Source: Nesterenkonia cremea (GTDB taxonomy: Bacteria > Actinomycetota > Actinomycetes > Actinomycetales > Micrococcaceae). Taken from it: a stretch of DNA of 64,000 nt. This document shows positions 1 through 64,000 of this stretch, one piece after another. The stretch is taken from positions 1-64,000 of the forward strand of contig NZ_BMIS01000013.1 of assembly GCF_014642675.1 (NCBI RefSeq), written 5' to 3'. The notes under the pieces were generated by a model. The model worked only from the letters and a program-made list of their open reading frames with translations. It had not been told where the DNA came from and did no database searches. Position 1 is the stretch's first letter, and the number at the start of each line of letters is the position of its first letter. A program made the position numbers and the translations under genes.

Positions 1-120
1 ACCGGCCGCGGGTTCCGCAACCAGAAGAACTATCAATCACGTATCCTAGGCACCAGCGTCAGGCAGACACGCCGACGCCGCAGGATCCCCCACCAACAAG
101 GGCTCCACGCTCAACGTTGA
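1..120 (+). pseudogene. possible C-terminal end of a transposase, cut by the window edge
   Basis: Frame 1 is open from the first base to a TGA at 118-120. It ends in an arginine-rich tail after a Gly-Phe-Arg-Asn...Asn-Tyr pattern, which reminds me of the C-termini of some ISL3-type transposases. Only 39 residues are visible, so the family is a guess. Its position beside the insertion-sequence-rich island fits. I see no gene in 121-248. Confidence 0.25.
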
Positions 121-248
121 ATAGCCACTTAACGCGGGAAGCACATAACGCTGGGACAGCACTATCACGTCGCCACATAGAATTGAGGCCACTGTAGCTC
201 AAGGCCGATACAGTCTCGAACGACACCAGCCACACATCTAATTCCCAC

Positions 249-1325
249 CTACCCCAAGAGGCGTCGGACCGTTTCGCCACCAACACGACGCGTTGTCGTG
301 TCATAAGTGGATTCCATGCGCCGTTGCACGGCTCTCGCTACCTGCTCCGCCCTCAGGCCAAATGTAGAGTCATGACGCAACATGAACGGAATAGCCGTGC
401 CCAGCAAGTACCTCAGGTACGCCTCGTTCTCAGTCCACAAGTCAGCCAAAAACTCCTCAGCAGTACGACGCAAGAGGACTGATCCAGGCAATGAGAAATC
501 GCTCGAAACCCCAACATCACGGTTATACGTAGGGAAAGCCCAACGCTCGACCATGCTCAGGAGCCTGTTTCCCTGAAGCTCATGATGGTAGCGCTGCACG
601 GCCTCCTCATCACCAGTATGCAGAATGTGCCCCATAATCAGGCTTCTATGCGACATCGCCATTCTGCGACCGGGAGATTCCTCAAAAGGAGGGTGAATCC
701 AGTGCCCCGAAGATCGCGCAACATGATGGACAAGAGTGGCATGAGCGATCATGGAATTCTGAGAATTCAGGTTAACTTCCAGAATCCTCGCCATGTTCTC
801 AGCCTTCTCCAATAGAGGAACTGTTTTCGCGAAAATACCGCCCTCGCTTGAAGGGCGCCAAATCACCGCCAACACCTCGTCAGGTCTTCGAGACCAGAAC
901 CGAGCCAGATGCTTTGAAGTCTCCTGAAGAGCGCCATTAGCAACGTGATAAGTGGCGGCCAATGCATTCGCCAGCAACTGTTCAGGCACCTGCTCGACAG
1001 TGAGCAGCCGATGAAATGACGACAGATCTACAGTTAGACCCACTGACTCTAGGCTTTCGACCAAACTACGGCGCCGCCTACGCAGGGCATTCGATACCAC
1101 GAAATCTCCCACACCGGGCAATGAGGCGATCAGGCATCGCAAGGTTTTTCCCTTGATTCGATCTGCCCAATCCTCGGCATTCCAGAGTCGACTGACGGTA
1201 CTCTCTTCCACACCAGCCATAAAGGCAACGTCAGCAGGAGACCACCCAGAGCCTCTAGCCAAGTCCCCCAGGGTCACGACACCACTCGATTCACTCGCAG
1301 GGGTCGTGAGAGCAATTCGGTTCAC
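249..1325 (-). CDS. unrecognised helix-turn-helix protein
   Basis: About 358 residues. The N-terminal 60 residues contain a helix-turn-helix-like stretch (LGDLARGSGWSPADVAFMAG, then EESTVSRLWN) in the style of XRE or TetR readers. The remainder is a mostly helical, Arg- and His-rich domain of a family I do not recognise. I chose GTG at 1325 because a GGAGG lies five bases upstream; a GTG at 1337 is also in frame. The gene is single, with the CGNR regulator upstream on the same strand after about 130 bases. Its G+C is lower than in the core chromosome, as for the rest of the island. It is probably a DNA-binding regulator; the ligand or targets cannot be read from the sequence. Confidence 0.6.
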   Translation of the reverse strand: MNRIALTTPASESSGVVTLGDLARGSGWSPADVAFMAGVEESTVSRLWNAEDWADRIKGKTLRCLIASLPGVGDFVVSNALRRRRRSLVESLESVGLTVDLSSFHRLLTVEQVPEQLLANALAATYHVANGALQETSKHLARFWSRRPDEVLAVIWRPSSEGGIFAKTVPLLEKAENMARILEVNLNSQNSMIAHATLVHHVARSSGHWIHPPFEESPGRRMAMSHRSLIMGHILHTGDEEAVQRYHHELQGNRLLSMVERWAFPTYNRDVGVSSDFSLPGSVLLRRTAEEFLADLWTENEAYLRYLLGTAIPFMLRHDSTFGLRAEQVARAVQRRMESTYDTTTRRVGGETVRRLLG

Positions 1326-1454
1326 TGCAACCTCCACTCATTTCGTGCTTCCATGCCCAAGAAGAAGCGCAGCCACCGGGAACGAACGTTCGAGGCAACA
1401 AGCGCAGGCCACTTGAAACGATCGACTGTCACCAGCAGAGAACATCGCCAACAT

Positions 1455-2018
1455 TCAATTGCGTTGAGCGCGTTTATTAGCCAGGAAACGCGCCTTCTTC
1501 TCTCGATTTCCGCAAGTGTTCATATCGCACCAGCGTCGTGTGCGATTGCGGCTCGTATCGAAGAAAGCAGCTTGACATGTCTGAGACGCACATAGGGCTA
1601 GACGTCCCCCACGCTCCCCTGACAAAACGGACACTGTGTTCATACAGATAACCGCAAGGGCATCACTAACTGATTCAGTATGGAGCCTCCATCTCATCGT
1701 TCCCGCCGAAGTCAACTCAGGGGACGCAGATCCGGATTCACTGCACTGATTGATAAGCAGCAGCTCCTCGAGCGGCAACGCGTCATTGGCCGCAACAGCC
1801 GTTGCTACGAGATGTATCGACTCCCTCAGGTCACGCGACACCTCGAGCTCAGTCTCCGAACAGGAGGCAACTTGTAAATCATGAACACGAAACCAGTCTA
1901 CTAGCCGCTGAGGAGTGGGAACGCGCTCAATCGCGTCGCCATATCGCTCCGACAACGTGGCAGTGAAACTGGTCATCAGAACGTTCCCAAGTCGAAATTC
2001 CGGGTACTGCTCAGAGTC
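1455..2018 (-). CDS. CGNR zinc-finger (ABATE-type) transcriptional regulator
   Basis: The C-terminus carries the CGNR zinc finger: Cys-x4-Cys, an Arg-rich spacer, then Cys-Asp-Met-Asn-Thr-Cys-Gly-Asn-Arg. The N-terminal part matches in length and style the ABATE ligand domain that normally precedes it. Members are stress- or ligand-responsive transcription factors. The ATG at 2018 gives 187 residues; an ATG at 2060 is also possible and neither has a strong ribosome site. The gene is divergent from a LysE-type exporter starting at 2202, the classic regulator/exporter arrangement, so I infer that it controls that exporter and itself from the 180-base gap. Confidence 0.75.
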   Translation of the reverse strand, partial: DSEQYPEFRLGNVLMTSFTATLSERYGDAIERVPTPQRLVDWFRVHDLQVASCSETELEVSRDLRESIHLVATAVAANDALPLEELLLINQCSESGSASPELTSAGTMRWRLHTESVSDALAVICMNTVSVLSGERGGRLALCASQTCQAAFFDTSRNRTRRWCDMNTCGNREKKARFLANKRAQRN

Positions 2019-2201
2019 CATGGAACCACCGTAGCCGGTTGCCCCCCAGGTGGCAACCATGCTAGACAGGGAACCACCTACAACGGTTCCCGTGCATGGT
2101 CACTGACAGGCCGATGCTGGAACGAGCCGGCTCCGCTCATGCCAGTGCGCGGACAGCAGGCGACACCCCGAACCACGCAAACTGATGGGACAGGTGGCAC
2201 G

Positions 2202-2828
2202 ATGCTTGACTTTACGGTCCTTCCGCAGTTCATTGCGGTAATCATGCTCTTCCTACTCCCTCCGGGGCAGGACATGGCCTACATGGTGGCCGTGGGCTTT
2301 CAAGGAGGAAGACTCGCTGCAGTGCGCGCCATCCTAGGAATCGGAACAGGCATGAGCGTGTACGCCACGGGGGTATCCCTAGGGCTGGGCGCGGTCGTGG
2401 AATCAAATCCGATGATCCTTGATGCAGTACGCATCTTGGGGGCGGCATACCTGGCATGGCTTGCTCATCAAAGCATCAAGCACGCACGAAGCGCCGTACA
2501 CGGTCAGACTGTGGAGGCCAGCGGAAACTGGTACCTTAAAGGTACAGTAATCAGCATCACTAACCCTAAGATTATACTTTTCTATCTCGCCGTACTTCCA
2601 CAATTCCTGGGCAGCGCCTCCAACAGCATGGCCCAAATGTTCATGCTCGGCGCCGTCAATGTCATGTCCGAAGTTCTACTCTATGGAACTCTAGGGCTTC
2701 TGGCGGGCTCCCTTCACAGTAAATTCACGAACTCAAGCAAGGCGCCAATCGTCCTCAACATAATTGCCGGATCCGTATATTTGTTGCTCGCAATCATAAT
2801 CGTCGTAAATCTAATACTGTCTCGTTGA
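2202..2828 (+). CDS. LysE/RhtB-family amino-acid exporter
   Basis: 208 residues with five or six hydrophobic segments and the family signature near the N-terminus, Leu-Pro-Pro-Gly-Gln-Asp-Met-Ala, followed by a Gly-rich helix (residues about 25-50). These proteins export basic or neutral amino acids and derivatives through the inner membrane. The ATG at 2202 is preferred over an upstream in-frame start at 2139 because it begins right before the first membrane helix. It is divergent from the CGNR regulator. It is the only exporter in the island and could in principle release a product of the neighbouring biosynthetic operon, but insertion sequences separate the two. Confidence 0.85.
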   Translation: MLDFTVLPQFIAVIMLFLLPPGQDMAYMVAVGFQGGRLAAVRAILGIGTGMSVYATGVSLGLGAVVESNPMILDAVRILGAAYLAWLAHQSIKHARSAVHGQTVEASGNWYLKGTVISITNPKIILFYLAVLPQFLGSASNSMAQMFMLGAVNVMSEVLLYGTLGLLAGSLHSKFTNSSKAPIVLNIIAGSVYLLLAIIIVVNLILSR

Positions 2829-2962
2829 GGCACTCTTCGCCGAGACGTCCTTAAGCGTGATTTGCAGTACCTATATTAGGCGGAGCAGACTATGAGTAGG
2901 ACTGGGGCGATGCATATTCCGAAGTTCATGGATGATATGGATGATGCGAATCACCGTAGAAG

Positions 2963-3184
2963 TTGAGGTTGCTTTCGGTGCCCGACTGCGGGGCCCATAT
3001 CGCGGAGTTTGTCTATACCGCCTTCGTCACGGACGCTTACAGCCGTCGGATCGTCGGATGGGCCACCCACTCGACGATGACCACTGAGGCCCTCTCGCTG
3101 GAAGCTCTGGAGCATGCCCTGGCTACCGCCAAGCACCAGGATGATGCCCAGCTGGTGCATCATTCGGGCAGAGGCTCGCAGCCC
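2963..3184 (+). pseudogene. IS3-family transposase (OrfB) fragment, central part
   Basis: The translation holds the conserved IS3 integrase core around the first catalytic Asp (FVTDAYSRRIVGW) and the segment Ala-Gln-Leu-Val-His-His-Ser-Gly-Arg-Gly-Ser-Gln. It stops dead where the IS30 terminal repeat starts at 3185. No N-terminal half or OrfA is visible upstream. The rest of the same OrfB resumes near 5546, so this is one half of an IS3 element split by later insertions. Bases 2829-2962 hold no gene. Confidence 0.8.
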
Positions 3185-4636
3185 GGATTCAACTGGTCAT
3201 CGCAACATCTACTCAGGGAGGTGTTGTTATGGGTCGGCCAAAGGGATATACGACCTTCTATACCGGGCGCCCGGCGTTGCGGTCCCCGGGGCATCCTGGA
3301 GTCAGCCACAAGCGGTGGCGGCAACAGCGGTTCTGGGAAGCGATCGCCCGGGGCCATAGTAGCTACGGTGCAGCCGATGATGCGGGCGTGTCTACTGCGG
3401 TGGGGTCGCGGTGGTTCCGCGAAGCTGGCGGCATGAGACCATCGACCCTGGCCAGTGAGCCCTCGTCGCATTTCCTATCGTTTAGCGAACGTGAAGAGAT
3501 CGCTTTGCTCAGGGCCCAAGAGCACGGGGTCCGTGAGATCGCTCGTCGCCTCCAACGCTCAGCTTCAACGATCTCCAGGGAACTCCGCCGTAATGCGGCG
3601 ACCCGCAGTGGGCAATTCGAGTACCGGGCCTCCACAGCCCAGTGGCATGCCGAACGTAGCGCCAAACGTCCCAAGGCTGCGAAGCTGGTCCAGAATGAAT
3701 CGCTACGTGATTATGTCCAGCAACGGCTTGCCGGAGAAGTCACCGACGAATATGGACAGCAGCTTGGACCCGAGGTTGACAGTTTCAACGGCCGACGTCA
3801 CGGACCTCGCAAAGATCGCCGATGGGCTTCCTCCTGGAGTCCGGAGCAGATTTCGCAGCGGCTGATGCTGGACTTCCCTGATGATGAGGAGATGCGCATC
3901 TCACACGAAGCCATCTATCAAGCCCTCTATATCCAGGGCCGTGGTGCGCTCAAGCGTGAGCTGATCGCCTGCCTGCGTACCGGACGGGCACTGAGAACTC
4001 CTCGTGAGCGTGCTCGGCAACGTGGGAAGAAGTTCGTCACCGAGGATGTGAAGATCTCCCAGCGACCGGCAGAAGCTGCGGATCGTGCTGTTCCTGGCCA
4101 CTGGGAGGGCGACCTCATCCTCGGCTCCGGCAGTTCTGCAATCGGCACACTGGTCGAACGCAGCACCCGATTCACCATGTTGCTTCACCTGCCCAGGCTG
4201 AAGGGCTACGGAGAGAAGTTGAACCAGAAGAACGGTCCGGCGTTCGCCGGCCATGGGGCAGTCGCGGTGAATAGTGCCATTACGGCTCAGATCACTCACC
4301 TACCAGAGCACCTGCGGAAGTCCTTGGCGTGGGATCAGGGCGCGGAGATGGCAAAACATGCCGAGCTGAAGCTGGCCATCGGGATGCCGATCTATTTCTG
4401 CGATCCCAGCAGCCCCTGGCAGCGGGGCAGCAACGAAAACACCAACGGCCTACTGCGTCAGTACTTCCCTAAAGGCACGGACCTCTCTCGCTATGACTTC
4501 AATGCACTCCAGGCAGTAGCCCAGACGCTGAACTCCCGGCCACGAAAAGCACTTAGCTGGAAGACTCCTGCTGAAGTCTTCCAAGAACATCTAGACTCGA
4601 TCACGATCACAAGCGTTGCGACAACCGATTGAATTC
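3185..4636 (+). mobile_element. IS30-family insertion sequence, apparently intact
   Basis: The element is bounded by imperfect terminal inverted repeats of about 22 bases. The left end at 3185-3206 and the reverse complement of 4615-4636 agree at 17 of 22 positions. It contains one full-length transposase gene. The left flank is IS3 sequence and the right flank is IS110 sequence, so it lies at a junction. The three bases on each side do not match, so no target duplication is visible. A deletion next to the element after insertion would explain both facts. Confidence 0.85.
3229..4632 (+). CDS. IS30-family transposase
   Basis: 467 residues. The N-terminus has a helix-turn-helix typical of IS30 (EIARRLQRSASTISRELRRN, about residues 100-120). 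The DDE triad is intact: Asp295 in GHWEGDLI, Asp369 in AWDQGAEM and Glu403 in SNENTNG, a DD(33)E spacing. The C-terminal QYFPKGTDLS motif is also present. The ATG at 3229 has an AGGGAGG site eight bases upstream. Nothing in the reading frame suggests inactivation, so the enzyme may still be active. Confidence 0.95.
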   Translation: MGRPKGYTTFYTGRPALRSPGHPGVSHKRWRQQRFWEAIARGHSSYGAADDAGVSTAVGSRWFREAGGMRPSTLASEPSSHFLSFSEREEIALLRAQEHGVREIARRLQRSASTISRELRRNAATRSGQFEYRASTAQWHAERSAKRPKAAKLVQNESLRDYVQQRLAGEVTDEYGQQLGPEVDSFNGRRHGPRKDRRWASSWSPEQISQRLMLDFPDDEEMRISHEAIYQALYIQGRGALKRELIACLRTGRALRTPRERARQRGKKFVTEDVKISQRPAEAADRAVPGHWEGDLILGSGSSAIGTLVERSTRFTMLLHLPRLKGYGEKLNQKNGPAFAGHGAVAVNSAITAQITHLPEHLRKSLAWDQGAEMAKHAELKLAIGMPIYFCDPSSPWQRGSNENTNGLLRQYFPKGTDLSRYDFNALQAVAQTLNSRPRKALSWKTPAEVFQEHLDSITITSVATTD

Positions 4637-4638
4637 AC

Positions 4639-5517
4639 CGAGTCTCCAAGAATCCCAGTGCGGTTCAGATCGCAGCATCTGATGAGCAGGTCGCCGAGCT
4701 GGCGGTACTGACCGGGTTCGATGATGACCTACTGGCCCAGACCACCGCCGCCAGGAACCGGCTGCGCGGGCTGCTGACCCAGATCCACCCCGGCCTGGAA
4801 CGGGTCATCGGGCCACGGCTGCATCACTACGGGGCCCTGGATGTGCTGAGCAGGTGGCCTACTCCGCAGCGGATCAAAGACGCCGGCCGAGGCCATGTGC
4901 GCAACCGCATCACCAAACACAACCCACGGTTGGCTGAGCCACTCACTGAGGAGATCTTCGTCGCCTTGGCCGCACAGACTGTGGTAGTTCCCGGCACCGA
5001 GGCGGCAGCAACCATCGTGCCGATCATCGCCGGACAGCTGAAGGACCTGTACTCACAGCGCCAGCAGGTCCTGGCCCAGGTCGATGCCCTGGTGGAGGCC
5101 CACCCTCTTCGCCAGGTCCTGACCTCGATGCCCGGAATCGGGGTCAGGACCGCCGCCAGAATCCTCACCGAAGTCGTGGGTAAGGACTTCAAGACCGCAG
5201 GCCATCTGGCTTCCTATGCGGGGATCGCGCCGACCACTAGGCGTTCCGGGACCTCGATCAGAGGTGAATTCGCCAACCGCGGCGGCAACAAGAGATTGAA
5301 ATCATCGTTGTTCAACAGCGCCTTCGCAGCCCTGCACCACCGCCCATCCAGGGCTCACTACGACAAGAAGCGCGCCGAAGGAAAGACCCATAAACAGGCC
5401 GTCATCGCCCTAGCCCGCAGACGCCTGGATACCCTCTACGCGATGCTGCGTGATGGGACCTTCTACCAAGACCCAGAGACCATCAGAAGCGGAACCGGCC
5501 ACACCCTAGCGGCTTGA
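4639..5517 (+). pseudogene. IS110-family transposase, N-terminally truncated
   Basis: The frame is open from the edge of the IS30 element to a TGA at 5517. It carries the C-terminal IS116/IS110/IS902 domain, including the helix-hairpin-helix-like MPGIGVRTAARIL, the following YAGIAPTTRRSG and the nucleophilic-serine region. The N-terminal RuvC-like DEDD domain, roughly the first 100 or more residues, is missing because the IS30 right end cuts into it. The first internal ATG is at 4843, so any product would lack the catalytic acidic residues. IS110 elements lack long terminal repeats, so their outer end cannot be placed exactly; it lies between 5517 and about 5546. Confidence 0.88.
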
Positions 5518-5545
5518 CGAAAACCATAGAGGCACCCCGGCGAGA

Positions 5546-5794
5546 TCCACAGTCGACATTTATAGGAATATCAATGCTCTGGCCGACAGCACCAATGGTC
5601 TGTATAAGACCGAGCTGATCTACTCCCAGCCGGCCTGGGTTTTGTTGACGGAGGTGGACTGCGCCACATTGAACTGGGCCCACTGGCGGAACACTGCCAG
5701 GCTGCACGAGAACCTCGGGCAACAGCCCACGGCAGAAGTTGAGAACGCCTCCTATGAACAGCGAACCGAGTCCGCACCGAAATCTCGGGACTAG
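5546..5794 (+). pseudogene. IS3-family transposase (OrfB) fragment, C-terminal part
   Basis: The frame reads NALADSTNGLYKTELI, then WAHWRNTARLHENLG and a tail ending at TAG 5792-5794. This is the standard IS3 OrfB C-terminus containing the catalytic-Glu region. It continues the fragment that ends at 3184, with about 30 residues lost between the two. No start codon or ribosome site belongs to it. The stop codon overlaps the left end of the adjacent IS5-type element. Confidence 0.82.
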
Positions 5795-6756
5795 GGCATG
5801 TCTGACAAATATGTAGCGCCCGTCCTGCGAGACTGAGCAGATGTCGAGGTTCCAGCTGCTCTCCGATGCCCAGTGGTCGATGATTGCCGACATGCTGCCC
5901 CGCCCCACGGGCCGCAAGGGCAGGCCCTTCGCTGATGCGCGGACCATGGTCGAGGCGATCATCTACCGGTATCGGACCGGCATCGCCTGGCGCGATCTGC
6001 CCGAGGTCTTCGGTCCCTGGCAGACGGTCTGGACCTGGCACCGGCGCATGGCCGCCGAGGGCACCTGGGATCGGGTGCTGGAGCGGCTGACCGCCGCAGT
6101 CGACGAGGCCGGACAGATCGACTGGACGGTCTCGGTGGATTCGACGATCGCTCGTGCCCATCAGCACGCGACCAACGTCAGCCGCCACACAGGGGGCTGG
6201 ATCGAATTACACGAATCCGCAGACCCAACCCCAGAACCAGCCGGTTCCAGAACCGCCTGATCATGCCCTGGGCCGCTCGCGCGGCGGGCTCTCGACGAAG
6301 ATCCACCAGCTCGTCGACGGCCGCGGACTGCCGCTGGTGGTGCTGCTGAGTCCCGGTCAGGCCGGCGACTCGCCGATGCTTCTGCCGCTGCTGCAACAGC
6401 TGAAGGTCGGCCGCCGCCTCGGGCGGCCGCGGACCCGGCCGGATGGACTCTGCGGGGACAAGGCCTACTCCTCGCGGGCGATCCGTAAGCACCTACGCGC
6501 CAGGGGCATCATGGCCCATATCCCCGAGCCCGAGGATCAGAAGGGCCATCGCCTCCGGCGCGGATCAGCTGGCGGCCGGCCACCGAACTTCGACCCGGGC
6601 GCCTATCGCGGCCGCAATGTCGTCGAACGCCGCTACTGCCACATCAAGCAGTGGCGCGGGATCGCGACTCGCTATGACAAGCACGCGTTGACCTACCGGG
6701 CCGCGGTGGTACTCAACGCGGTGATCGCGTGGACCGCACATTTGTCAGACATGCCC
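5794..6756 (+). mobile_element. IS5-family (IS427-type) insertion sequence
   Basis: The first 17 bases, GGGCATGTCTGACAAAT, reappear as a perfect inverted copy at 6740-6756. The element is flanked by TA at 5792-5793 and TA at 6757-6758, a two-base target duplication typical of the IS427 group of IS5. It encodes a transposase in two overlapping frames. It inserted precisely at the IS3 stop codon and lies just downstream of the 3' end of the biosynthetic operon. Confidence 0.92.
5841..6260 (+). CDS. IS5-family transposase, OrfA (N-terminal part)
   Basis: The first frame starts at ATG 5841 and gives the DUF4096-type N-terminal domain (LSDAQWSMIADMLP, then YRTGIAWRDLPEVFGPW) and the first catalytic Asp in WTVSVDSTIARAHQHA. 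After a G run at 6192-6196 the reading continues in the next frame as OrfB. The residues beyond that point in this frame are not family-like, so the functional protein is the fusion. Such split reading is common in this IS group. Confidence 0.85.
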   Translation: MSRFQLLSDAQWSMIADMLPRPTGRKGRPFADARTMVEAIIYRYRTGIAWRDLPEVFGPWQTVWTWHRRMAAEGTWDRVLERLTAAVDEAGQIDWTVSVDSTIARAHQHATNVSRHTGGWIELHESADPTPEPAGSRTA

Positions 6757-6759
6757 TAG
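6154..6759 (+). CDS. IS5-family transposase, OrfB (C-terminal DDE part)
   Basis: The second frame supplies GRSRGGLSTKIHQLVDGRG, the second catalytic Asp in LCGDKAYSSRAI and the Glu in RNVVERRYCHIKQWRGIATRYDK. The family-like sequence begins at about 6197, directly after the G run, so the ATG at 6154 is probably not used. A +1 (or -2) shift in the G run joins OrfA to OrfB in frame. The stop is inside the right terminal repeat. Confidence 0.85.
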   Translation: MPISTRPTSAATQGAGSNYTNPQTQPQNQPVPEPPDHALGRSRGGLSTKIHQLVDGRGLPLVVLLSPGQAGDSPMLLPLLQQLKVGRRLGRPRTRPDGLCGDKAYSSRAIRKHLRARGIMAHIPEPEDQKGHRLRRGSAGGRPPNFDPGAYRGRNVVERRYCHIKQWRGIATRYDKHALTYRAAVVLNAVIAWTAHLSDMP

Positions 6760-6794
6760 ACCCAGGACGGTCCAAGAGCACGATCACGAGCAAG

Positions 6795-8042
6795 TTACCG
6801 GCACTTTTGTTGAAGAGCAGCTGCCTCTTTCTGAAAACGTTGCGTCAGTTCGCCACCAGGGGCGACACACACCACACCCACAAGCTCGCACGACGCGTAG
6901 AACCTCATCAGTACGCCACTCTCAAGGTCATCGACGTCGCCAACCGCGACCTCTGATGTGTCCGAAGAAGCAACATTCCCCATAGTCTGCACGCGGAGGC
7001 CAAACACCTCAGTCGTAGCCAAGTGAATATGCGATAAACTCTTACGTCTAGCACGGCCCCCCAAGAAATCCACCACCGATGAACCAGCTGCGTCCCCGCT
7101 CGTCACGGCGCTCCCCCACAGTTCCGCACGCGAAGTAGCCCTTTTCGCACACGCACAGGAATATCGCGCCACATCGCCTGCTGCGAAAACACCCTCATAC
7201 GCCCTACAACGGAGATCGCCGTCCACAAGCACACCATCTGACACATCGATCCCGTTGCCACTCAGCCATTCAACGTTGGGCACACTTCCGATCGCTTCCA
7301 GCATCAGAGCACGCTCACGAACACCAGAACCGCTCCCGGTCATCGCCGCAGGAGCCACACGGTCAGAGCAACTGTCAACCAGTGATTCCACATCGCGGAA
7401 GCTAACGCCGTAAGCGCGCATCCTCTCTCTTATCGACGCAGCAAGACGTTCACCCACGACCCTCCGCAGAGGTGCACCCGATCGACTCTCGACCATACTC
7501 ACTTCGCAGCCAAAAGCAATCGCCAAGGAGGCCATCTCACACGCGATAAAACCGTTCCCCCGCACCACAACCCTTCGGCCCTTACGGAGCGCGTGATGCA
7601 GGGCAGCCGCATCACCGACATCGCGTAAAACCCGGTGCTCGTGCCGCCCACATCGCGTCGCTGCAAAACCACTCTCTCGTGGCCGAACACCAGATGCGAT
7701 AACCAGGACGTCATACTCGAGACGCTCACCCGAGTCCAAGCACAACTCGCGCCCAGACAAGTGTGCCGAGAGAACACGCCGCCCCAATCGCCACTGTAGG
7801 CGTGAGTCTGTCAAATTCGGTACCGACAGTTGCGCCGCCAGGTCAGCTGTCCCCTCGTCGAGGTCCAGTAGGATTCCTTTCGACAAACCCGGACGACTGT
7901 ATGTAGGATACAGTTCCTCTCCGATAACAACAACCTCAACATTATCGTAGGATCTCAATATTTGACGTGCTGCCCGGTATCCAGAAATTCCACTTCCCAC
8001 AATGCAAACGCGAGGACAGTCACGGACAAATTCATTCATCAT
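6795..8042 (-). CDS. FAD-dependent ferredoxin reductase for the operon's P450
   Basis: About 415 residues of the pyridine-nucleotide-disulfide oxidoreductase fold. An FAD dinucleotide motif lies at the N-terminus (VCIVGSGISGYRAA). A second Rossmann motif for NAD(P)H is in the middle (VVVRGNGFIACEMASLA). The late FAD contact GVFAAGDVARY is present. Such proteins pass electrons from NAD(P)H to ferredoxin. The start overlaps the 3' end of the ferredoxin gene: a TTG and two ATGs lie in a row, and I took the ATG at 8042. It is the last gene of the operon, and with the ferredoxin and P450 it makes a complete three-component monooxygenase. The IS5 right end lies 38 bases beyond its stop. Confidence 0.9.
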   Translation of the reverse strand: MMNEFVRDCPRVCIVGSGISGYRAARQILRSYDNVEVVVIGEELYPTYSRPGLSKGILLDLDEGTADLAAQLSVPNLTDSRLQWRLGRRVLSAHLSGRELCLDSGERLEYDVLVIASGVRPRESGFAATRCGRHEHRVLRDVGDAAALHHALRKGRRVVVRGNGFIACEMASLAIAFGCEVSMVESRSGAPLRRVVGERLAASIRERMRAYGVSFRDVESLVDSCSDRVAPAAMTGSGSGVRERALMLEAIGSVPNVEWLSGNGIDVSDGVLVDGDLRCRAYEGVFAAGDVARYSCACAKRATSRAELWGSAVTSGDAAGSSVVDFLGGRARRKSLSHIHLATTEVFGLRVQTMGNVASSDTSEVAVGDVDDLESGVLMRFYASCELVGVVCVAPGGELTQRFQKEAAALQQKCR

Positions 8043-8226
8043 CAACGACGGTTATGGCCTGCATCGGGCACGCATCCATCGCGTCTTCCACGTCGTCCAA
8101 AAAATCCCGAGTGAATTCCGAGCGGTAGCTCAACCGGCCCTCTTCGTCGAACCAAAAATGGCCTGGAGCTGAGATGGCGCACTGACCGTGGTTCTGACAT
8201 TTACTCATATTTACATCGATTCTCAT
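8032..8226 (-). CDS. [3Fe-4S]-type ferredoxin
   Basis: 64 residues, the usual size of P450-associated ferredoxins. The ligands run Cys10-x2-His13-x2-Cys16 with a distal Cys53-Pro. The His replaces the second Cys of a CxxCxxC motif, as in the actinobacterial P450-partner ferredoxins, which predicts a 3Fe-4S or an unusual His-bearing cluster. It lies 11 bases after the P450 gene and overlaps the reductase gene. It should shuttle single electrons to the P450 at 8238-9452. Confidence 0.92.
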   Translation of the reverse strand: MRIDVNMSKCQNHGQCAISAPGHFWFDEEGRLSYRSEFTRDFLDDVEDAMDACPMQAITVVDDE

Positions 8227-8237
8227 GCATACACTCC

Positions 8238-9452
8238 TTACTCGACCGAATTCCTGCGCTCAAACGTAATCGGCATATATGAAGCTCCTGTGTTACCCGA
8301 GTCAGGCAGCCAATCAGTGTCCGCACCAACACGGACATTCGTAATGCGTCCCGCGAGAGCAGCCAATGCGACACCGATATCCGTACGCGCAACAAAGTGA
8401 CCTAAACAATGATGGACACCACCTCCGAAGGCAAAGTGCGGAGATCGTTCAGCGTCCAAATCGATATCGCAGGGATTATTAAACTCGGCAGGATCTGTTC
8501 CCCCGGTCAAAGTATAAAGATGAACGGTGGTACCCTCCTCGATCCATCGCTCTCTGTGCTGAAACGACTCCGTTGCCTCTCGCGTCACCCATCTACCAAT
8601 CGGATTCACTCGCAGCGCCTCTTCAACTGCACGTTCCGCGTAATGATACGGATGGCGTGCCAGCTTGTCCCATTGATCAGGCTGTTTCTGAAAGGAGTCG
8701 ATAGACAGCGACAACTGGTGTCGCGTGGTGTCGATGCCAGCAAAGATTAGGAGAATGACAATATTGACTAGCTCCTGTCTCGACAGAGAACGATCGTCCT
8801 CACGATTCGCTCCCAGAAGAGTGCCAAGCAAATCGTCCGTAGGAGCAGCCTCACGTTCCGTGATCAGCCCTTCCGCATAAACAGTCAGTTCATTTACGGC
8901 AGCGTCAATGCTAGCAATATGGTCACCAACGTGCACTCCAAGTCCCAGCCCAATAGTCGATGCAAGCTCCTGAATATGATGCCAGTCTGACTCGTCAATA
9001 CCCAGCATCATGCAGAGAATTCTAGTGGCGTACGGTGACGCGAATTCACTGGCAAAATCAACTTCACCGCGGTGAATCCAACTGCCGATAAGCTCGCGAG
9101 CCAGTTCTTCAAATTTCGGCTCCATGGCCCGCACTTTTCGTCGCGAGAACGCAGGATTGACCAAGCGGCGAATCCTATGATGATCGTCTCCTTCTAGAAC
9201 GAGAAGGTTCTGACTCCACCACTCATGAAATTGGCCGCTTGACACACCATGCTGCCTAGGCCATTTCGCCGACCCCTGGCCCATGTATGGAGAATGCAAT
9301 AGATGAGTATTGTCCTCATAAGAGAGGACTGCGATACCCCAATCTGTCTCTGCGTACCAGTGAGCGTCACGAGCTTCTCGGACTTCCTTAGAATTCATGC
9401 GAAACTCTTCGGATGCGATATCCAGTTTGACGGGTGTTCCCAGTTTACTCAT
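8238..9452 (-). CDS. cytochrome P450 of the diaminobutyrate/ACP operon
   Basis: 404 residues from the ATG at 9452, chosen because a GGAGGGAGAAG site lies upstream; the longer frame to 9503 lacks one. All P450 marks are present: the I-helix AGIDTT acid-alcohol pair, ExxR in VEEALRVNP, and the heme loop FAFGGGVHHCLGH with Cys349. It is a soluble bacterial class I P450 with no membrane segment. It follows the EctB-like gene by 68 bases and precedes its ferredoxin and reductase. The substrate is unknown. Because an ACP and ligase share the operon, hydroxylation of a carrier-bound acyl or aminoacyl group, as with some NRPS-associated P450s, is a reasonable inference. Confidence 0.95.
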   Translation of the reverse strand: MSKLGTPVKLDIASEEFRMNSKEVREARDAHWYAETDWGIAVLSYEDNTHLLHSPYMGQGSAKWPRQHGVSSGQFHEWWSQNLLVLEGDDHHRIRRLVNPAFSRRKVRAMEPKFEELARELIGSWIHRGEVDFASEFASPYATRILCMMLGIDESDWHHIQELASTIGLGLGVHVGDHIASIDAAVNELTVYAEGLITEREAAPTDDLLGTLLGANREDDRSLSRQELVNIVILLIFAGIDTTRHQLSLSIDSFQKQPDQWDKLARHPYHYAERAVEEALRVNPIGRWVTREATESFQHRERWIEEGTTVHLYTLTGGTDPAEFNNPCDIDLDAERSPHFAFGGGVHHCLGHFVARTDIGVALAALAGRITNVRVGADTDWLPDSGNTGASYMPITFERRNSVE

Positions 9453-9520
9453 GTGACTTCTCCCTCCATACCAGGTATTCAAGCTTGATGACCTTTTGCG
9501 CACAGCTCCATCCTCACGAG

Positions 9521-10795
9521 CTAGAACGCTGTACTCTCACGGCAAACGCGCAAAATTACGTCCGCGATAGCAGTAACTCCCTTATTTAGGTCTTCGGACT
9601 CCATGGTTAGCGCCGGCAGCAATTTCAATACCTGACCACGATCGCCCGCAGTTTCCACGAGGATTCCCGCGGCGAACAGTTCACTTGCCACCCATGCAGT
9701 CACGTCTGCGGCGCCAAGGTCGATGCCCAGCAACTGTCCTTTTCCACGAACTTGAAAGCGGTCCGCGATTCCCGAGTCCACGAGAATGTTCGTCACCAAG
9801 TCCTCGCGATCCCTCGTTCGCTGGGCAAGAACGTCATCAGACCAGTACTTTCTGAGGCAAGCCGTCGCAGTGACAAAAGCCGCGTTATTACCACGAAACG
9901 TTCCGTTGTGCTGACCGTCTTGCAAGTCATAGGCCGGGTCCACCAGTAAGATCGACAGAGGGAGCCCGATGCCACTCAACGATTTCGATAGTGTCACCAT
10001 GTCGGGGCGCAGATCATAGTGCTCAAATGAGAAAAATCGCCCGGTTCGTCCACATCCGGTCTGGATCTCGTCGACGATCAAAGGTACCCCATAGCGGTGA
10101 CAAATCAACTCAACACCCTGGGCCCATTCTCGGGAGGCAACGTGCACGCCACCTTCACCTTGCACGAGCTCCATCACCACACAAGCAGGCCGTTCCGACT
10201 CTGGGCATTCTAAGAAATGAGCGCGCTCCAACCAGTCGAGCGCCTCCCCTGGCTCCTGAGATGGGCTATCAAAAGGAACTAGGGTGGCATCGGTGAGAGG
10301 TACACCTGCAGCCGATCGCTTGGCACCGTTAGATGATAGAGCGAGGCTGCCAAGGCTCACTCCGTGGAAACCTCCAGTGAACGCGAGTGCGCGAGTTCGC
10401 CCAGTGGCGAGACGGGCACACTTGAGGGCAGCTTCGATGGCGTTGGTACCTGTAGGGCCAGTAAACATCGCGCGATAACCAGCCAGGTCACGAGGACCCA
10501 GCACTAAGTCGTACAACTCTCTAAGAAATTCCAAACGAGCATCTGTCTGCATGTCCAGGGACTGCAAGATTCCGTCCTCAGACAGGTAGTCCACGAGCGC
10601 CCTCTGCGCGCAAGGATCGTTGTGCCCGTAGTTGAGTGATCCCGCGCCTGAGAAGAAGTCGAGGTACTCGCGTTCATTCGACCAAATCCGGGAACCACGG
10701 GCACGACTGAACACCGCTGGCCACTCTCGGGAGTATGACCGTACTTCCGATTCGTTCAGATGCCCGACATCAACGGGCGCCGATGTAGCTGTCAT
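9521..10795 (-). CDS. diaminobutyrate-2-oxoglutarate aminotransferase (EctB-like)
   Basis: 424 residues, the normal EctB length, class III aminotransferase fold. Conserved stretches include DFFSGAGSLNYGHN, the phosphate-binding GPTGTNAIEAA, VDEIQTGCGRTG with Asp242, and the PLP lysine Lys271 in TLSKSLSG, followed by GTFRGNNAAFVTA. These match EctB over nearly the whole length. The expected reaction is L-aspartate semialdehyde plus glutamate to L-2,4-diaminobutyrate. The gene sits between the ACP and the P450 in the operon. No ectoine synthase is present, so the diaminobutyrate is presumably used for a different product. Confidence 0.9.
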   Translation of the reverse strand: MTATSAPVDVGHLNESEVRSYSREWPAVFSRARGSRIWSNEREYLDFFSGAGSLNYGHNDPCAQRALVDYLSEDGILQSLDMQTDARLEFLRELYDLVLGPRDLAGYRAMFTGPTGTNAIEAALKCARLATGRTRALAFTGGFHGVSLGSLALSSNGAKRSAAGVPLTDATLVPFDSPSQEPGEALDWLERAHFLECPESERPACVVMELVQGEGGVHVASREWAQGVELICHRYGVPLIVDEIQTGCGRTGRFFSFEHYDLRPDMVTLSKSLSGIGLPLSILLVDPAYDLQDGQHNGTFRGNNAAFVTATACLRKYWSDDVLAQRTRDREDLVTNILVDSGIADRFQVRGKGQLLGIDLGAADVTAWVASELFAAGILVETAGDRGQVLKLLPALTMESEDLNKGVTAIADVILRVCRESTAF

Positions 10796-10822
10796 ACTTA
10801 TCCTCCATCCTCGGGCACTACT

Positions 10823-11071
10823 TCAGACCCTCACGGGAATCGATCTGTTCAGGAACTCGATGAAGGAACCAACTGTTTGGAAGTCATCGATTTCGAGATC
10901 ATTTGGATCGACTTCAAGGGCACTGTGATCCTCAATTTCCATGAGCACTTCCAGAGAACTTGTTGAGTCCAGTCCGATGTCGTCAATGAGTCGTGCATCA
11001 TTTTCGAACGGAAACTCTTCATTTCCTGTGACGGCGACGATCGCGTCCCAGAGCAGCTGACGATTGTTCAC
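10823..11071 (-). CDS. acyl carrier protein
   Basis: 82 residues, acidic, four-helix carrier pattern. The phosphopantetheine attachment site is Ser36 in DIGLDSTSSLEVLMEIE. It is free-standing, not fused to a synthase module. It lies four bases after the adenylate-forming ligase and 27 bases before the EctB-like gene, and a holo-ACP synthase is encoded upstream in the same operon. It is therefore most likely a dedicated carrier for the acid activated by the ligase, not the fatty-acid ACP. Confidence 0.92.
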   Translation of the reverse strand: MNNRQLLWDAIVAVTGNEEFPFENDARLIDDIGLDSTSSLEVLMEIEDHSALEVDPNDLEIDDFQTVGSFIEFLNRSIPVRV

Positions 11072-11075
11072 TTTT

Positions 11076-12518
11076 TTACATCCTTTCGAGTTCGTTGATA
11101 TCGACTTTACCGTTTTCAGTCAAAGGAAGACTGTCCATCCGTTTAATGGTCGCCGGGATAGCGTAAGCGTCCAGTTGTCCCCGCATCGCATCCTTGACCT
11201 CGTCAATTGTCGATCGGCCTTCATAAAACAACGCATAGCGACTCGTGTCTGATGGCGGCACGACCGCCGCGCTGTCGACATTCGGAGCGCTGTAGGCCGC
11301 AGCCAAAACTTCATCAGCGCTAACTCGATAGCCCTGAACCTTAAACTGTCCATCGGATCGGCCGCGACAGTGCAGATAGCCATCGTCATCAATCCAACCA
11401 ATGTCACCTGTGCGCAGAAGCACGCGATCACCGAGGGCCACAAAGCGTTCCGCCGTGAGCTCCGGCTGTCGGTGATATCCGTTCATCACGTGGGGACCCT
11501 CAATACAGATCTCGCCACTTTCACCGTTGCTGACGACCTCAAGACTCTCTGGAACTCGGATCGTGACAGCAGTTCCCGTTAGAGGACGTCCGACTGCCTC
11601 CAGGCGCTCGTAGGACTCTCCCTCGGGCATAATGGCGACACGCTTGCATTCGGTGAGGCCGTACATCACACGTAGGTCCACGGCGCCTCCCCAACTCCGC
11701 TCGATCGCCAGCCGAGTCTCCGCGTTCATAGCCGCCCCAGTAGTTGAAATCTGTCGAACACGGTGCGAGCGGAGTCCCCGCTTGATCAAGCGAACCAGCT
11801 TTTCCGCGGCGGGCGGAACCATCGGGAGAATCGTTGCGCCAGTCCGCTCGAGCAAGTCAGACAAGCCCATGGAGGACTCCAGCTCAGTGGCAAAGTAGAG
11901 CGAAGCGCCATTGCGAGCAGCCAGAAAGACCTGATAGAGCCCAAAGTCGAAAAATATGGGCAGGGCCGTCACTACCACGTCACTCGGTCGGTACTGCAGC
12001 GCCTCATCGATCGCCTGAACCGCAAACGTCACGCTCTTCCGAGAACACACCACCGCCTTCGGCATACCCGTGCTCCCCGAGGTATAGATCAGGCAAGCGA
12101 CGTCTGCCGGGTCGCCAACGGTCGTCCATGGCTCCGACGCACATTCGATTGACTCGAGGCTCGGGCGGACCGCCCGGTTTCCTGGAAGGCCCCGTTCCAC
12201 TACACGATCTCGCACCAACAGGTCAGATCCTGAATCCTCACACAAATAGTGAAAACGCGCCTCAGGTGTGGACCCACTGATAGGGACGAATGGCTTACGA
12301 ATACTTAGGCAAGCCAAGACGGCGACTCCCGCACTGATGCTATCGGCCTGGATCATGCACGGACGATCTGGCGTCGCCACCTCCCGCATGCGATCAGCCA
12401 GCTCTTGCGCCGCCTCAAATACTTCTCTGTATGTGTGTGACTCCGTTGCATTGCTGAGAAACACCTTGTCAGGATTGGCCTGAGAGGCCACCAACAGCGA
12501 ATCGTACAGATCCATCAC
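11076..12518 (-). CDS. adenylate-forming acyl/aminoacyl-ACP ligase
   Basis: 480 residues of the AMP-binding superfamily. The P-loop IYTSGSTGMPKAV is at residues 145-157, the A5 motif reads MYGLTE, the A7/A8 region is LLRTGDIGWIDDDGYLHCRGR, and the catalytic lysine Lys471 lies in LTENGKVDINEL. It is stand-alone, without a condensation or carrier domain. It should activate a carboxylic acid as the adenylate and transfer it to the ACP encoded four bases downstream. The start is GTG 12518 or ATG 12515; both overlap the stop of the hotdog gene. The acid specificity cannot be read with confidence; an amino acid is likely from the context. Confidence 0.9.
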   Translation of the reverse strand: MMDLYDSLLVASQANPDKVFLSNATESHTYREVFEAAQELADRMREVATPDRPCMIQADSISAGVAVLACLSIRKPFVPISGSTPEARFHYLCEDSGSDLLVRDRVVERGLPGNRAVRPSLESIECASEPWTTVGDPADVACLIYTSGSTGMPKAVVCSRKSVTFAVQAIDEALQYRPSDVVVTALPIFFDFGLYQVFLAARNGASLYFATELESSMGLSDLLERTGATILPMVPPAAEKLVRLIKRGLRSHRVRQISTTGAAMNAETRLAIERSWGGAVDLRVMYGLTECKRVAIMPEGESYERLEAVGRPLTGTAVTIRVPESLEVVSNGESGEICIEGPHVMNGYHRQPELTAERFVALGDRVLLRTGDIGWIDDDGYLHCRGRSDGQFKVQGYRVSADEVLAAAYSAPNVDSAAVVPPSDTSRYALFYEGRSTIDEVKDAMRGQLDAYAIPATIKRMDSLPLTENGKVDINELERM

Positions 12519-12922
12519 GCACGTCCTCGTACTCTCTGAGCTGCGCCCATGGGAATGACAACTTTTGCGCGTGCCGACGCCACGACTTCACCGACTTGAT
12601 CCCAAGCGATCGCAGCGGACTCCCGACTCTCATCCGACACGAGGTACCCCTGGCGTCTGGCGACGACATCGTAGGTTCGCGACAGCCGCGTACGATCGAC
12701 CCGGTGGCAATGAACTGCCAAGAAGTCGCCTGGATGGATCTGCTCTCTGAAGTCGACCCCTTCATAAGCTGCAAGCAGACCCTCATCGCCATCATCTCTG
12801 CAAGTCACAAAAGTTATAGCATCGCCAAATAGACGCAGAACGAACGCACCGTCGACCAGGTCGTTTGCATAGTGGACTTCGCGACTGCTCACACGTACCA
12901 TAAGGACCTTATCCGAATTCAT
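12515..12922 (-). CDS. hotdog-fold protein, 3-aminobutyryl/beta-alanyl-CoA ammonia-lyase-like
   Basis: 135 residues. The conserved pattern is HYANDLVDGA, LRLFGD, DGDEGLLAAYEGVDF and HPGDFL. From memory this follows the small hotdog enzymes that add or remove ammonia at the beta carbon of acyl-CoA thioesters (Kal and Acl) better than it follows thioesterases. The ATG at 12922 has a GAGAGGAAGG site upstream and overlaps the 3' end of the holo-ACP synthase gene by 14 bases; the longer frame to 12961 lies fully inside that gene. If the family assignment holds, it could convert a beta-aminoacyl thioester to the alpha,beta-unsaturated thioester or back, here perhaps on the ACP. A thioesterase or hydratase role remains possible. 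Confidence 0.75.
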   Translation of the reverse strand: MNSDKVLMVRVSSREVHYANDLVDGAFVLRLFGDAITFVTCRDDGDEGLLAAYEGVDFREQIHPGDFLAVHCHRVDRTRLSRTYDVVARRQGYLVSDESRESAAIAWDQVGEVVASARAKVVIPMGAAQRVRGRA

Positions 12923-13253
12923 TCGCCTTCCTCTCCAATGCCACAGCAAGAGCAAACCCATCCGAGTGTGATATCGCTATCCAGAAACTGCGTCCTTGAT
13001 ACTCGGCAAACGGTTTGCCTTCAGATGTCCAATGCAACTGGACGTCATTCGGTCGGATACGCTGCCTAAATCCACGACCAATCGACTTCATTACAGCCTC
13101 CTTGGCGCAGATCGCTCCAGATATGCTTTCACTCCTATTCGCACGTGTGGATATATAGTCAAGCTCACTGGGACGGAACCAGAAAGACGTAAACCAGCGC
13201 CGTTTTACCATTCTGTCCACTCGAGCGACCGATATAATGTCGATTCCCAGCAT
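12909..13253 (-). CDS. holo-[acyl-carrier-protein] synthase (AcpS type)
   Basis: 114 residues, the usual AcpS length. The metal- and CoA-binding motif GIDIISVARVD begins at residue 3 and the second motif ICAKEAVMKSIG follows at about residue 50. It transfers phosphopantetheine from CoA to a serine on the carrier protein. The ATG at 13253 follows a GGAGG site and the N-terminus then matches the family; the frame upstream overlaps the decarboxylase and is not AcpS-like. It is an operon-borne copy with island base composition, presumably specific for the neighbouring ACP; the housekeeping copy should be elsewhere. Confidence 0.93.
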   Translation of the reverse strand: MLGIDIISVARVDRMVKRRWFTSFWFRPSELDYISTRANRSESISGAICAKEAVMKSIGRGFRQRIRPNDVQLHWTSEGKPFAEYQGRSFWIAISHSDGFALAVALERKANEFG

Positions 13254-13281
13254 CACTCCTCCATCACCGTTGTAGTAGAGA

Positions 13282-14469
13282 TCAAACCACCACTTCGGTT
13301 GGGTAGTCATGCCCCAGGAACGAGTGAGGTGAGGCGCTCGGCCCGTAAGCCCCAACGTTGTCAAGCACGACCAGATCGCCGCGCTTTGGGACCATAGACC
13401 ACTGAACGTCCTTAAGCAGTACATCGTCTGGTGTACACAGCGGGCCTGTCACAGTCACTGGTTGATCCCCGGCTTCGAGCTTCGCCGTGCTATCACCATC
13501 GAAACGCACGCACCAACTTGGGAAATTTCTCTTCCCTATCCCCCCGACGCCAATCGCGGCCATATTTAGGTTAGTTCCACCGTCGCATACACAAAATCGT
13601 GTTCCGTACGAGGTTTTCGTGGTAAGCACTTGAAGTACGAGACGTCCGCACTCCGCAGTAAGATAGCGGCCTGATTCAAACGCCAGTTCGGCTTTGGGGA
13701 ACCATGCTCTGGCCTGTTTGATGCAGTCAATAATTCCTGTCTTCAGTAGATTGAGATCAAGGTCGCTTTCAACTCCAAAGTAGGGAATGCCAAATCCGCC
13801 ACCCATATCGAGCATCCGCAGCTCGAGATCAGTCTCCCGTTGAATCTCTCTGGCGTCTTCGAGTATACTCTTTGTATTCTGGACCAGGTCGGAGGCCTCT
13901 AGGAATCGTGTACCCAAGTAATAATGCAGGCCCACTACGTCTAATCCTAGCTTCCTCGCCCGGCCAACGAAGTTTCCAACTTGCGCTCTTTCAACTCCGA
14001 ACTGCTTGGGCTTTCCCCCGCTCATAGTCAGCTTCCCGCCACTCGCCTCGAAGTCTGGGTTCACACGAAGCAGGATCTCGCGCACCGTAGTCTGTTCACT
14101 CAGCAGCTGCAGTTCATCCTCACTGTCCACAACGAAGTATTGAATCCCCACCTCGGAAGCGCGACGCAGTTCTTCAACCGTCTTTCCGGGACCAATAAAG
14201 ATGATGTCAGTTGGGCTATAGCCAGCTTCAAGCGCGCGCTCCAACTCTCCCTTAGAGGCTACCTCGACCCTGCATCCAGCTTTTCTCAGCGTCTCCACCA
14301 CGTGTTTATTCGGGTTAGCTTTAAGCGAATAGTAGAGTGCCGCTCCGCCAAGCGCGTCCTGCAGAGAAACTGCCTGTGATTGCAGGACTTTCGTGTCGTA
14401 TATGTAGAGAGGAGTGCCATATTTCCTCACCATGTCCTCAATGTGTCTGGGATCGCGATGTGGGTTCAT
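13282..14469 (-). CDS. PLP-dependent decarboxylase, alanine-racemase fold (LysA/BtrK-like)
   Basis: 395 residues of the fold-type III decarboxylases. The PLP lysine is Lys50 in YYSLKANPN, the phosphate loop GGGFG is at 223-227, and the catalytic Cys345 lies in GPLCTPDDVL. The C-terminus GAYGPSASPHSFLGH is the version found in the branch that includes BtrK (acts on glutamyl-ACP), VinO and siderophore enzymes, not in typical diaminopimelate decarboxylase. Its first base overlaps the EctA-like stop (ATGA). The ACP and ligase in the same operon suggest that it decarboxylates a carrier-bound amino acid; free diaminobutyrate or its acetyl derivative are alternatives. Confidence 0.88.
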   Translation of the reverse strand: MNPHRDPRHIEDMVRKYGTPLYIYDTKVLQSQAVSLQDALGGAALYYSLKANPNKHVVETLRKAGCRVEVASKGELERALEAGYSPTDIIFIGPGKTVEELRRASEVGIQYFVVDSEDELQLLSEQTTVREILLRVNPDFEASGGKLTMSGGKPKQFGVERAQVGNFVGRARKLGLDVVGLHYYLGTRFLEASDLVQNTKSILEDAREIQRETDLELRMLDMGGGFGIPYFGVESDLDLNLLKTGIIDCIKQARAWFPKAELAFESGRYLTAECGRLVLQVLTTKTSYGTRFCVCDGGTNLNMAAIGVGGIGKRNFPSWCVRFDGDSTAKLEAGDQPVTVTGPLCTPDDVLLKDVQWSMVPKRGDLVVLDNVGAYGPSASPHSFLGHDYPTEVVV

Positions 14470-14951
14470 ACAATTGGGCCTAGTCTGATCAACTTTTCAT
14501 CGTGTTCAAGTTGATGGAAGTCGGCTGCATCGAAGAGGATGCTTTGTTCGCTTTCCACCCCGAGCGATCGGGCCAACAGTCTGAACTGCATCGCAATCGC
14601 GCGGTTCTCAGGGTCAATCGTTGCTTCTACGTAGTTCAAGTTCGTAGTCATCTGCACAGAATTGATGAGCTGCTCGAGCAGCTTCAGGCCGAGATTTGTT
14701 ACACCGTGGTTGAGGGTCGTCGCTGTTTGCCAAAGGAACAGCGTGTCGGGTGCGCCCGGTCGGATATATCCGGTGACAAATCCAGCGAGTTCGTTGTCTA
14801 CATCCACGACCATGCTCGTAGTTTCAAAGTCGCGAAAGAAGATCGCATAGTAATACCAGCTGTTGTCATCGAGCATATGTGTCTCTGCCACCAGTTGGTG
14901 CACTGCTGAAGCGTCGTGCACGCTCGGCGTTCGGTAATGCACTTCGGGCAT
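14466..14951 (-). CDS. diaminobutyrate N-acetyltransferase (EctA-like GNAT)
   Basis: 161 residues, GNAT fold. The segment LDDNSWYYYAIFFRDF, then GFVTGYIRPGAPDTLFLWQ, is the EctA pattern, with the distal HVTP-like region (EATIDPENRA) and LFDAADF also matching. EctA acetylates the gamma-amino group of 2,4-diaminobutyrate with acetyl-CoA. A usual acetyl-CoA loop appears altered (TLNHGVTNLGLKLLEQL instead of an RGxG loop), which could change activity or donor choice. A strong AGGAGGTG site lies seven bases before the ATG. It is the first gene of the ten-gene operon and its stop overlaps the decarboxylase start. Confidence 0.88.
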   Translation of the reverse strand: MPEVHYRTPSVHDASAVHQLVAETHMLDDNSWYYYAIFFRDFETTSMVVDVDNELAGFVTGYIRPGAPDTLFLWQTATTLNHGVTNLGLKLLEQLINSVQMTTNLNYVEATIDPENRAIAMQFRLLARSLGVESEQSILFDAADFHQLEHDEKLIRLGPIV

Positions 14952-15490
14952 TTTTGTTCACCTCCTACTTGCTTTTGTTTGCCAGCACATCTTCATGGAT
15001 CGATTGGCCGACAGGGATTTGGCCTACAGGAGTGACTCTATGTTGCGGTTTTGTATTAGCGCGATACCTCTTTTGTTCAGCGCAAGACTCTTGCATGAGC
15101 GCATTCGCGCTTGACACTCGATGTCGATATGGCCAGGATGCGCCTTTCGCCAGAATGCGGTCCGTCCAAAGACTCGCGATCTAACTCCTACTCAATCACC
15201 GTCTCGCCTATTCCTCGTCGCATTGTCTACATGGTATACATTGAATTCTCCTTATATTTAGTCCGTCGGGTCCATGTCAGGCTTACTAGCCAACTGTTCG
15301 TCACATGGCGTGGCACCCATGACTGCGCTCCGCTCACCCCACTTCAAGAGACCTCTCTGCACCGTCAGCTCCATGTTCTGGCACCTGGTGCCGCAGGCAT
15401 TCTTTACTGCTTACCTCGGAGGCGGTTATTGTCGTCTTAGATCGCGGTGCCGTACTGAACCGCGCGCGTCAATGTCACACAGGCAGAGCG
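14952..15490. other. non-coding upstream region of the biosynthetic operon and island edge
   Basis: About 540 bases with low G+C. The operon's ribosome site AGGAGGTG is at 14959-14966. I looked for a sigma-70-like promoter reading leftwards between 14970 and 15250 and found no pair of boxes at normal spacing that I would defend. Open frames here are short, have no ribosome sites and resemble nothing. There is no tRNA gene. The base composition changes to that of the core chromosome at about 15.5 kb, which I take as the right border of the island. Confidence 0.5.
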
Positions 15491-15504
15491 TCACCCCCTC
15501 TCAG

Positions 15505-15552
15505 AACCGCCGGCAGTTCCGCTACCCCTTCACCATCAAGTTCATCAAGTAA
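15505..15552 (+). pseudogene. possible 3' remnant of a chromosomal gene at the island border
   Basis: Codons with core-style third positions read ...QFRYPFTIKFIK and stop at TAA 15550-15552, right where composition changes. No matching upstream gene body is present. It could be the last few codons of a gene whose remainder was lost when the island came in. The remnant faces the shared hairpin at 15595-15651. With only about 16 codons this may be chance. Confidence 0.25.
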
Positions 15553-15594
15553 CCCCTTCCCCTGCCCCGCAGGACAGGTGATCGGTTTAGCGGA

Positions 15595-15651
15595 CACAGA
15601 AGAGGGCGGCTCCTCTGACCTTCTCGGTCAGAGGAGCCGCCCTCTTCTGTG
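15595..15651. terminator. long perfect hairpin, probable bidirectional terminator
   Basis: A 26-base arm (15595-15620) is perfectly complementary to 15626-15651 with a five-base loop TTCTC. It lies 34 bases beyond the stop of the ABC permease gene and on the island border. There is no clear U tract on either side, but the stem is strong enough to act as a terminator for transcription from both directions. Confidence 0.75.
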
Positions 15652-15684
15652 CCTGGGGCACCGCCGGAGCAGCGCCGCAGAACC

Positions 15685-16575
15685 TCAGCTCTTGCGGTTG
15701 TAGAGCACCATGGAGATCGGAGCGAAGATCACCACGAGAGCCACGCAGTAGATCATGACCGTGAAGACGCTGGTGACGTCGTAGACCCCGTCCATCAGCT
15801 CGCGGATGGCAGTGACCACCACGGAGACCGGGTTGTGGTCCACCACGTTCTGCAGCCAGTCCGGCATGGTCTCCGTGGGGACGAAGATGTTCGAGGCGAA
15901 GGTCAGCGGCATCATGATCGTCATGGACACACCCATCACCGCCTCCTCGGTGGGCAGCAGCAGGGAGATGGTGGTCCACACCCAGGAGAGGCAGAAGCTG
16001 AAGATCAGCAGCAGGAGGAATCCTGCGGCCGCTCCGCCCAGCCCGCCCTCGGGGCGGAAGCCCACCAGGAAGCCCACACCCAGGATGATCGCCCCGGCCA
16101 GGGCGTAGCGCACCTGGTCTCCCAGCAGCGCGCCCACCAGCTGCGCCGGCCGCCAGGTGGGCAGGGAGCGGAAACGATCGAAGATGCCCTTGGAGATGTC
16201 CTTGTTCAGGGTCATCCCGGTGTACATCGTGATCATGATCAGCGTCTGCACGAAGATTCCGGGGATGAAGAACTGGACGTATTCGCTGATGGCCACCCCA
16301 CCGGTCTGGCCGGTGCCGGAGACCACCGCACCCATCGCTCCGCCGAAGATGTAGGTGAACATCACCGTCATGATGATCGGGAAGATCGTCACGTCGAAGA
16401 GCTGGGTGGGGATGTGCTTGATCTTCAGCATCGCCCGCCAGCCGAAGGTGAGCGATGCGCTCACCGGATTGGACGGCGTCGGGCGCTCCTCCTCGCTCAG
16501 CAGGACGCCGAGCACCTTCTGGGATTCTGAGGCGGTGGAGCCGAGGCCCGCCTGCTGTGTGGTCTGGGCGCTCAT
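15685..16575 (-). CDS. ABC-2 type exporter permease (DrrB-like)
   Basis: 296 residues with about six membrane helices and the ABC-2 permease pattern ([20 protein letters not shown], then [17 protein letters not shown], and late [15 protein letters not shown]). Partners with the ATPase encoded upstream, whose stop overlaps this start (ATGA). DrrAB-type pairs expel hydrophobic drugs or lipids. The substrate is unknown. It is the first core-chromosome gene after the island. Confidence 0.9.
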
Positions 16576-17576
16576 GCGGAGGCCTCCTCGGTCTCGTAGT
16601 CGGCAGCCTCGTCCTGGGCCGCCTCATCCTCTGTGGGCTTGCCGGTCAGGGCGAGGAAGACCTCGTCCAGGCTCGGCTGACCCAGGGCAAAGGTCTCGAC
16701 GCCGATGCCGGCCTCCTCCAGGGCGGCCAGTCCGGCGGAGGCACCTTCGGCGGCACCCAGCCGGGCACTCAGTGCGGCGGTGTCCTTCTCGCGGGTGAAC
16801 TCGGTGTTCAGCGCAGTGCGCAGAACCTCGGCGGCCTCCTCGCGGTCGGCCGGGTTGATGACGCGCACCTTCAGCGCGCCGGAACCCACCTGGGCCTTGA
16901 GCTGGCCCGGTGTGCCCTCGGCGATGACCCGGCCGTGGTCGATCACGGCCAGGCGGTCGGCCAGCTGGTCGGCCTCCTCCAGGTACTGAGTGGTCAGCAG
17001 GATGGTGGTGCCGCCGTCCACCAGGGTCCGGATGATGTCCCAGACCTGGTTGCGGGAGCGCGGGTCGATGCCGGTGGTGGGCTCGTCCAGGAACATCAGC
17101 TCCGGTGTCACGATCAGCGACCCGGCGATGTCCAGGCGGCGGCGCATACCGCCGGAGAACTTCTTGACCTGGCGGTCGGCCGCCTCGGAGAGCCCGAAGG
17201 CCTCCAACAGATCCAGGCCGCGACGCCGGGCCGCCGCCTTGGAGAAGCCGAGCAGCCGGCCCAGCAGGATCAAGTTCTCGATGCCGGTCAGATCCTCATC
17301 CAGGGACGCGAACTGGCCGGTCAGCGCGATCTTCTCGCGGATGGTCTTGGGCTCGGCGAAGACGTCGTGGCCCAGCACTCGGGCCTCACCCGCATCCGGG
17401 CGCAGCAGGGTGGCGAGCATGCGGATCGCGGTGGTCTTGCCGGCACCGTTGGGGCCCAGCACACCGTAGATCCCGCCGCGCGGGATGGTCAGGTCGACGC
17501 CGTCCACCGCGACGTTGTCCCCGAAGGTCTTGACCAAGCCACGCGTCTCGATGGCAGGAGCAGGTGAAGGATTCAT
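16572..17576 (-). CDS. ABC exporter ATP-binding protein (DrrA-like)
   Basis: 334 residues. Walker [10 protein letters not shown], signature [15 protein letters not shown], Walker [13 protein letters not shown], plus a C-terminal DrrA-type extension ending in an acidic tail. The ATG at 17576 begins just before the usual N-terminus; the frame extends to 17711 but that part is not conserved-looking and overlaps the divergent promoter region. Energises export through the downstream permease, with which it overlaps by four bases. Confidence 0.93.
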
Positions 17577-17683
17577 GCTGTCAAGGATAATGCGCCTGCA
17601 ACACTTCTTCGCCCTCGGCTGAACAGAGTTCCCCGTTGAGTCATCTGGCTCTGCGATCTCAGCCCATCCATAGAGTGGCCGCC

Positions 17684-19327
17684 ATGGAACAGAACCCCAC
17701 CTCACCCGCATCTGAGAACGCCGAAAGCGCCTCTTCTCCGCAGCCTCGCAGCCGAGTCGACCGCCGCTCCTTCCTGCTGGGCGGACTGAGCGCAGCCGGC
17801 GTCGCCGCCCTGGGCGTGGGCGGATACGCCGCCGTCCGCAGCCGCAGCGAGGACCCGGCCGCCTACGCCGAGGAGTTCGCCGAAGGCCGGGCGGTGCTCT
17901 TCCGCAACGCCACCGTGGTCACCGGGGACGATGATCTGGGAACCCTCTACGAGACCGACGTCCTGGTGGACGACGGAGTCATCCAGGACGTGGGGCATGA
18001 GCTGTCCCGTCCTGACGACGCCGCCGTGATCGAGGCCGGCGGTGCGGTGCTGATGGCAGGGATGATCGACACCCACCGGCACATGTGGCAGTCCGTGCTG
18101 CGCGGCGTGGGCGGAGATTGGACCATCAGCAACTACTTCCAGTGGATCTACGAGGAGTGGGGCGAGCTGTGGCGCCCCGAGGACGTCTACGCCGGCAACT
18201 ACCTCTCCATGGTCGAGGCGATCGACTCCGGAGTGACCACCTCTCTGGACTGGTCCCATGGCCTGCGCTCCCCCGATCACGCCGATGCCGCAGTGGACGC
18301 CCTGGTGGCCTCCCGCGGACGAGCACGCCTGGCCTACGGGAACATCTTCGACCTTCCGCAGAACTGGGTCCCCGGCGGCGATGTCCAGCGGCTGCTGGAT
18401 GAACGCTTCCCCGCCGCCTTCGACTCCGTGGACGATCTGGTCACCATGCAGCTGGCCTGGGACGGCGGCGGCGAGGACCCAGAGTTCCCCGAGCGCCCGG
18501 CCTGGGAGTTCGCCCAGGAGCACGGTCTGCCGGTCACCCTGCACGCCGGGGTCTGGGGATATCCGCTGGACATCGCCATCCAGAACATCAGCGAGAACGG
18601 CTTCCTGCACCCCACCAACACCTACGTCCACGCCGCCTCCCTGCAGACCAGCACCTATGAGCTGATCGCTGAGTCCGGCGGAGACGTCTCCATCTCAGCG
18701 GAGTCCGAGCTCAACGCCGGTCAGGGCTACCCGCCCACCGGGCAGGTCCGCGAGCACGGCATTCCGATCTCGCTGTCCATGGACACCTCACTGTGGTGGA
18801 GCGGGGACATGTTCGCCGCGATGCGGGCCACGCTCAATGCCGACCGCGGACTGGACCACATGAATGCCCATGAACAGGACAGGACTGTGCTCAACAATGA
18901 GCTGCGCACCGCAGATGTGCTTCGCTACGCCACCCAGGGCGGCGCCGATGCCCTGGAGATGGGTTCGGACCTGGGATCCATAACCCCGGGGAAGGTGGCA
19001 GACCTGGTCCTGCTCCGGGCAGACACTGCCTCGATGCTCCCGGTGAACGATCCCACCCACCACATCGTCTTCCAAGCCGGCCGGGCCGAGGTGGATTCGG
19101 TGATGATCGGTGGGCGCATGATGAAGCATGCCGGACGCCTGATCCCGGCCGCCCTCGGCCTGGAGGAGGACGGCGACGACGATGCCGACGCGGTCCTGGA
19201 GCACGCCCGCAGCCTGGCCGAGGACTCACGGGACCACCTGCGGGAGCAGATCGGCGAGGAAGCCTGGGAGGGGGCGGTGAACCCGCCGGAGTATGAGACG
19301 GAGGAGGCCGATCACTCCATGGAGTGA
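17684..19327 (+). CDS. Tat-exported amidohydrolase (ATZ/TRZ-like)
   Basis: 547 residues. A twin-arginine signal [21 protein letters not shown] lies at about residues 29-49, after an N-terminal tail. The mature part is an amidohydrolase barrel: [10 protein letters not shown] (HxH metal site), [17 protein letters not shown] and the late Asp in SLSMDTS. The family hydrolyses or deaminates ring and chain C-N bonds, for example in guanine, cytosine or triazines. Secretion of such an enzyme is unusual. The ATG at 17684 was preferred to the upstream frame start at 17636. It is divergent from DrrA. The C-terminal 60 residues are very acidic. Confidence 0.85.
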
Positions 19328-19372
19328 CTGTCCCGGCCTGGCACACGCTGCGCCTGAGCAGCGCCGATGCGG

Positions 19373-20212
19373 CTATTTCGGGTCCAACCGAACGGACCCG
19401 TCCAGCCGGATGGTCTCCCCGTTGAGCATGGGATTCTCCAGGATCTGCAGCACGGTCCGGGCATAGTCCTCCGGCCTGCCCAGCCGCGCAGGGTGCAGAG
19501 TCTTGGCCCGCAGGGAATCCCGGGCGGCCTCCGGCAGACCGTCCATCATGGGGGTCTCGAAGAGCCCCGGGGCGATGGTCATCACCCGGATGCTGTGCCG
19601 GGCGAGCTCGCGGGCCGCCGGCAGGGTCAGCGAGGCCACCGCGCCCTTGGAGGCGGAGTAGGAGATCTGGCCGATCTGCCCGTCGAAGGCCGCCACAGAG
19701 GCCGTGTTGATCAGCACCCCGCGGTCGCCTCCCTCGCCGCCGAGGGGCTGGTTCTGGGTCATCGCCTCCGCCGCTGCGGTCATCAGGTTCACCGTGCCGC
19801 CGGTGTTCACCGCCAGGACCTTCATGAACTGTTCAGCAGGCAGCGCCCCTTCTCTGCCCAGCAGCTTGCCGGGAGTGGCGATGCCGGCGCAGCTGACGGC
19901 CGCGCGCAGCGGCGCCTGGGACTGGGCCTGCTCCACCGCACTGCGGAGGACCTGAGGGTCGGTGACGTCGCCGGGGTGGAAGGTGGCCCGCTCCCCCAAT
20001 GCGGCCACAGCCGCGGCACGGGGGGACTCGGGAACGGCTGCGCCACCGGAACCACCTGTGTCAGCTGAGCCGTCGCTGCCACCGGAGCCGCCGGCGTCGG
20101 GAAGGTCCACGACCACCACATGGGCGCCGGCCTCGATCAGGGCGGCCGCCGTGGCATGCCCCAGACCAGAGGCCCCTCCCGTGACGACGGCGCTGGCAGT
20201 GCTCAGATCCAT
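19373..20212 (-). CDS. SDR-family dehydrogenase (3-hydroxyacyl-CoA dehydrogenase type II-like)
   Basis: 279 residues. Cofactor loop VVTGGASGLGHATA at residues 8-21, catalytic YSASK, and the adjoining MTIAPGLFETPMM typical of the 17-beta-HSD10-like branch that oxidises short 3-hydroxyacyl-CoA. There is a Gly/Ser-rich insertion at about residues 43-62. The ATG at 20212 follows an AGGAGG site. It is divergent from an acyl-CoA dehydrogenase across a 160-base gap, which suggests joint control of a fatty- or branched-acyl-CoA oxidation step. Confidence 0.88.
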   Translation of the reverse strand: MDLSTASAVVTGGASGLGHATAAALIEAGAHVVVVDLPDAGGSGGSDGSADTGGSGGAAVPESPRAAAVAALGERATFHPGDVTDPQVLRSAVEQAQSQAPLRAAVSCAGIATPGKLLGREGALPAEQFMKVLAVNTGGTVNLMTAAAEAMTQNQPLGGEGGDRGVLINTASVAAFDGQIGQISYSASKGAVASLTLPAARELARHSIRVMTIAPGLFETPMMDGLPEAARDSLRAKTLHPARLGRPEDYARTVLQILENPMLNGETIRLDGSVRLDPK

Positions 20213-20372
20213 AAGCTGCTCCTCCTGATACGTGACTGACCTCACGTCAGACTATAGGGGCTGCGGCCTGCTTGACAGGGCAGTCTCGCGCTCATCCCTG
20301 ACCCCAAGCTTCTGTGATTCATGTCACTATAGACGCAGAGAACAGATCCGCGGCAGCAGGAGGCAGCCAGAT

Positions 20373-21653
20373 ATGACCACGCCGACCACACCGGGGTACT
20401 CCGCGACGCCGGGCCCTGCAACTGGGGACCGGGCAGCTGGAGACCGGGCAGCTTCAGACCGCTGGCTCCCAGACCAGGCGATCGCCGATCAGCTGCACAG
20501 CAGCGATGAGCACCCGGATCTGCTGGATCTCGCCCGACACCTCGACGAGGGCGAGCGCCGCCGACTGCAGGCCATCGAAGAGGTGGCCCAGCAGCGCATC
20601 CGCCCGAAATGCATCGAGCCGTGGAACCGTGAGGAGCTGCCGCGGAAGCTGATCGCCGAGCTGGGTCGGCTCGGCCTGGGTGAGATCTCCGTGGACGGCT
20701 CCTCCGCCCTGTTCCAAGGGCTGGCCCATGCCGCCCTGGCCCGTGCGGACCTCTCACTGTCCACACTGATCGGTATCCATAACGAACTGCTGGTGGGGCT
20801 GATCGACAGCCTGGGATCGCCGCAGCAGCGCGGGACCTGGCTGCCGGAGCTGCGGTCGCTGAGAACCCTGGGGGCCTTCTGCCTGACCGAGCCGGATCAC
20901 GGATCCGACATCGCCCGAGGGCTGGCCACCACTGCCACGCTGAAGGCAGGCCGATGGCATATCCGCGGGCAGAAGCGGTGGATCGGGATGGGTGCCGTGG
21001 CCGACCTCGCCCTGATCTGGGCGCGGGACACCTCCGATGACCAGATCAAGGGCTTCCTGGTGCCCACCGACGTGCCCGGCTACCGGGCCGAGGGCATCAC
21101 GCAGAAGACCGGGCTGCGGATCATGCAGAACGCCGAGATCCAGCTGGACCTCCACGTGCCGGAATCCTCGCAGTTGGCCGGTGCCACCAGTTTCTCCGCC
21201 GTCCATGCCGCCCTGCGGGACTCCCGTGCCTGGGTGGGCTGGCAGGCCGTGGGGGCGCAGCAGTCGCTCTTCGACATCGCTCGCAGCTATGCCGCCGGGC
21301 GCGACCAGTTCGGCCGGCCCATCGGCTCCTTCCAGCTGGTGCAGTCCGCCCTGGCCCAGGTGGCTGGGAACATGGGCGTCTCCACCGCGTTCATGGGCGA
21401 GGTGACCCGGCTCCAGGCCGAAGACCGGCTGACCATGCTGCGCGCCAGCCTGGCGAAGTCCACGCTGACCCGTCTGGCCCGAGAATCCGCCGCCGTCGCC
21501 CGGGAGATCCTGGGCGGCAACGGGATCCTCAGCAGCCATGAGATCGCCAAAGTGGCCGCAGACATAGAGGCCGTCCACGCCTATGAGGGCAGCTATGGCA
21601 TCAACCTGCTGATCGCCGGACGTGAGATCACCGGGATCTCAGCCTTCGGCTGA
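20373..21653 (+). CDS. acyl-CoA dehydrogenase
   Basis: 426 residues. The N-terminal 35 residues are a Thr/Pro/Asp-rich tail with the repeat GDRAAGDRAASDR. The body carries FCLTEPDHGSD (FAD/substrate site), GQKRWIGMGAVADL, RDQFGRPIGSFQLVQ, and the catalytic-Glu region with AYEGSYGINLLIAGREITG. The architecture resembles glutaryl-CoA/crotonase-type ACADs. Uses FAD to introduce the alpha,beta double bond. The ATG at 20373 has a CAGGAGG site. Its stop is three bases from the convergent ppc stop. Confidence 0.9.
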   Translation: MTTPTTPGYSATPGPATGDRAAGDRAASDRWLPDQAIADQLHSSDEHPDLLDLARHLDEGERRRLQAIEEVAQQRIRPKCIEPWNREELPRKLIAELGRLGLGEISVDGSSALFQGLAHAALARADLSLSTLIGIHNELLVGLIDSLGSPQQRGTWLPELRSLRTLGAFCLTEPDHGSDIARGLATTATLKAGRWHIRGQKRWIGMGAVADLALIWARDTSDDQIKGFLVPTDVPGYRAEGITQKTGLRIMQNAEIQLDLHVPESSQLAGATSFSAVHAALRDSRAWVGWQAVGAQQSLFDIARSYAAGRDQFGRPIGSFQLVQSALAQVAGNMGVSTAFMGEVTRLQAEDRLTMLRASLAKSTLTRLARESAAVAREILGGNGILSSHEIAKVAADIEAVHAYEGSYGINLLIAGREITGISAFG

Positions 21654-21655
21654 GC

Positions 21656-24352
21656 TCAGCCGGTGTTCTGCAGGCCGGCGGCAACACCCTTGAGCGAGAT
21701 GAGCAGGAGGTTGCGTGCGTCGTCGAGGGTCTTCTCCTCGGCCGTGTCACCGGAGCGCAGCGTGCGCAGGGCACGCAGCTGGATCAGTGAGAGCGCATCC
21801 ACATAGGGGTTGCGCAGCTGGACCGCACGGCCCAGCACACGGTGCTCCTCCAGCAGGCGCTGCTGGTCGGTGATGAGCAGAACCCACTTGGTGGTCACGT
21901 CCAGCTCCTCCAGCACCAGAGCCGAGAGATCCTCGCGGTCACCCAGGGCCAGGTAGCGCTCGGCGATGCGCCGGTCGGTCTTGGCCAGGGACATCTCGAT
22001 GTTATCGATCAGCGCGCGGAACAGCGGCCATTCGGCGTAGGCCGAGCGCAGCAGCTCCACATCATCGATGGACTCCAGCGCGGTGCCCAGGCCGTACCAG
22101 CCGGTCAGGTTGATCCGCGCCTGCCCCCAGGCGAAGTTCCACGGAATGGCGCGCAGATCCTCCAGGGACTCCACGGAGAGGCCACGCTTGGCCGGACGGG
22201 AGCCGATGACCAGCAGACCCACCTCGTCCTGCGGGGTGACCTGGGCGAACCACGGAGCGAAGCCGTCGGCGCCGACCAGACCGTGGAATCGCTCACGGGA
22301 GACCTCGTCCATAGTCTGAGCCAGATCGGCGAAGCGCCGGGCGGCCTCCGCATTGCGCTTCTCTGTGGAGGGGGCCGAGGCCATCAGCGTGGCCGCAACC
22401 ACCTGCTCGATGTGGCGCAGGGCGATCTCCGGGTTGCCGTAGCGGGCGGAGATGACTTCGCCCTGCTCGGTGACTTTGAAACGCAGGTCCACCGAATGCG
22501 GCGGCTGAGCCATGATGGCGCGGTTGGCCGGTCCGCCGCCGCGGCCCAGAGCACCGCCGCGGCCGTGGAACTGGGTCAAGGTGATGTCGTTCTCGATGGC
22601 CCAGGCGGCGATCTTCTCCTGCGCCTCATACAGGGCCAAGGTGGCGGCCACCGGGCCGACGTCCTTGGAGGAGTCGGAGTAGCCGAGCATGACCTCCATG
22701 CGGCGCCCGGTCTGCTCCAGACGGGCCTGCAGATGCGGGTTCTGCAGGATCTCATCCAGAATGCGCGGGGCGTTCTGCAGATCGTCGTAGGTCTCGAACA
22801 GCGGGATCACATCCAGCACCGGGACGTTCTCCGGTCCGCCGAGCGCCTTCTCCGCCAGGGTGTAGACATCGGCCAGGTTCTGCGCGGACTGGGTGAAGGA
22901 GACGATATAGCGGCGTGCGGCATCCATGCCGTAGCGCTGCTGGACCGAGGCGATGGCCCGGAAGGTCTCCAGGACCTCCTCCCCCGGCACGGCCATCTTC
23001 TTGCCGGAGGCCTCATAGCCCTGCGGGTCCTCCAGCCATTCCAAAGTCTGGCTGTGCACGGCCGAGTGCTGCCGAACCTCGAGCTCCGCCAAGTGGAAGC
23101 CGAAGGTCTCCACCTGCCAGATCAGCTCCTGCAGATCGCCGTAGGCAGCACGCTGGGCCCCTCCCTCGGACAGAGAGGTCTGGACGACCTTCAGATCATC
23201 GATGAGCTCCTGCGGGACGGAGTAGGCCAGGTCGGCGTCGCGCTGGCGGGTGGCCTCCACACGGCCGGCGATGGCGAGCATCACCTGGCGGTGCGGCTCG
23301 CCCGGGGAGTGCTCTGCCGCCGTCGTCGTCAGCTCTTCGGAGAGCTGCTTATAGCGGTTCCACAGCGTGGTCAGCTTCTCGTTCGGCGGGGTGTAACGCT
23401 CATCGAGGGTCAGCGAGAGTCCCACGTTGCGGGAGCGGGACTCCAGCTCGGAGAGCACGCGGTCGGCGGCCTGGGCCACGGCCTGACGGGTGATGGAGGC
23501 GGTGACGTTGGGGTTGCCGTCGCGGTCGCCGGCGATCCAGGATCCCAGGCGGATGAAGGCCGGAGCCTTGGGCGCGCCCGCGCCGCTGTCCTCGCCCTGC
23601 AGCCAGTCATCCATGCGGCGGTAGGCCTGGGTGAAGGTCTTGGAGAAGGAGTTGTCGAAGTGGCCCAGGGCGGTGCGCACCTCATCCAGCGGCGAGGGGC
23701 TGGAGACGCGCAGCTGGGCAGTGCGCCACATGTTGTCGATCTCTTCGAGCATCTCCCGGCGGTTCTTGGCCCGAGCACCGGTGCCCATCCGGGGGTCGTC
23801 CCGCTCGTCGAGCAGCTCGCCGATGCGCCGGACCGAGGCGGTGATGGCGTTGCGCCGCGCCTCGGTGGGGTGGGCGGTGAGCACCGGCTGGAACCGCAGC
23901 TCCTTGAGGCGGCGCTCGGCCTCGCGCTGACCGACCTCCTCAGAGAGGTGGGCGAGCGCCGAGGCGACCGAGTCGGACGGCTTCTGTTCGGTCAGCGGCA
24001 CCTCGCCGTCGCGGGAGCGCAGCGTGCGCACCCGGTGCTGCTCCTCAGCGAGGTTGGCCAGCAGGAAGTAGCAGGTGAAGGCGCGGGCGACTTCGCGGGC
24101 TCGGTAGGCGGAGAAGGAGTCGACCAGCTCCTCCGCTGCGGCCAGCGCGTCGCCGTCGGGATCATCCAGCGCCGAGATGGTCAGCTCGCGCAGCTTCTCC
24201 ACGTCCTGGAGCAGGCCCTCCGAGCCGTACTCGTTGAGCACCTGGCCCAGCAGCTCGCCGAGGAGCCCGACGTCGTGCCGCATCTCCTCAGGGATCTCGT
24301 GCATCGCAGCAGAGCGGGTGTGTGAGCCGGTGACGGCAGCTTCATGGGTCAT
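21656..24352 (-). CDS. ppc: phosphoenolpyruvate carboxylase
   Basis: 898 residues. Signature sequences include VLTAHPTEA with the catalytic His, the Arg-rich GDRDGNPNVT, LGYSDSSKDVG, and FHGRGGALGRGGGPANRAI. The C-terminus ends in QNTG as in nearly all PEPCs. It adds bicarbonate to phosphoenolpyruvate to give oxaloacetate, refilling the TCA cycle. I chose ATG 24352 since GGAGG precedes it by eight bases; ATG 24367 overlaps that site. It is a single gene between convergent acd and upstream dnaG. Confidence 0.98.
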   Translation of the reverse strand: MTHEAAVTGSHTRSAAMHEIPEEMRHDVGLLGELLGQVLNEYGSEGLLQDVEKLRELTISALDDPDGDALAAAEELVDSFSAYRAREVARAFTCYFLLANLAEEQHRVRTLRSRDGEVPLTEQKPSDSVASALAHLSEEVGQREAERRLKELRFQPVLTAHPTEARRNAITASVRRIGELLDERDDPRMGTGARAKNRREMLEEIDNMWRTAQLRVSSPSPLDEVRTALGHFDNSFSKTFTQAYRRMDDWLQGEDSGAGAPKAPAFIRLGSWIAGDRDGNPNVTASITRQAVAQAADRVLSELESRSRNVGLSLTLDERYTPPNEKLTTLWNRYKQLSEELTTTAAEHSPGEPHRQVMLAIAGRVEATRQRDADLAYSVPQELIDDLKVVQTSLSEGGAQRAAYGDLQELIWQVETFGFHLAELEVRQHSAVHSQTLEWLEDPQGYEASGKKMAVPGEEVLETFRAIASVQQRYGMDAARRYIVSFTQSAQNLADVYTLAEKALGGPENVPVLDVIPLFETYDDLQNAPRILDEILQNPHLQARLEQTGRRMEVMLGYSDSSKDVGPVAATLALYEAQEKIAAWAIENDITLTQFHGRGGALGRGGGPANRAIMAQPPHSVDLRFKVTEQGEVISARYGNPEIALRHIEQVVAATLMASAPSTEKRNAEAARRFADLAQTMDEVSRERFHGLVGADGFAPWFAQVTPQDEVGLLVIGSRPAKRGLSVESLEDLRAIPWNFAWGQARINLTGWYGLGTALESIDDVELLRSAYAEWPLFRALIDNIEMSLAKTDRRIAERYLALGDREDLSALVLEELDVTTKWVLLITDQQRLLEEHRVLGRAVQLRNPYVDALSLIQLRALRTLRSGDTAEEKTLDDARNLLLISLKGVAAGLQNTG

Positions 24353-24548
24353 GCGATTCTCCTCCACAGAACAAGATGCTCATGAGGCCCTCGCGTGACC
24401 CCATCGTCACGCCTTGTCGACCTCACAGACTACCAAGGTCCGCGCGGCAGCGAGTGATCCGCGTCATGGAAGACCGCTCTGTGGACACCGGGGCGGGTAT
24501 TCCGGGCGGCCCTGCGGCCGGTGCGGCGGGCGGTCATGCGGCCGGTGA

Positions 24549-26498
24549 TCACTCGTCTCCGCGCAGCGCCCGACGCCGGCTCTCCAGCTCCATCAGCTCG
24601 GCGTTCAGCGCGCGGTGCTCCTCCGGGTTCTCCGCCGGATTCATCCGCTGCAGGCGCCCGATGAGATTGGCCTTCTGATGGGTGATCTTCAGCTCCACCA
24701 GCCGGTTGAGGATGGACTGGCAGTAGTTCTCCAAGTCCTCCTCGGTACGGGTGGGCAACGTGGTGACCGCCAGCTCGGAGACCAGCGAACGGATGGGCTC
24801 AGGCACCTCGTCCCGGACGTTCTGCACCCAGTTCCGCGGGTCCGAGGCCTGGGCCGCGGCCACCCGGATGCCGTCGTGGATGGCCTGATGCGCCGGGGCG
24901 GTGAAGCGGACGGTGAAGATCTCCTCCCACTGCTCAGCGGTCAGCCGCGTGGGGTGCTGGAGGATGACCTCCAGCGCCTGGCGCTCCATCATGACCGCCG
25001 GGTCCCGGGTGTCGGGCCGTTGGAACTGCGGCATGGCGGGCATCCCCGGATCGGCCAGATCGCCGGGGGGCCCCTGACCGCCCGGGCCGGGCTGGAAGCC
25101 GCCCTGATCATGGGGCGGGGGATCCCCCTGGCGGCTGGGCCGGGAGTCGGGCTCGGAGCCGGGCTGGAGGCCGCGGCGTCGGGCGGATTCCACCGCACGG
25201 ACGACGTCGTCCATCTCCGCACCCAGCCAGCCGGCCAGCTCCCGGGTGTAGGCCGGGCGCAGAGCTGGGTCCTTGATGCCGCCGACGATGGGAGCGGTGG
25301 CGCGCAGCGCCTGGACCCGGCCTTCGATGGTGTTGAGGTCGAAGTCCTTGAGCTTGGCGCGGATGGCGAATTCGAACAGCGGCGTCTTGGAGCCGATCAG
25401 CTCCTTGACCGCTTCGTCCCCGCGGTGCTGGCGCACATCGCAGGGGTCCATACCCGCGGGGCCCACCGCGATGAAGGTCTTGGCGAGGAACATATGGTCC
25501 TCTTTGAAGGCTTTGAGGGCGGCCTGCTGACCGGCGTCGTCGCCGTCGAAGGTGAAGATCACCTCTCCCCCGCCGCCGTCGTCGGAGAGCAGGCGCCGGG
25601 CCACCTTCACGTGCCCCTCGCCGAAGGCGGTGCCGCAGGTGGCCACCGCGGTCTCCACCCCGGCCACATGGCAGGCCATGACGTCGGTGTAGCCCTCCAC
25701 CACCACCAGCTGGCGCTGCTTAGCGATGTTCCGCTTGGCGTGCTCGATCCCGTAGAGGACCTGGGACTTCTTATAGACCTGGGTCTCCGGGGAATTCAGG
25801 TACTTGGGGCCCTTGTCATCCTCGTAGAGGCGCCGGCCGCCGAAGCCCACGGTGTTGCCGGTCATATCTCGGATGGGCCACATGAGCCGGCCGCGGAAGC
25901 GGTCGTAGATGCCGCGGCTGCCCTCGGAGAACATGCCGGTCAGCTTGAGCTCGTCGTCGCGGAAGCCCTTGGTGCGCAGGTGCTTGAGCAGGTTGTCCCA
26001 GCCCTTGGGCGCGTAGCCGACGTCGAACTTCTCGGCATGCTCGCGGGTGAAGCCGCGGTCCTGGAGGAACTCACGGGCGGTCTGCGCCTCCGGGGAGAGC
26101 AGGGCGGAGCGGTAGAACTCATCGGCGATCTTATGGGCATCCAGCATGCGCTGACGCCGCCCGATCTCTTCCTTGTCCGGGCCCTTGCCGCCGTCCTCGT
26201 AGCGCAGTTCGATGCCGTACTTTCCGGCCAGGCGTTCCACCGTCTCCTGAAAGCTGGTGTGGTCCATGGCCATCAGAAAGGCGATGACGTCGCCGGACTC
26301 CCCGCAGCCGAAGCAGTGATAGGTGCCCACCTGCGGGCGGATGTGGAAGCTGGGGGTGCGCTCGTCGTGGAAGGGGCAGAGCCCCTTCCAGCTGCCGATG
26401 CCGGCGCCCTTGAGGGTGACGTACTGCTCGACGACTTCACGCAGATCCGCACGTTCGCGTACGGCGTCGATGTCTTCGCGCTTGATCAGTCCTGCCAC
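24549..26498 (-). CDS. dnaG: DNA primase
   Basis: 649 residues. A CHC2 zinc finger lies at the N-terminus (CPFHDERTPSF, then YHCFGCGESGDVI). The TOPRIM core follows with VVVEGYTDVMA and FTFDGDDAGQQAA. A Pro/Gly/Gln-rich linker at about residues 470-510 separates the C-terminal DnaB-binding domain. It makes RNA primers for replication. A 180-base gap separates it from ppc and it is divergent from the YbaK-like gene. Confidence 0.97.
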   Translation of the reverse strand: MAGLIKREDIDAVRERADLREVVEQYVTLKGAGIGSWKGLCPFHDERTPSFHIRPQVGTYHCFGCGESGDVIAFLMAMDHTSFQETVERLAGKYGIELRYEDGGKGPDKEEIGRRQRMLDAHKIADEFYRSALLSPEAQTAREFLQDRGFTREHAEKFDVGYAPKGWDNLLKHLRTKGFRDDELKLTGMFSEGSRGIYDRFRGRLMWPIRDMTGNTVGFGGRRLYEDDKGPKYLNSPETQVYKKSQVLYGIEHAKRNIAKQRQLVVVEGYTDVMACHVAGVETAVATCGTAFGEGHVKVARRLLSDDGGGGEVIFTFDGDDAGQQAALKAFKEDHMFLAKTFIAVGPAGMDPCDVRQHRGDEAVKELIGSKTPLFEFAIRAKLKDFDLNTIEGRVQALRATAPIVGGIKDPALRPAYTRELAGWLGAEMDDVVRAVESARRRGLQPGSEPDSRPSRQGDPPPHDQGGFQPGPGGQGPPGDLADPGMPAMPQFQRPDTRDPAVMMERQALEVILQHPTRLTAEQWEEIFTVRFTAPAHQAIHDGIRVAAAQASDPRNWVQNVRDEVPEPIRSLVSELAVTTLPTRTEEDLENYCQSILNRLVELKITHQKANLIGRLQRMNPAENPEEHRALNAELMELESRRRALRGDE

Positions 26499-26617
26499 AG
26501 GACAACTCTAGCCACTCTGGGCAAATCTGCGGTCAGATTCTCCACAGGTCCGCCCATCCGTCGGACCCGGCCGGCGCTCTGGGGAATCCCGGTGACCCCA
26601 TCCGGGTTGACCCGGAC

Positions 26618-27181
26618 ATGGACACGATGGACATCGAGCACACCGGCCCTGCTGACGTCGAGCTCTCCCAGGCGGACCGCGCCTCAGTGCAGCGGCTGAC
26701 CGCCGACTCCGCCGCCCGCGGGGTGGAGCTGACGCTCGTGGCCCGCGGCGAGGCCCGGTCCTTGGAGGAGGCCGCGGCGAACATCGGGGTCGAGCCCCGG
26801 GAGATCGTCAAGACCCTGGTCGCCAAGACCAAGGTCTCCCAGACCGCCCGCGAGCACAGCTATGTGCTGGTCCTCATCCCCGGGGACCGTCAGGTGGACT
26901 GGGCCAAGCTGCGGCGGCTGGCCGGGATGAAGAAGATGTCCATGACCTCGCCCGAGGAGGCGGTGGAGGCCACCGGGTATCGGCCCGGCACCATCACGCC
27001 CTTCGGCGCGGAGACCGCCGAAGGCATCCGCTGGCGCGTCTATGCGGATGAGTCGATCACCGGGCGCATCGCCATGGGCGCCGGCGCCCACGGGCTGAGC
27101 CTCTTCGTAGACTCGGAGGCACTCTTCACCGCCTACGACGTCGTCACCGGCAACATCTCGAAAGACCCGCAGGAGGCCTGA
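26618..27181 (+). CDS. YbaK/EbsC-type aminoacyl-tRNA deacylase
   Basis: 187 residues with the editing-domain pattern: an early LEEAAANIGVEPREIVKTLV, the catalytic-type lysine following in AKTKV, PGDRQVDWAKL, and the C-terminal GAGAHGLSLFVDSEAL. Members hydrolyse mischarged tRNAs, commonly Cys-tRNA-Pro. Two ATGs (26618, 26627) could start the protein. The gene is monocistronic, convergent with the rhodanese gene, whose stop lies seven bases on. Confidence 0.88.
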   Translation: MDTMDIEHTGPADVELSQADRASVQRLTADSAARGVELTLVARGEARSLEEAAANIGVEPREIVKTLVAKTKVSQTAREHSYVLVLIPGDRQVDWAKLRRLAGMKKMSMTSPEEAVEATGYRPGTITPFGAETAEGIRWRVYADESITGRIAMGAGAHGLSLFVDSEALFTAYDVVTGNISKDPQEA

Positions 27182-27188
27182 GCGGCCC

Positions 27189-27803
27189 TCACCGGTCCTG
27201 GGGCGGGTCCTCCAGCTGAGCGAGCACGTCCTCGATCCGAACCGGCCCCTCGGGGTCCTGATTCCATGGCATCCGAGCCAGCACCTGGGCCATTCCACAG
27301 GTGTTCGAGGCGGCCGAATAGATCAGGCCCGAGGCGATCGCCCCAGAGATCACGCGTGCCTTCGGGCTGAGGAGACGCCCGCCGAGCAGCCCGACGAGCA
27401 CCAGCGACCCAGCCGCCATGCGCACCTGCCGCTCCATGGCCCACGGGCCCTCGCCCCTCTGGACCGCAGCGTCGCCGACGGCCGCACGGTAGCCGTTCAG
27501 CCCGCCGTCGAGCACCCTGGCCTCCGTGAGGCCCGCACCGGCGAGCAGCTCCCGCGCCTGCCGAGATCGTGGGCCGGACTGGCACAGCACCACCACGGGG
27601 CGATCTGCGTCGGCGAGCGCGTCCGCGAGCCGCTGAGTCTCACCCCGGACGAGCTCCTCGGGCACGAGGACGGATCCGGTCAGGTGCGCGCCACGGTGCT
27701 CCGCGGGCGTACGTACGTCGAGCAGCACCGGCGCCACGGCACCGTTGAGCAGCTCACGGAGCTCGTCGACGCTGATGGTGGTCTCGGGGTTCTGAGCGGT
27801 CAT
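27189..27803 (-). CDS. rhodanese-DUF2892 membrane protein
   Basis: 204 residues. A rhodanese domain occupies about residues 10-105, with the active-site Cys in VVLCQSGPRSRQA. It is followed by two hydrophobic segments of the DUF2892 type (GSLVLVGLLGGRLLSP and ISGAIASGLIYSAAS), as in YgaP, so the enzyme sits on the cytoplasmic face of the membrane. It transfers sulfane sulfur. ATG 27803 with GGAGG at five bases is the start. A tandem duplication just upstream repeats both the ribosome site and the ATG (see separate entry). Confidence 0.9.
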   Translation of the reverse strand: MTAQNPETTISVDELRELLNGAVAPVLLDVRTPAEHRGAHLTGSVLVPEELVRGETQRLADALADADRPVVVLCQSGPRSRQARELLAGAGLTEARVLDGGLNGYRAAVGDAAVQRGEGPWAMERQVRMAAGSLVLVGLLGGRLLSPKARVISGAIASGLIYSAASNTCGMAQVLARMPWNQDPEGPVRIEDVLAQLEDPPQDR

Positions 27804-27829
27804 CCGGGCCTCCAGCGTGCAGGGGTCAT
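27800..27829 (-). CDS. nine-codon upstream open frame created by a tandem duplication
   Basis: A 26-base unit carrying GGAGG and ATG occurs twice in tandem before the rhodanese gene. The upstream copy encodes MTPARWRPG and stops at a TGA that shares bases with the rhodanese ATG (ATGA). It could couple translation of the rhodanese to a leader, or it may be a neutral recent duplication. Confidence 0.4.
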   Translation of the reverse strand: MTPARWRPG

Positions 27830-27852
27830 CCGGGCCTCCAGCGTGCAGGGGT
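27801..27852. repeat. 26-base tandem direct repeat (two copies)
   Basis: Bases 27801-27826 and 27827-27852 are identical. Each copy holds, on the minus strand, a GGAGG site and an ATG. The first copy provides the start of the rhodanese gene and the second forms the start of the nine-codon upstream frame. Confidence 0.9.
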
Positions 27853-27997
27853 CGTCGCGGGTCACGGTGCGGTGCCAGGCCCCTGTCTCGGAACCGGCCC
27901 GATCTCGCAGGTTCCAGTCTAGTGGACCTCCCCGGCGAATCCCACCTGGGTTTATCCTCCGCCCGCGGCGCCACCTGAGCCTGCGGGTCGGCGATCC

Positions 27998-29320
27998 TCA
28001 GCCGAAGAGCCGGTTGGTGAACGGCTTGCCCTGCACCAGGGCGTAGTACCACTCCAGAGCGGCTCCGTCGGTCAGGGAGGCGATCTGATCGACGATCACC
28101 CGACGGCGGGCAGCGTCGTCGGAGGCGTCCCGCCAGTCCTGCTTGAACATGGGCTCCAAGTAGCGGTCCTCGGTCTCGGAGAGCAGCTGCACCAGCCCCT
28201 CGAGGACCTCCCGCTGCCGCAGGTACACCGGCTTCTGCTGGTCCGAGGTCATGATGTAGGCCGCCGCCAGTCCCTTCATCGCGGAGATCTCCATCACGGT
28301 GTCCTCCGGAACCATCAGGTCGGCCTCATGACGGACCAGCGAATGGTCCCCATGGGCCTCTCGGGTGGCGGAGTAGATCGCTCCGCAGAACCGACCGATC
28401 AGCTCGCTGGTCATGTTCTTCAGCGCGGCCAGGGAGCGGCGCGACCCATCAGACTCCCGCACCCAGCCGTCCATGGCTGAGAGCCTGTCGAAGGCCTCCT
28501 CGATGCGGTCCTCGTCGGTCCCCGGCAGATACCACTCGCGGGTCACCTGCACCACGCGCTTGCGCTGCAGCGGCACCTCCAGGAAGCGCAGCTGGAATTG
28601 GCCGGAGAAGATGCCGTCCTCCACATCGTGCACGGAATAGGCGATGTCATCGGCGGCGTCCATCACCTGGGCCTCCATCGACTTCCGTCGCCCCTCCACG
28701 CCCTGGCGGATCCAGGCGAACACGTCGACGTCGTCCTCATAGGCGCCGAACTTCTGGCTGCGGGTGCCATCGGGCTTCACCGGCGCCTCGTGCTGGCGCC
28801 ACGGGTACTTCACCGCGGCGTCCAGGGAGGCCCGGGTGAGGTTCAGCCCGGCGGAGCGGCCGTCGGGGTGGAACCGTTTGGTCTCCAGGCGCGTCAGCAG
28901 GCGCAGGGTCTGGGCGTTGCCTTCGAACCCTCCGGCCTCGCCCATCAGCTCATTGAGGACGTTCTCTCCGTTGTGGCCGAAGGGCGGGTGCCCGAGGTCA
29001 TGGGAGAGGCAGGCGGCGTCTACGACGTCGGGATCGCAGCCGAGCATGCGGCCCAGATCCCGCCCTACCTGAGCGACCTCCAAGGAGTGCGTGAGCCGGG
29101 TGCGGGCGAAGTCGTCGGCGTCGGGCGAGACCACCTGGGTCTTGGCCCCGAGCCGGCGCAGCGCCGAGGAATGCAGCAGCCGCGCCCGGTCCCGCTCGAA
29201 GGAGGACCGGTAGACGGACTTGCCGTGCTCAGGGAGCCAGCGCTCCTCATCGGCCTCGGTGTATCCGGGCTTGAGGGCCGCGTAGTCCCCCTCCAAGCGC
29301 TCGACGTCCTCTATGCTCAC
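27998..29320 (-). CDS. dgt: deoxyguanosinetriphosphate triphosphohydrolase-like protein
   Basis: 440 residues. The HD metal motifs are RTRLTHSLEVAQVGR, then CLSHDLGHPPFGHNGE, and MDAADDIAYSVHDVED. The N-terminus DRARLLHSSALRRLGAKTQV is typical of the bacterial Dgt type 2 family. It hydrolyses dNTPs to deoxynucleoside and tripolyphosphate, controlling dNTP pools. It is in a row with dusB upstream (49 bases) and the rhodanese gene downstream. Confidence 0.95.
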   Translation of the reverse strand: MSIEDVERLEGDYAALKPGYTEADEERWLPEHGKSVYRSSFERDRARLLHSSALRRLGAKTQVVSPDADDFARTRLTHSLEVAQVGRDLGRMLGCDPDVVDAACLSHDLGHPPFGHNGENVLNELMGEAGGFEGNAQTLRLLTRLETKRFHPDGRSAGLNLTRASLDAAVKYPWRQHEAPVKPDGTRSQKFGAYEDDVDVFAWIRQGVEGRRKSMEAQVMDAADDIAYSVHDVEDGIFSGQFQLRFLEVPLQRKRVVQVTREWYLPGTDEDRIEEAFDRLSAMDGWVRESDGSRRSLAALKNMTSELIGRFCGAIYSATREAHGDHSLVRHEADLMVPEDTVMEISAMKGLAAAYIMTSDQQKPVYLRQREVLEGLVQLLSETEDRYLEPMFKQDWRDASDDAARRRVIVDQIASLTDGAALEWYYALVQGKPFTNRLFG

Positions 29321-29369
29321 CGTTCCAGCCTATCGGAGACATGGCGGTGCGCCGCATGAGCAGGCCGAT

Positions 29370-30572
29370 TCAGCCTCCGGAGGTGTCCACCTCGGCGGCT
29401 TTGATCATCTCTCGCTGCTCCTCGTTGAGCTCCTGGGACTCCAGCCAGTCCTCCGGCAGGTGGACCTTCTTGGGGGAGCCGGCCCGGCCGCGCGGCCCTT
29501 CGGCAGGCTCGCCCGGGTAGCCGATGGACTGGTCCAGCTGGCCCAGCAGGTCCTCCAGCTGGGCCAGGGTCTCCACGGTGACAAGCTGGGAGCGCAGAGC
29601 CCCGCCGATCGGATAGCCCTTGAAGTACCAGGCCACATGCTTGCGGATGTCCTGCATGGCCTTGCGCTCGTCGCCGTCGAAGTAGGGGATGAGCATCTGG
29701 GCATGGGTCAGCAGGGTCCGGATCACCATGGGAAGATCCGGGCGATGGCGCTCCTGCCGGCCTTCGAAGGCCGCCTGGAGGTCCCCGAAGAGCCAGGGTC
29801 GGCCCTGGCAGCCACGGCCGACGACGACGCCGTCGACGCCGGTCTGCTCCACCATGCGCACCGCATCCTCGGCGGACCAGATGTCGCCGTTGCCCAGCAC
29901 CGGGATGTCCGGCAGAGACTCCCGCAGCGCGGCGATGGCTGACCAGTCGGCCTGGCCTGAGTAGTGCTGCCGGGTGGTACGGCCGTGCAGCGCAACAGCG
30001 GCCACCCCGGAGTCGCGGGCGACCTTGCCGGCCTCGATGAAGGTCAGGTGGTCCTCGTCGATGCCTTTGCGCATCTTCACGGTCACCGGGATGTTGTTCT
30101 TCGAGGCCTCACGCACAGCGGTGGACACGATGGATTCGAAGAGCCGGATCTTCCAGGGCAGCGCCGATCCCCCGCCCTTGCGGGTGACCTTGGGGACGGG
30201 GCAGCCGAAGTTCAGATCGATGTGGTCCGCACGGTCCTCCTCGACCATCATGCGGACGGCATGGCCGGTGGTGACCGGGTCCACGGAGTAGAGCTGCACC
30301 GAGCGCGGGACCTCGTCCGGCTCGTGCTTGATGATCCGCAGGCTCTCGGGGCGGCGTTCGACCAGCGCCCGGGCGGTGACCATCTCATTGACGTAGAGAC
30401 CACCGCCGTACTCGCGGCAGAGGCGGCGGAAGGCAGTGTTGGTGATGCCAGCCATGGGGGCCAGCACCACCGGGGTGTCCACGGTGATGGGGCCCAGCTT
30501 CAGGGCTGGAAGCAGAGACATGCCCGGCTCAGCGGACTCAGAAAGCGTAGTGGTCACGCTTCCATTGTCCAC
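29370..30572 (-). CDS. dusB: tRNA-dihydrouridine synthase
   Basis: About 400 residues. FMN barrel with VVLAPMAGITNTAFRRLC, INFGCP-like HIDLNFGCPVPKVTRKGGGSAL with the catalytic Cys, VTVKMRKGID, ALHGRTTRQHYSG, and VVVGRGCQGRPWLF. It reduces uridines in tRNA D-loops with NADPH. The start is uncertain: GTG 30572 or GTG 30557, neither with a good ribosome site; an internal ATG before LLPALKLG is also possible. Confidence 0.93.
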   Translation of the reverse strand: MDNGSVTTTLSESAEPGMSLLPALKLGPITVDTPVVLAPMAGITNTAFRRLCREYGGGLYVNEMVTARALVERRPESLRIIKHEPDEVPRSVQLYSVDPVTTGHAVRMMVEEDRADHIDLNFGCPVPKVTRKGGGSALPWKIRLFESIVSTAVREASKNNIPVTVKMRKGIDEDHLTFIEAGKVARDSGVAAVALHGRTTRQHYSGQADWSAIAALRESLPDIPVLGNGDIWSAEDAVRMVEQTGVDGVVVGRGCQGRPWLFGDLQAAFEGRQERHRPDLPMVIRTLLTHAQMLIPYFDGDERKAMQDIRKHVAWYFKGYPIGGALRSQLVTVETLAQLEDLLGQLDQSIGYPGEPAEGPRGRAGSPKKVHLPEDWLESQELNEEQREMIKAAEVDTSGG

Positions 30573-30621
30573 CTGAGGCCGGGCACGTTCCAGCTGAGGC
30601 CGCTGCTGCGGCGGTTCAGTC

Positions 30622-30677
30622 GTCGCGCAGGTGTCGGAAAGGGGCCGGTTCGCGGCTCATTCCGACACCTGCGCGAC
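30622..30677 (-). terminator. 18-base hairpin downstream of eno
   Basis: Bases 30622-30639 are perfectly complementary to 30660-30677, leaving a 20-base G-rich loop. It starts 15 bases beyond the enolase stop and ends 50 bases before dusB, so it probably ends eno transcription. There is no U tract. Confidence 0.6.
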
Positions 30678-30692
30678 AGTCGAACGGACTGG

Positions 30693-31982
<1,290 letters not shown>

Positions 31983-32045
31983 TTATGTCATGGATAGATG
32001 AAGAGTCCCCGTTGACTTAGGCACCAGCCTAGTCGACGGAATGGG

Positions 32046-32474
32046 TCAGGACCGGCCCTGCTCACCCGCAGCTTCCTCAGACTTCTCCTGCTGTTTGATC
32101 CGCTGCCAGGCGGCGTCGATCTCCTCCAGGCTGGCCTGGGTGGGCGAGAGCTCGCCCTCAGAGGTGAAGACGTGCGGGCTGCGGCGGATCAGTTTGGCGG
32201 TGATGGCCTCGGCCACCCCGCCGAAGTCGAAGTCTCCGCGCTCGGAGGCGATCTGGGCGTGCAGCACGATCTGCAGCAGCAGATCCCCCAGCTCGCGGCG
32301 CAGCGGGTCGCCGAGGACGCCGGCGTCGATCTCCTCGATGACCTCCTGGGACTCCTCCGCCAAGTAGGGGGTCAGCGCCTCATGGGTGAGCTCCGCGGTC
32401 CACGGGCAGTGTTCGCGCAACGAGGCGATGACCCACTGCAGCTTGGCGAAGGGATCCTCAGGGGGTGTGGTCAT
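32046..32474 (-). CDS. mazG: MazG-family nucleotide pyrophosphohydrolase, short form
   Basis: 142 residues, one all-alpha MazG domain instead of the two of E. coli MazG. Metal residues are seen in EESQEVIEEID and ELGDLLLQIVLHA. It begins CPWTAELTHEALTPYL as the family does. It hydrolyses NTPs or dNTPs to monophosphates. The gene follows add by 15 bases and precedes eno by 72, fitting a small housekeeping group. Confidence 0.9.
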   Translation of the reverse strand: MTTPPEDPFAKLQWVIASLREHCPWTAELTHEALTPYLAEESQEVIEEIDAGVLGDPLRRELGDLLLQIVLHAQIASERGDFDFGGVAEAITAKLIRRSPHVFTSEGELSPTQASLEEIDAAWQRIKQQEKSEEAAGEQGRS

Positions 32475-32489
32475 CTCAGGCTTTCGTGC

Positions 32490-33659
32490 TCAGGCGTTCC
32501 AGGCCTCGAGGATCACCCCGGCCAGCGCTTCGCGCTCCTCGTAGCCGAGGAAGGAGGACTCCAGGGCGTTGATCTGGAAGTCGGCCAGCTCGGCCAGACC
32601 GTAGTCGAAGGTGACCGCGATCTGGGCCAGCTCATAGGACAAAGTGACGCCGGAGACCAGACGGTTGTCGGTGTTCACCCCGATGTTGAAGCCCAGCTGA
32701 TAGAGCATGTCGAAGGGGTGGTCGGCCAGTGCCGCTCTGCCGCCCTCGGAGAAGCCGTCGGCGGCACCGGTCTGGAGGTTCGACGTCGGGCTGGCCTCCA
32801 GGTGGATCTGCCGGTCGCGGACCCAGCGGGCCACCGGACCGAGCTCCACCTCCACCAGCTCCTCCTCGCCGTCCTCGGCAGTCTTGCTGCGCGAGGACTC
32901 ACCCACGGTGACGGTGATGTCCTCGGCCACGCGGATGCCGTGGCCCAGGCGCTGGGCGCGGCCGGAGACCAGGGCGTCGCGGACGGATTCGACGCCGTCG
33001 GCCTCACCGGCGTGCACTGTGGCCGGCAGCATCTCCTCGGCCAGGCGGGTGAAGGCGCCGGCGAACTTGGACGGCGGGAAGCCTGCCTCGGGGCCGGCGA
33101 TGTCGAAGCCGAGCACGCCCTTGTCGCGGTGGCGCAGGGCGACCTCGACGACCTCATCGGCGCGGTCGGACTGGCGCATCGCGGAGATCAGCTGACCGAC
33201 CACGATGATCCCGTCCTGGGCCTCCACGGAGGACATGCCCTCTTCCAGGCCTGTCTGGACGGCCTCCACGGCCTCATCCAGGCTCAGGCCCTCGGCCTGG
33301 TGCTGCTCGGGGGCCCAGCGGACCTCGGCGTAGACGATGCCGTCGGCGGCCAGGTCCTCCACGTATTCCTTGGCCACGCGGCGCAGGTTCGCGGCGGTCT
33401 GCATGACCGCAGTGGTGTGGGCGAAAGCCTCCAAGTACTTCTCCAGGGAGCCGGAGTTCGCATTGCGGCTGAAGGTCTCGGCCAGCTCATCGGGATCCTG
33501 GGTGGGCAGCTCGTGGCCGATCTCAGCGGCGAGCTCCACCAGAGTGGCGGGGCGAAGGGATCCGTCCAGGTGATCGTGGAGGGAGACCTTGGGGAGGTTA
33601 CGGAGCTGCTCTTCGATCTTTGCGGCAGCGGTACGATCTTCGGCTTCGATAGAAGTCAT
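32490..33659 (-). CDS. add: adenosine deaminase
   Basis: 389 residues. LPKVSLHDHLDGSLRP carries the first zinc histidines. EVRWAPEQH, TVHAGEADG with the catalytic-site His/Glu, RLGHGIRV and NTDNRLVSGVTLSYE follow. Converts adenosine and deoxyadenosine to inosine forms. It stands next to deoA and cdd, so this neighbourhood is a nucleoside salvage cluster. Confidence 0.96.
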   Translation of the reverse strand: MTSIEAEDRTAAAKIEEQLRNLPKVSLHDHLDGSLRPATLVELAAEIGHELPTQDPDELAETFSRNANSGSLEKYLEAFAHTTAVMQTAANLRRVAKEYVEDLAADGIVYAEVRWAPEQHQAEGLSLDEAVEAVQTGLEEGMSSVEAQDGIIVVGQLISAMRQSDRADEVVEVALRHRDKGVLGFDIAGPEAGFPPSKFAGAFTRLAEEMLPATVHAGEADGVESVRDALVSGRAQRLGHGIRVAEDITVTVGESSRSKTAEDGEEELVEVELGPVARWVRDRQIHLEASPTSNLQTGAADGFSEGGRAALADHPFDMLYQLGFNIGVNTDNRLVSGVTLSYELAQIAVTFDYGLAELADFQINALESSFLGYEEREALAGVILEAWNA

Positions 33660-33668
33660 GCCCCCAGC

Positions 33669-34409
33669 CTAATCGTTCTCCTCGTCCGTGCGCCGCTTTC
33701 TCCTCAGATGGATGGGCGCAGGCAGGTCGATGGCTGCGGTGTCCTGGTAGCCGGCCGGGTCCAGCGGAACGCCCTTGCGGTCCAGCCAGCGGGCAAGCAG
33801 GGTGAAGAGCCGCTCGCAGAGCAGACCGATCACCAGGGCCATGGCGATCCCCAGAGCCATGGCGATCAGCGTGCTGTCGAAGATGGCCTCTCCGGCGATC
33901 CCCAGGCCGATCAGCCAGGCCGCCCAGACGAAGGAGGCGGCGGCGTCGATCAGCAGGAAGCGGGGCAGCGAGTATCCGGTGGAGCCGGCCACGAAGTTGA
34001 TGGCCACTCGGGCGCCGGGGATGAACCGGCCCACGAAGATCACCATGACACCGCGCTTATCCAGCTCGTGGCGGGCCCACATGAGCGTCTTGAGCATCGT
34101 GGGCCGCCGCATCCACCGGAAGCGGCCCTGACCCTCCAGCATGCCGCGCCCGATGACGGCGCCCAGCCGGTAGGCGGTGAGGTCGCCGAGCACGGCGGCG
34201 GTTCCGGCCACCAACACCACCCAGGGCCACCAGGGGGTTCCGGGCTCCCCCTGGACCGAGCCCAGGGTGATGACCAGGGAGTCGGAGGGAAGCGGCGGGA
34301 AGAACCCGTTGACCGTGACGAATCCGAACAGCGCCAGCAGCGTCCACCAGCCGGAGGCGACGTCCACCACCAGCTCCTGGAGCGCGTCGGAGTAATCGAT
34401 CAGCCGCAT
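33669..34409 (-). CDS. DedA-family membrane protein
   Basis: 246 residues with about five membrane segments and the family core: FPPLPSDSLVITLG early, GRFIPGARVAINFVAGSTGYSLPRFLLID in the middle. DedA proteins take part in lipid carrier recycling and membrane potential homeostasis. The ATG at 34409 with a GGGAG site was chosen; the frame runs on to 34670 but that part lies in deoA. The stop is nine bases before add. Confidence 0.92.
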   Translation of the reverse strand: MRLIDYSDALQELVVDVASGWWTLLALFGFVTVNGFFPPLPSDSLVITLGSVQGEPGTPWWPWVVLVAGTAAVLGDLTAYRLGAVIGRGMLEGQGRFRWMRRPTMLKTLMWARHELDKRGVMVIFVGRFIPGARVAINFVAGSTGYSLPRFLLIDAAASFVWAAWLIGLGIAGEAIFDSTLIAMALGIAMALVIGLLCERLFTLLARWLDRKGVPLDPAGYQDTAAIDLPAPIHLRRKRRTDEEND

Positions 34410-34431
34410 GGGTCTCCCGCCGCTGGGCGCC

Positions 34432-35784
34432 TCAGAGGTCCTGAGCGGTGATGCGTCCCTGCAGCAGAGGCGGCAGCTCAGCGGGACCGCCGGAGACGTC
34501 CACGTCCACGGAACCCTCCAGAGCCTCCTCGGCCCGGGCGATCCGTTCCTCGTCGTCGGTGAGCAGGGTGAACAGCGGCTGTCCCTCAGCGATCTGGTCA
34601 CCCGGCTTGGCGTGCATGCGCACACCGGCTCCCGCCTGCACGGCGTCCTCCTTGCGGGCGCGTCCGGCACCCAGGCGCCAGGCGGCCAGTCCCACAGCCA
34701 TGGCGTCCATGCGGGTCATGGTGCCGGAGGCGCCGGCGGTGATGGTGTGTGAGTGGGCGGCCTGCGGGAACGCTGCCTGCGGATCCCCGCCCTGGGCCGC
34801 GATCATCTGGTTCCAGGAGTCCATGGCACGGCCGTTGCGCAGGTTCTCTGCCGGGTCCACACCGGTGATCCCGACGCCGGCGAGCATCTCGCGCGCCAGC
34901 TCCACCGTGAGCTCCACGACGTCGGCGGGGCCGCCTCCGGCCAACACCTCCAGGGACTCTTCGACCTCGATGCCGTTGCCGGCGGTCAGACCCAGCGGGG
35001 TTTCCATGGAGGTGATCAGCGCTGTGGTGTTGACCCCGGCGTCGGTGCCCAGGGCCACCATGGTGCGAGCGAGCTCCTCGGAGTCCTCGCCGGTCTTCAT
35101 GAAGGCGCCGGAGCCGGTCTTCACGTCCAGGACCAGGGCGTCGGTGCCCTCGGCGATCTTCTTGGACATGATGGATGAGGCGATCAGCGGGATGGCCTCC
35201 ACCGTGCCGGTGACGTCGCGCAGGGCGTAGAGCTTCTTATCGGCCGGGGCCAGGCCGGCTCCGGCCGCACAGATCACTGCGGAGATGGAGTCCAGCTGGG
35301 CGAGCATCTCCTCGTTCGACAGCGAGGCCCGCCAGCCGGGGATGGCCTCGAGCTTGTCCAGGGTGCCACCGGTATGGCCGAGCCCGCGGCCGGAGAGCTG
35401 CGGGACAGGCACGCCGCAGCTGGCCACCAGTGGGGCCAGCGGAAGGGTGATCTTGTCCCCCACGCCGCCGGTGGAGTGCTTATCAGCGGTCAGGCGGCGT
35501 TCGCCGTCGGCGGTCTTCAGCGAGCTGAAGTCCATGGTCTCGCCGGAGGCGATCATCGCAGCGGTCCACCGGCTGATCTCCTCACGACTCATCCCACGCA
35601 GCAGGATGGCCATGGCCATGGCCGACATCTGCTCATCGGCCACATAGCCGTCGGTGTAGGCGGCGATCATCCAGTCGATCTCGACCTCGCTGAGCCGGCC
35701 GCCGTCGCGCTTGGTGCGGATGAGGTCGGTGGCGCTGAAGGCTCCGGGGTCGAAGGCGGTGCCGGAGAGGGAAGACGGGGGCAT
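34432..35784 (-). CDS. deoA: thymidine phosphorylase
   Basis: 450 residues. The signature KTSGDGxDK region is visible as DKHSTGGVGDKITLPLAPLVA, with SGRGLGHTGGTLDKLEAIPG and VLDVKTGSGAFMKT. It cleaves thymidine with phosphate to thymine and deoxyribose-1-phosphate. GTG 35796 overlaps the cdd stop and is an alternative start; ATG 35784 has better ribosome-site spacing. Forms an operon with cdd. Confidence 0.95.
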   Translation of the reverse strand: MPPSSLSGTAFDPGAFSATDLIRTKRDGGRLSEVEIDWMIAAYTDGYVADEQMSAMAMAILLRGMSREEISRWTAAMIASGETMDFSSLKTADGERRLTADKHSTGGVGDKITLPLAPLVASCGVPVPQLSGRGLGHTGGTLDKLEAIPGWRASLSNEEMLAQLDSISAVICAAGAGLAPADKKLYALRDVTGTVEAIPLIASSIMSKKIAEGTDALVLDVKTGSGAFMKTGEDSEELARTMVALGTDAGVNTTALITSMETPLGLTAGNGIEVEESLEVLAGGGPADVVELTVELAREMLAGVGITGVDPAENLRNGRAMDSWNQMIAAQGGDPQAAFPQAAHSHTITAGASGTMTRMDAMAVGLAAWRLGAGRARKEDAVQAGAGVRMHAKPGDQIAEGQPLFTLLTDDEERIARAEEALEGSVDVDVSGGPAELPPLLQGRITAQDL

Positions 35785-35792
35785 GGAGGCTC

Positions 35793-36266
35793 TCACTTCT
35801 CGAGGTCGCGGGGGCCGAAGGCTTCGGGCAGGAAGTCGTCCATGCTCATCACGCCCTGGGCGGTGAGGATGAACATGGTCTCGGCACGGAATTCGTTGAG
35901 CAGCTGACGGCAGCGGCCGCAGGCGGTGATGTACTCGCCCTCGCCGTTGACGCAGGTGAACGCGACGATCTTACCGCCGCCGCTCATCTGCAGCTGACCC
36001 ACCATGGTGCACTCTGCGCAGAGCCCGACGCCGTAGGAGGCGTTCTCCACGTTGCAGCCGGAGACCACGCTGCCGTTGTCCAGCAGGGCCGCGGCACCCA
36101 CCGGGTACTTGGAGTAGGGAACATAGGCCTTGGTCATGGCGATGCGCGCCTGGGTGGTCAGCTCCTCCCAGTCCACATCCTCAGGGATCCGAGGGACCAG
36201 GCCGATGGCTCCGGTCAGGCTCAGCCCGGCGGTGTCCGGTCCGGTGGAAGAGGTCTCTTCACTCAT
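35793..36266 (-). CDS. cdd: cytidine deaminase
   Basis: 157 residues. The zinc and catalytic motifs are CNVENASYGVGLCAECTMVGQ and ACGRCRQLLNEF. The N-terminal 30 residues extend beyond the usual homotetrameric Cdd length (about 130). Converts cytidine to uridine. The ATG overlaps the stop of the upstream M20 gene by four bases, and the following deoA start overlaps or lies close to the stop, so all three are likely co-transcribed. Confidence 0.96.
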   Translation of the reverse strand: MSEETSSTGPDTAGLSLTGAIGLVPRIPEDVDWEELTTQARIAMTKAYVPYSKYPVGAAALLDNGSVVSGCNVENASYGVGLCAECTMVGQLQMSGGGKIVAFTCVNGEGEYITACGRCRQLLNEFRAETMFILTAQGVMSMDDFLPEAFGPRDLEK

Positions 36267-37507
36267 GCATCCATCCTAGAACGTAGGGCCACGGCCGCCA
36301 TCACCTTGACTCCGACGCCGATGGCCCGCTCATCGGGAGCGTAGTCGCCGCGGTGCAGGTCGAAGGAGGGGCCGTCGGGAGTGCGGGTTCCCAGACGGAA
36401 CATGGATCCGGGGATCTCCTGGGTCATCCAGGCGAAGTCCTCCCCGCCCATGGACTGTTCGGCCAGGGTCAGGCATCCCGAGCCCAGGATCTCCTTGGCC
36501 GCACTGTCCACGCGGGTGGTCTCGGTCTCGTCGTTGATGACCGGGGGCACGCCGCGGACGTGTTCGAGCTGGACGTCCGCCCCGTAGGAGTTGGCGGCCT
36601 GCTCCACGATGGGCGCCAGCACTCCCCCGGCGTCCTTCCAGGCATCGGCGTCCAGAATCCGCATGGTGCCGGCCAGCGTGCCGGTGGCGGGGATGGCGTT
36701 GGCGGCGTTGCCGGCGCGAATGGTGCCCCAGACCAGGGAGACGCCGCTGCGCACGTCGATCCGGCGGGCCAGCACGGCGGGGACGGTGGTGGCCAGGTGT
36801 CCCAGGGCACCCACCACGTCTTCGGTCAGATGGGGCCGGGAGGTGTGGCCGCCTCGGCCGCTGACGTCGATCCGCACCAGGTCGGAGGCAGAGGTGATCG
36901 CGCCGATGCGGGTGCCGATCGATCCCACGGTGAGCTTGGGGTCGCAGTGCAGCGCGAAGATGCGCGGCAGCGGCTTGAGCAGCCCCTGGGCGACGACCTC
37001 TTCGGCGCCGCCGGGCATGGTCTCCTCCGCGGGCTGGAAGATCACCCGGTAGCGGTTCTCCAGTCCGATCTCACGGTGCAGCCGGCTCAGCGTCAGCGCG
37101 ATGCCCATCATGACCGTGGTGTGGATGTCGTGGCCGCAGGCGTGGGCCACGCCGGGGTTCTGCGAGGCGTAGGGCAGCTCGGTGACCTCGTCCAGGGGCA
37201 ACGCGTCGATGTCGCCGCGGAAGCCTGCGGCGAACTCGGCGTCCTCCGGGCCGATGTCCACGTAGAGCCCGGTGGTCTCCGGCAGGGTCTGGGGCTCCAG
37301 GCCGGCCTCCTGGAGCCAGCCCACCAGGCGGCGGGTGGTGTCCTCCTCCTGGAAGGACAGCTCCGGGTTCTGGTGCAGCTCGCGGCGGACCTCCACCAGG
37401 CGCTCGTCCAGCTCCTCCACGACGCCGGCGGCTCGGCTGATCAGCGCCTCCCCCGAGTGCGCCGTCTCAGACCAGGCCGCCTCGGACTCAGTGACATCAG
37501 AGGACAT
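36263..37507 (-). CDS. M20-family amidohydrolase (N-acyl amino acid hydrolase-like)
   Basis: 414 residues. AcAGHDIHT-type metal motif seen as HACGHDIHTTVMMG; the RRELHQNPELSFQE opener; FQPAEETMPGGAEEV; and the late GGEDFAWMTQEIPGSMFRLG. These mark the peptidase M20D amidohydrolases that release acyl or aryl groups from amino acids. The substrate is unknown. It overlaps cdd downstream (ATGA) and the 3' end of the sugar-nucleotide transferase gene upstream by 11 bases. Confidence 0.92.
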   Translation of the reverse strand: MSSDVTESEAAWSETAHSGEALISRAAGVVEELDERLVEVRRELHQNPELSFQEEDTTRRLVGWLQEAGLEPQTLPETTGLYVDIGPEDAEFAAGFRGDIDALPLDEVTELPYASQNPGVAHACGHDIHTTVMMGIALTLSRLHREIGLENRYRVIFQPAEETMPGGAEEVVAQGLLKPLPRIFALHCDPKLTVGSIGTRIGAITSASDLVRIDVSGRGGHTSRPHLTEDVVGALGHLATTVPAVLARRIDVRSGVSLVWGTIRAGNAANAIPATGTLAGTMRILDADAWKDAGGVLAPIVEQAANSYGADVQLEHVRGVPPVINDETETTRVDSAAKEILGSGCLTLAEQSMGGEDFAWMTQEIPGSMFRLGTRTPDGPSFDLHRGDYAPDERAIGVGVKVMAAVALRSRMDA

Positions 37508-38642
37508 CGGAGTCTCCCTTCTCCTTGAGCGCCTCCACCGCCTGCTTCACGGACTGGGCGTGGTCGGTGGTGGTGACCAGCAGGGCGTCGTCGGTGTCCA
37601 CCACCACGATGTCCTTGATCCCGATCAGCGCAACCACGCGGTCGGTCTCCGAGACCACCACTCCGGACGAAGCGTCGGAATAGACCCGCGAGGAGTCGCC
37701 CAGCACCGTCATGTGGTCCTCGTCCTCGGCCGGGTTCAGCCGGGCGATGGCGGCGAAGTCTCCCACGTCGTCCCAGGTGAAGTACCCAGGGATGACGGCC
37801 ACATCGCCGGCCGCGGCGGCGGGCTCGGCCACGGCATAGTCGATGGCGGTCTTGGGCAGCGTCGGCCAGATCCGCTCCATGACCTCCTCCTGCTGATCAG
37901 TGCCCCAGGCGGCGGCGATCTCGGTGAGTCCGGCGTGCAGCTCGGGCTCATTGGCCTTCAGATGCTTCAGCAGCAGGGCCACCGGGGCGACGAACATGCC
38001 GGCGTTCCAGAGGTAGGAGCCGCTGTCCACATACTCCTGGGCCTTGGCCTCACCGGGCTTCTCCACGAACTCGGCCACCTCGCGGGCGCTGGGTGCGCCC
38101 TCGACGCTCAGCGCCTGACCCTCACGGATATAGCCGAAGCCGGTGGACGGCGTCGTGGGCCTGATGCCGATGGTGACGATCCTGCCGGCGGCCGCGGTGA
38201 CCGCTGCCTCCTTCACGGCCTCCTGGAAGACGTCCACCGGGGCGATGACCTGGTCGGCGGCGAAGGACCCCATGATGATCGCGGGGTCGCGGCGGTGCAG
38301 GATGGCAGCGGCCAGGCCGATGGCGGCCGCCGAGTCCTTGGGCGAGGGCTCAAGCACCAGGTCGGAACCGTCGAGCTCGGGGATCTGCTCCCGGACCGCA
38401 TCCCGGTGGGACTCCCCGGTCACCACCATCACCCGGCTGCCGGTCAGCGGGGCCAGCCGTTCGAAGGTCCCGCGGATCAGAGTGGTCCCGGCTCCGGTGA
38501 GGTCGTGGAGGAACTTGGGCGCATTGGCGCGCGAGAGCGGCCAGAGCCTGGTTCCGACCCCACCGGCGGGGATGACGGTGTAGAAGTTCTGGAGCGCTTG
38601 AGTCACTCCACCAGGGTACGGCAGGGCCTGCGGAGCTGACAT
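37497..38642 (-). CDS. manC: mannose-1-phosphate guanylyltransferase
   Basis: 381 residues. N-terminal pyrophosphorylase signature VIPAGGVGTRLWPLSR followed by APKFLHDL; FVEKPGEAKAQEYV; SYLWNAGMFV. It makes GDP-mannose for glycans and glycolipids. The ManC isomerase domain is absent, so it is the short, single-function form. The start may be ATG 38642 or GTG 38606, since the conserved part begins only at residue 20. Confidence 0.92.
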   Translation of the reverse strand: MSAPQALPYPGGVTQALQNFYTVIPAGGVGTRLWPLSRANAPKFLHDLTGAGTTLIRGTFERLAPLTGSRVMVVTGESHRDAVREQIPELDGSDLVLEPSPKDSAAAIGLAAAILHRRDPAIIMGSFAADQVIAPVDVFQEAVKEAAVTAAAGRIVTIGIRPTTPSTGFGYIREGQALSVEGAPSAREVAEFVEKPGEAKAQEYVDSGSYLWNAGMFVAPVALLLKHLKANEPELHAGLTEIAAAWGTDQQEEVMERIWPTLPKTAIDYAVAEPAAAAGDVAVIPGYFTWDDVGDFAAIARLNPAEDEDHMTVLGDSSRVYSDASSGVVVSETDRVVALIGIKDIVVVDTDDALLVTTTDHAQSVKQAVEALKEKGDSDVL

Positions 38643-38935
38643 CGGAGAAGAGCTTTTCCATGTTTCACATTCATTGCGATTTTCTACCGCTTGTAGAAAA
38701 ACTTCGCCGCTGTGCGTCGTTTCGGCCCTGGACGCACCTTGTGCCTACCATGATCCGCGCAACAACGCGTCCGGGGCAGCAGCGCGGTCCACGTCACAGA
38801 CGGCGGTGCCTTACCCTGGTATGAGATCGCACTCGCACCGGCGTCACACGCCCGCACCGCCGAACGCGATCGACTACGCACCCAAGACAAGGCGGCGCGG
38901 AACGCCATGCGACGATGCAGGGAGGTTTGTACACA
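38643..38935. promoter_or_regulatory. divergent control region between manC and sdhC, with an 8-base inverted repeat
   Basis: No gene is seen in these 293 bases. Bases 38680-38687 and 38693-38700 form a perfect inverted repeat, TTTTCTAC, five bases, GTAGAAAA, which looks like a dimeric regulator's operator. It is the most AT-rich spot of the gap and lies about 235 bases before the sdhC start and 38 before manC. The sdhC ribosome site GGGAGG is at 38920-38925. I do not recognise the binding protein. Confidence 0.45.
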
Positions 38936-39331
38936 GTGACGCAGACAAAGAGCGCCCCGACCGGCCGGGGCACCCTCTACAGAGGCCGCGAAGGAATGTG
39001 GTCCTGGGTGGGGCACCGGATCACCGGAGTCGGCATCTTCTTCTTCCTTCTGGTCCACGTACTCGACACTTCACTCGTGCGCGTGTCCCCAGATGCCTAC
39101 GACGCCGTCATCGGCGCGTATAAGCACCCGATCATGATCGTCGGCGAGATCGGCCTGGTGGGCGCCATCGTCTTCCACGCCTTCAACGGGCTGCGGATCA
39201 TCCTGGTGGACTTCTGGAAGCAGGGCACCCGCTACCACCGCCAGATGCTCTGGGCCGTGCTGGCCCTGTGGTTCGTGACCATGGCCGCATTCAGCGTCCG
39301 CCACCTGATGCTCTTCGTCCAGGGAGGATGA
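38936..39331 (+). CDS. sdhC: succinate dehydrogenase cytochrome b556 subunit
   Basis: 131 residues from a GTG at 38936, ten bases after GGGAGG; the ATG at 38915 lies before that site. Three membrane helices. The SdhC pattern GRGTLYRGREGMWSWVGHRITG, HVLDTSLVRV (heme His) and HAFNGLRIILVDF is present. Anchors the enzyme in the membrane and binds heme b and quinone. First gene of sdhCDAB. Confidence 0.95.
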   Translation: MTQTKSAPTGRGTLYRGREGMWSWVGHRITGVGIFFFLLVHVLDTSLVRVSPDAYDAVIGAYKHPIMIVGEIGLVGAIVFHAFNGLRIILVDFWKQGTRYHRQMLWAVLALWFVTMAAFSVRHLMLFVQGG

Positions 39332-39338
39332 CCGAATC

Positions 39339-39845
39339 ATGACGACGACGAACTCTGACTCACTCCTCCCCGCGCAGGGCATCGAGGCTCCCCGCTCCGG
39401 CCGCATCGATCCCAAGTACCTGCGGAACAAGAGCTCCAACGGCAGCTTCGAGATGGCCGCATGGGTCTTCATGCGCGTCTCCGGCCTGGCCCTGGTGGTG
39501 CTGATCTTCGTCCACCTCTGGGTGAACCTGATGGTCGGCGACGGAATCCACCAGATCGACTTCGGCTTCGTGGCCGGCAAGTGGGCCAACCCCGTCTGGC
39601 AGTTCTGGGACCTGACCATGCTGTGGCTGGCCATGCTGCACGGCACCAACGGCATGCGCACGATCATCAACGACTACGCGGAGAAGGACTCCAGCCGTCT
39701 GTGGCTGAAGTCCATCCTGTACGTCAGCTCCACGGTGATCATCATCCTGGGCACCATGGTGATCTTCACCTTCGAGCCCTGCCTGGTGAACAACGAGACC
39801 GGCGAGCTGTTCGACTCCGTGCCGGCGTTCTGCCACGATCTCTGA
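39339..39845 (+). CDS. sdhD: succinate dehydrogenase membrane anchor subunit
   Basis: 168 residues with three membrane helices. WVFMRVSGLALVVLIFVHLWVNL gives the first helix and quinone-site Ser/Arg; HGTNGMRTIINDY is the second conserved segment. Follows sdhC by seven bases and precedes sdhA by 57. Actinobacterial two-anchor arrangement. Confidence 0.95.
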   Translation: MTTTNSDSLLPAQGIEAPRSGRIDPKYLRNKSSNGSFEMAAWVFMRVSGLALVVLIFVHLWVNLMVGDGIHQIDFGFVAGKWANPVWQFWDLTMLWLAMLHGTNGMRTIINDYAEKDSSRLWLKSILYVSSTVIIILGTMVIFTFEPCLVNNETGELFDSVPAFCHDL

Positions 39846-39902
39846 TCTCGGCGCCGGCACCCCTTCTTCACCGCACTGACTGACAGAAAGAGCCCCAAGT
39901 TC

Positions 39903-41690
39903 ATGCAGGTTCATAAGTACGACGTGCTCATCGTCGGCGCCGGCGGCGCAGGTATGCGCGCCGCCATCGAATCCGGCCAGCGTGCGCACACCGCAGTGCT
40001 GACCAAGCTCTACCCCACCCGGTCCCACACCGGTGCCGCCCAGGGCGGCATGTGCGCCGCACTGGCCAACGTGGAAGAGGACAACTGGGAGTGGCACACC
40101 TTCGACACCGTCAAGGGCGGCGACTACCTCGTCGACCAGGACGCGGCCGAGGTCATGGCGAAGGAAGCCATCGACGCCGTCCTCGACCTGGAGAAGATGG
40201 GTCTGCCCTTCAACCGCACTCCTGAGGGCAAGATCGACCAGCGCCGCTTCGGCGGCCACACCCGTGACCACGGCAAGGCCGCAGTCCGCCGTGCCTGCTA
40301 TGCCGCGGACCGCACCGGTCACATGATCCTGCAGACCCTCTACCAGAACTGCGTCAAGCACAACGTCGAGTTCTTCAACGAGTACTACGTGCTGGACCTG
40401 CTGACGGTGGACGAAGAGGTCACCGCCGAGGACGGCACCACCTACACCCAGAAGAAGACCGCAGGTGTGGTCTCCTACGATCTGGCCAACGGTGAGATCC
40501 ACGTCTTCCAGGCCAAGTCGGTGGTCTTCGCCTCCGGCGGTCTGGGCAAGATCTTCAAGACCACCTCCAACGCGCACACCCTGACCGGCGACGGCATGGC
40601 CATCGCCTACCGCCGGGGCATCCCGCTGGAAGACATGGAGTTCGTCCAGTTCCACCCCACCGGTCTGGCCGGCCTGGGCATCCTGCTCTCCGAGGCGGCC
40701 CGCGGTGAGGGCGGCATCCTCCGCAACTCGGAGGGTGAGCGCTTCATGGAGCGCTATGCGCCCACCATCAAGGATCTCGCCCCGCGTGACATCGTGGCCC
40801 GCTCTATGGCGAACGAGGTCCGTGAGGGCCGCGGCTGCGGTCCGAACAAGGACTACGTGCTGCTGGACCTGACCCACCTGGAGCCCGAGCACATCGATGC
40901 CAAGCTCCCGGACATCACCGAGTTCGCCCGCACCTACCTGGGTGTGGAGCCCTACACCGAGCCGGTGCCGGTCTTCCCGACCTGCCACTACGCGATGGGC
41001 GGCATCCCGACCAACGTCGAGGCTGAGGTCCTCCAGGACAACGACACTGTGGTCCCGGGCCTCTACGCCGCCGGCGAGGTCGCCTGCGTGTCCGTCCACG
41101 GCTCCAACCGCCTGGGCACCAACTCCCTGCTGGACATCAACGTCTTCGGCAAGCGCGCCGGCATCGCCGCCGCCGAGTACGCCAACTCTGCCGAGTTCGT
41201 GGAGCTGCCGGAGAACCCGGCCGCCTACACCGAGCAGCTGCTCAACGTGGTCCGCGACGGCCAGGGCGGCGAGCGGGTCGCAACCCTGCGTGCCGAGCTG
41301 CAGGAGACCATGGACGCCAACATGCAGGTGTTCCGCTCCGAGCAGACCATCAAGGAGGCGCTGGCCAAGATCGAAGAGCTGCGCCAGCGCTACCAGAACG
41401 TGCAGATCCAGGACAAGGGCAAGCGCTTCAACCTCGACCTGCTCGAGGCTGTGGAGCTCGGCTTCCTGCTGGACATGGCCGAGGTCATGACCGTGGCTGC
41501 GCTGCACCGTCAGGAGTCCCGCGGCGGTCACTACCGCGAGGACTTCCCGGACCGCGACGACGACAACTTCATGCTGCACTCGATGCTCTTCAACGACCCC
41601 GAGGCCGAGACCGAAGGCACCAAGGGCATCCGCTTCGAGACCAAACCGGTCGTCTTCACCCGCTACGAGCCGATGGAGCGTAAGTACTGA
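39903..41690 (+). CDS. sdhA: succinate dehydrogenase flavoprotein subunit
   Basis: 595 residues. FAD motif [14 protein letters not shown] at the N-terminus, the flavin-linking His in [34 protein letters not shown], and the substrate Arg-region [15 protein letters not shown]. Oxidises succinate to fumarate. Its TGA shares a base with the sdhB ATG (TGATG), giving tight translational coupling. Confidence 0.98.
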
Positions 41691-42481
41691 TGAGCACCCC
41701 CACCCAAGAAGTCGCAGAACCTGCCTCCAAGATCGATCTGGCCGAGGCCGGCGGTTCCGGCGGTGAGATCCCCAGCTTCGACATCACACTGAAGGTCCGC
41801 CGCTACGATCCCGAGCGCGCCGAGGACGCCTGGTGGGATGAGTGGACTCTCACCATGTACGGCACCGACCGTGTGCTGGACGCCCTGCACAAGGTCAAGT
41901 GGGAGATCGACGGATCCCTGACCTTCCGCCGCTCCTGCGCCCACGGCATCTGCGGATCCGATGCGATGCGCATCAACGGCCGCAACCGCCTGGCCTGCAA
42001 GGCGCTGCTGAAGGACCTGGACACCTCCAAGACCATCACGGTGGAGGCCATCAAGGGTCTTCCCATCGAGAAGGACCTGATCGTGGACATGGAGCCGTTC
42101 TTCCAGTCCTACCGCGAGATCATGCCTTTCCTGGTGAACAACTCCCCCGAGCCGACTGCTGAGCGTCACCAATCCCCGGAGGACCGCGAGCGGTTCGATG
42201 ACACCACCAAGTGCATCCTGTGTGCTGCCTGCACCAGCTCCTGCCCGGTGTTCTGGACCGACGGCCAGTACTTCGGCCCCGCAGCGATCGTGAACGCACA
42301 CCGCTTCATCTTCGACTCCCGGGACGACGCCGGCGATATGCGCCTGGAGGTCCTCAACGACCGTGAGGGAGTGTGGCGCTGCCGCACCACCTTCAACTGC
42401 TCGGACGCATGCCCCCGCGGCATCGAGGTCACCAAGGCCATCCAGGAGGTCAAGACGGCTATCCTGACCCGCAGCCTCTGA
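41690..42481 (+). CDS. sdhB: succinate dehydrogenase iron-sulfur subunit
   Basis: 263 residues. Three cluster motifs in order: the [2Fe-2S] site RSCAHGICGSDAM...LAC, then CILCAACTSSCPVFW, and CRTTFNCSDACPRGIEV for the [4Fe-4S] and [3Fe-4S] clusters. Relays electrons from FAD to quinone. Last gene of the operon, followed by a terminator. Confidence 0.98.
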   Translation: MSTPTQEVAEPASKIDLAEAGGSGGEIPSFDITLKVRRYDPERAEDAWWDEWTLTMYGTDRVLDALHKVKWEIDGSLTFRRSCAHGICGSDAMRINGRNRLACKALLKDLDTSKTITVEAIKGLPIEKDLIVDMEPFFQSYREIMPFLVNNSPEPTAERHQSPEDRERFDDTTKCILCAACTSSCPVFWTDGQYFGPAAIVNAHRFIFDSRDDAGDMRLEVLNDREGVWRCRTTFNCSDACPRGIEVTKAIQEVKTAILTRSL

Positions 42482-42506
42482 GCGGCTGACCGGCCTCACC
42501 GCGCAG

Positions 42507-42544
42507 GCTGAGGGCCCCTGGGACTGTTCCCAGGGGCCCTCAGC
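42507..42544 (+). terminator. terminator of the sdh operon
   Basis: A 17-base perfect stem, 42507-42523 with 42528-42544, loop CTGT, followed by a short T-rich stretch. Lies 26 bases after the sdhB stop. Confidence 0.85.
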
Positions 42545-42582
42545 TGTATGTTTCTCAATCACTCGTCCGGCAGAGGGGAACC

Positions 42583-43607
42583 ATGGATCACTTCGACAGT
42601 CCCGCCTTCACCCGTGCCGCCGCACATCTGGCAGAGCTCGGCGTCAATTCCACCAGCTGGACCAACATCGTGGTGGCGGCAGAAGCACTGGAGCGGGGCC
42701 TGACAGTCCGCCGCTCCCGCACTCAGCCGCGCATGGTGATCGAGCACCGAGGCACGGTGAAGACGTGGGCGGGAGGAAGCACCAGCCACAACGCGGATCT
42801 CGCTGAGCGGATCGCCGCACAGAAGGACGTCGCCTCCCGGTTGCTGCGCAACCAACGCATCGGAGCTCCGGAGAACTCCATCTTCGGTCCCGAAGAGACC
42901 TCCCGAGCCTGGTCATGGTCCGAGCCTTTCGAACGCACTGTGATCAAACCGGCCAACGGAAAGCAGGGACGCGAAGTCCACGTCGGTCTGGAGACCGAGG
43001 AGCAGTTCCGTGAGGCCTTCCGTCGCGTCGGCTCAGTGACCGAACGGGTGTTGGTCGAAGAGTTCCGTCCGGGAGTGGAACACCGCTGCCTGATCGTGGA
43101 CGGAGTCCTGCAGGCCGCCACTCTGCGACGACCAGGCAGCGTGCTCGGCGACGGCCGCTCAACGGTGGAGCAGCTGGTAGCGGCCAAGAACGCCTCCCGC
43201 GGCCGCTATCACCGCAAGCTCCCGCTGGACGAACAGGTCGACGCACATCTGGCACGCGCCCAGCACACCGCAGAGACACTGTGCCGACGGAGGGCGAACG
43301 CGTCTTCCTCCACGCGGTCTCGAACATACGGACCGGTGGCGACGCCATCGATGCCACTGATCACGTCAGCGCTGAGGAGCGCGCCGCAATCGAGAAGGCG
43401 GCGCGCGCGCTGCCGGGGATGCGCATCGGCGGCCTCGATGTGATCCTCCCCCGCAGGGAGGGCGACCATCAGGAGCCCTCCGTCATCGAGCTCAACGCCA
43501 GCCCGGGCATCGCGATGCACCATTTCCCCTGGGAGGGCACGCCCCGCCCGGTGGCAGCGGCGGTGCTGGACTCGTTCTTCCCCGGTACGGCCCCCAGCAT
43601 CATCTAG
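42583..43607 (+). pseudogene. ATP-grasp ligase (cyanophycin/glutathione synthetase-like), broken by a frameshift
   Basis: Two frames together make one ATP-grasp protein of about 341 residues. Frame one (from ATG 42583, AGAGGGG site) gives TVIKPANGKQGREVHVG and VLVEEFRPGVEHRCLIVDG until about 43280. Frame three from 43281 continues with RVFLHAVSNIRTGGDAIDATDHVS, RIGGLDVI and VIELNASPGIAMHHFPW. One extra base (probably a lost G at CTG-GTG near 43280) would join them exactly. Either the gene is newly dead or the base is a sequencing error; without the shift the product loses its metal-binding end. Confidence 0.85.
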
Positions 43608-43641
43608 CGGCAGCCCTTGGCGGCGCCGCTGGCGGCCTCCC

Positions 43642-43917
43642 CTACTCGCCCAAGGCGAAGCCTGCTTCCAGATCCTGGGAGGAGTAGGTGCGGAACGCGA
43701 CCATGGTCTCGGTCTCGTAGATGGTGGCCACTTTGGCGATCTTGGCAGGGATGACCTCGCTGAGGTCCTCAAAGTCCACGGTCTTCACTGTGGCCACCAG
43801 GTCCCACTTCCCGGTGACCGAATAGACGGCGTCGACCTCTTCGATATCCGCGATCAGCTGCGCCGATTCGGGAATCTTATGCGGCTCGGTCTTCATCATG
43901 ACCAATGCTGTGACCAT
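43642..43917 (-). CDS. stand-alone Lrp/AsnC ligand-binding (RAM) domain protein
   Basis: 91 residues, all of it the effector domain of AsnC-type regulators (MVTALVMMKTEP, IADIEEVDAVYSVTGKWDLVATV, TMVAFRTYS), without the DNA-binding helix-turn-helix. Such small proteins occur widely in actinobacteria and probably sense amino acids through oligomers with full-length Lrp proteins. Single gene, facing the end of the ATP-grasp gene. Confidence 0.85.
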   Translation of the reverse strand: MVTALVMMKTEPHKIPESAQLIADIEEVDAVYSVTGKWDLVATVKTVDFEDLSEVIPAKIAKVATIYETETMVAFRTYSSQDLEAGFALGE

Positions 43918-43989
43918 TATGGCTGCTCACCTCTCTGCAGGCTTCCGAAGGGACAGCAGGTGCTGTTCCCTACGAGCCTAGTCGAGAAC

Positions 43990-45111
43990 TCATCTCTGCC
44001 GAGTGGGGCCCTTGCGGCGGGCGTGGTCAGAAGCTGCCACGGCGCCCCATGAGGCCGCCACGAGGTAGACCAGGCCGAAGAGATAGAAGTAGAAGAAGGC
44101 GCCCAGCACGGCGCCGAAACCGCTGAGCAGCGGGTTCGGGCTGTCGGCGAAGTTGGTGAGCAGCTGAGAGGCGAACAGTCTCAGGACCGAGGACCCGACG
44201 CCGGCGATCAGAGCAGCCTGCCACAGGGCGCTCATCGGGATCACCAGCCGGGAGGCCAGGCGCATCAGCAGCACGGCCACCACCATGTCCAGGCCGAAGG
44301 AGATGACCAGGGAGGCGAACCACGTCATCCGCGCCACGATTCCCCCGGAGTCCCACTCGAGGAGGTCGAAGATCTCCTCGATGAAGGCGTGGCTGGCGAA
44401 GCCCAGAAGCGCCGAGGTCAGGGCCACCACCCCCAGCAGGGCCAGGATGCCGAGGTCCCTCACCTTCACCGCGATGATGTTCTCCGCCATCAGCGGCCGC
44501 TCCCAGATGCTGCGCATGCCCGAGCGCAGGCCATGGAGCCAGCTCAACGAGGTGAAGACCGCCAGGAGGACGGCGATGGTCAGCGAGATGCTGAACCCAC
44601 CCACGTTGAAGAGAGCGTGGACCTCCTCATCGCTGATCAGCCCGTTCTCTCCGAGCAGGCCGGGCAGGGCGTTGTTGACCGCACGGATGATCACATCCTG
44701 CAGATCAGGGTTATTCCCGATGACGATTCCCGCCACGGAGAATCCGGCCCAGAGCAGAGCGGCCGCGGAGAAGAACATCATGTAGGCCGCCCCGGCAGCC
44801 ATGACGGTGCCGTAGCGGAAGAAGAACAGGTTGACCGCCCGGACCGGCCGAGTCCGGTCCGCCCGGGCCAGCGCCCATCCGACCAGCGCCAGCGCCACAG
44901 CTGAAGCGCCGGCACGGTCGCGTCTGCGCCGCCCGAACTCCATCCGAGCCTGCAGCTCGGCCTGCATGAGCGTCTCGGCGTGCAGAGGGTTCGTCCTCTG
45001 CACGGTCTCCTGCGAATCGTCGATCTTCTCGATCCGCGATTTGGCAGCGTCTACCAGGGCGTTGTGGTGACCGGTCCGCGGCCGCAGCCGACTGGGATTG
45101 GTCTGTGGCAC
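43990..45111 (-). CDS. YihY/BrkB-family membrane protein
   Basis: 373 residues. A hydrophilic N-terminal part of about 95 residues precedes six membrane segments with the family's AAGAAYMMFFSAAALLW, SWLHGLRSGMRSIWERP and GAVLGAFFYFYLFGLVYLVAASWGA. Function is not established; once thought to be RNase BN. Follows trpS with eight bases between the two genes, so probably co-transcribed. Confidence 0.9.
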   Translation of the reverse strand: MPQTNPSRLRPRTGHHNALVDAAKSRIEKIDDSQETVQRTNPLHAETLMQAELQARMEFGRRRRDRAGASAVALALVGWALARADRTRPVRAVNLFFFRYGTVMAAGAAYMMFFSAAALLWAGFSVAGIVIGNNPDLQDVIIRAVNNALPGLLGENGLISDEEVHALFNVGGFSISLTIAVLLAVFTSLSWLHGLRSGMRSIWERPLMAENIIAVKVRDLGILALLGVVALTSALLGFASHAFIEEIFDLLEWDSGGIVARMTWFASLVISFGLDMVVAVLLMRLASRLVIPMSALWQAALIAGVGSSVLRLFASQLLTNFADSPNPLLSGFGAVLGAFFYFYLFGLVYLVAASWGAVAASDHARRKGPTRQR

Positions 45112-45119
45112 TGCTGGGC

Positions 45120-46154
45120 CTAGGACTCCGCCGGCAGGAAGCCGATCTTGTCGTAGGCCTGAGCCAGCGTCTCAGAGGCCACAGACCGTGCCTTGGCCGC
45201 GCCTTTGGCCAGCAGGGCGTCCAGCTCTGCAGGATCACCGAGCAGCTCTTCGGCCCGGTCCCGGACCGGACCCAGCTTGGCCACGACGACGTCGGCCAGG
45301 TCGACCTTCAGGTGCCCGTACATCGTGCCCTCGTACTCGGCCACCAGCTCATCGATGGTCTTGCCGCTGAGCACCGAGTAGATGCTCAGCAGGTTGGAGA
45401 CCCCGGGTTTGGCCTCACGGTCGAAGCGAATCTCACTGCCGTCGTCGGTGACCGCAGACTTGATCTTCTTGGCGATCTTCTTATCGGTGTCCAGGATGTT
45501 GAGCAGACCGTTGGGCGACTCTGCAGACTTCGACATCTTGGCCGTCGGGTTCTGCAGATCGTAGATCCGGGCACCCTCGGCCGGGATGTAGGGCGCAGGC
45601 ACGCGGAAGGTCTCGCCGTAGCGGTGGTTGAACCGTTGGGCGAGGGTGCGGGTCAGCTCCACATGCTGCTTCTGGTCCTCTCCCACCGGGACGCCGTGGG
45701 GCTGGTAGAGCAGGATGTCAGCAGCCTGGAGCATCGGGTAGGTGAACAGCCCGACGCCGGCCGCATCGGCTCCCTGCTTGGCCGACTTGTCTTTGAACTG
45801 GGTCATCCGGGAGGCCTCGCCCATCCCGGTGCTGCAGATCATCAACCAGGCCAGCTGGGCGTGCTCGGGCACATGGGACTGGACGAACAGCGTGGAGCGC
45901 TCCGGGTCGATCCCGCCGGCGATGTACTGAGCGGCAGTGCGACGGACTCGCTCGCGCAGCTCCTCCGGGGGCTGGGCCACGGTGATCGCGTGCATATCCG
46001 GGATGAAGAAGAACGTGTCATAGCGCTCCTGCATCTCGACCCAGTTGACGAGCGCGCCGAGGTAGTTGCCCAGGTGGAGGGAATCAGCCGACGGCTGCAT
46101 CCCGGAGAGTACGCGCTCGGTCACAGTTCGTCTCCTCAGTCTCGTCATAGCCAT
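45120..46154 (-). CDS. trpS: tryptophan-tRNA ligase
   Basis: 344 residues. Class I motifs HLGNYLG (HIGH) and AKMSKSAES (KMSKS), with [19 protein letters not shown] at the start and [19 protein letters not shown]. Charges tRNA-Trp. Start at ATG 46154; ATG 46148 is also available. Upstream lies a 14-base hairpin that separates it from the exonuclease gene. Confidence 0.97.
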
Positions 46155-46260
46155 GGAGCGGGGCGGGGCAGACCTGCACCCGCACGCGGGAGTATCGCTG
46201 TCAGACTACCAATCCGCGCGTTCTGAGCGAATTTCGGCTCCACAGTCCTGCGGCTCGCAG

Positions 46261-46294
46261 AGAGCCCCGCGAGGAATTCACCTCGCGGGGCTCT
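46261..46294 (-). terminator. hairpin between exonuclease III gene and trpS
   Basis: A 14-base perfect stem, 46261-46274 with 46281-46294, loop AATTCA. It lies 55 bases beyond the stop of the exonuclease gene on the minus strand and about 105 bases before the trpS start, so it should terminate the former. Confidence 0.75.
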
Positions 46295-46348
46295 CCGACG
46301 AGAGTCTCAGCCCGGCCTCTGTGCAGGGCCGCGGCGGAGCTCAGCGCA

Positions 46349-47242
46349 TCACGGCAGGCGGTAGTCCACCATCAGCGGCGCGTGATCGGACCAGCGCAGC
46401 GAGTAGTCCAGCGCACGGTCGACCTTCGCGTTGGAGGCCAGCTCGGCCAGCATCGGAGTGGCCATCTGGTAATCGATGCGCCATCCGGTGTCATTGTCGA
46501 AGGCCTTACCGCGGTAGGACCACCAGGTGTAGGGACCCTCGACCTCACCGGCCATGGAGCGGGCGACGTCCACGTAGCCGGTCTCGCCGAAGTACTGGTC
46601 GAAGTAGGCGCGCTCCTCGGGCAGGAAGCCGGAGTTCTTCCTATTGCCCTTCCAATTCTTGATGTCCAGCTCGGTGTGGCCGACGTTGAGGTCGCCCATG
46701 ACCAGCACGTGGTCGGCGTGCTCGGCCAGCTTGGGCAGGTACTCGAGCATGTACTGCAGGAAGCGCATCTTGTGCTCCTGCTTCTCGGTGCCCACCTCGC
46801 CGGAGTGGACGTAGACGCTGACCACGGTCAGCGTGCTGCCGTCACCGAGCTCGTAGTCAGCCTCGATCCAGCGGCCGTCGTCCTCCGGGTGACCCTCGCC
46901 GATCCCGGTCCGGGTGGCCACCGGGGCCTGGGTGGAGATGATGGCTACGCCGGCGCGGCCCTTCTGGGCGGCCTCATGCTCATGGATGTGCCAGGTCTTG
47001 CCGGTGGGCTCGGCCATGTCCTGGACCAGCTTGGTGAGGGTGGCGCCGTCGGCGCGCACCTCCTGCAGCGCGAGGATGTCGATCTCGCGGGAGGCCAGCC
47101 ACTCCCCCATCCCCTTGCGGTGGGCGGCGCGGATGCCGTTGACGTTGACGCTCCCGATCCGGGTCAGGCCCTCACCCTTGGGGTCGACGATCCGGTGAGG
47201 GAACTCGCCGAAGGGGTTCTCCTCAGTGGTGGCCTCTGTCAT
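46349..47242 (-). CDS. xth: exodeoxyribonuclease III
   Basis: 297 residues of the endonuclease/exonuclease/phosphatase fold. RIGSVNVNGIRAAHRKG, ILALQEVRADG with the metal Glu, VMGDLNVGHTELDIKN, and WRIDYQMATP plus the C-terminal SDHAPLMVDYRL. Cleaves DNA at abasic sites in base-excision repair. I use ATG 47242 (AGGAGAG site upstream) and not the upstream GTG 47269. Confidence 0.95.
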   Translation of the reverse strand: MTEATTEENPFGEFPHRIVDPKGEGLTRIGSVNVNGIRAAHRKGMGEWLASREIDILALQEVRADGATLTKLVQDMAEPTGKTWHIHEHEAAQKGRAGVAIISTQAPVATRTGIGEGHPEDDGRWIEADYELGDGSTLTVVSVYVHSGEVGTEKQEHKMRFLQYMLEYLPKLAEHADHVLVMGDLNVGHTELDIKNWKGNRKNSGFLPEERAYFDQYFGETGYVDVARSMAGEVEGPYTWWSYRGKAFDNDTGWRIDYQMATPMLAELASNAKVDRALDYSLRWSDHAPLMVDYRLP

Positions 47243-47277
47243 GGATGCACTCTCTCCTGAAGTAGTCACGGGTGTGG

Positions 47278-47856
47278 TCAGCGGACGACGTCGCCCTCGA
47301 TGGTCTCACCGCCGGCGTCGCCGTCGTCGCCGCTCTTCTTCTCGCTGCGGCCCACCAGGTCGGCCAGCATGTCGCGGCCGTTGGTGGCGGTGATCTCCAT
47401 CGTGTCCAGTGCGCGCTCGATCATCTCCATATCGGCCTCGGCGCCCTTCTCGAGCTCCTGGGTGATGACCCGCTTCTGGACCTGGACGATCTTGAAGGAG
47501 TGGTCCAGCTTCATGTTCCGGGCGTGGGCGTCCTCGTCCACCACGGCTGCGGCGCCGGACTGACCGGCGCGGTGGGCGGCGACGTCGGCGCGGGCCGAGT
47601 CGAGGGTCTGCCCGACCTTCTGTGAGGCCCGGCGGACGGTGACCACCAGCACGGCGGCCAGCAGCAGCCAGCCGGCCGAGATGACCACGATGATCCATCC
47701 GATGATGTCGTTCTGGTTGGCCGCGAAGATCAGCGCCACCAGCAGCACGGTGATCATCACCGCGAAGGTGATCCCGGAGGTGCGGCGGCCGAAATTCCGC
47801 ACCGCGTGGTCAGCGCGGGAGGCGCCCGTCGGAGGCAGAGAAGACTGGGAACTCAT
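47278..47856 (-). CDS. conserved-looking two-helix membrane protein, unknown
   Basis: 192 residues. Two membrane helices at about residues 30-75 (FAVMITVLLVALIFA; IIGWIIVVISAGWLLLAAVLVV) with both ends probably cytoplasmic, followed by a charged 100-residue domain rich in Glu/Lys that looks helical or coiled. I do not recognise the family. It ends 36 bases before the exonuclease start on the same strand. Confidence 0.75.
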   Translation of the reverse strand: MSSQSSLPPTGASRADHAVRNFGRRTSGITFAVMITVLLVALIFAANQNDIIGWIIVVISAGWLLLAAVLVVTVRRASQKVGQTLDSARADVAAHRAGQSGAAAVVDEDAHARNMKLDHSFKIVQVQKRVITQELEKGAEADMEMIERALDTMEITATNGRDMLADLVGRSEKKSGDDGDAGGETIEGDVVR

Positions 47857-47966
47857 ACCCCAGATTATCCCCGGCCACGCGCTCGGAACGCTAATCGGAC
47901 TCCCGCCGCGGGCCGGTCAGGCATAGGCTGGTGCGCGGACCAGATCCGTTTCATCAGGAGGACCCC

Positions 47967-48308
47967 ATGACAGAGCTGCCCGAGGGCATCGCAGGAGCCG
48001 AACAGGCCCAGCGCACCACCATGATGCGCCGCTACACCACTGACCCGGAGCTGCTCGACGAGTTCGTCCAGTTCCTGCGCAGCGAGGTCTTCCCCGCCCG
48101 CGAGGCGCGCGGCTTCACCGTGGAGTCGGTGTGGCTCTCCGCGGAGAAGGACGAGCTGACCTGGTTCGTCAGCCGCCCGGGCAGCCGCGAGGAGTTCGAG
48201 CAGGCGGAGAAGGAGTGGGAGGAGTCCGAGGAGCGCGCCCGCATCTTCGCCGGCCGCCCTGCCTTCGTCCTGGGCAAGGACATCCGCCCGGTGACCCGCC
48301 TGCGCTGA
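47967..48308 (+). CDS. small NIPSNAP-like protein
   Basis: 113 residues from ATG 47967 with an AGGAGG site. MMRRYTTDPELLDEFVQFL, then VESVWLSAEKDELTWFVSRPGSREEFEQAEKEWEES, is the pattern of ferredoxin-like alpha-beta proteins of the NIPSNAP group. Function unknown. Stands alone between divergent genes; its stop lies 19 bases from the convergent MFS gene stop. Confidence 0.7.
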   Translation: MTELPEGIAGAEQAQRTTMMRRYTTDPELLDEFVQFLRSEVFPAREARGFTVESVWLSAEKDELTWFVSRPGSREEFEQAEKEWEESEERARIFAGRPAFVLGKDIRPVTRLR

Positions 48309-48327
48309 GGCAGGACCGTACGCCTGC

Positions 48328-49776
48328 TCAGGCGGCGGCCTCCGCTCTGCGCGCCCTCCGGGCCGCGAAGACGGCGGCCGCCACTGAGCTGACCATGAAC
48401 ACGGCGATTCCCAGTGCGCCGACCACCAGTCCGTCCTGGTGCTCTCCGTGGGCGCTGACGGTGAAGTAGATGCCGGTGATCAGGGCGACGCCCACCGCGG
48501 TGCACACACGCTGCGCCGTCTGGGCCACTCCCCCGGCGGCCCCAGCCATGCGCTCGGGCACATCCTGCATGGACAGGGTCTGAGCGCTCGGGATGATCAG
48601 CGCCTGGGAGAGCCCGACGACGGCGACGGCTGCGGTCAGCAGCCACAGCGAGCCGTAGTCGGTGCTCATCAGGGCGGCCGCACCGGCAACGGCCAGCATG
48701 GCGACCACGGAGAGCACCGTGCCCCACACCAGCAGCTGGGTGCCGCGTTCGGCCACGCGCTTGCCCACTGAGGCGGAGAGCAGCATGACCATCAGGGCGC
48801 TGGGCAGGGTCACGAGTCCGGCGATGAGCGCGCCCTCGCCGAGCCCCTGCTGGACGTAGACGGCCACGATGGCCCAGATCGCGGGCATACCGGTGAAGTA
48901 GAGGCCCAGCACCAGAGAGTTCAGCGTGTAGCTGGGCACGGTGAACAGCGCCAGGTTCACCATGGGCGCACCGGCATGGCGTTGCCCCAGCCGCTTCTCC
49001 CAGAGCACCCACCCCAGCAGCACTGCCGCACCGAGAACACCCAGGGCTGCGCCGAAGAGGCTGCGGAACTGGATGAAGGGCAGCATGATCAGCACGACCG
49101 CGGCCGAGAGCAGCAGCACACCCACCGGGTCCAGACGGTGGATGCCGCGCAGCCCGGAGCCGGAGGCGGCCGCCGTGTCCTGCGCCTGCGGGCCGGCGTC
49201 GTCGTCCTCCGGGCGCGGAAGCCACAGCATGGCGAAGAGCAGCGCGGCCGCGGTGACCGGAACGTTGATCAGGAAGGTCAGGCGCCAGCCGATCTCCGGG
49301 CTGGTGGTGTCGATGATCAGACCGCCCAGCGCCGGTCCTGCCGCAACGGCCAGACCGATCACCGTGGACATCAGGCCATAGGCTCGGCCCCGCTCGGATC
49401 CGGTGAAGAGCCGCTGGATCATGCCGATGATCTGCGGGGTCAGGATGCCCGCGCCGATGCCCATCAGGACACGGGCGATGTTCAGCAGCAGCGGATCCGG
49501 AGCCAGTGCGGTCAGCAGCGAGGCCAGGCCGAAGAAGATCACCCCGAGCAGGAAGAATCGACGCCGGCCCCAGACGTCGCCGGCGCGGCCTGCGGGCACC
49601 AGGGCCACGCCGAAGGCCAGCGCATAGCCGGAGAGCACCCACTGCAGATCCGAGTCGGAGGCTCCGAGGCCGGCCTCGATGGCGGGGAGCGCCACGTTGA
49701 CGATGCTGATGCTCAGCAGCGCCGCGAAGAGCGGCAGGAACATGGCAGCCATCATCCGGCGGGGGTGGGAGGTCAT
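48328..49776 (-). CDS. MFS multidrug exporter, DHA2 (14-helix) type
   Basis: 482 residues, about 14 hydrophobic segments. Motif A is seen as AGRAGDVWGRRRFF after helix 2, and motif C-like GPALGGLIIDT after helix 5. DHA2 members use the proton gradient to export drugs and other organics. The substrate cannot be told. Monocistronic. Confidence 0.9.
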   Translation of the reverse strand: MTSHPRRMMAAMFLPLFAALLSISIVNVALPAIEAGLGASDSDLQWVLSGYALAFGVALVPAGRAGDVWGRRRFFLLGVIFFGLASLLTALAPDPLLLNIARVLMGIGAGILTPQIIGMIQRLFTGSERGRAYGLMSTVIGLAVAAGPALGGLIIDTTSPEIGWRLTFLINVPVTAAALLFAMLWLPRPEDDDAGPQAQDTAAASGSGLRGIHRLDPVGVLLLSAAVVLIMLPFIQFRSLFGAALGVLGAAVLLGWVLWEKRLGQRHAGAPMVNLALFTVPSYTLNSLVLGLYFTGMPAIWAIVAVYVQQGLGEGALIAGLVTLPSALMVMLLSASVGKRVAERGTQLLVWGTVLSVVAMLAVAGAAALMSTDYGSLWLLTAAVAVVGLSQALIIPSAQTLSMQDVPERMAGAAGGVAQTAQRVCTAVGVALITGIYFTVSAHGEHQDGLVVGALGIAVFMVSSVAAAVFAARRARRAEAAA

Positions 49777-49983
49777 GCGGCCATGCTATGCCGTGGTCTG
49801 CGGGGCATGCTCACACTGCCTCGCCGCGCAGCGCAGTCTCGGCGCGGCGCCACAGTCATCACGATTCGATGAACATTCCTCCCGGCAGGTCCCGCAGGAG
49901 CGCTGGCCTCAGGTGCTCTGGATAGGGTGCTCATAGAACTCGCACCCGTTCCGGCGAGCAGATTTCGCGCTAAGGAGAGACCT

Positions 49984-50985
49984 ATGTCCGATCAGGACCA
50001 GACCATCGACATGCTGACTACTGAGGGCCCCGCTGCGCGCAGCCTGCTGCGCCCGCGCCTGATGAAGGCGGCCGGCGTCGGCATGGCCGGTCTGCTTGCC
50101 CTGAGCGCCTGCGCCTCTGTCGAGGGAGGCGACGACGCCGACGACGACAGCCAGGATCAGACTGAGGCTGCTGGCGAAGAGGCCAGCGAGGAGGAGGCCC
50201 CCGAGGAGGTCGAGGCGCCCGCCCTGGAGGAGATCCATGAGGACATCTTCGCCTCCATGCAGAGCGCGGAGAGCGTCACGATGGTGGCTGAGGGCGACGC
50301 GATGGGTGCTGACCTCGGCGACTTCGCTGAGGAATTCGGCGACGATGAGGAAGACGTCGACATGCAGCAGATTTCGCTCGCCGTTTCGGGCGCTGTCGAC
50401 GGCTCAGCCTCCGAAGTTCAGTTCGACATCGCCGGCCAGCAGATGACGTTCCTCCAGAATGACGAGGGAACCTTCATGGACGGCCAGAGCACGGTCTTCT
50501 TCCTCGAACAGGGGCTCCCTGACGAGTTCCGCGACGCCATCGACATGGACGGCGTCTATGACGATCTGGAAGACAGCTGGGTCGACATGAGCGACGAGAT
50601 GAACGAGCCGGACTCTGACTTCGCGATCGATGAGATCCTCTCCAGCATGGAGGAGGACTTCTCAGAGGCCGATGAGGACAGCATCTTCCCCTGGCCCGAC
50701 GGCGAATTCCCTGAGGGAGAGGCTGAGGAGCGCGAGGGCGAAGACGTGTGGGTCTACTCCGATGAGGGTGAAGGCGAGATGGTCATCACCGCCGACGAAG
50801 ACGCTCCGCGAATCCTCACCGTGGACGGTGAGGACGAAGACGGCAACCCCATCATGGTGACCTTCCGCGATTGGGATCAGGCTCAATATGAAGAGGGCCA
50901 ACCTGACGGGGATGTGATCACCGAGTCCGACTTCGAGGACATCCTGATCGAACACGCCGACGAGGAGCTGGTCGAACAGATGTGA
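49984..50985 (+). CDS. very acidic lipoprotein, LppX/LprG-like in outline
   Basis: 333 residues. An AAGGAGAG site precedes ATG 49984. The lipobox LLALSAC is at about residues 36-42, after an N-region of unusual length; ATG 50062 would give a standard signal peptide. After the Cys the chain is extremely acidic (EGGDDADDDS, then EEASEEEAPEEVEAP). The domain beyond residue 80 has the alternate strand pattern of the LppX/LolA-like fold (SVSGAVDGSASEVQFDI-like) but I am not certain. It may carry lipids across the envelope, or be structural. Confidence 0.7.
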   Translation: MSDQDQTIDMLTTEGPAARSLLRPRLMKAAGVGMAGLLALSACASVEGGDDADDDSQDQTEAAGEEASEEEAPEEVEAPALEEIHEDIFASMQSAESVTMVAEGDAMGADLGDFAEEFGDDEEDVDMQQISLAVSGAVDGSASEVQFDIAGQQMTFLQNDEGTFMDGQSTVFFLEQGLPDEFRDAIDMDGVYDDLEDSWVDMSDEMNEPDSDFAIDEILSSMEEDFSEADEDSIFPWPDGEFPEGEAEEREGEDVWVYSDEGEGEMVITADEDAPRILTVDGEDEDGNPIMVTFRDWDQAQYEEGQPDGDVITESDFEDILIEHADEELVEQM

Positions 50986-51055
50986 GGCAGTCCGCAGGGC
51001 GAGGAGCGGGCGGCCCAGGCCGCGGCAGGAGACGATCCCCTGCCACGGCCGCCGT

Positions 51056-52084
51056 CTACTTCCAGCCCAGCGGCTTGGCCACGTGCTCGATGATGTTCTC
51101 CAGCAGCCGGGCGTTGTAGTCCACGCCCAGCTGGTTGGGCACCGTGACCAGCAGGGTGTCCGCCTCCTGGACGGCTGTGTCCGTGGCCAGCTCCTCCACC
51201 AGCTCATCAGGCTCGGCGGTGTAGGAGCGGCCGAAGACCGCCCGGGTCTTCTCATCGATCATCCCGAACTGGTCCTGGCTGTCCCGCTGCCCCAGGAAGT
51301 AGGCACGGTCCTGGTCCGAGACGATCGGGATGATGGAGCGGCTCACCGAGACGCGCGGGGTGAAGCCGTGGTCGTGGTTGTTCCACTCCTGGCGGAACTT
51401 CTGGATCTGCTTGGTCTGCTGGATGTGAAGCGGCTCCCCGGACTCGTCGTCCTTGAGCGTGGAGCTCATCAGGTTCATGCCCTTCTGCGCCGCCCACTCG
51501 GCGGTGGCGTCGGAGCCGGCGCCCCACCAGATGCGCTCGCGCAGACCCTGCGAGTAGGGTTCCACCCGCAGCATGCCGGGCGGGTTGGGGAACATCGGCC
51601 GCGGGTTCGGCTCGGCGAAGCCCTGACCGGTGAGCACCTGCAGAGCGATCTCGGTGTGCCGGCGCGCCATATCGGCGTCGCGCTCTCCCTCAGCCGGGTG
51701 GAAGCCGAAGTATTTATAGCCCTCCACCACCTGTTCCGGCGAGCCCCGGGAGATGCCCAGCTGCAGCCGACCCTCGGAGATCAGATCCGCGGAGGCCGCA
51801 TCCTCGGCGAAGCGCATGGGCGGCTCGTAGCGCATATCGATCACGCCGGTGCCGATCTCGATGCTGGAGGTCTTCGCGCCCGCTGCGGCCAGCAACGGGT
51901 AGGGCGAGCCCAGCTGACGGGCGAAGTGGTGCACTCGGAAGTAGGCGCCGTCGACTCCCAGCTCCTCGGCCGCGACGGCGAGATCGATGCTCTGCAGCAG
52001 CGCGTCCTGACCCGATCGCGTACCCGAACGGGGCGAGGGGGTCCAGTGGCCGAAGGACAGGAAGCCGATCTTCTTAGCGCTCAT
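51056..52084 (-). CDS. LLM-class flavin-dependent oxidoreductase
   Basis: 342 residues of the luciferase-like TIM barrel. IGFLSFGHWTP at the start, LGVDGAYFRVHHFARQ, KTSSIEIGTGVIDMRYEPPMRFAEDAASADLISEGRLQLGISRGSPEQ all follow the family. Uses reduced FMN and oxygen; the substrate is unknown. Next upstream is the PaaX-type repressor on the same strand, so it may belong to the same regulon as the P450/ABC unit. Confidence 0.9.
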   Translation of the reverse strand: MSAKKIGFLSFGHWTPSPRSGTRSGQDALLQSIDLAVAAEELGVDGAYFRVHHFARQLGSPYPLLAAAGAKTSSIEIGTGVIDMRYEPPMRFAEDAASADLISEGRLQLGISRGSPEQVVEGYKYFGFHPAEGERDADMARRHTEIALQVLTGQGFAEPNPRPMFPNPPGMLRVEPYSQGLRERIWWGAGSDATAEWAAQKGMNLMSSTLKDDESGEPLHIQQTKQIQKFRQEWNNHDHGFTPRVSVSRSIIPIVSDQDRAYFLGQRDSQDQFGMIDEKTRAVFGRSYTAEPDELVEELATDTAVQEADTLLVTVPNQLGVDYNARLLENIIEHVAKPLGWK

Positions 52085-52153
52085 ACCGGAGCAAACCCTG
52101 CACGGGCTCCAGTCATTCCACGACGCTGGAAGATCCCGACGCCGCCGGAGCGC

Positions 52154-53104
52154 TCAGTACCGCTGGTAGGCGGGCACACCGCTCACCGTGATGACCTCCG
52201 GCACCTGTTCCGGGATGCGGTGGCTTCGGACATCGTCCAGATGCTCTGCCGAATGACGCTCCACCACAGCACGGACGAAGGAGACTGCCAGCGGCTCCAG
52301 CTTGGCATAGAGCTTGCGGAAGCATGCGGCCGCTCGCTGCCGAGGCCAGTCTGCCGGCAGGAGATCCAGCGGCAGGCCCGGGTCCATCCGGGGGAACCAA
52401 CGCCAGACGTTGATCAGCTGGGTGCGCAGCACCAAGGCCTCAGCAGCCGTCACCCGCCCGGAATCCACGGCGGCCAGCGCCTCCTCGACCTGGTCTAGGA
52501 ATGCCTCATAGCGGCTCCGGATCAGCGGCACCGACCATGCGTCGGTGGGCAGTCCATGAGTGCGGCCCACACCATGGGCCGTCGCTTCGAAGACCGTGGC
52601 CGCGTCGATCTCCAACGAGCGCAGCAGCCCAGCGACGCCCTCCCGTGCCGCCTGCGGGGACACCCAGACTCCGTCGTAGAGCGGGGCAAACCCCATCCAG
52701 CTCAGGCCCTTGTGCAGCTTGAGCCGGCGGGGGCGCTGGGCCTCCGGCACGGAGAACACCACGGTGGTCCAGATGAACGGATCCGGACCAGGGACGCGCC
52801 CGAACCTGGCCATGCTGTTGAACCCCTGCAGCACCCGCCCTCGCGCTCCGTCGGCGAAGGAGTAGAAGGTCCTCCGGCCCTCCCGATGCTGCTCCAGACG
52901 TCCGCGCCGACAGATTCGGCTCAGCAGGGTGCGCGTCCCGGAGCCTGGCACACCGAACTCCTCCATGAGCTCGACCAGCGCCCCCGAAGGCGCCCGAGCG
53001 CCGAGCTCCACCCAGTACTCCGCCATCAGGGTGACCAACATCTGCCGGGGGCGGGGCCCCTCAGCGACCTCGGTCCGCAGATCCTCCAGGAACTCTCTGG
53101 TCAC
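52154..53104 (-). CDS. PaaX-family transcriptional repressor
   Basis: 316 residues. N-terminal winged-helix (RQMLVTLMAEYWVELG, then EEFGVPGSGTRTLLSRICRRGRLE) and the PaaX core and C-terminal domains (WSWVV/FVWTTVVFSVPEA-like, LRTQLINVWRWFPRMDPGLPLDLLPADW). PaaX binds phenylacetyl-CoA and represses phenylacetate genes, but no paa genes are here. It is divergent from the ABC/P450 unit, so I infer that it controls that unit with a different ligand. Confidence 0.88.
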   Translation of the reverse strand: MTREFLEDLRTEVAEGPRPRQMLVTLMAEYWVELGARAPSGALVELMEEFGVPGSGTRTLLSRICRRGRLEQHREGRRTFYSFADGARGRVLQGFNSMARFGRVPGPDPFIWTTVVFSVPEAQRPRRLKLHKGLSWMGFAPLYDGVWVSPQAAREGVAGLLRSLEIDAATVFEATAHGVGRTHGLPTDAWSVPLIRSRYEAFLDQVEEALAAVDSGRVTAAEALVLRTQLINVWRWFPRMDPGLPLDLLPADWPRQRAAACFRKLYAKLEPLAVSFVRAVVERHSAEHLDDVRSHRIPEQVPEVITVSGVPAYQRY

Positions 53105-53253
53105 ATCGTCCTCTCCGACTTCTCCGCTGTCTCATCTGTCTGCAGTGGCCGTAAGGAACTAAAGTCAGTCATCCTTCGGCGCTGTACCTGGCCACCACAG
53201 TAGTCGCAGATCCCTTCTGCGAGCGCGATTCTCCTTCAATGGATGTCAAAAAC

Positions 53254-53282
53254 TTGACGACCGACACCAGAGTGACAATAAT
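53254..53282 (+). promoter_or_regulatory. probable sigma-70-type promoter of the ABC/P450 operon
   Basis: TTGACG at 53254-53259 and AATAAT at 53277-53282 with 17 bases between them. A short dyad, GTGACAATAATCAC (53272-53285), overlaps the -10 box and could be a repressor site. The region lies about 65 bases before the first ATG and between the divergent PaaX-type gene and the operon. Confidence 0.5.
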
Positions 53283-53347
53283 CACAGCCACGATGTGATG
53301 TAAATCTCATTGATATCCATAGTCTGCTGATCAGTGGTGGAGGACCG

Positions 53348-54517
53348 ATGCAGCACGCAGTCCAGATCGAAGGTCTGACCAAGGAGTTCACCCGGCGCGA
53401 CGGCACCCGCATCCGCGCCATCGACGACGCCGCGATCACGATCGACCCCGGCGAATTCATCGTCCTGCTGGGCCCCAGCGGCTGCGGGAAGACCACCCTG
53501 CTGCGCACCATCGCCGGACTGGAGAACCCGGACAGCGGCCGGATCAGCATCGACGGCCGCGACGTCTTCGCCTCACACAACCGCACTCTGGTCCCGCCCG
53601 AGCAGCGCGACCTGAGCATGATGTTCCAGTCCTATGCCCTCTGGCCCCACATGACGGTGCGCAACAACGTGCGCTACCCGCTGGAGACCCGGCGGCGGCC
53701 CCGGATCGCGCGGAAGGAGATGGACCGCCGCGCGCTCGAAGCGCTGGAGACTGTGGGCATCGGCGAGCTCAGCGGGCAGTACCCCGGACAGCTCAGCGGC
53801 GGCCAGCAGCAGCGCACCGCCCTGGCTCGGGCCCTGGTCAACGGCTCTCCGGTCATCCTCTTCGACGAGCCGCTCTCCAACGTCGACGCCCAAGTGCGCG
53901 AGCAGCTCCGAGCAGAGCTCCTGGCCACCCAGCGTCGCCTGGGATTCACCGCCATCTTCGTCACCCACGATCAGAACGAGGCCATGGAGCTGGCCACCCG
54001 CATCGCTGTGCTGGACCAGGGCAAGGTCCAACAGGTGGGAACACCGGCCGAGATCTACCGCAACCCGGCCACCGCCTATGTGGCCACCTTCATCGGCACC
54101 ACCAACGAGATCAGCGGAACCTGGGACCCATCACAATCCGGCTTCAGCACCGACGCCGGGCCGATCCGCAGCAGCTCCCTCACTCCGGAGACGGCGAGCG
54201 CCCGTATCCTGTGGCGCCCCGAGGACGGCAAGCTGGAGTCGAGCCGGCCCAGCGGACCGAACACCTTCGAGGTGACCGTCACCAAGACATTGTTCCTGGG
54301 GCTCCACACCGAGTACGTGGTCCGCTGGGGCAAGGCCTCCGCTCGGATCTGGAGCTCCGAGCACCACCGCTTCTGCCCCGGCGATCAGGCCTGGCTCTCC
54401 GTCTCCCCGGAGGACGTGATGGTCTTCCCCGGTGACGGCGCCCAGCCGACTGAGGCGGAAGCCGCTGAGGATACTCCCCCACAGAGCTCCGCTGTGCTGA
54501 GCGAGGCGGCAGGATGA
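53348..54517 (+). CDS. ABC importer ATP-binding protein (FbpC/PotA type)
   Basis: 389 residues. Walker A GPSGCGKTTLL, signature LSGGQQQRTALARAL, Walker B VILFDEPLSNVDAQ, H-loop FVTHDQ, and a C-terminal TOBE-like domain. A GGTGGAGG site precedes ATG 53348. Energises the permease encoded immediately downstream, with which it overlaps (ATGA). Confidence 0.93.
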   Translation: MQHAVQIEGLTKEFTRRDGTRIRAIDDAAITIDPGEFIVLLGPSGCGKTTLLRTIAGLENPDSGRISIDGRDVFASHNRTLVPPEQRDLSMMFQSYALWPHMTVRNNVRYPLETRRRPRIARKEMDRRALEALETVGIGELSGQYPGQLSGGQQQRTALARALVNGSPVILFDEPLSNVDAQVREQLRAELLATQRRLGFTAIFVTHDQNEAMELATRIAVLDQGKVQQVGTPAEIYRNPATAYVATFIGTTNEISGTWDPSQSGFSTDAGPIRSSSLTPETASARILWRPEDGKLESSRPSGPNTFEVTVTKTLFLGLHTEYVVRWGKASARIWSSEHHRFCPGDQAWLSVSPEDVMVFPGDGAQPTEAEAAEDTPPQSSAVLSEAAG

Positions 54518-56310
54518 CCGCCACACAGACCCCACCACCGACCCGCCCGCCCCGCGGCCCGGTGCCCAAGCCCCGGCTGAGCCGGATGCCCCGCAAGCCG
54601 TCATCCTTCGACACTCTGACCCTGGTGCTGGCCTTCACCCTGATCGCCATCGTCTGCCTGCCGCTGCTCCAGGTGGTCATCGGCATGGTGTGGAAGGACG
54701 GGGAGTTCACCTTCGAGGCCATCGAACGGACTCTGGCGCTGCCCGACCTCTGGACCCTGATCTGGAACACCTTGGTCCTGGTCATCGCCTCCAGCGTCTG
54801 TGCAGTGGTGATCGGCTTCCTGCTGGCCTGGGTCAATCAGCGCACCGACGCCCGCTGGGGCCTGCTCAACGACATCCTCCCCTACCTGCCGTTCCTGCTG
54901 CCGCCGGTGGCCGGAGCCGTGGGGTGGATCATGCTGCTCTCACCGACCTCGGGACTGCTCAACGTATGGATCCGGGACGCCCTCTCGCTGTTCGGGGTGG
55001 ACCTGGCCACCGGCCCCTTCGACATCCACACGTGGTACGGGCTGATCCTGGTCTACACGGTCTATGCCGTGCCCTATACCTACCTGAACATCTCGGCCGC
55101 CTTGGAGTCCTTCGACTCGAGCCTGGAGGAAGCCTCCCGGCTCAGCGGCGCGGGCTATCTGCGCACACTGCGCCGGGTGACCCTGCCCGCCCTGGCCCCG
55201 TCGGTGGGTGCGGGCTTCCTGCTGAGCACCTGGTTCGGCTTCGGGATGTTCTCCATCGCGGCGATCATCGGAACTCCCGCACAGATCGATGTCATCGCCG
55301 TGCGGATCGTGAACCTGCTGACCTTCAGCTATCCGCCGGATGAGGACCTGGCCATCGGACTGAGCGCCATCGTGATGGTCTTCGTGGGGCTCTCCTACTA
55401 CATCCAGTTCAGGATCCTGCGCTCAGCCCGGTTCGGAAGCATCAGCGGCAAGAGCACCCAGCACAACATCATCCGCCTGGGGCCCTGGCGCCCGGTGGTC
55501 CGCGGGCTGGTCCTGATCTATGTGCTCGGCTCCACCGTCCTGCCCATGATCGGACTGTTCCTGGTGGCCCTCAACGGCTATTGGACGCCGAACATCGACT
55601 GGGGCGGACTCAGCCTGGATGCCTTCCGCAGCACCCTGATCCATGATCCGAGCGCCCGTGAGGCCCTGTTCAACAGCCTGGGTCTGGGCATCGTCGGCGG
55701 CTTCATCGGCATCCTGGCCGCCTCCTTCGTCTCCCTCTACGTCCAACGACGCCGCACCGCTCTGGGCGCCGGCATCGATGCGGCCATCAAGATGCCCGCC
55801 TCCATCTCCAACATGGTCATCGCAGTCGGCATCCTCCTGCTGCTCGGCGGGGATCCCTTCAACCTCGGCGGCACCTGGCTGATCCTGCTGATCGGCTACC
55901 TGGCCCTCTACCTGCCGCAGGCCTCCATCGCCTCCGACGCCGCAGTGGCGGTGGTGGGCAAAGATCTGGGTGAGGCCTCCACCGTCTCCGGAGCCCGGGA
56001 CTGGAAGACCTTCCTGCGCATCTATGCCCCACTCATGCTGCCCGGACTCATCGGCGCCTGGGCGCTGCTGTTCATCAGGATCGTCGGCGATCTGACCGCT
56101 TCGGCCATCCTCTCCGGCACCGAGAACGTGGTGTTGGGCTTCCGCATCCTCGAAGTCTTCAACGGCGGCTCCTACGCCGAGCTCGCCGCGCTCTCCTCCA
56201 CCCTCGTCCTGATCACCGGAACAGTGCTGCTGTTCGTGATCATCCTGTCCAAACGTTTCGGAGTGGCCAAGACCCAGTCCGCTCCCCGCACCAGAAAGGC
56301 TCGACGATGA
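54514..56310 (+). CDS. ABC importer permease, double-length (FbpB type)
   Basis: 598 residues: two fused MetI-type permease halves of about six helices each. The coupling (EAA) loops are EEASRLSGAGYLRTLRRVTLPALAPS in the first half and GEASTVSGARDWKTFLRIYAPLMLPG in the second. One chain therefore replaces the usual permease pair. This form is common in Fe(III) and thiamine/phosphonate importers. Overlaps both neighbours by four bases. Confidence 0.93.
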   Translation: MTATQTPPPTRPPRGPVPKPRLSRMPRKPSSFDTLTLVLAFTLIAIVCLPLLQVVIGMVWKDGEFTFEAIERTLALPDLWTLIWNTLVLVIASSVCAVVIGFLLAWVNQRTDARWGLLNDILPYLPFLLPPVAGAVGWIMLLSPTSGLLNVWIRDALSLFGVDLATGPFDIHTWYGLILVYTVYAVPYTYLNISAALESFDSSLEEASRLSGAGYLRTLRRVTLPALAPSVGAGFLLSTWFGFGMFSIAAIIGTPAQIDVIAVRIVNLLTFSYPPDEDLAIGLSAIVMVFVGLSYYIQFRILRSARFGSISGKSTQHNIIRLGPWRPVVRGLVLIYVLGSTVLPMIGLFLVALNGYWTPNIDWGGLSLDAFRSTLIHDPSAREALFNSLGLGIVGGFIGILAASFVSLYVQRRRTALGAGIDAAIKMPASISNMVIAVGILLLLGGDPFNLGGTWLILLIGYLALYLPQASIASDAAVAVVGKDLGEASTVSGARDWKTFLRIYAPLMLPGLIGAWALLFIRIVGDLTASAILSGTENVVLGFRILEVFNGGSYAELAALSSTLVLITGTVLLFVIILSKRFGVAKTQSAPRTRKARR

Positions 56311-57335
56311 CCACCAGACAGAAGCTCATCCCCGCTGCGGCCGCTGCGGCCCTGCTCCTCTCCGCCTGCGGCGGAGACTCAGGCGCCGGGGCCGGCCAGG
56401 GAACCGGCGACCACAGCCCCGAGGTCGAGGAGCTGATCGCCGAAGCCCAGGAAGGCGACCCTGTGGTCTTCTACAGCATGATCGACGAATCGGCGCTGCG
56501 GACCATCACCGAAGAGTTCACCGAGCTCTACGGCGTGGAGGTCCGCCCGGTGCGCCTGGTCACCAGCGATCTGCAGCAGCGCTACTCCACCGAGACCGAC
56601 GACGGCACCGCAGTCGCCGACATCATCCTGACCACCCACTCCCCCTTCTTCACCGAAGCCCTGGACAGCGGCTGGCTGGCCTCCATGGATGACGTGGAGA
56701 TCCCCACAGTGGATGAGGAGCTGCCCGAAGAGTACTGGGCCGACGACGGCGAGATCCCGATCGCCTCCCTGGTGCCCACCACTGCTGTGGTCAACACCGA
56801 TGAGCTCTCCGGAGGCTTGGAGACCTGGGAAGACTACGCGGATCCGCAGCATACCGGCAGCCTGCTGCTGGCCGAACCTGACTCCTCACCCGCCAACGCC
56901 GCCTTCTGGAGCCTCATGCGCGAGGAGTACGGCGACGATTTCTTGGAGGCCATCGCGGCCAACGATCCCCGCTGGTCCGACAGCGCAGTCCCGGTCACCC
57001 AGGCGGTGGCCGCCGGAGAGAGCGTACTGGGCCATCCGGGAGTCAGCGCTATCATCGACAACCTCACCGCCGAGGGCGCACCGATCGAGGAGGTGGAGCT
57101 CACTCCGACCACCGGACCTGAGGCCGGAATCGGGATCTCCGCCGATTCCCCGAACCAGGCCGGTGCGCTGCTGCTCGCCGCCTTCCTGCTCAGCGCCGAG
57201 GGGAATGAGCTGCTCAACGATGTCACCTCCGCCATCTCTCCCTATGACGAGGAGGCGGGGGAAGGCTTCACCCGCACCGAAGACATCTCCGATGTCGACA
57301 ATGACGAGATCCGCGACCTGTTGGGACTGAACTGA
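56307..57335 (+). CDS. ABC importer substrate-binding lipoprotein
   Basis: 342 residues. Lipoprotein signal with lipobox LLLSAC at residues about 17-22, then an extracellular type 1 (AfuA/FbpA-like) binding protein: PVVFYSMIDESALRTITEEF, TADIILTT-like ADIILTTHSPFF, and SPNQAGALLLAAFLLSAEGNELL. The adjacent tyrosine pair that binds iron in FbpA is not visible, so an organic ligand is more likely. Its stop shares a base with the first P450's ATG (TGATG). Confidence 0.9.
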   Translation: MTTRQKLIPAAAAAALLLSACGGDSGAGAGQGTGDHSPEVEELIAEAQEGDPVVFYSMIDESALRTITEEFTELYGVEVRPVRLVTSDLQQRYSTETDDGTAVADIILTTHSPFFTEALDSGWLASMDDVEIPTVDEELPEEYWADDGEIPIASLVPTTAVVNTDELSGGLETWEDYADPQHTGSLLLAEPDSSPANAAFWSLMREEYGDDFLEAIAANDPRWSDSAVPVTQAVAAGESVLGHPGVSAIIDNLTAEGAPIEEVELTPTTGPEAGIGISADSPNQAGALLLAAFLLSAEGNELLNDVTSAISPYDEEAGEGFTRTEDISDVDNDEIRDLLGLN

Positions 57336-58540
57336 TGGCTGATCTGACCGATGAACTCGAGGCACGCAGCAGGCACGACTTCGACCCGCAGGCGCCGGAG
57401 ACCTTCGACAGCGCCCACCGGGAGCTGGGAGAGGTCCGCTCCCGGTGCCCTGTGGCCCGTAGCCAGGAGTTCGGCGGGTTCTGGGCCATGCTGGGCTACC
57501 AGGAGCTGGTGGAGGTGATCACCGATATCGATCGGTTCACCACCACCAAGCAGAACGCCGTTCCGGCCTTCTCCTTCACCGGCGTCCGCCCGCCGCTGCA
57601 CCTGGATCCTCCGGAGCATATGGCCTACCGCCGGGTGATCAACAGATTCTTCACTCCCCCGAAGATGCGCGCCATGGAGCCCAAGGTCCGGCAGTGCTCC
57701 ACGGAGCTGCTGGAGCCGCTCATCGCTCGGGGCGACGCCGACGTCGCCGTGGAGTATGCGCAGAAGCTGCCGGCTCATGTCTTCGCCGAGTTCTTCAACC
57801 TGTCGGTGGAGACCAGCACGGAGATCAAGGCGGTCAGCGGTCGCTACGTGGATGCCATCCAGGTGCTCGACCATGACACGGTGAAGTCGCTGAGCGGTCG
57901 CCTCTATGAGATCGCCCAAGACATCATCGATGCCCGAGCAGACGGCAGCTACAGTCCCGAGGAGGACCTCACCGCGGCCCTGCTGGAGGCCGAATACGAA
58001 GGCGAACCTCTGCCGGCTCCCATGATCCTGGGCTGTGTGCGCCAGCTGATCGTCACCGGGATGGTGGCGCCCTCGGTGTTCATCGGCAATATGTTCGTCC
58101 ACCTCTCCCGGGACCCCGAGCTGCAGGAGCTGCTGCGCCGTGAGCCGGAGAGGATCCCGGCCGCCGTGGAGGAGTTCCTGCGGCTCTACAGCCCCTATCG
58201 AGGCATGGCGCGCACCGCCCGCGAGGATACCGAGGTGGGCGGACAGCCGATCCGTAAGGACGATCCGATCGCCCTGGTCTACACCGCAGCCAATCGTGAC
58301 CCCCGTGTCTTCGAGGACCCCGACAACTTCCGGCTGGACCGGCCCAACATCAGCGATCACATCAGCTTCGGACGCGGAACTCACAGCTGCCCAGGTGCCC
58401 CGCTGGCCCGCCTGATGATGCGGATCACCTTGGAGGAGGCGCTCTCGCGCTCCGAATTCGCACTGACCGGGAACCCCGGCATGGCCATGTGGGCCGAATG
58501 GGGCACGAACTCGGTTCCGTTGGAATTCATCGCCCTGTGA
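57335..58540 (+). CDS. cytochrome P450 with atypical I-helix (first of tandem pair)
   Basis: 401 residues. ExxR in VEEFLRLYSPYRG and heme loop ISFGRGTHSCPGAP with Cys352. The I-helix position that normally reads A/G-G-x-(D/E)-T-T here reads TGMVAPS (241-247), so both the acidic and the alcohol residue that deliver protons to bound oxygen are replaced. The translation start overlaps the binding-protein stop, so it belongs to the importer operon. No ferredoxin is encoded nearby. It may oxidise the imported compound, perhaps by a substrate-assisted or peroxide-type mechanism. Confidence 0.93.
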   Translation: MADLTDELEARSRHDFDPQAPETFDSAHRELGEVRSRCPVARSQEFGGFWAMLGYQELVEVITDIDRFTTTKQNAVPAFSFTGVRPPLHLDPPEHMAYRRVINRFFTPPKMRAMEPKVRQCSTELLEPLIARGDADVAVEYAQKLPAHVFAEFFNLSVETSTEIKAVSGRYVDAIQVLDHDTVKSLSGRLYEIAQDIIDARADGSYSPEEDLTAALLEAEYEGEPLPAPMILGCVRQLIVTGMVAPSVFIGNMFVHLSRDPELQELLRREPERIPAAVEEFLRLYSPYRGMARTAREDTEVGGQPIRKDDPIALVYTAANRDPRVFEDPDNFRLDRPNISDHISFGRGTHSCPGAPLARLMMRITLEEALSRSEFALTGNPGMAMWAEWGTNSVPLEFIAL

Positions 58541-58559
58541 GTCCGAGGAGGAAGCACCG

Positions 58560-59765
58560 ATGACCCGCAGCATCCCCGCGGACTTCTCCCTGCAGGGAGA
58601 CGACCATCCCGACGCCGTCCACGCTGTCTATGACCGGCTACGGGAACAGTGCCCCGTGGCCTATACCGAGGACATCGGCGGCTATTGGACCTTCACCCGG
58701 TATGAGGACATCCGAGAGGCGGCAGGCGACGCCGACACCTTCATCTCCTCGGTCAGGGCTGTGGTCCCCAGCGATCCCCGGGGGATCCGTCGGCCGCCGT
58801 TGAACTTCGACGCACCCCGGCACACTCCGTTCCGGCGGGCTCTGACCCGGACCCTCTCGGCCCGCCGGACCCAGGAGCTGGTCGGCCTGCTCTCCCCGGT
58901 GGCCGAGGATCTCTTCTCCGAATTCGCACGAGGCGGCGGCGGGGACATCTCGCGCAGCTTCGGGACGATGCTGCCTGCCCGGGCCGCCTGCCTGTGGTTG
59001 GGCTTGGAGGAGGAGCGCGGCGCTTGGCTGGCCCAGACCGCCACCGAATGGGTGGATGCCTGGCGGCGGCAGGACGGCGAGGAGGTCACCCGACACAGCG
59101 AGAGGATGTACGAGGTGGCCTGGTGGCTGCTGCGGGACCGCCGGGAGAACCCACGTGATCCGCGGCGGGACCCAGCCTCCTCCCTGCTCACCGAGCACGG
59201 TGAGGACGGGCCCCTGGCCGATGAGCTGATCGTCGGTGCCCTCCGGCAGTCCCTGGTGGTGGGGATGGTGGCCCCGCCCATCCTGATCGGCTCCATGGCC
59301 GCCCACCTGGCGGAGCACCCCGAGCTCGCAGAGATCCTGATGGCGGAGCCTGACCGCAGGGAGGCGGCAGTTGAGGAGTTCATCCGGCTCTTCGCCCCCT
59401 ACCGAGGCTTCGCCCGGACCGTCAGCTGCCCGGTCAGTCTGCACGGCCGCAGGATCGAACCCGAGGAGCCGGTGACCATGTCCTATGCCGCGGCGAACCG
59501 TGACCCACGGGTCTTCCCCGATCCCCACCGCTTTGACCTCGACCGCCCCAATGCCGCCGATCATCTGGGCTTCGGCCGCGGCCGCCACCAATGTGTGGGC
59601 ATGCATCTGGCCCGCGGGATCATCAGACTCTCCTTGGACGTCATCCTGGACTCCGGGTTCCGACTCCACCTGGTCGAGCAGCCGCGTCCCACACGCATGC
59701 CGGAGCTCGGATTCCAAGAGGTTCATCTGCGTCTGGAACCGATCTCTTCTGAGGATCCCACCTGA
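58560..59765 (+). CDS. cytochrome P450 with atypical I-helix (second of tandem pair)
   Basis: 401 residues, the same length as the preceding P450 and clearly related. ExxR in VEEFIRLFAPYRG; heme loop LGFGRGRHQCVGMH with Cys345. The I-helix again lacks the acid-alcohol pair: VVGMVAPP (G235-P240). Starts 20 bases after the first with a GAGGAGGAAG site. Tandem copies suggest two steps on one substrate, or a heteromeric pair. Confidence 0.93.
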   Translation: MTRSIPADFSLQGDDHPDAVHAVYDRLREQCPVAYTEDIGGYWTFTRYEDIREAAGDADTFISSVRAVVPSDPRGIRRPPLNFDAPRHTPFRRALTRTLSARRTQELVGLLSPVAEDLFSEFARGGGGDISRSFGTMLPARAACLWLGLEEERGAWLAQTATEWVDAWRRQDGEEVTRHSERMYEVAWWLLRDRRENPRDPRRDPASSLLTEHGEDGPLADELIVGALRQSLVVGMVAPPILIGSMAAHLAEHPELAEILMAEPDRREAAVEEFIRLFAPYRGFARTVSCPVSLHGRRIEPEEPVTMSYAAANRDPRVFPDPHRFDLDRPNAADHLGFGRGRHQCVGMHLARGIIRLSLDVILDSGFRLHLVEQPRPTRMPELGFQEVHLRLEPISSEDPT

Positions 59766-59792
59766 TCCGGCTCATGAGGCAGAATTGCTGGC

Positions 59793-61178
59793 ATGCGTGA
59801 TTCTGTCCGTACGCTCGGCGTGGCCGGCGTCGCCGTCCTTCTGCTGACCTCGTGTGCGCCCGGTGACCAGGGCCAGCCGCCCGAAGAGCAGCCCACTGTG
59901 ATGAACGGGGCCGGCCAAACAGAGGAGGACGCAGAGTTCCCTGAATCCGCGTCCGGTCAGGTCGCCGGCGACATTCTGGAGATCCTCAACTCGGGGGAAG
60001 ACACCGCTGAGCGGGATTGGGAGGACCGGCTCTCCGAATCCTCTGCCGAGCTGCTCTCCGCCGCGGAGCTCGCTGATGTTCTCAACACGCAGATCCGCCC
60101 GGCGGGCCCGTGGACCACGGTGGAGCACGAGGATTTCGACGATGCTTCGATCAGCACCTTGCAGTCCCCGCAGGGCCAGGAGCTGGAGATGCATCTCGCT
60201 TTGGACGAGGACGGACTGATCGAGACGCTGTTCTTCGCCGAGCCGCGGGAACCTGTGGAACCCGCTGAGGGCTTCGAAGAGGTGGATGAGCGGCTCACCG
60301 AGCTCCCTGGAGAGGTCCATGCCGTCGTGGTCGAGGACGGGGAGACCCTCGTGGAGGTCTACGACGGCGAACCCGCGCCCCTGGCCTCCGTGGCCAAGCT
60401 CTACGTGGCCCTTGCTCTGGCGGATGCGGTGAAAGCCGGCGAGGTCAGCTGGGACGACACTCTGGAGGTCACCGAGGATCTGCGCAGCCTCCCCTCCGGC
60501 ACGCTTCAGGATCAGCCCGCCGGCTATGAGACCACTGTCTTCGACGTGGCACAGCGGATGATCCAGATCAGCGACAACACCGGAACCGACATGCTCATCG
60601 ACCTGCTCGGCCGTGATGCCGTGGAACAGGCCGTGGCGGACTCCGGCCACCACAATCCCGCGCTGATGGACCCCTTCCCCACCACCCGCGAGATGTTCCA
60701 GCTGCGGTGGGGCTTCCCAGAGCTCGGGGAGGACTGGAAGGAAGGCGACGCCGAGGCCCGCAGCGAGATCCTCGAGGAGATCGGTGAGGAGGACCTGGAG
60801 ATCACCGACGACGACGTCGAGGCCGATGACGTGGACTTCGACATCGACTGGTATGCCACCCCGGATGATCTGATCAGCCTCTATGAGCAGCTCTTCGAGG
60901 CCATGGAGGAGCATGAGGAGCTCGAGGCGGTCCTGGCCAGCAACCCCGGCCTGACCTTCGGCGAGTTCTCCCCCGAGGACCTCTGGTGGGACACTCTGGC
61001 CTTCAAAGGAGGCAGCCTCCCCGGAGTGCTCAACGGCGCCTGGCAGGCCGAGAGCGAAGACGGCACCGTCCGCACCGTCATCCTGCTGACCCAGCACGAG
61101 GATGCCGAGGAGCTCGCCGAGCAGGCCGAGGAGATCTTCTCGCTGGCCGAGGACGCCCTCACCCTCGAATCCCCCTGA
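59793..61178 (+). CDS. class A beta-lactamase-like serine hydrolase lipoprotein
   Basis: 461 residues. Lipobox LLLTSC at about residues 16-21. An N-terminal 130-residue region precedes the transpeptidase-like fold: SVAK (SxxK) in APLASVAKLYVALAL, SDN in MIQISDNTGTDMLIDLL, and KGG in LAFKGGSLPGVLNGAW. The three catalytic motifs are all there. An Asp/Glu-rich insertion (about residues 325-350) carries EEDLEITDDDVEADDVDFDID. Probably a cell-surface esterase, transpeptidase-regulating or beta-lactam-binding protein. Confidence 0.85.
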   Translation: MRDSVRTLGVAGVAVLLLTSCAPGDQGQPPEEQPTVMNGAGQTEEDAEFPESASGQVAGDILEILNSGEDTAERDWEDRLSESSAELLSAAELADVLNTQIRPAGPWTTVEHEDFDDASISTLQSPQGQELEMHLALDEDGLIETLFFAEPREPVEPAEGFEEVDERLTELPGEVHAVVVEDGETLVEVYDGEPAPLASVAKLYVALALADAVKAGEVSWDDTLEVTEDLRSLPSGTLQDQPAGYETTVFDVAQRMIQISDNTGTDMLIDLLGRDAVEQAVADSGHHNPALMDPFPTTREMFQLRWGFPELGEDWKEGDAEARSEILEEIGEEDLEITDDDVEADDVDFDIDWYATPDDLISLYEQLFEAMEEHEELEAVLASNPGLTFGEFSPEDLWWDTLAFKGGSLPGVLNGAWQAESEDGTVRTVILLTQHEDAEELAEQAEEIFSLAEDALTLESP

Positions 61179-61295
61179 GGCACCGCCCGAGCGGACACCC
61201 TCTCCCCTGGGGTGACCCTGAATCAACCCTGAACTCTCCCGGAATCATCCCTCCGGCCGATGTGCTCAGGCCCCTCCTCCGTAAGAATGAGTGGC

Positions 61296-62021
61296 ATGAC
61301 ATCATCAGCACCTGTTCTTGAGACAGAGAACCTGGTGAAGGTCTACGGCAAGGGAGCGTCACGCTTCGATGCCCTCAAAGGCCTCACCTTCGAAATAGCC
61401 CACGGCGAATCCGTCGCCATCGTCGGAAAGTCCGGCTCCGGCAAGTCCACCCTCATGCATCTGCTCGCCCTGCTGGACCAGCCCACCTCCGGTGTTGTTG
61501 CTCTGGAGGGCGATCCGATCACCGACCTGAAGCCCAAGCAGATCTCCGCCCTGCGCAACGACACCTTCGGCTTCATCTTCCAGCAGTTCTTCCTCAACCC
61601 CAATCAGACGGTTCTGGAGAACGTGACCCTGCCGCTGAAGATCGCAGGTGTCTCCAAGTCCGAGCGCAACCGCCGCGGCATGGAGGTCCTGGAGCAGCTG
61701 GAGATGGACTCCAAGGCAAAGAACAAGGCCACCGACCTCTCCGGCGGCCAGAAGCAGCGTGTGTGCATCGCCCGGGCCCTGATCAACAAGCCCTCGGCGC
61801 TCTTCGCCGATGAGCCCACCGGCAACTTGGACTCCAACACCTCCGAGATCGTCGAGGACATCCTCTTCGGCCTGCACCGCGACCACGGCATCACCCTGGT
61901 GGTCGTCACCCACGACGAGGACCTCGCCGCACGCTGCCAGCGCCGCCTGATCATGCAGGACGGCGAGATCGTCCGTGAGGAGCACGGTGTCCAGTCGACC
62001 GACCAGGGGGTCACCGCATGA
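61296..62021 (+). CDS. ABC transporter ATP-binding protein (MacB/LolD type)
   Basis: 241 residues. Walker A GKSGSGKSTLMHLLALLD, signature LSGGQKQRVCIARALI, Walker B ALFADEPTGNLDSN, and H-loop VVTHD. Belongs to the mechanotransmitting MacB/FtsE-like group. ATG 61296 was chosen; the frame extends to 61260. Overlaps the permease gene by four bases. Confidence 0.93.
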   Translation: MTSSAPVLETENLVKVYGKGASRFDALKGLTFEIAHGESVAIVGKSGSGKSTLMHLLALLDQPTSGVVALEGDPITDLKPKQISALRNDTFGFIFQQFFLNPNQTVLENVTLPLKIAGVSKSERNRRGMEVLEQLEMDSKAKNKATDLSGGQKQRVCIARALINKPSALFADEPTGNLDSNTSEIVEDILFGLHRDHGITLVVVTHDEDLAARCQRRLIMQDGEIVREEHGVQSTDQGVTA

Positions 62022-63328
62022 AATCCTTGGATGTCACACGCACTGCACTGGGCAACACCCTGCGGTCGAAGATGAGGACCTTCCTCACCGTCATCGCCAT
62101 CGTCATCGGTGCCTTCACCCTGGCGGTCACCTCCGGTCTGGCGGCCGGCGTGAACCAGACCATCGAGGACATGGTCGAGGGTTACGGCGGTCAGGACGAG
62201 CTCTATGTCATGACTGCCGACACCATGGGCCAGGGCGAGGACACCGGCCCCGGTCCCCAAGAGTATGACCCCGACGAGGCCGCCTCCCAGTCGGAGTTCG
62301 GCCAGTCCATGCTCAGCGATGACGACATCGAGACCATCGAGGGTCTCGACCACGTCACCCAGGTGGACCCGATCTTCTTCGTCTCCCCGGACTACCTGGA
62401 GACCCCCGACGGCGAGCAGTACATGCTCAACGACCTGGGCACCCCCGCCGATGCCCAGGCCATGGAGCTGGTGGCCGGCGAGACCCCGGAGCGCGAGGCC
62501 ATGGAGATCACCGTCCCCGAGTCCTGGCTGGCCGTCTTCGACGAGTCCACCGACGACGCCGAGCAGGCGGATCCGCAGACCGCCATCGGAGAGACCATCG
62601 AGGTGGGCATCTCCGATATGGCCTATGAACAGCACACCGTCGAGGCCGAGATCGTGGGTGTCTCCGCCCCGAACCTGGCCGGCATCGGCGGGGATCCCAT
62701 GCCCTCGCATGCGGTCAACGATGAGCTCTACGAGATCCAGAGCTCGGGCCTCGACGTGGACCAGCCCGACACCTACGTCCAGGCCGCGGCCACCATCGAG
62801 GACTTCTCCGCCAACGAGGACTCGGTGAAAGAGGCCCTCCAGGAGGAGGGGCTGGTCGGCATGAGCGTGGAAGACCTCATGGGCATGGTCCAGACCGTCA
62901 TCGACGCCATCGCCTGGGTCCTCTACGGCTTCGCCTTCATCGCCCTGCTGGCGGCATCCTTCGGCATCGTCAACACGCTGCTGATGTCCGTCCAGGAGCG
63001 CACCCGAGAGATCGGCCTGATGAAGGCGCTGGGCATGTCCAGCGGCCGCGTCTTCGGCCTGTTCTCCATGGAGGCGGTGATGATCGGCCTGCTCGGCTCG
63101 ATCATCGGCGTCGGAGGCGGTGTCCTCACCGGCGTGGTGGCCAACGCTCTGCTGACCGGAAGCGGCGGCCCACTGGGCGAGATCGGTGGGCTCTCCCTCT
63201 ATGCGGTCAGCCCCACGGCCATCCTGAGCATCACCGCGCTCATCATGGCCATCGCGTTCCTGGCCGGCACCCTTCCTGCCGCCCGAGCCGCGAAGAAGGA
63301 TCCCATCGAGGCGCTGCGCCACGAGTGA
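62018..63328 (+). CDS. MacB/FtsX-type ABC transporter permease
   Basis: 436 residues. One membrane helix near the N-terminus (TFLTVIAIVIGAFTLAV), a large acidic extracytoplasmic domain of about 230 residues, then three helices with the FtsX core ERTREIGLMKALGMSSGRVFGLF. The extracytoplasmic part is strongly acidic. No MacA-type adaptor is near. Possibly exports peptides or lipids; the partner may be the preceding lipoprotein, but that is speculative. Confidence 0.92.
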   Translation: MKSLDVTRTALGNTLRSKMRTFLTVIAIVIGAFTLAVTSGLAAGVNQTIEDMVEGYGGQDELYVMTADTMGQGEDTGPGPQEYDPDEAASQSEFGQSMLSDDDIETIEGLDHVTQVDPIFFVSPDYLETPDGEQYMLNDLGTPADAQAMELVAGETPEREAMEITVPESWLAVFDESTDDAEQADPQTAIGETIEVGISDMAYEQHTVEAEIVGVSAPNLAGIGGDPMPSHAVNDELYEIQSSGLDVDQPDTYVQAAATIEDFSANEDSVKEALQEEGLVGMSVEDLMGMVQTVIDAIAWVLYGFAFIALLAASFGIVNTLLMSVQERTREIGLMKALGMSSGRVFGLFSMEAVMIGLLGSIIGVGGGVLTGVVANALLTGSGGPLGEIGGLSLYAVSPTAILSITALIMAIAFLAGTLPAARAAKKDPIEALRHE

Positions 63329-63344
63329 TCCGCACACTCCCTGT

Positions 63345-63373
63345 GCCGCCGAAGGGTCTGCCCCTTCGGCGGC
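63345..63373 (+). terminator. terminator after the MacB-type permease gene
   Basis: A 12-base perfect stem, 63345-63356 with 63362-63373, five-base loop. Begins 17 bases after the stop. Confidence 0.75.
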
Positions 63374-63437
63374 TCAGGCACGTACTATGCAGAGACTAGG
63401 ACCTGTCACCTCGTCCCAGGAGAAACGGAGAGAGATC

Positions 63438-64000
63438 ATGACGAACTCGCCCTACGGAGCACCGGACCCCAACAACCCCGGACAGCAGCCGCCCAACTGG
63501 GGAGCCCAGGCGCCCCAGGCCGGCGGCTCCAAGTTCGGAACCAACCCCTATGACCCGGCCACGGCAGGGGCCACGATGCCCAAGCCGGCCAAGCAGGCCC
63601 TGCTGGAGAAGCTGACGCTGATCTCCATGGCCCTGTCCCTGGTCTCCACTCTGGCTTACAGCGCCGTCATGGCCGGCGATGACTTTGCCGACTTCATGCG
63701 AGACAGCTACGCCGAGGCGGGCCTGCCCGCCGAGGACGTCGAGTCCATGGTCGACATGATGAGTGGAGCAGCCATCGGTGGTGCCGTCTTCGGTGTGGTC
63801 ATCACGGTGGGCCTCTACCTGCTGGTCTACTTCCCGCTGACCAAGGGCAAGTCCTGGGCCCGCGTACTGGGCCTGGTGTTCGCGTTCATAGGCGTGGCCG
63901 GCGCGCTTCTGTCGTTGGTCTCCAGCGGCGCATTCATGTTCGGCAGCGCCGTCGGAATCCTCGGCGCCGTCGCCTACCTGGCCTACGCCGTGGTCACCGT
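63438..64000 (+). CDS. membrane protein with Pro/Gly/Asn-rich N-terminus, cut by window edge
   Basis: Open from ATG 63438 (GGAGAG upstream) to the end, 187 codons visible. About 55 residues rich in Pro, Gly, Asn and Gln precede a membrane helix (LTLISMALSLVSTLAYSAVM), an acidic loop, and two or more further helices. The arrangement matches many unnamed actinobacterial DUF-type membrane proteins. Function unknown; the C-terminus is missing. Confidence 0.75.
   Translation, partial: MTNSPYGAPDPNNPGQQPPNWGAQAPQAGGSKFGTNPYDPATAGATMPKPAKQALLEKLTLISMALSLVSTLAYSAVMAGDDFADFMRDSYAEAGLPAEDVESMVDMMSGAAIGGAVFGVVITVGLYLLVYFPLTKGKSWARVLGLVFAFIGVAGALLSLVSSGAFMFGSAVGILGAVAYLAYAVVT

Follow-up and report, generated by a model that had tools for sequence, protein, structure and literature searches.

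Ectoine enzymes are treated as markers of protection against osmotic stress, and automatic annotation follows this practice. What, then, might an EctA-like and an EctB-like enzyme be doing in an operon that also encodes a carrier-protein decarboxylation unit and a complete P450 system? The operon lies in the window, the whole 64,000-nucleotide stretch of Nesterenkonia cremea DNA that we analyzed, and judging from homology it appears to be a new variant joining two known modules, one of the ectoine type and one for carrier-protein decarboxylation. The genes concerned are listed below, with the basis of each assignment in parentheses.

14466..14951, minus strand: EctA-like GNAT acyltransferase, 161 aa, with the CoA P-loop motif replaced by NHGVTNLG (TIGR02406, motif, fold)
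13282..14469, minus strand: BtrK-like PLP decarboxylase, 395 aa (Pfam, PDB relative)
12909..13253, minus strand: AcpS-type phosphopantetheinyl transferase, 114 aa, start taken as ATG 13253 (Pfam)
12515..12922, minus strand: hotdog protein, relative of beta-alanyl-CoA / 3-aminobutyryl-CoA ammonia lyase, 135 aa (NF052388, 4mtu)
11076..12518, minus strand: VinN-like AMP-forming ligase, 480 aa (Pfam, PDB relative, pocket residues)
10823..11071, minus strand: free-standing acyl carrier protein (ACP), 82 aa, LDS site (Pfam)
9521..10795, minus strand: EctB-like diaminobutyrate transaminase, 424 aa (NF006733)
8238..9452, minus strand: cytochrome P450, 404 aa from ATG 9452, heme motif FGGGVHHCLG (Pfam)
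8032..8226, minus strand: single-cluster ferredoxin, 64 aa (Pfam)
6795..8045, minus strand: FAD/NAD(P)H ferredoxin reductase, 416 aa (Pfam)
3229..6759, plus strand: transposase-type genes (HTH_38 protein, IS110-type, IS4/5-type)
2139..2828, plus strand: LysE-type exporter (homology to the gene after the P450 in relatives)
1455..2060, minus strand: CGNR zinc-finger protein, a regulator (homology to the CGNR proteins of relatives)
249..1337, minus strand: low-G+C gene for a protein with a weak HTH domain, perhaps a regulator of the cluster

The ten genes at 6795-14951 all lie on the minus strand at distances of -14 to 68 bases (taking the P450 start as 9452), just as the sequence-only reading had described, and none of them has an internal stop codon, one of the findings it had named as counting against the operon. 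The lower G+C content it had noted was also confirmed. The composition of the operon is foreign, its genes having a G+C content of 0.49 to 0.58 compared with about 0.67 for the contig, and a GC3 of 0.50 to 0.62 compared with 0.84 to 0.90 in five neighboring genes. We read it as a biosynthetic cluster gained by horizontal transfer; this is part of the carrier-protein explanation set out below, to which, as a whole, we give about even odds. Pfam returned the expected families for seven of the ten products (all but EctA, EctB, and the hotdog protein), including the P450, ferredoxin, and reductase, which supports the earlier assignment of a P450 with its redox partners.

The earlier limit of the operon at position 6795 did not hold. 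The window starts at base 1 of contig C13, and the cluster reaches to about 1455: its relatives also have the LysE exporter and the CGNR regulator encoded at 1455-2828, and transposase genes (3229-6759) lie between the two parts. The exporter shares 56 to 58% identity with the product of the gene that follows the P450 in loci L026, L033, and L035, the CGNR protein is about 60 to 62% identical to those beside Streptomyces P450-type clusters, and the P450 itself is 64 to 65% identical to those of L033 and L034. No homologue of the HTH gene at 249-1337 was found among the mapped related loci. In the Pfam analysis, each neighbor family was represented by one or two examples.

Searches with the hotdog protein found 27 further loci that join EctA to a hotdog protein, decarboxylase, ligase, and ACP, in Streptomyces, Lentzea, Halosaccharopolyspora, Pseudovibrio, and Rhizobium. 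They span two phyla and lie on plasmids and chromosomes of distant bacteria. The full set was present in 23 of the 66 genome_contigs loci from the hotdog alignment search (7 with a P450 and EctC, 3 with a P450 and no EctC, and 13 with no P450) and in four of the five plasmid loci that were opened, a count that leaves out H3, H4, H5, H7, and H10. Since the set recurs in 27 other loci, the gene combination is not due to chance. Apart from the P450, the window proteins are 31 to 49% identical to those of the five relatives compared. The 43 genome_contigs loci outside the 27 comprised 35 with the hotdog gene only, 6 without ect genes, and 2 cut by contig ends. Several of the hotdog-only loci are on short contigs, and two have a weak or distant ligase match.

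The sequence-only reading had stressed the absence of EctC. No EctC was found on the contig at E values up to 1, and profiles for EctC, EctD, and the LuxR regulator gave nothing significant in positions 1-7000 of the window. The absence therefore stands for the window but is not a mark of the family, since EctC is present in 24 of the 27 related loci and the window resembles the three that lack it; EctD-like enzymes occur in 13 of the 29 loci mapped. The source genome has a single intact EctC, inside a separate ectABC, and a broken EctC on contig C7.

These gaps could mean that the operon is a decaying fragment, deprived of EctC, EctD, and other genes by the arrival of insertion elements, and that it makes nothing now. 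The transposase genes between the cluster parts fit such a history, as do the 9 of 9 main P450-class loci that have EctC after the reductase and an EctD-like gene. So does the restriction of the decarboxylase, among 30 genomes of the genus (E value limit, 1e-40), to the window's own genome. Searches for closer relatives of this decarboxylase in 396 genomes of the order and 396 of the phylum (E value limit, 1e-70, with up to 4 candidates per genome scored) gave only the window's own protein. Yet the ten genes of the operon and the three at 249-2828 are uninterrupted frames. EctC and EctD are also absent from three Streptomyces loci of this LysE type, in whose genomes the sole EctC adjoins an EctB elsewhere. 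We consider decay quite unlikely.

EctA scored above the TIGR02406 cutoff (128.7 versus 120.6 bits), and its 11 best matches in a fold search were EctA chains (TM scores, 0.79 to 0.89). EctB passed NF006733 (499 versus 438) and fell below TIGR02407 (475 versus 552). These results support the diaminobutyrate chemistry assigned earlier to the pair. The motif HG[IV]xxLG was present in 28 of 28 cluster EctA proteins, and the CoA-binding loop motif R/Q-x-x-G-x-G/A in none of the 28, compared with 19 of 20 other EctA proteins. This comparison left out L111 (the same gene as L012), L115 (the window), and L116 (a decayed fragment), and 12 of the EctA proteins in it were chosen by family score, whatever their gene neighbors. 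Loss of the CoA loop motif suggests an ACP-bound acyl group as the likely donor, which would join both halves of the operon, although loss of a P-loop motif is no proof that EctA uses acyl-ACP.

The two halves might instead work apart, one making ordinary acetyl-diaminobutyrate or ectoine against osmotic stress and the other a beta-amino acid unit with a different use. EctA does pass the NCBIfam EctA cutoff, and the six loci without ect genes still combine a decarboxylase, ACP, or ligase with the hotdog gene. However, 27 loci in two phyla carry both halves, the genome has an ectABC besides this operon, and the loop motif is lost throughout the cluster EctA proteins, and we regard separate products as very unlikely.

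What, then, would the carrier protein hold? A profile of the family ligase gave VinN as its best PDB match (E value, 3.6e-141); with the window ligase alone, a linear gramicidin synthase chain (1.1e-79) scored better than VinN (2.5e-67). The Asp of the VinN pocket is kept in 28 of 28 aligned rows and the Arg in 27 of the 27 that are readable, L049 being frameshifted throughout and unreadable at some positions, while Ser is changed to Thr; the window ligase shows all three states. Apart from the contact of the Asp with the amino group, the roles of these residues are ones that we assume. The PDB search with the decarboxylase gave BtrK at 6e-67, with the next group at 5e-42; a decarboxylase tree did not place the window protein, which formed a lone long branch (end branch, 6.53). 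The VinN and BtrK matches and the pocket residues support the proposed resemblance to VinN-L-O and BtrK-like ligase-ACP-decarboxylase trios.

Passages of PMC11284099 report that the pocket Asp contacts the substrate amino group, that FlvN takes aspartate, and that VinN prefers 3-methylaspartate; given this last preference, a methylated acyl group is possible. In the accounts of vicenistatin and AFC-BC11 biosynthesis consulted, aspartate-type substrates are decarboxylated on a carrier. The pocket residues make it more likely that the amino acid on the carrier is aspartate-like than that it is diaminobutyrate.

Several other assignments were rejected. Decarboxylation of free diaminobutyrate was set aside because lysine and ornithine decarboxylases matched at 5e-23 or weaker, compared with 6e-67 for BtrK. 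The VinN-type pocket argued against an ordinary fatty acid role for the ligase and ACP, which the sequence-only reading had named as a possible objection. The exosortase-associated ligase and decarboxylase models TIGR03098 and TIGR03099 missed their cutoffs (206.8 versus 592.35 and 294.9 versus 478.45 bits). A route to fumaroyl-ACP by deamination before decarboxylation was discarded on reasoning only, since the PLP enzyme needs the amino group.

The hotdog protein had no match in Pfam. Against NF052388 (3-aminobutyryl-CoA ammonia lyase [KAL]) it gave an E value of 1.9e-25 but missed the cutoff (89.5 versus 160 bits). Its sole PDB sequence relative at E values under 1e-3 was the beta-alanyl-CoA:ammonia lyase 4mtu (6.4e-19), which also headed the fold search (4.2e-9, with the next match at 2.6e-6) and with which it has HY, LVxGA, GD, and DGD stretches in common. 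Sequence and fold relate it to the CoA-thioester ammonia lyases, and we predict that it takes ammonia off a beta-aminoacyl thioester. Because this relative acts on beta-alanyl thioesters, the decarboxylation unit would gain a next step, and because the hotdog gene is linked to that of AcpS or the decarboxylase, or fused with it (17 of 27 loci have it in one open frame with AcpS, and 2 have it in one with the decarboxylase), its substrate is presumably on ACP rather than CoA.

A different role would keep the same carrier logic: the hotdog protein could be a thioesterase, editing, or binding protein, with EctA transferring beta-alanyl (or 3-aminoisobutyryl) to give an aminoacyl-diaminobutyrate. 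Below 4mtu, the fold search listed 49 further matches, nearly all of them annotated as thioesterases or acyl-CoA hydrolases, and the Glu of the T-E pair, present in 4mtu and most relatives, is missing from the window protein and both proteobacterial hotdog proteins. In addition, the portions of the literature consulted on FlvN- and AfcQ-type systems lead to beta-alanine and mention no such lyase. With the sequence match and shared stretches with 4mtu on the other side, we consider a nonlyase role rather unlikely.

The gene content, recurrence, homologies, loop motif loss, and foreign composition are observations; in the scheme that follows, all reactions and their sequence, the nature of the acyl group, ring closure, function, and bioactivity are inferences. 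An ectoine-type pathway would have given up acetyl-CoA in favor of an acyl group that is both made and carried on an ACP of its own, a proposal that we hold to be as probable as its negation. AcpS would arm the ACP, the VinN-like ligase would load L-aspartate through its beta-carboxylate, the BtrK/VinO-like PLP enzyme would take off the alpha-carboxylate to give beta-alanyl-ACP, and the hotdog protein would probably take off ammonia to give acryloyl-ACP. EctB would make L-2,4-diaminobutyrate, and the altered EctA would transfer the acyl group from ACP to the 4-amino group of this product. Most relatives have a cluster EctC, which would then close a tetrahydropyrimidine ring, giving an ectoine with vinyl for methyl; the EctC of P450-type loci is itself altered and may have a task other than closing the ring. 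Since the window has neither EctC nor an EctD-like hydroxylase, its ring may be closed by the host ectABC enzyme or not at all. The P450, ferredoxin, and reductase would oxidize the product, and LysE would export it.

A more specific version of this scheme is that the ectoine pathway has been turned into a maker of reactive molecules, in which an aspartate-derived acryloyl group passes from ACP onto diaminobutyrate in place of acetyl, and the resulting N-acryloyl-diaminobutyrate or vinyl-ectoine is oxidized by the P450, perhaps to a DNA-alkylating epoxide from which an AlkZ-type DNA glycosylase protects some producers. We consider this unlikely. An AlkZ gene is present in 3 of 12 P450-type loci, two of which share a neighborhood, and the source genome's copy is on a different contig from the window. 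About 0.1 would be expected in twelve 20-kb loci, given that 10 Streptomyces genomes (about 84 Mb) contain 34 matches, some of which are parts of the same gene; the association is suggestive only.

Library searches found no description of the cluster family or the whole pathway, in agreement with the earlier failure to match it to a known one and with no sign that the gene set is already characterized. Like the ectoine/5-hydroxyectoine pathway (EctB, EctA, EctC, and EctD), the window has EctB and EctA homologues, and its relatives often add EctC and EctD-like enzymes; unlike that pathway, it has a ligase, ACP, AcpS, decarboxylase, hotdog protein, and P450 system. BtrJ is an ATP-grasp ligase. 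BtrK, of butirosin biosynthesis, is the closest PDB relative of the window decarboxylase, but its PDB molecule name refers to glutamyl-[BtrI], whereas the ligase here is VinN-like. The VinN-VinL-VinO, FlvN, and AfcQ-AfcK-AfcP systems, which convert aspartate or 3-methylaspartate to a beta-amino acyl carrier, share with the cluster a ligase having the Asp/Arg pocket, a free ACP, and a PLP decarboxylase. The operon, however, has no PKS gene among its ten and no peptide assembly, and has instead a hotdog lyase relative and an EctA-type transferase. That hotdog protein resembles the Clostridium propionicum lyase (4mtu) and KAL in fold and several motifs, and differs in its linkage or fusion to AcpS or the decarboxylase. 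According to passages of a 2018 review (PMC5924519), the role of orphan EctC proteins is unresolved, and Rhizobium gallicum has ect genes plus an orphan ectC. The R. gallicum plasmid locus L002 has ectC without ectB in a cluster of this type, and its gene may differ from that of the review.

Here, ectoine-type enzymes appear in a mobile, probably specialized pathway with a carrier-protein acyl donor. If the proposal is true, it would assign a role to some, at least, of the orphan EctC proteins, add an acryloyl-ACP route from aspartate, provide EctA enzymes able to make new ectoine analogues, and correct misleading labels at such loci: ectoine synthase, alanine racemase, and diaminopimelate decarboxylase.

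All ten genes that the sequence-only reading had taken as one operon proved to be open reading frames, closely spaced on the minus strand between 14951 and 6795, and Pfam and NCBIfam upheld their labels. The hotdog protein had no Pfam match, and its NCBIfam match, 3-aminobutyryl-CoA ammonia lyase (E 1.9e-25), lay below the cut-off. The low G+C reported earlier was also real: the operon genes had a G+C of 0.49 to 0.58 and a GC3 of 0.50 to 0.62, versus a GC3 of 0.84 to 0.90 in five neighbouring genes. Transposase genes adjoin the operon, and among 30 genomes of the genus the decarboxylase was present solely in the window's own. The cluster looks foreign in origin. EctC is absent from the window, as had been claimed, and so is EctD; an ordinary ectABC is present elsewhere in the genome. 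Remains of a decayed ectC (C7, 1635-1902, L011) and a decayed ectA (C13, 82961-83230, L116) lie close to contig ends of this genome, perhaps from one older ect operon that has broken up. A DrrA/ABC-2-type exporter pair with host-like G+C lies directly upstream of the operon (15685-17711).

We searched plasmids by tblastn with the window hotdog protein (10 records, 5 of them examined) and ran a single scan of genome_contigs with a hotdog alignment (66 loci), mapping loci with profiles. Among the mapped loci from both sources, EctA was joined to hotdog, decarboxylase, ligase, and ACP in 27. The sequence-only reading had proposed to seek the gene set without EctC; EctC is missing from just 3 of these loci (class A2).

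Class A (9 loci): decarboxylase, AcpS-hotdog, ligase, ACP, EctB, EctA, P450, ferredoxin, reductase, EctC
Class A2 (3 loci; S. lavendofoliae, S. sennicomposti, S. capoamus): EctC absent, LysE gene after P450, ferredoxin and reductase upstream on the opposite strand
Class B (15 loci, including Rhizobium gallicum and Pseudovibrio exalbescens): no P450, EctC in all, EctB in 7 of 15

An EctD-like hydroxylase accompanied all nine class A loci (for L019 just the gene's end falls inside the stretch), none of the three A2 loci, and 4 of the 15 in class B. In L027 one open frame (14220-15905) holds EctA and the EctD-like hydroxylase, a possible natural fusion. Hotdog and AcpS share a frame in 17/27 loci, and hotdog and decarboxylase do so in both proteobacterial loci; the records of L002, L003, and L006 annotate single proteins for their hotdog frames. 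LuxR-like regulators (18/29 mapped loci) and two MFS exporter families (15 and 7 of 29; family examples checked for both kinds) fit with specialised metabolism. Our searches of open-licence literature, outside which most subscription journals lie, found no description of the cluster family. On the Rhizobium gallicum plasmid NZ_CP017102.1 (L002, 25348-29844), ectC without ectB lies inside this cluster type and may be the orphan ectC attributed to this species in a review from 2018 (PMC5924519). Six loci (L028, L029, L032, L038, L039, L041) have hotdog and AcpS with decarboxylase/ACP or ligase and no ect genes, some with KAS III-like (L038, L032) or ATP-grasp proteins (L038, L029); the same acyl-ACP unit may feed other pathways. 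Hotdog relatives without other cluster genes occurred in very diverse records (L040, L042-L048, L050, and others), with titles such as Nitrosopumilus, Halanaerobiales, Myxococcales, and Modestobacter.

The limits first given for the cluster, 6795-14951, did not hold, since two genes shared with the family lie past the transposase genes and extend it from about 1455 (perhaps 249) to 14951.

1455-2060: CGNR zinc-finger gene, about 60-62% identical to class A ones
2139-2828: LysE gene, 56-58% identical to class A2 LysE genes

With P450 and LysE present and EctC and EctD absent, the window is nearest to class A2. Its P450 is 64-65% identical to those of the P450-type loci L033 and L034, and its decarboxylase, ligase, hotdog, ACP, EctA, and EctB are just 36-48% identical, whereas L033 and L034 match each other as well in decarboxylase (88%) and EctB (93%) as in P450 (85%). 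The window thus has a deep-branching core alongside similar tailoring genes, which suggests an oxidised product of the same kind.

The ligase family profile had VinN as its best PDB match; for the window ligase as single query, a linear gramicidin synthase chain matched better. The VinN pocket Arg, presumably the contact to a second carboxylate, is kept in 27/27 readable ligase rows, and the pocket Ser is replaced by Thr. The pocket Asp, which touches the substrate amino group, is kept in 28/28; FlvN uses aspartate and VinN 3-methylaspartate (PMC11284099). The decarboxylase most closely matched BtrK. The only PDB relative of the hotdog protein below 1e-3, also top by fold, was beta-alanyl-CoA:ammonia lyase; the Glu that follows Thr in that structure (4mtu) and most relatives is missing from the window and both proteobacterial hotdogs. 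Ligase and hotdog are independent clues that converge on beta-alanyl-ACP. A precedent is provided by AfcQ, AfcK, and AfcP, with which aspartate is loaded and then decarboxylated on a carrier to beta-alanine (PMC12186527). Judged from sequence, the pathway as a whole probably works in this way: the ligase would load an aspartate-type substrate on the ACP, the decarboxylase would then give beta-alanyl-ACP, and acryloyl-ACP would be expected to follow.

GNAT enzymes bind the CoA pyrophosphate with their P-loop. This region reads HG[IV]xxLG in 28/28 cluster EctA proteins, the window's included, and R/Q-x-x-G-x-G/A is kept in 19 of 20 other EctA proteins, the exception being the canonical EctA of the window's own genome (RFRGRRLA). 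The predicted fold is still that of EctA (pLDDT 92.8): the 11 best matches were EctA chains (TM 0.79-0.89), followed by a different GNAT. The simplest reading is an acyl-ACP donor, such that EctA would take its acyl group from the ACP in place of acyl-CoA.

The best PDB match of the window P450 was 3p3l, which we take to be AurH. AlkZ/YcaQ-like crosslink-repair DNA glycosylase genes lie near 3 of 12 P450-type clusters.

L006, 18514-19692: AlkZ/YcaQ-like gene
L034, 18126-19328: AlkZ/YcaQ-like gene
L022, near the left end: AlkZ/YcaQ-like gene

They hint weakly at DNA damage and may serve as self-protection against a product that alkylates DNA.

At all positions compared, class B EctC keeps the canonical residues. 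In class A EctC, P. lautus position 38 is Ser (9/9 rows; His in 15/15 class B and 8/8 canonical rows), the Trp beside Tyr52 is replaced by Cys (9/9), and the metal ligand Tyr84 is replaced by His (8/8 readable rows; residue roles from PMC6344544). Each A2 genome has one EctC at E 1e-5, adjoining an EctB. Since EctB is missing from 8/15 class B loci, the family's clusters can apparently rely on a host ect pathway. Given the joint absence of EctC and EctD from A2 and the window, an uncyclised product is equally possible in the window.
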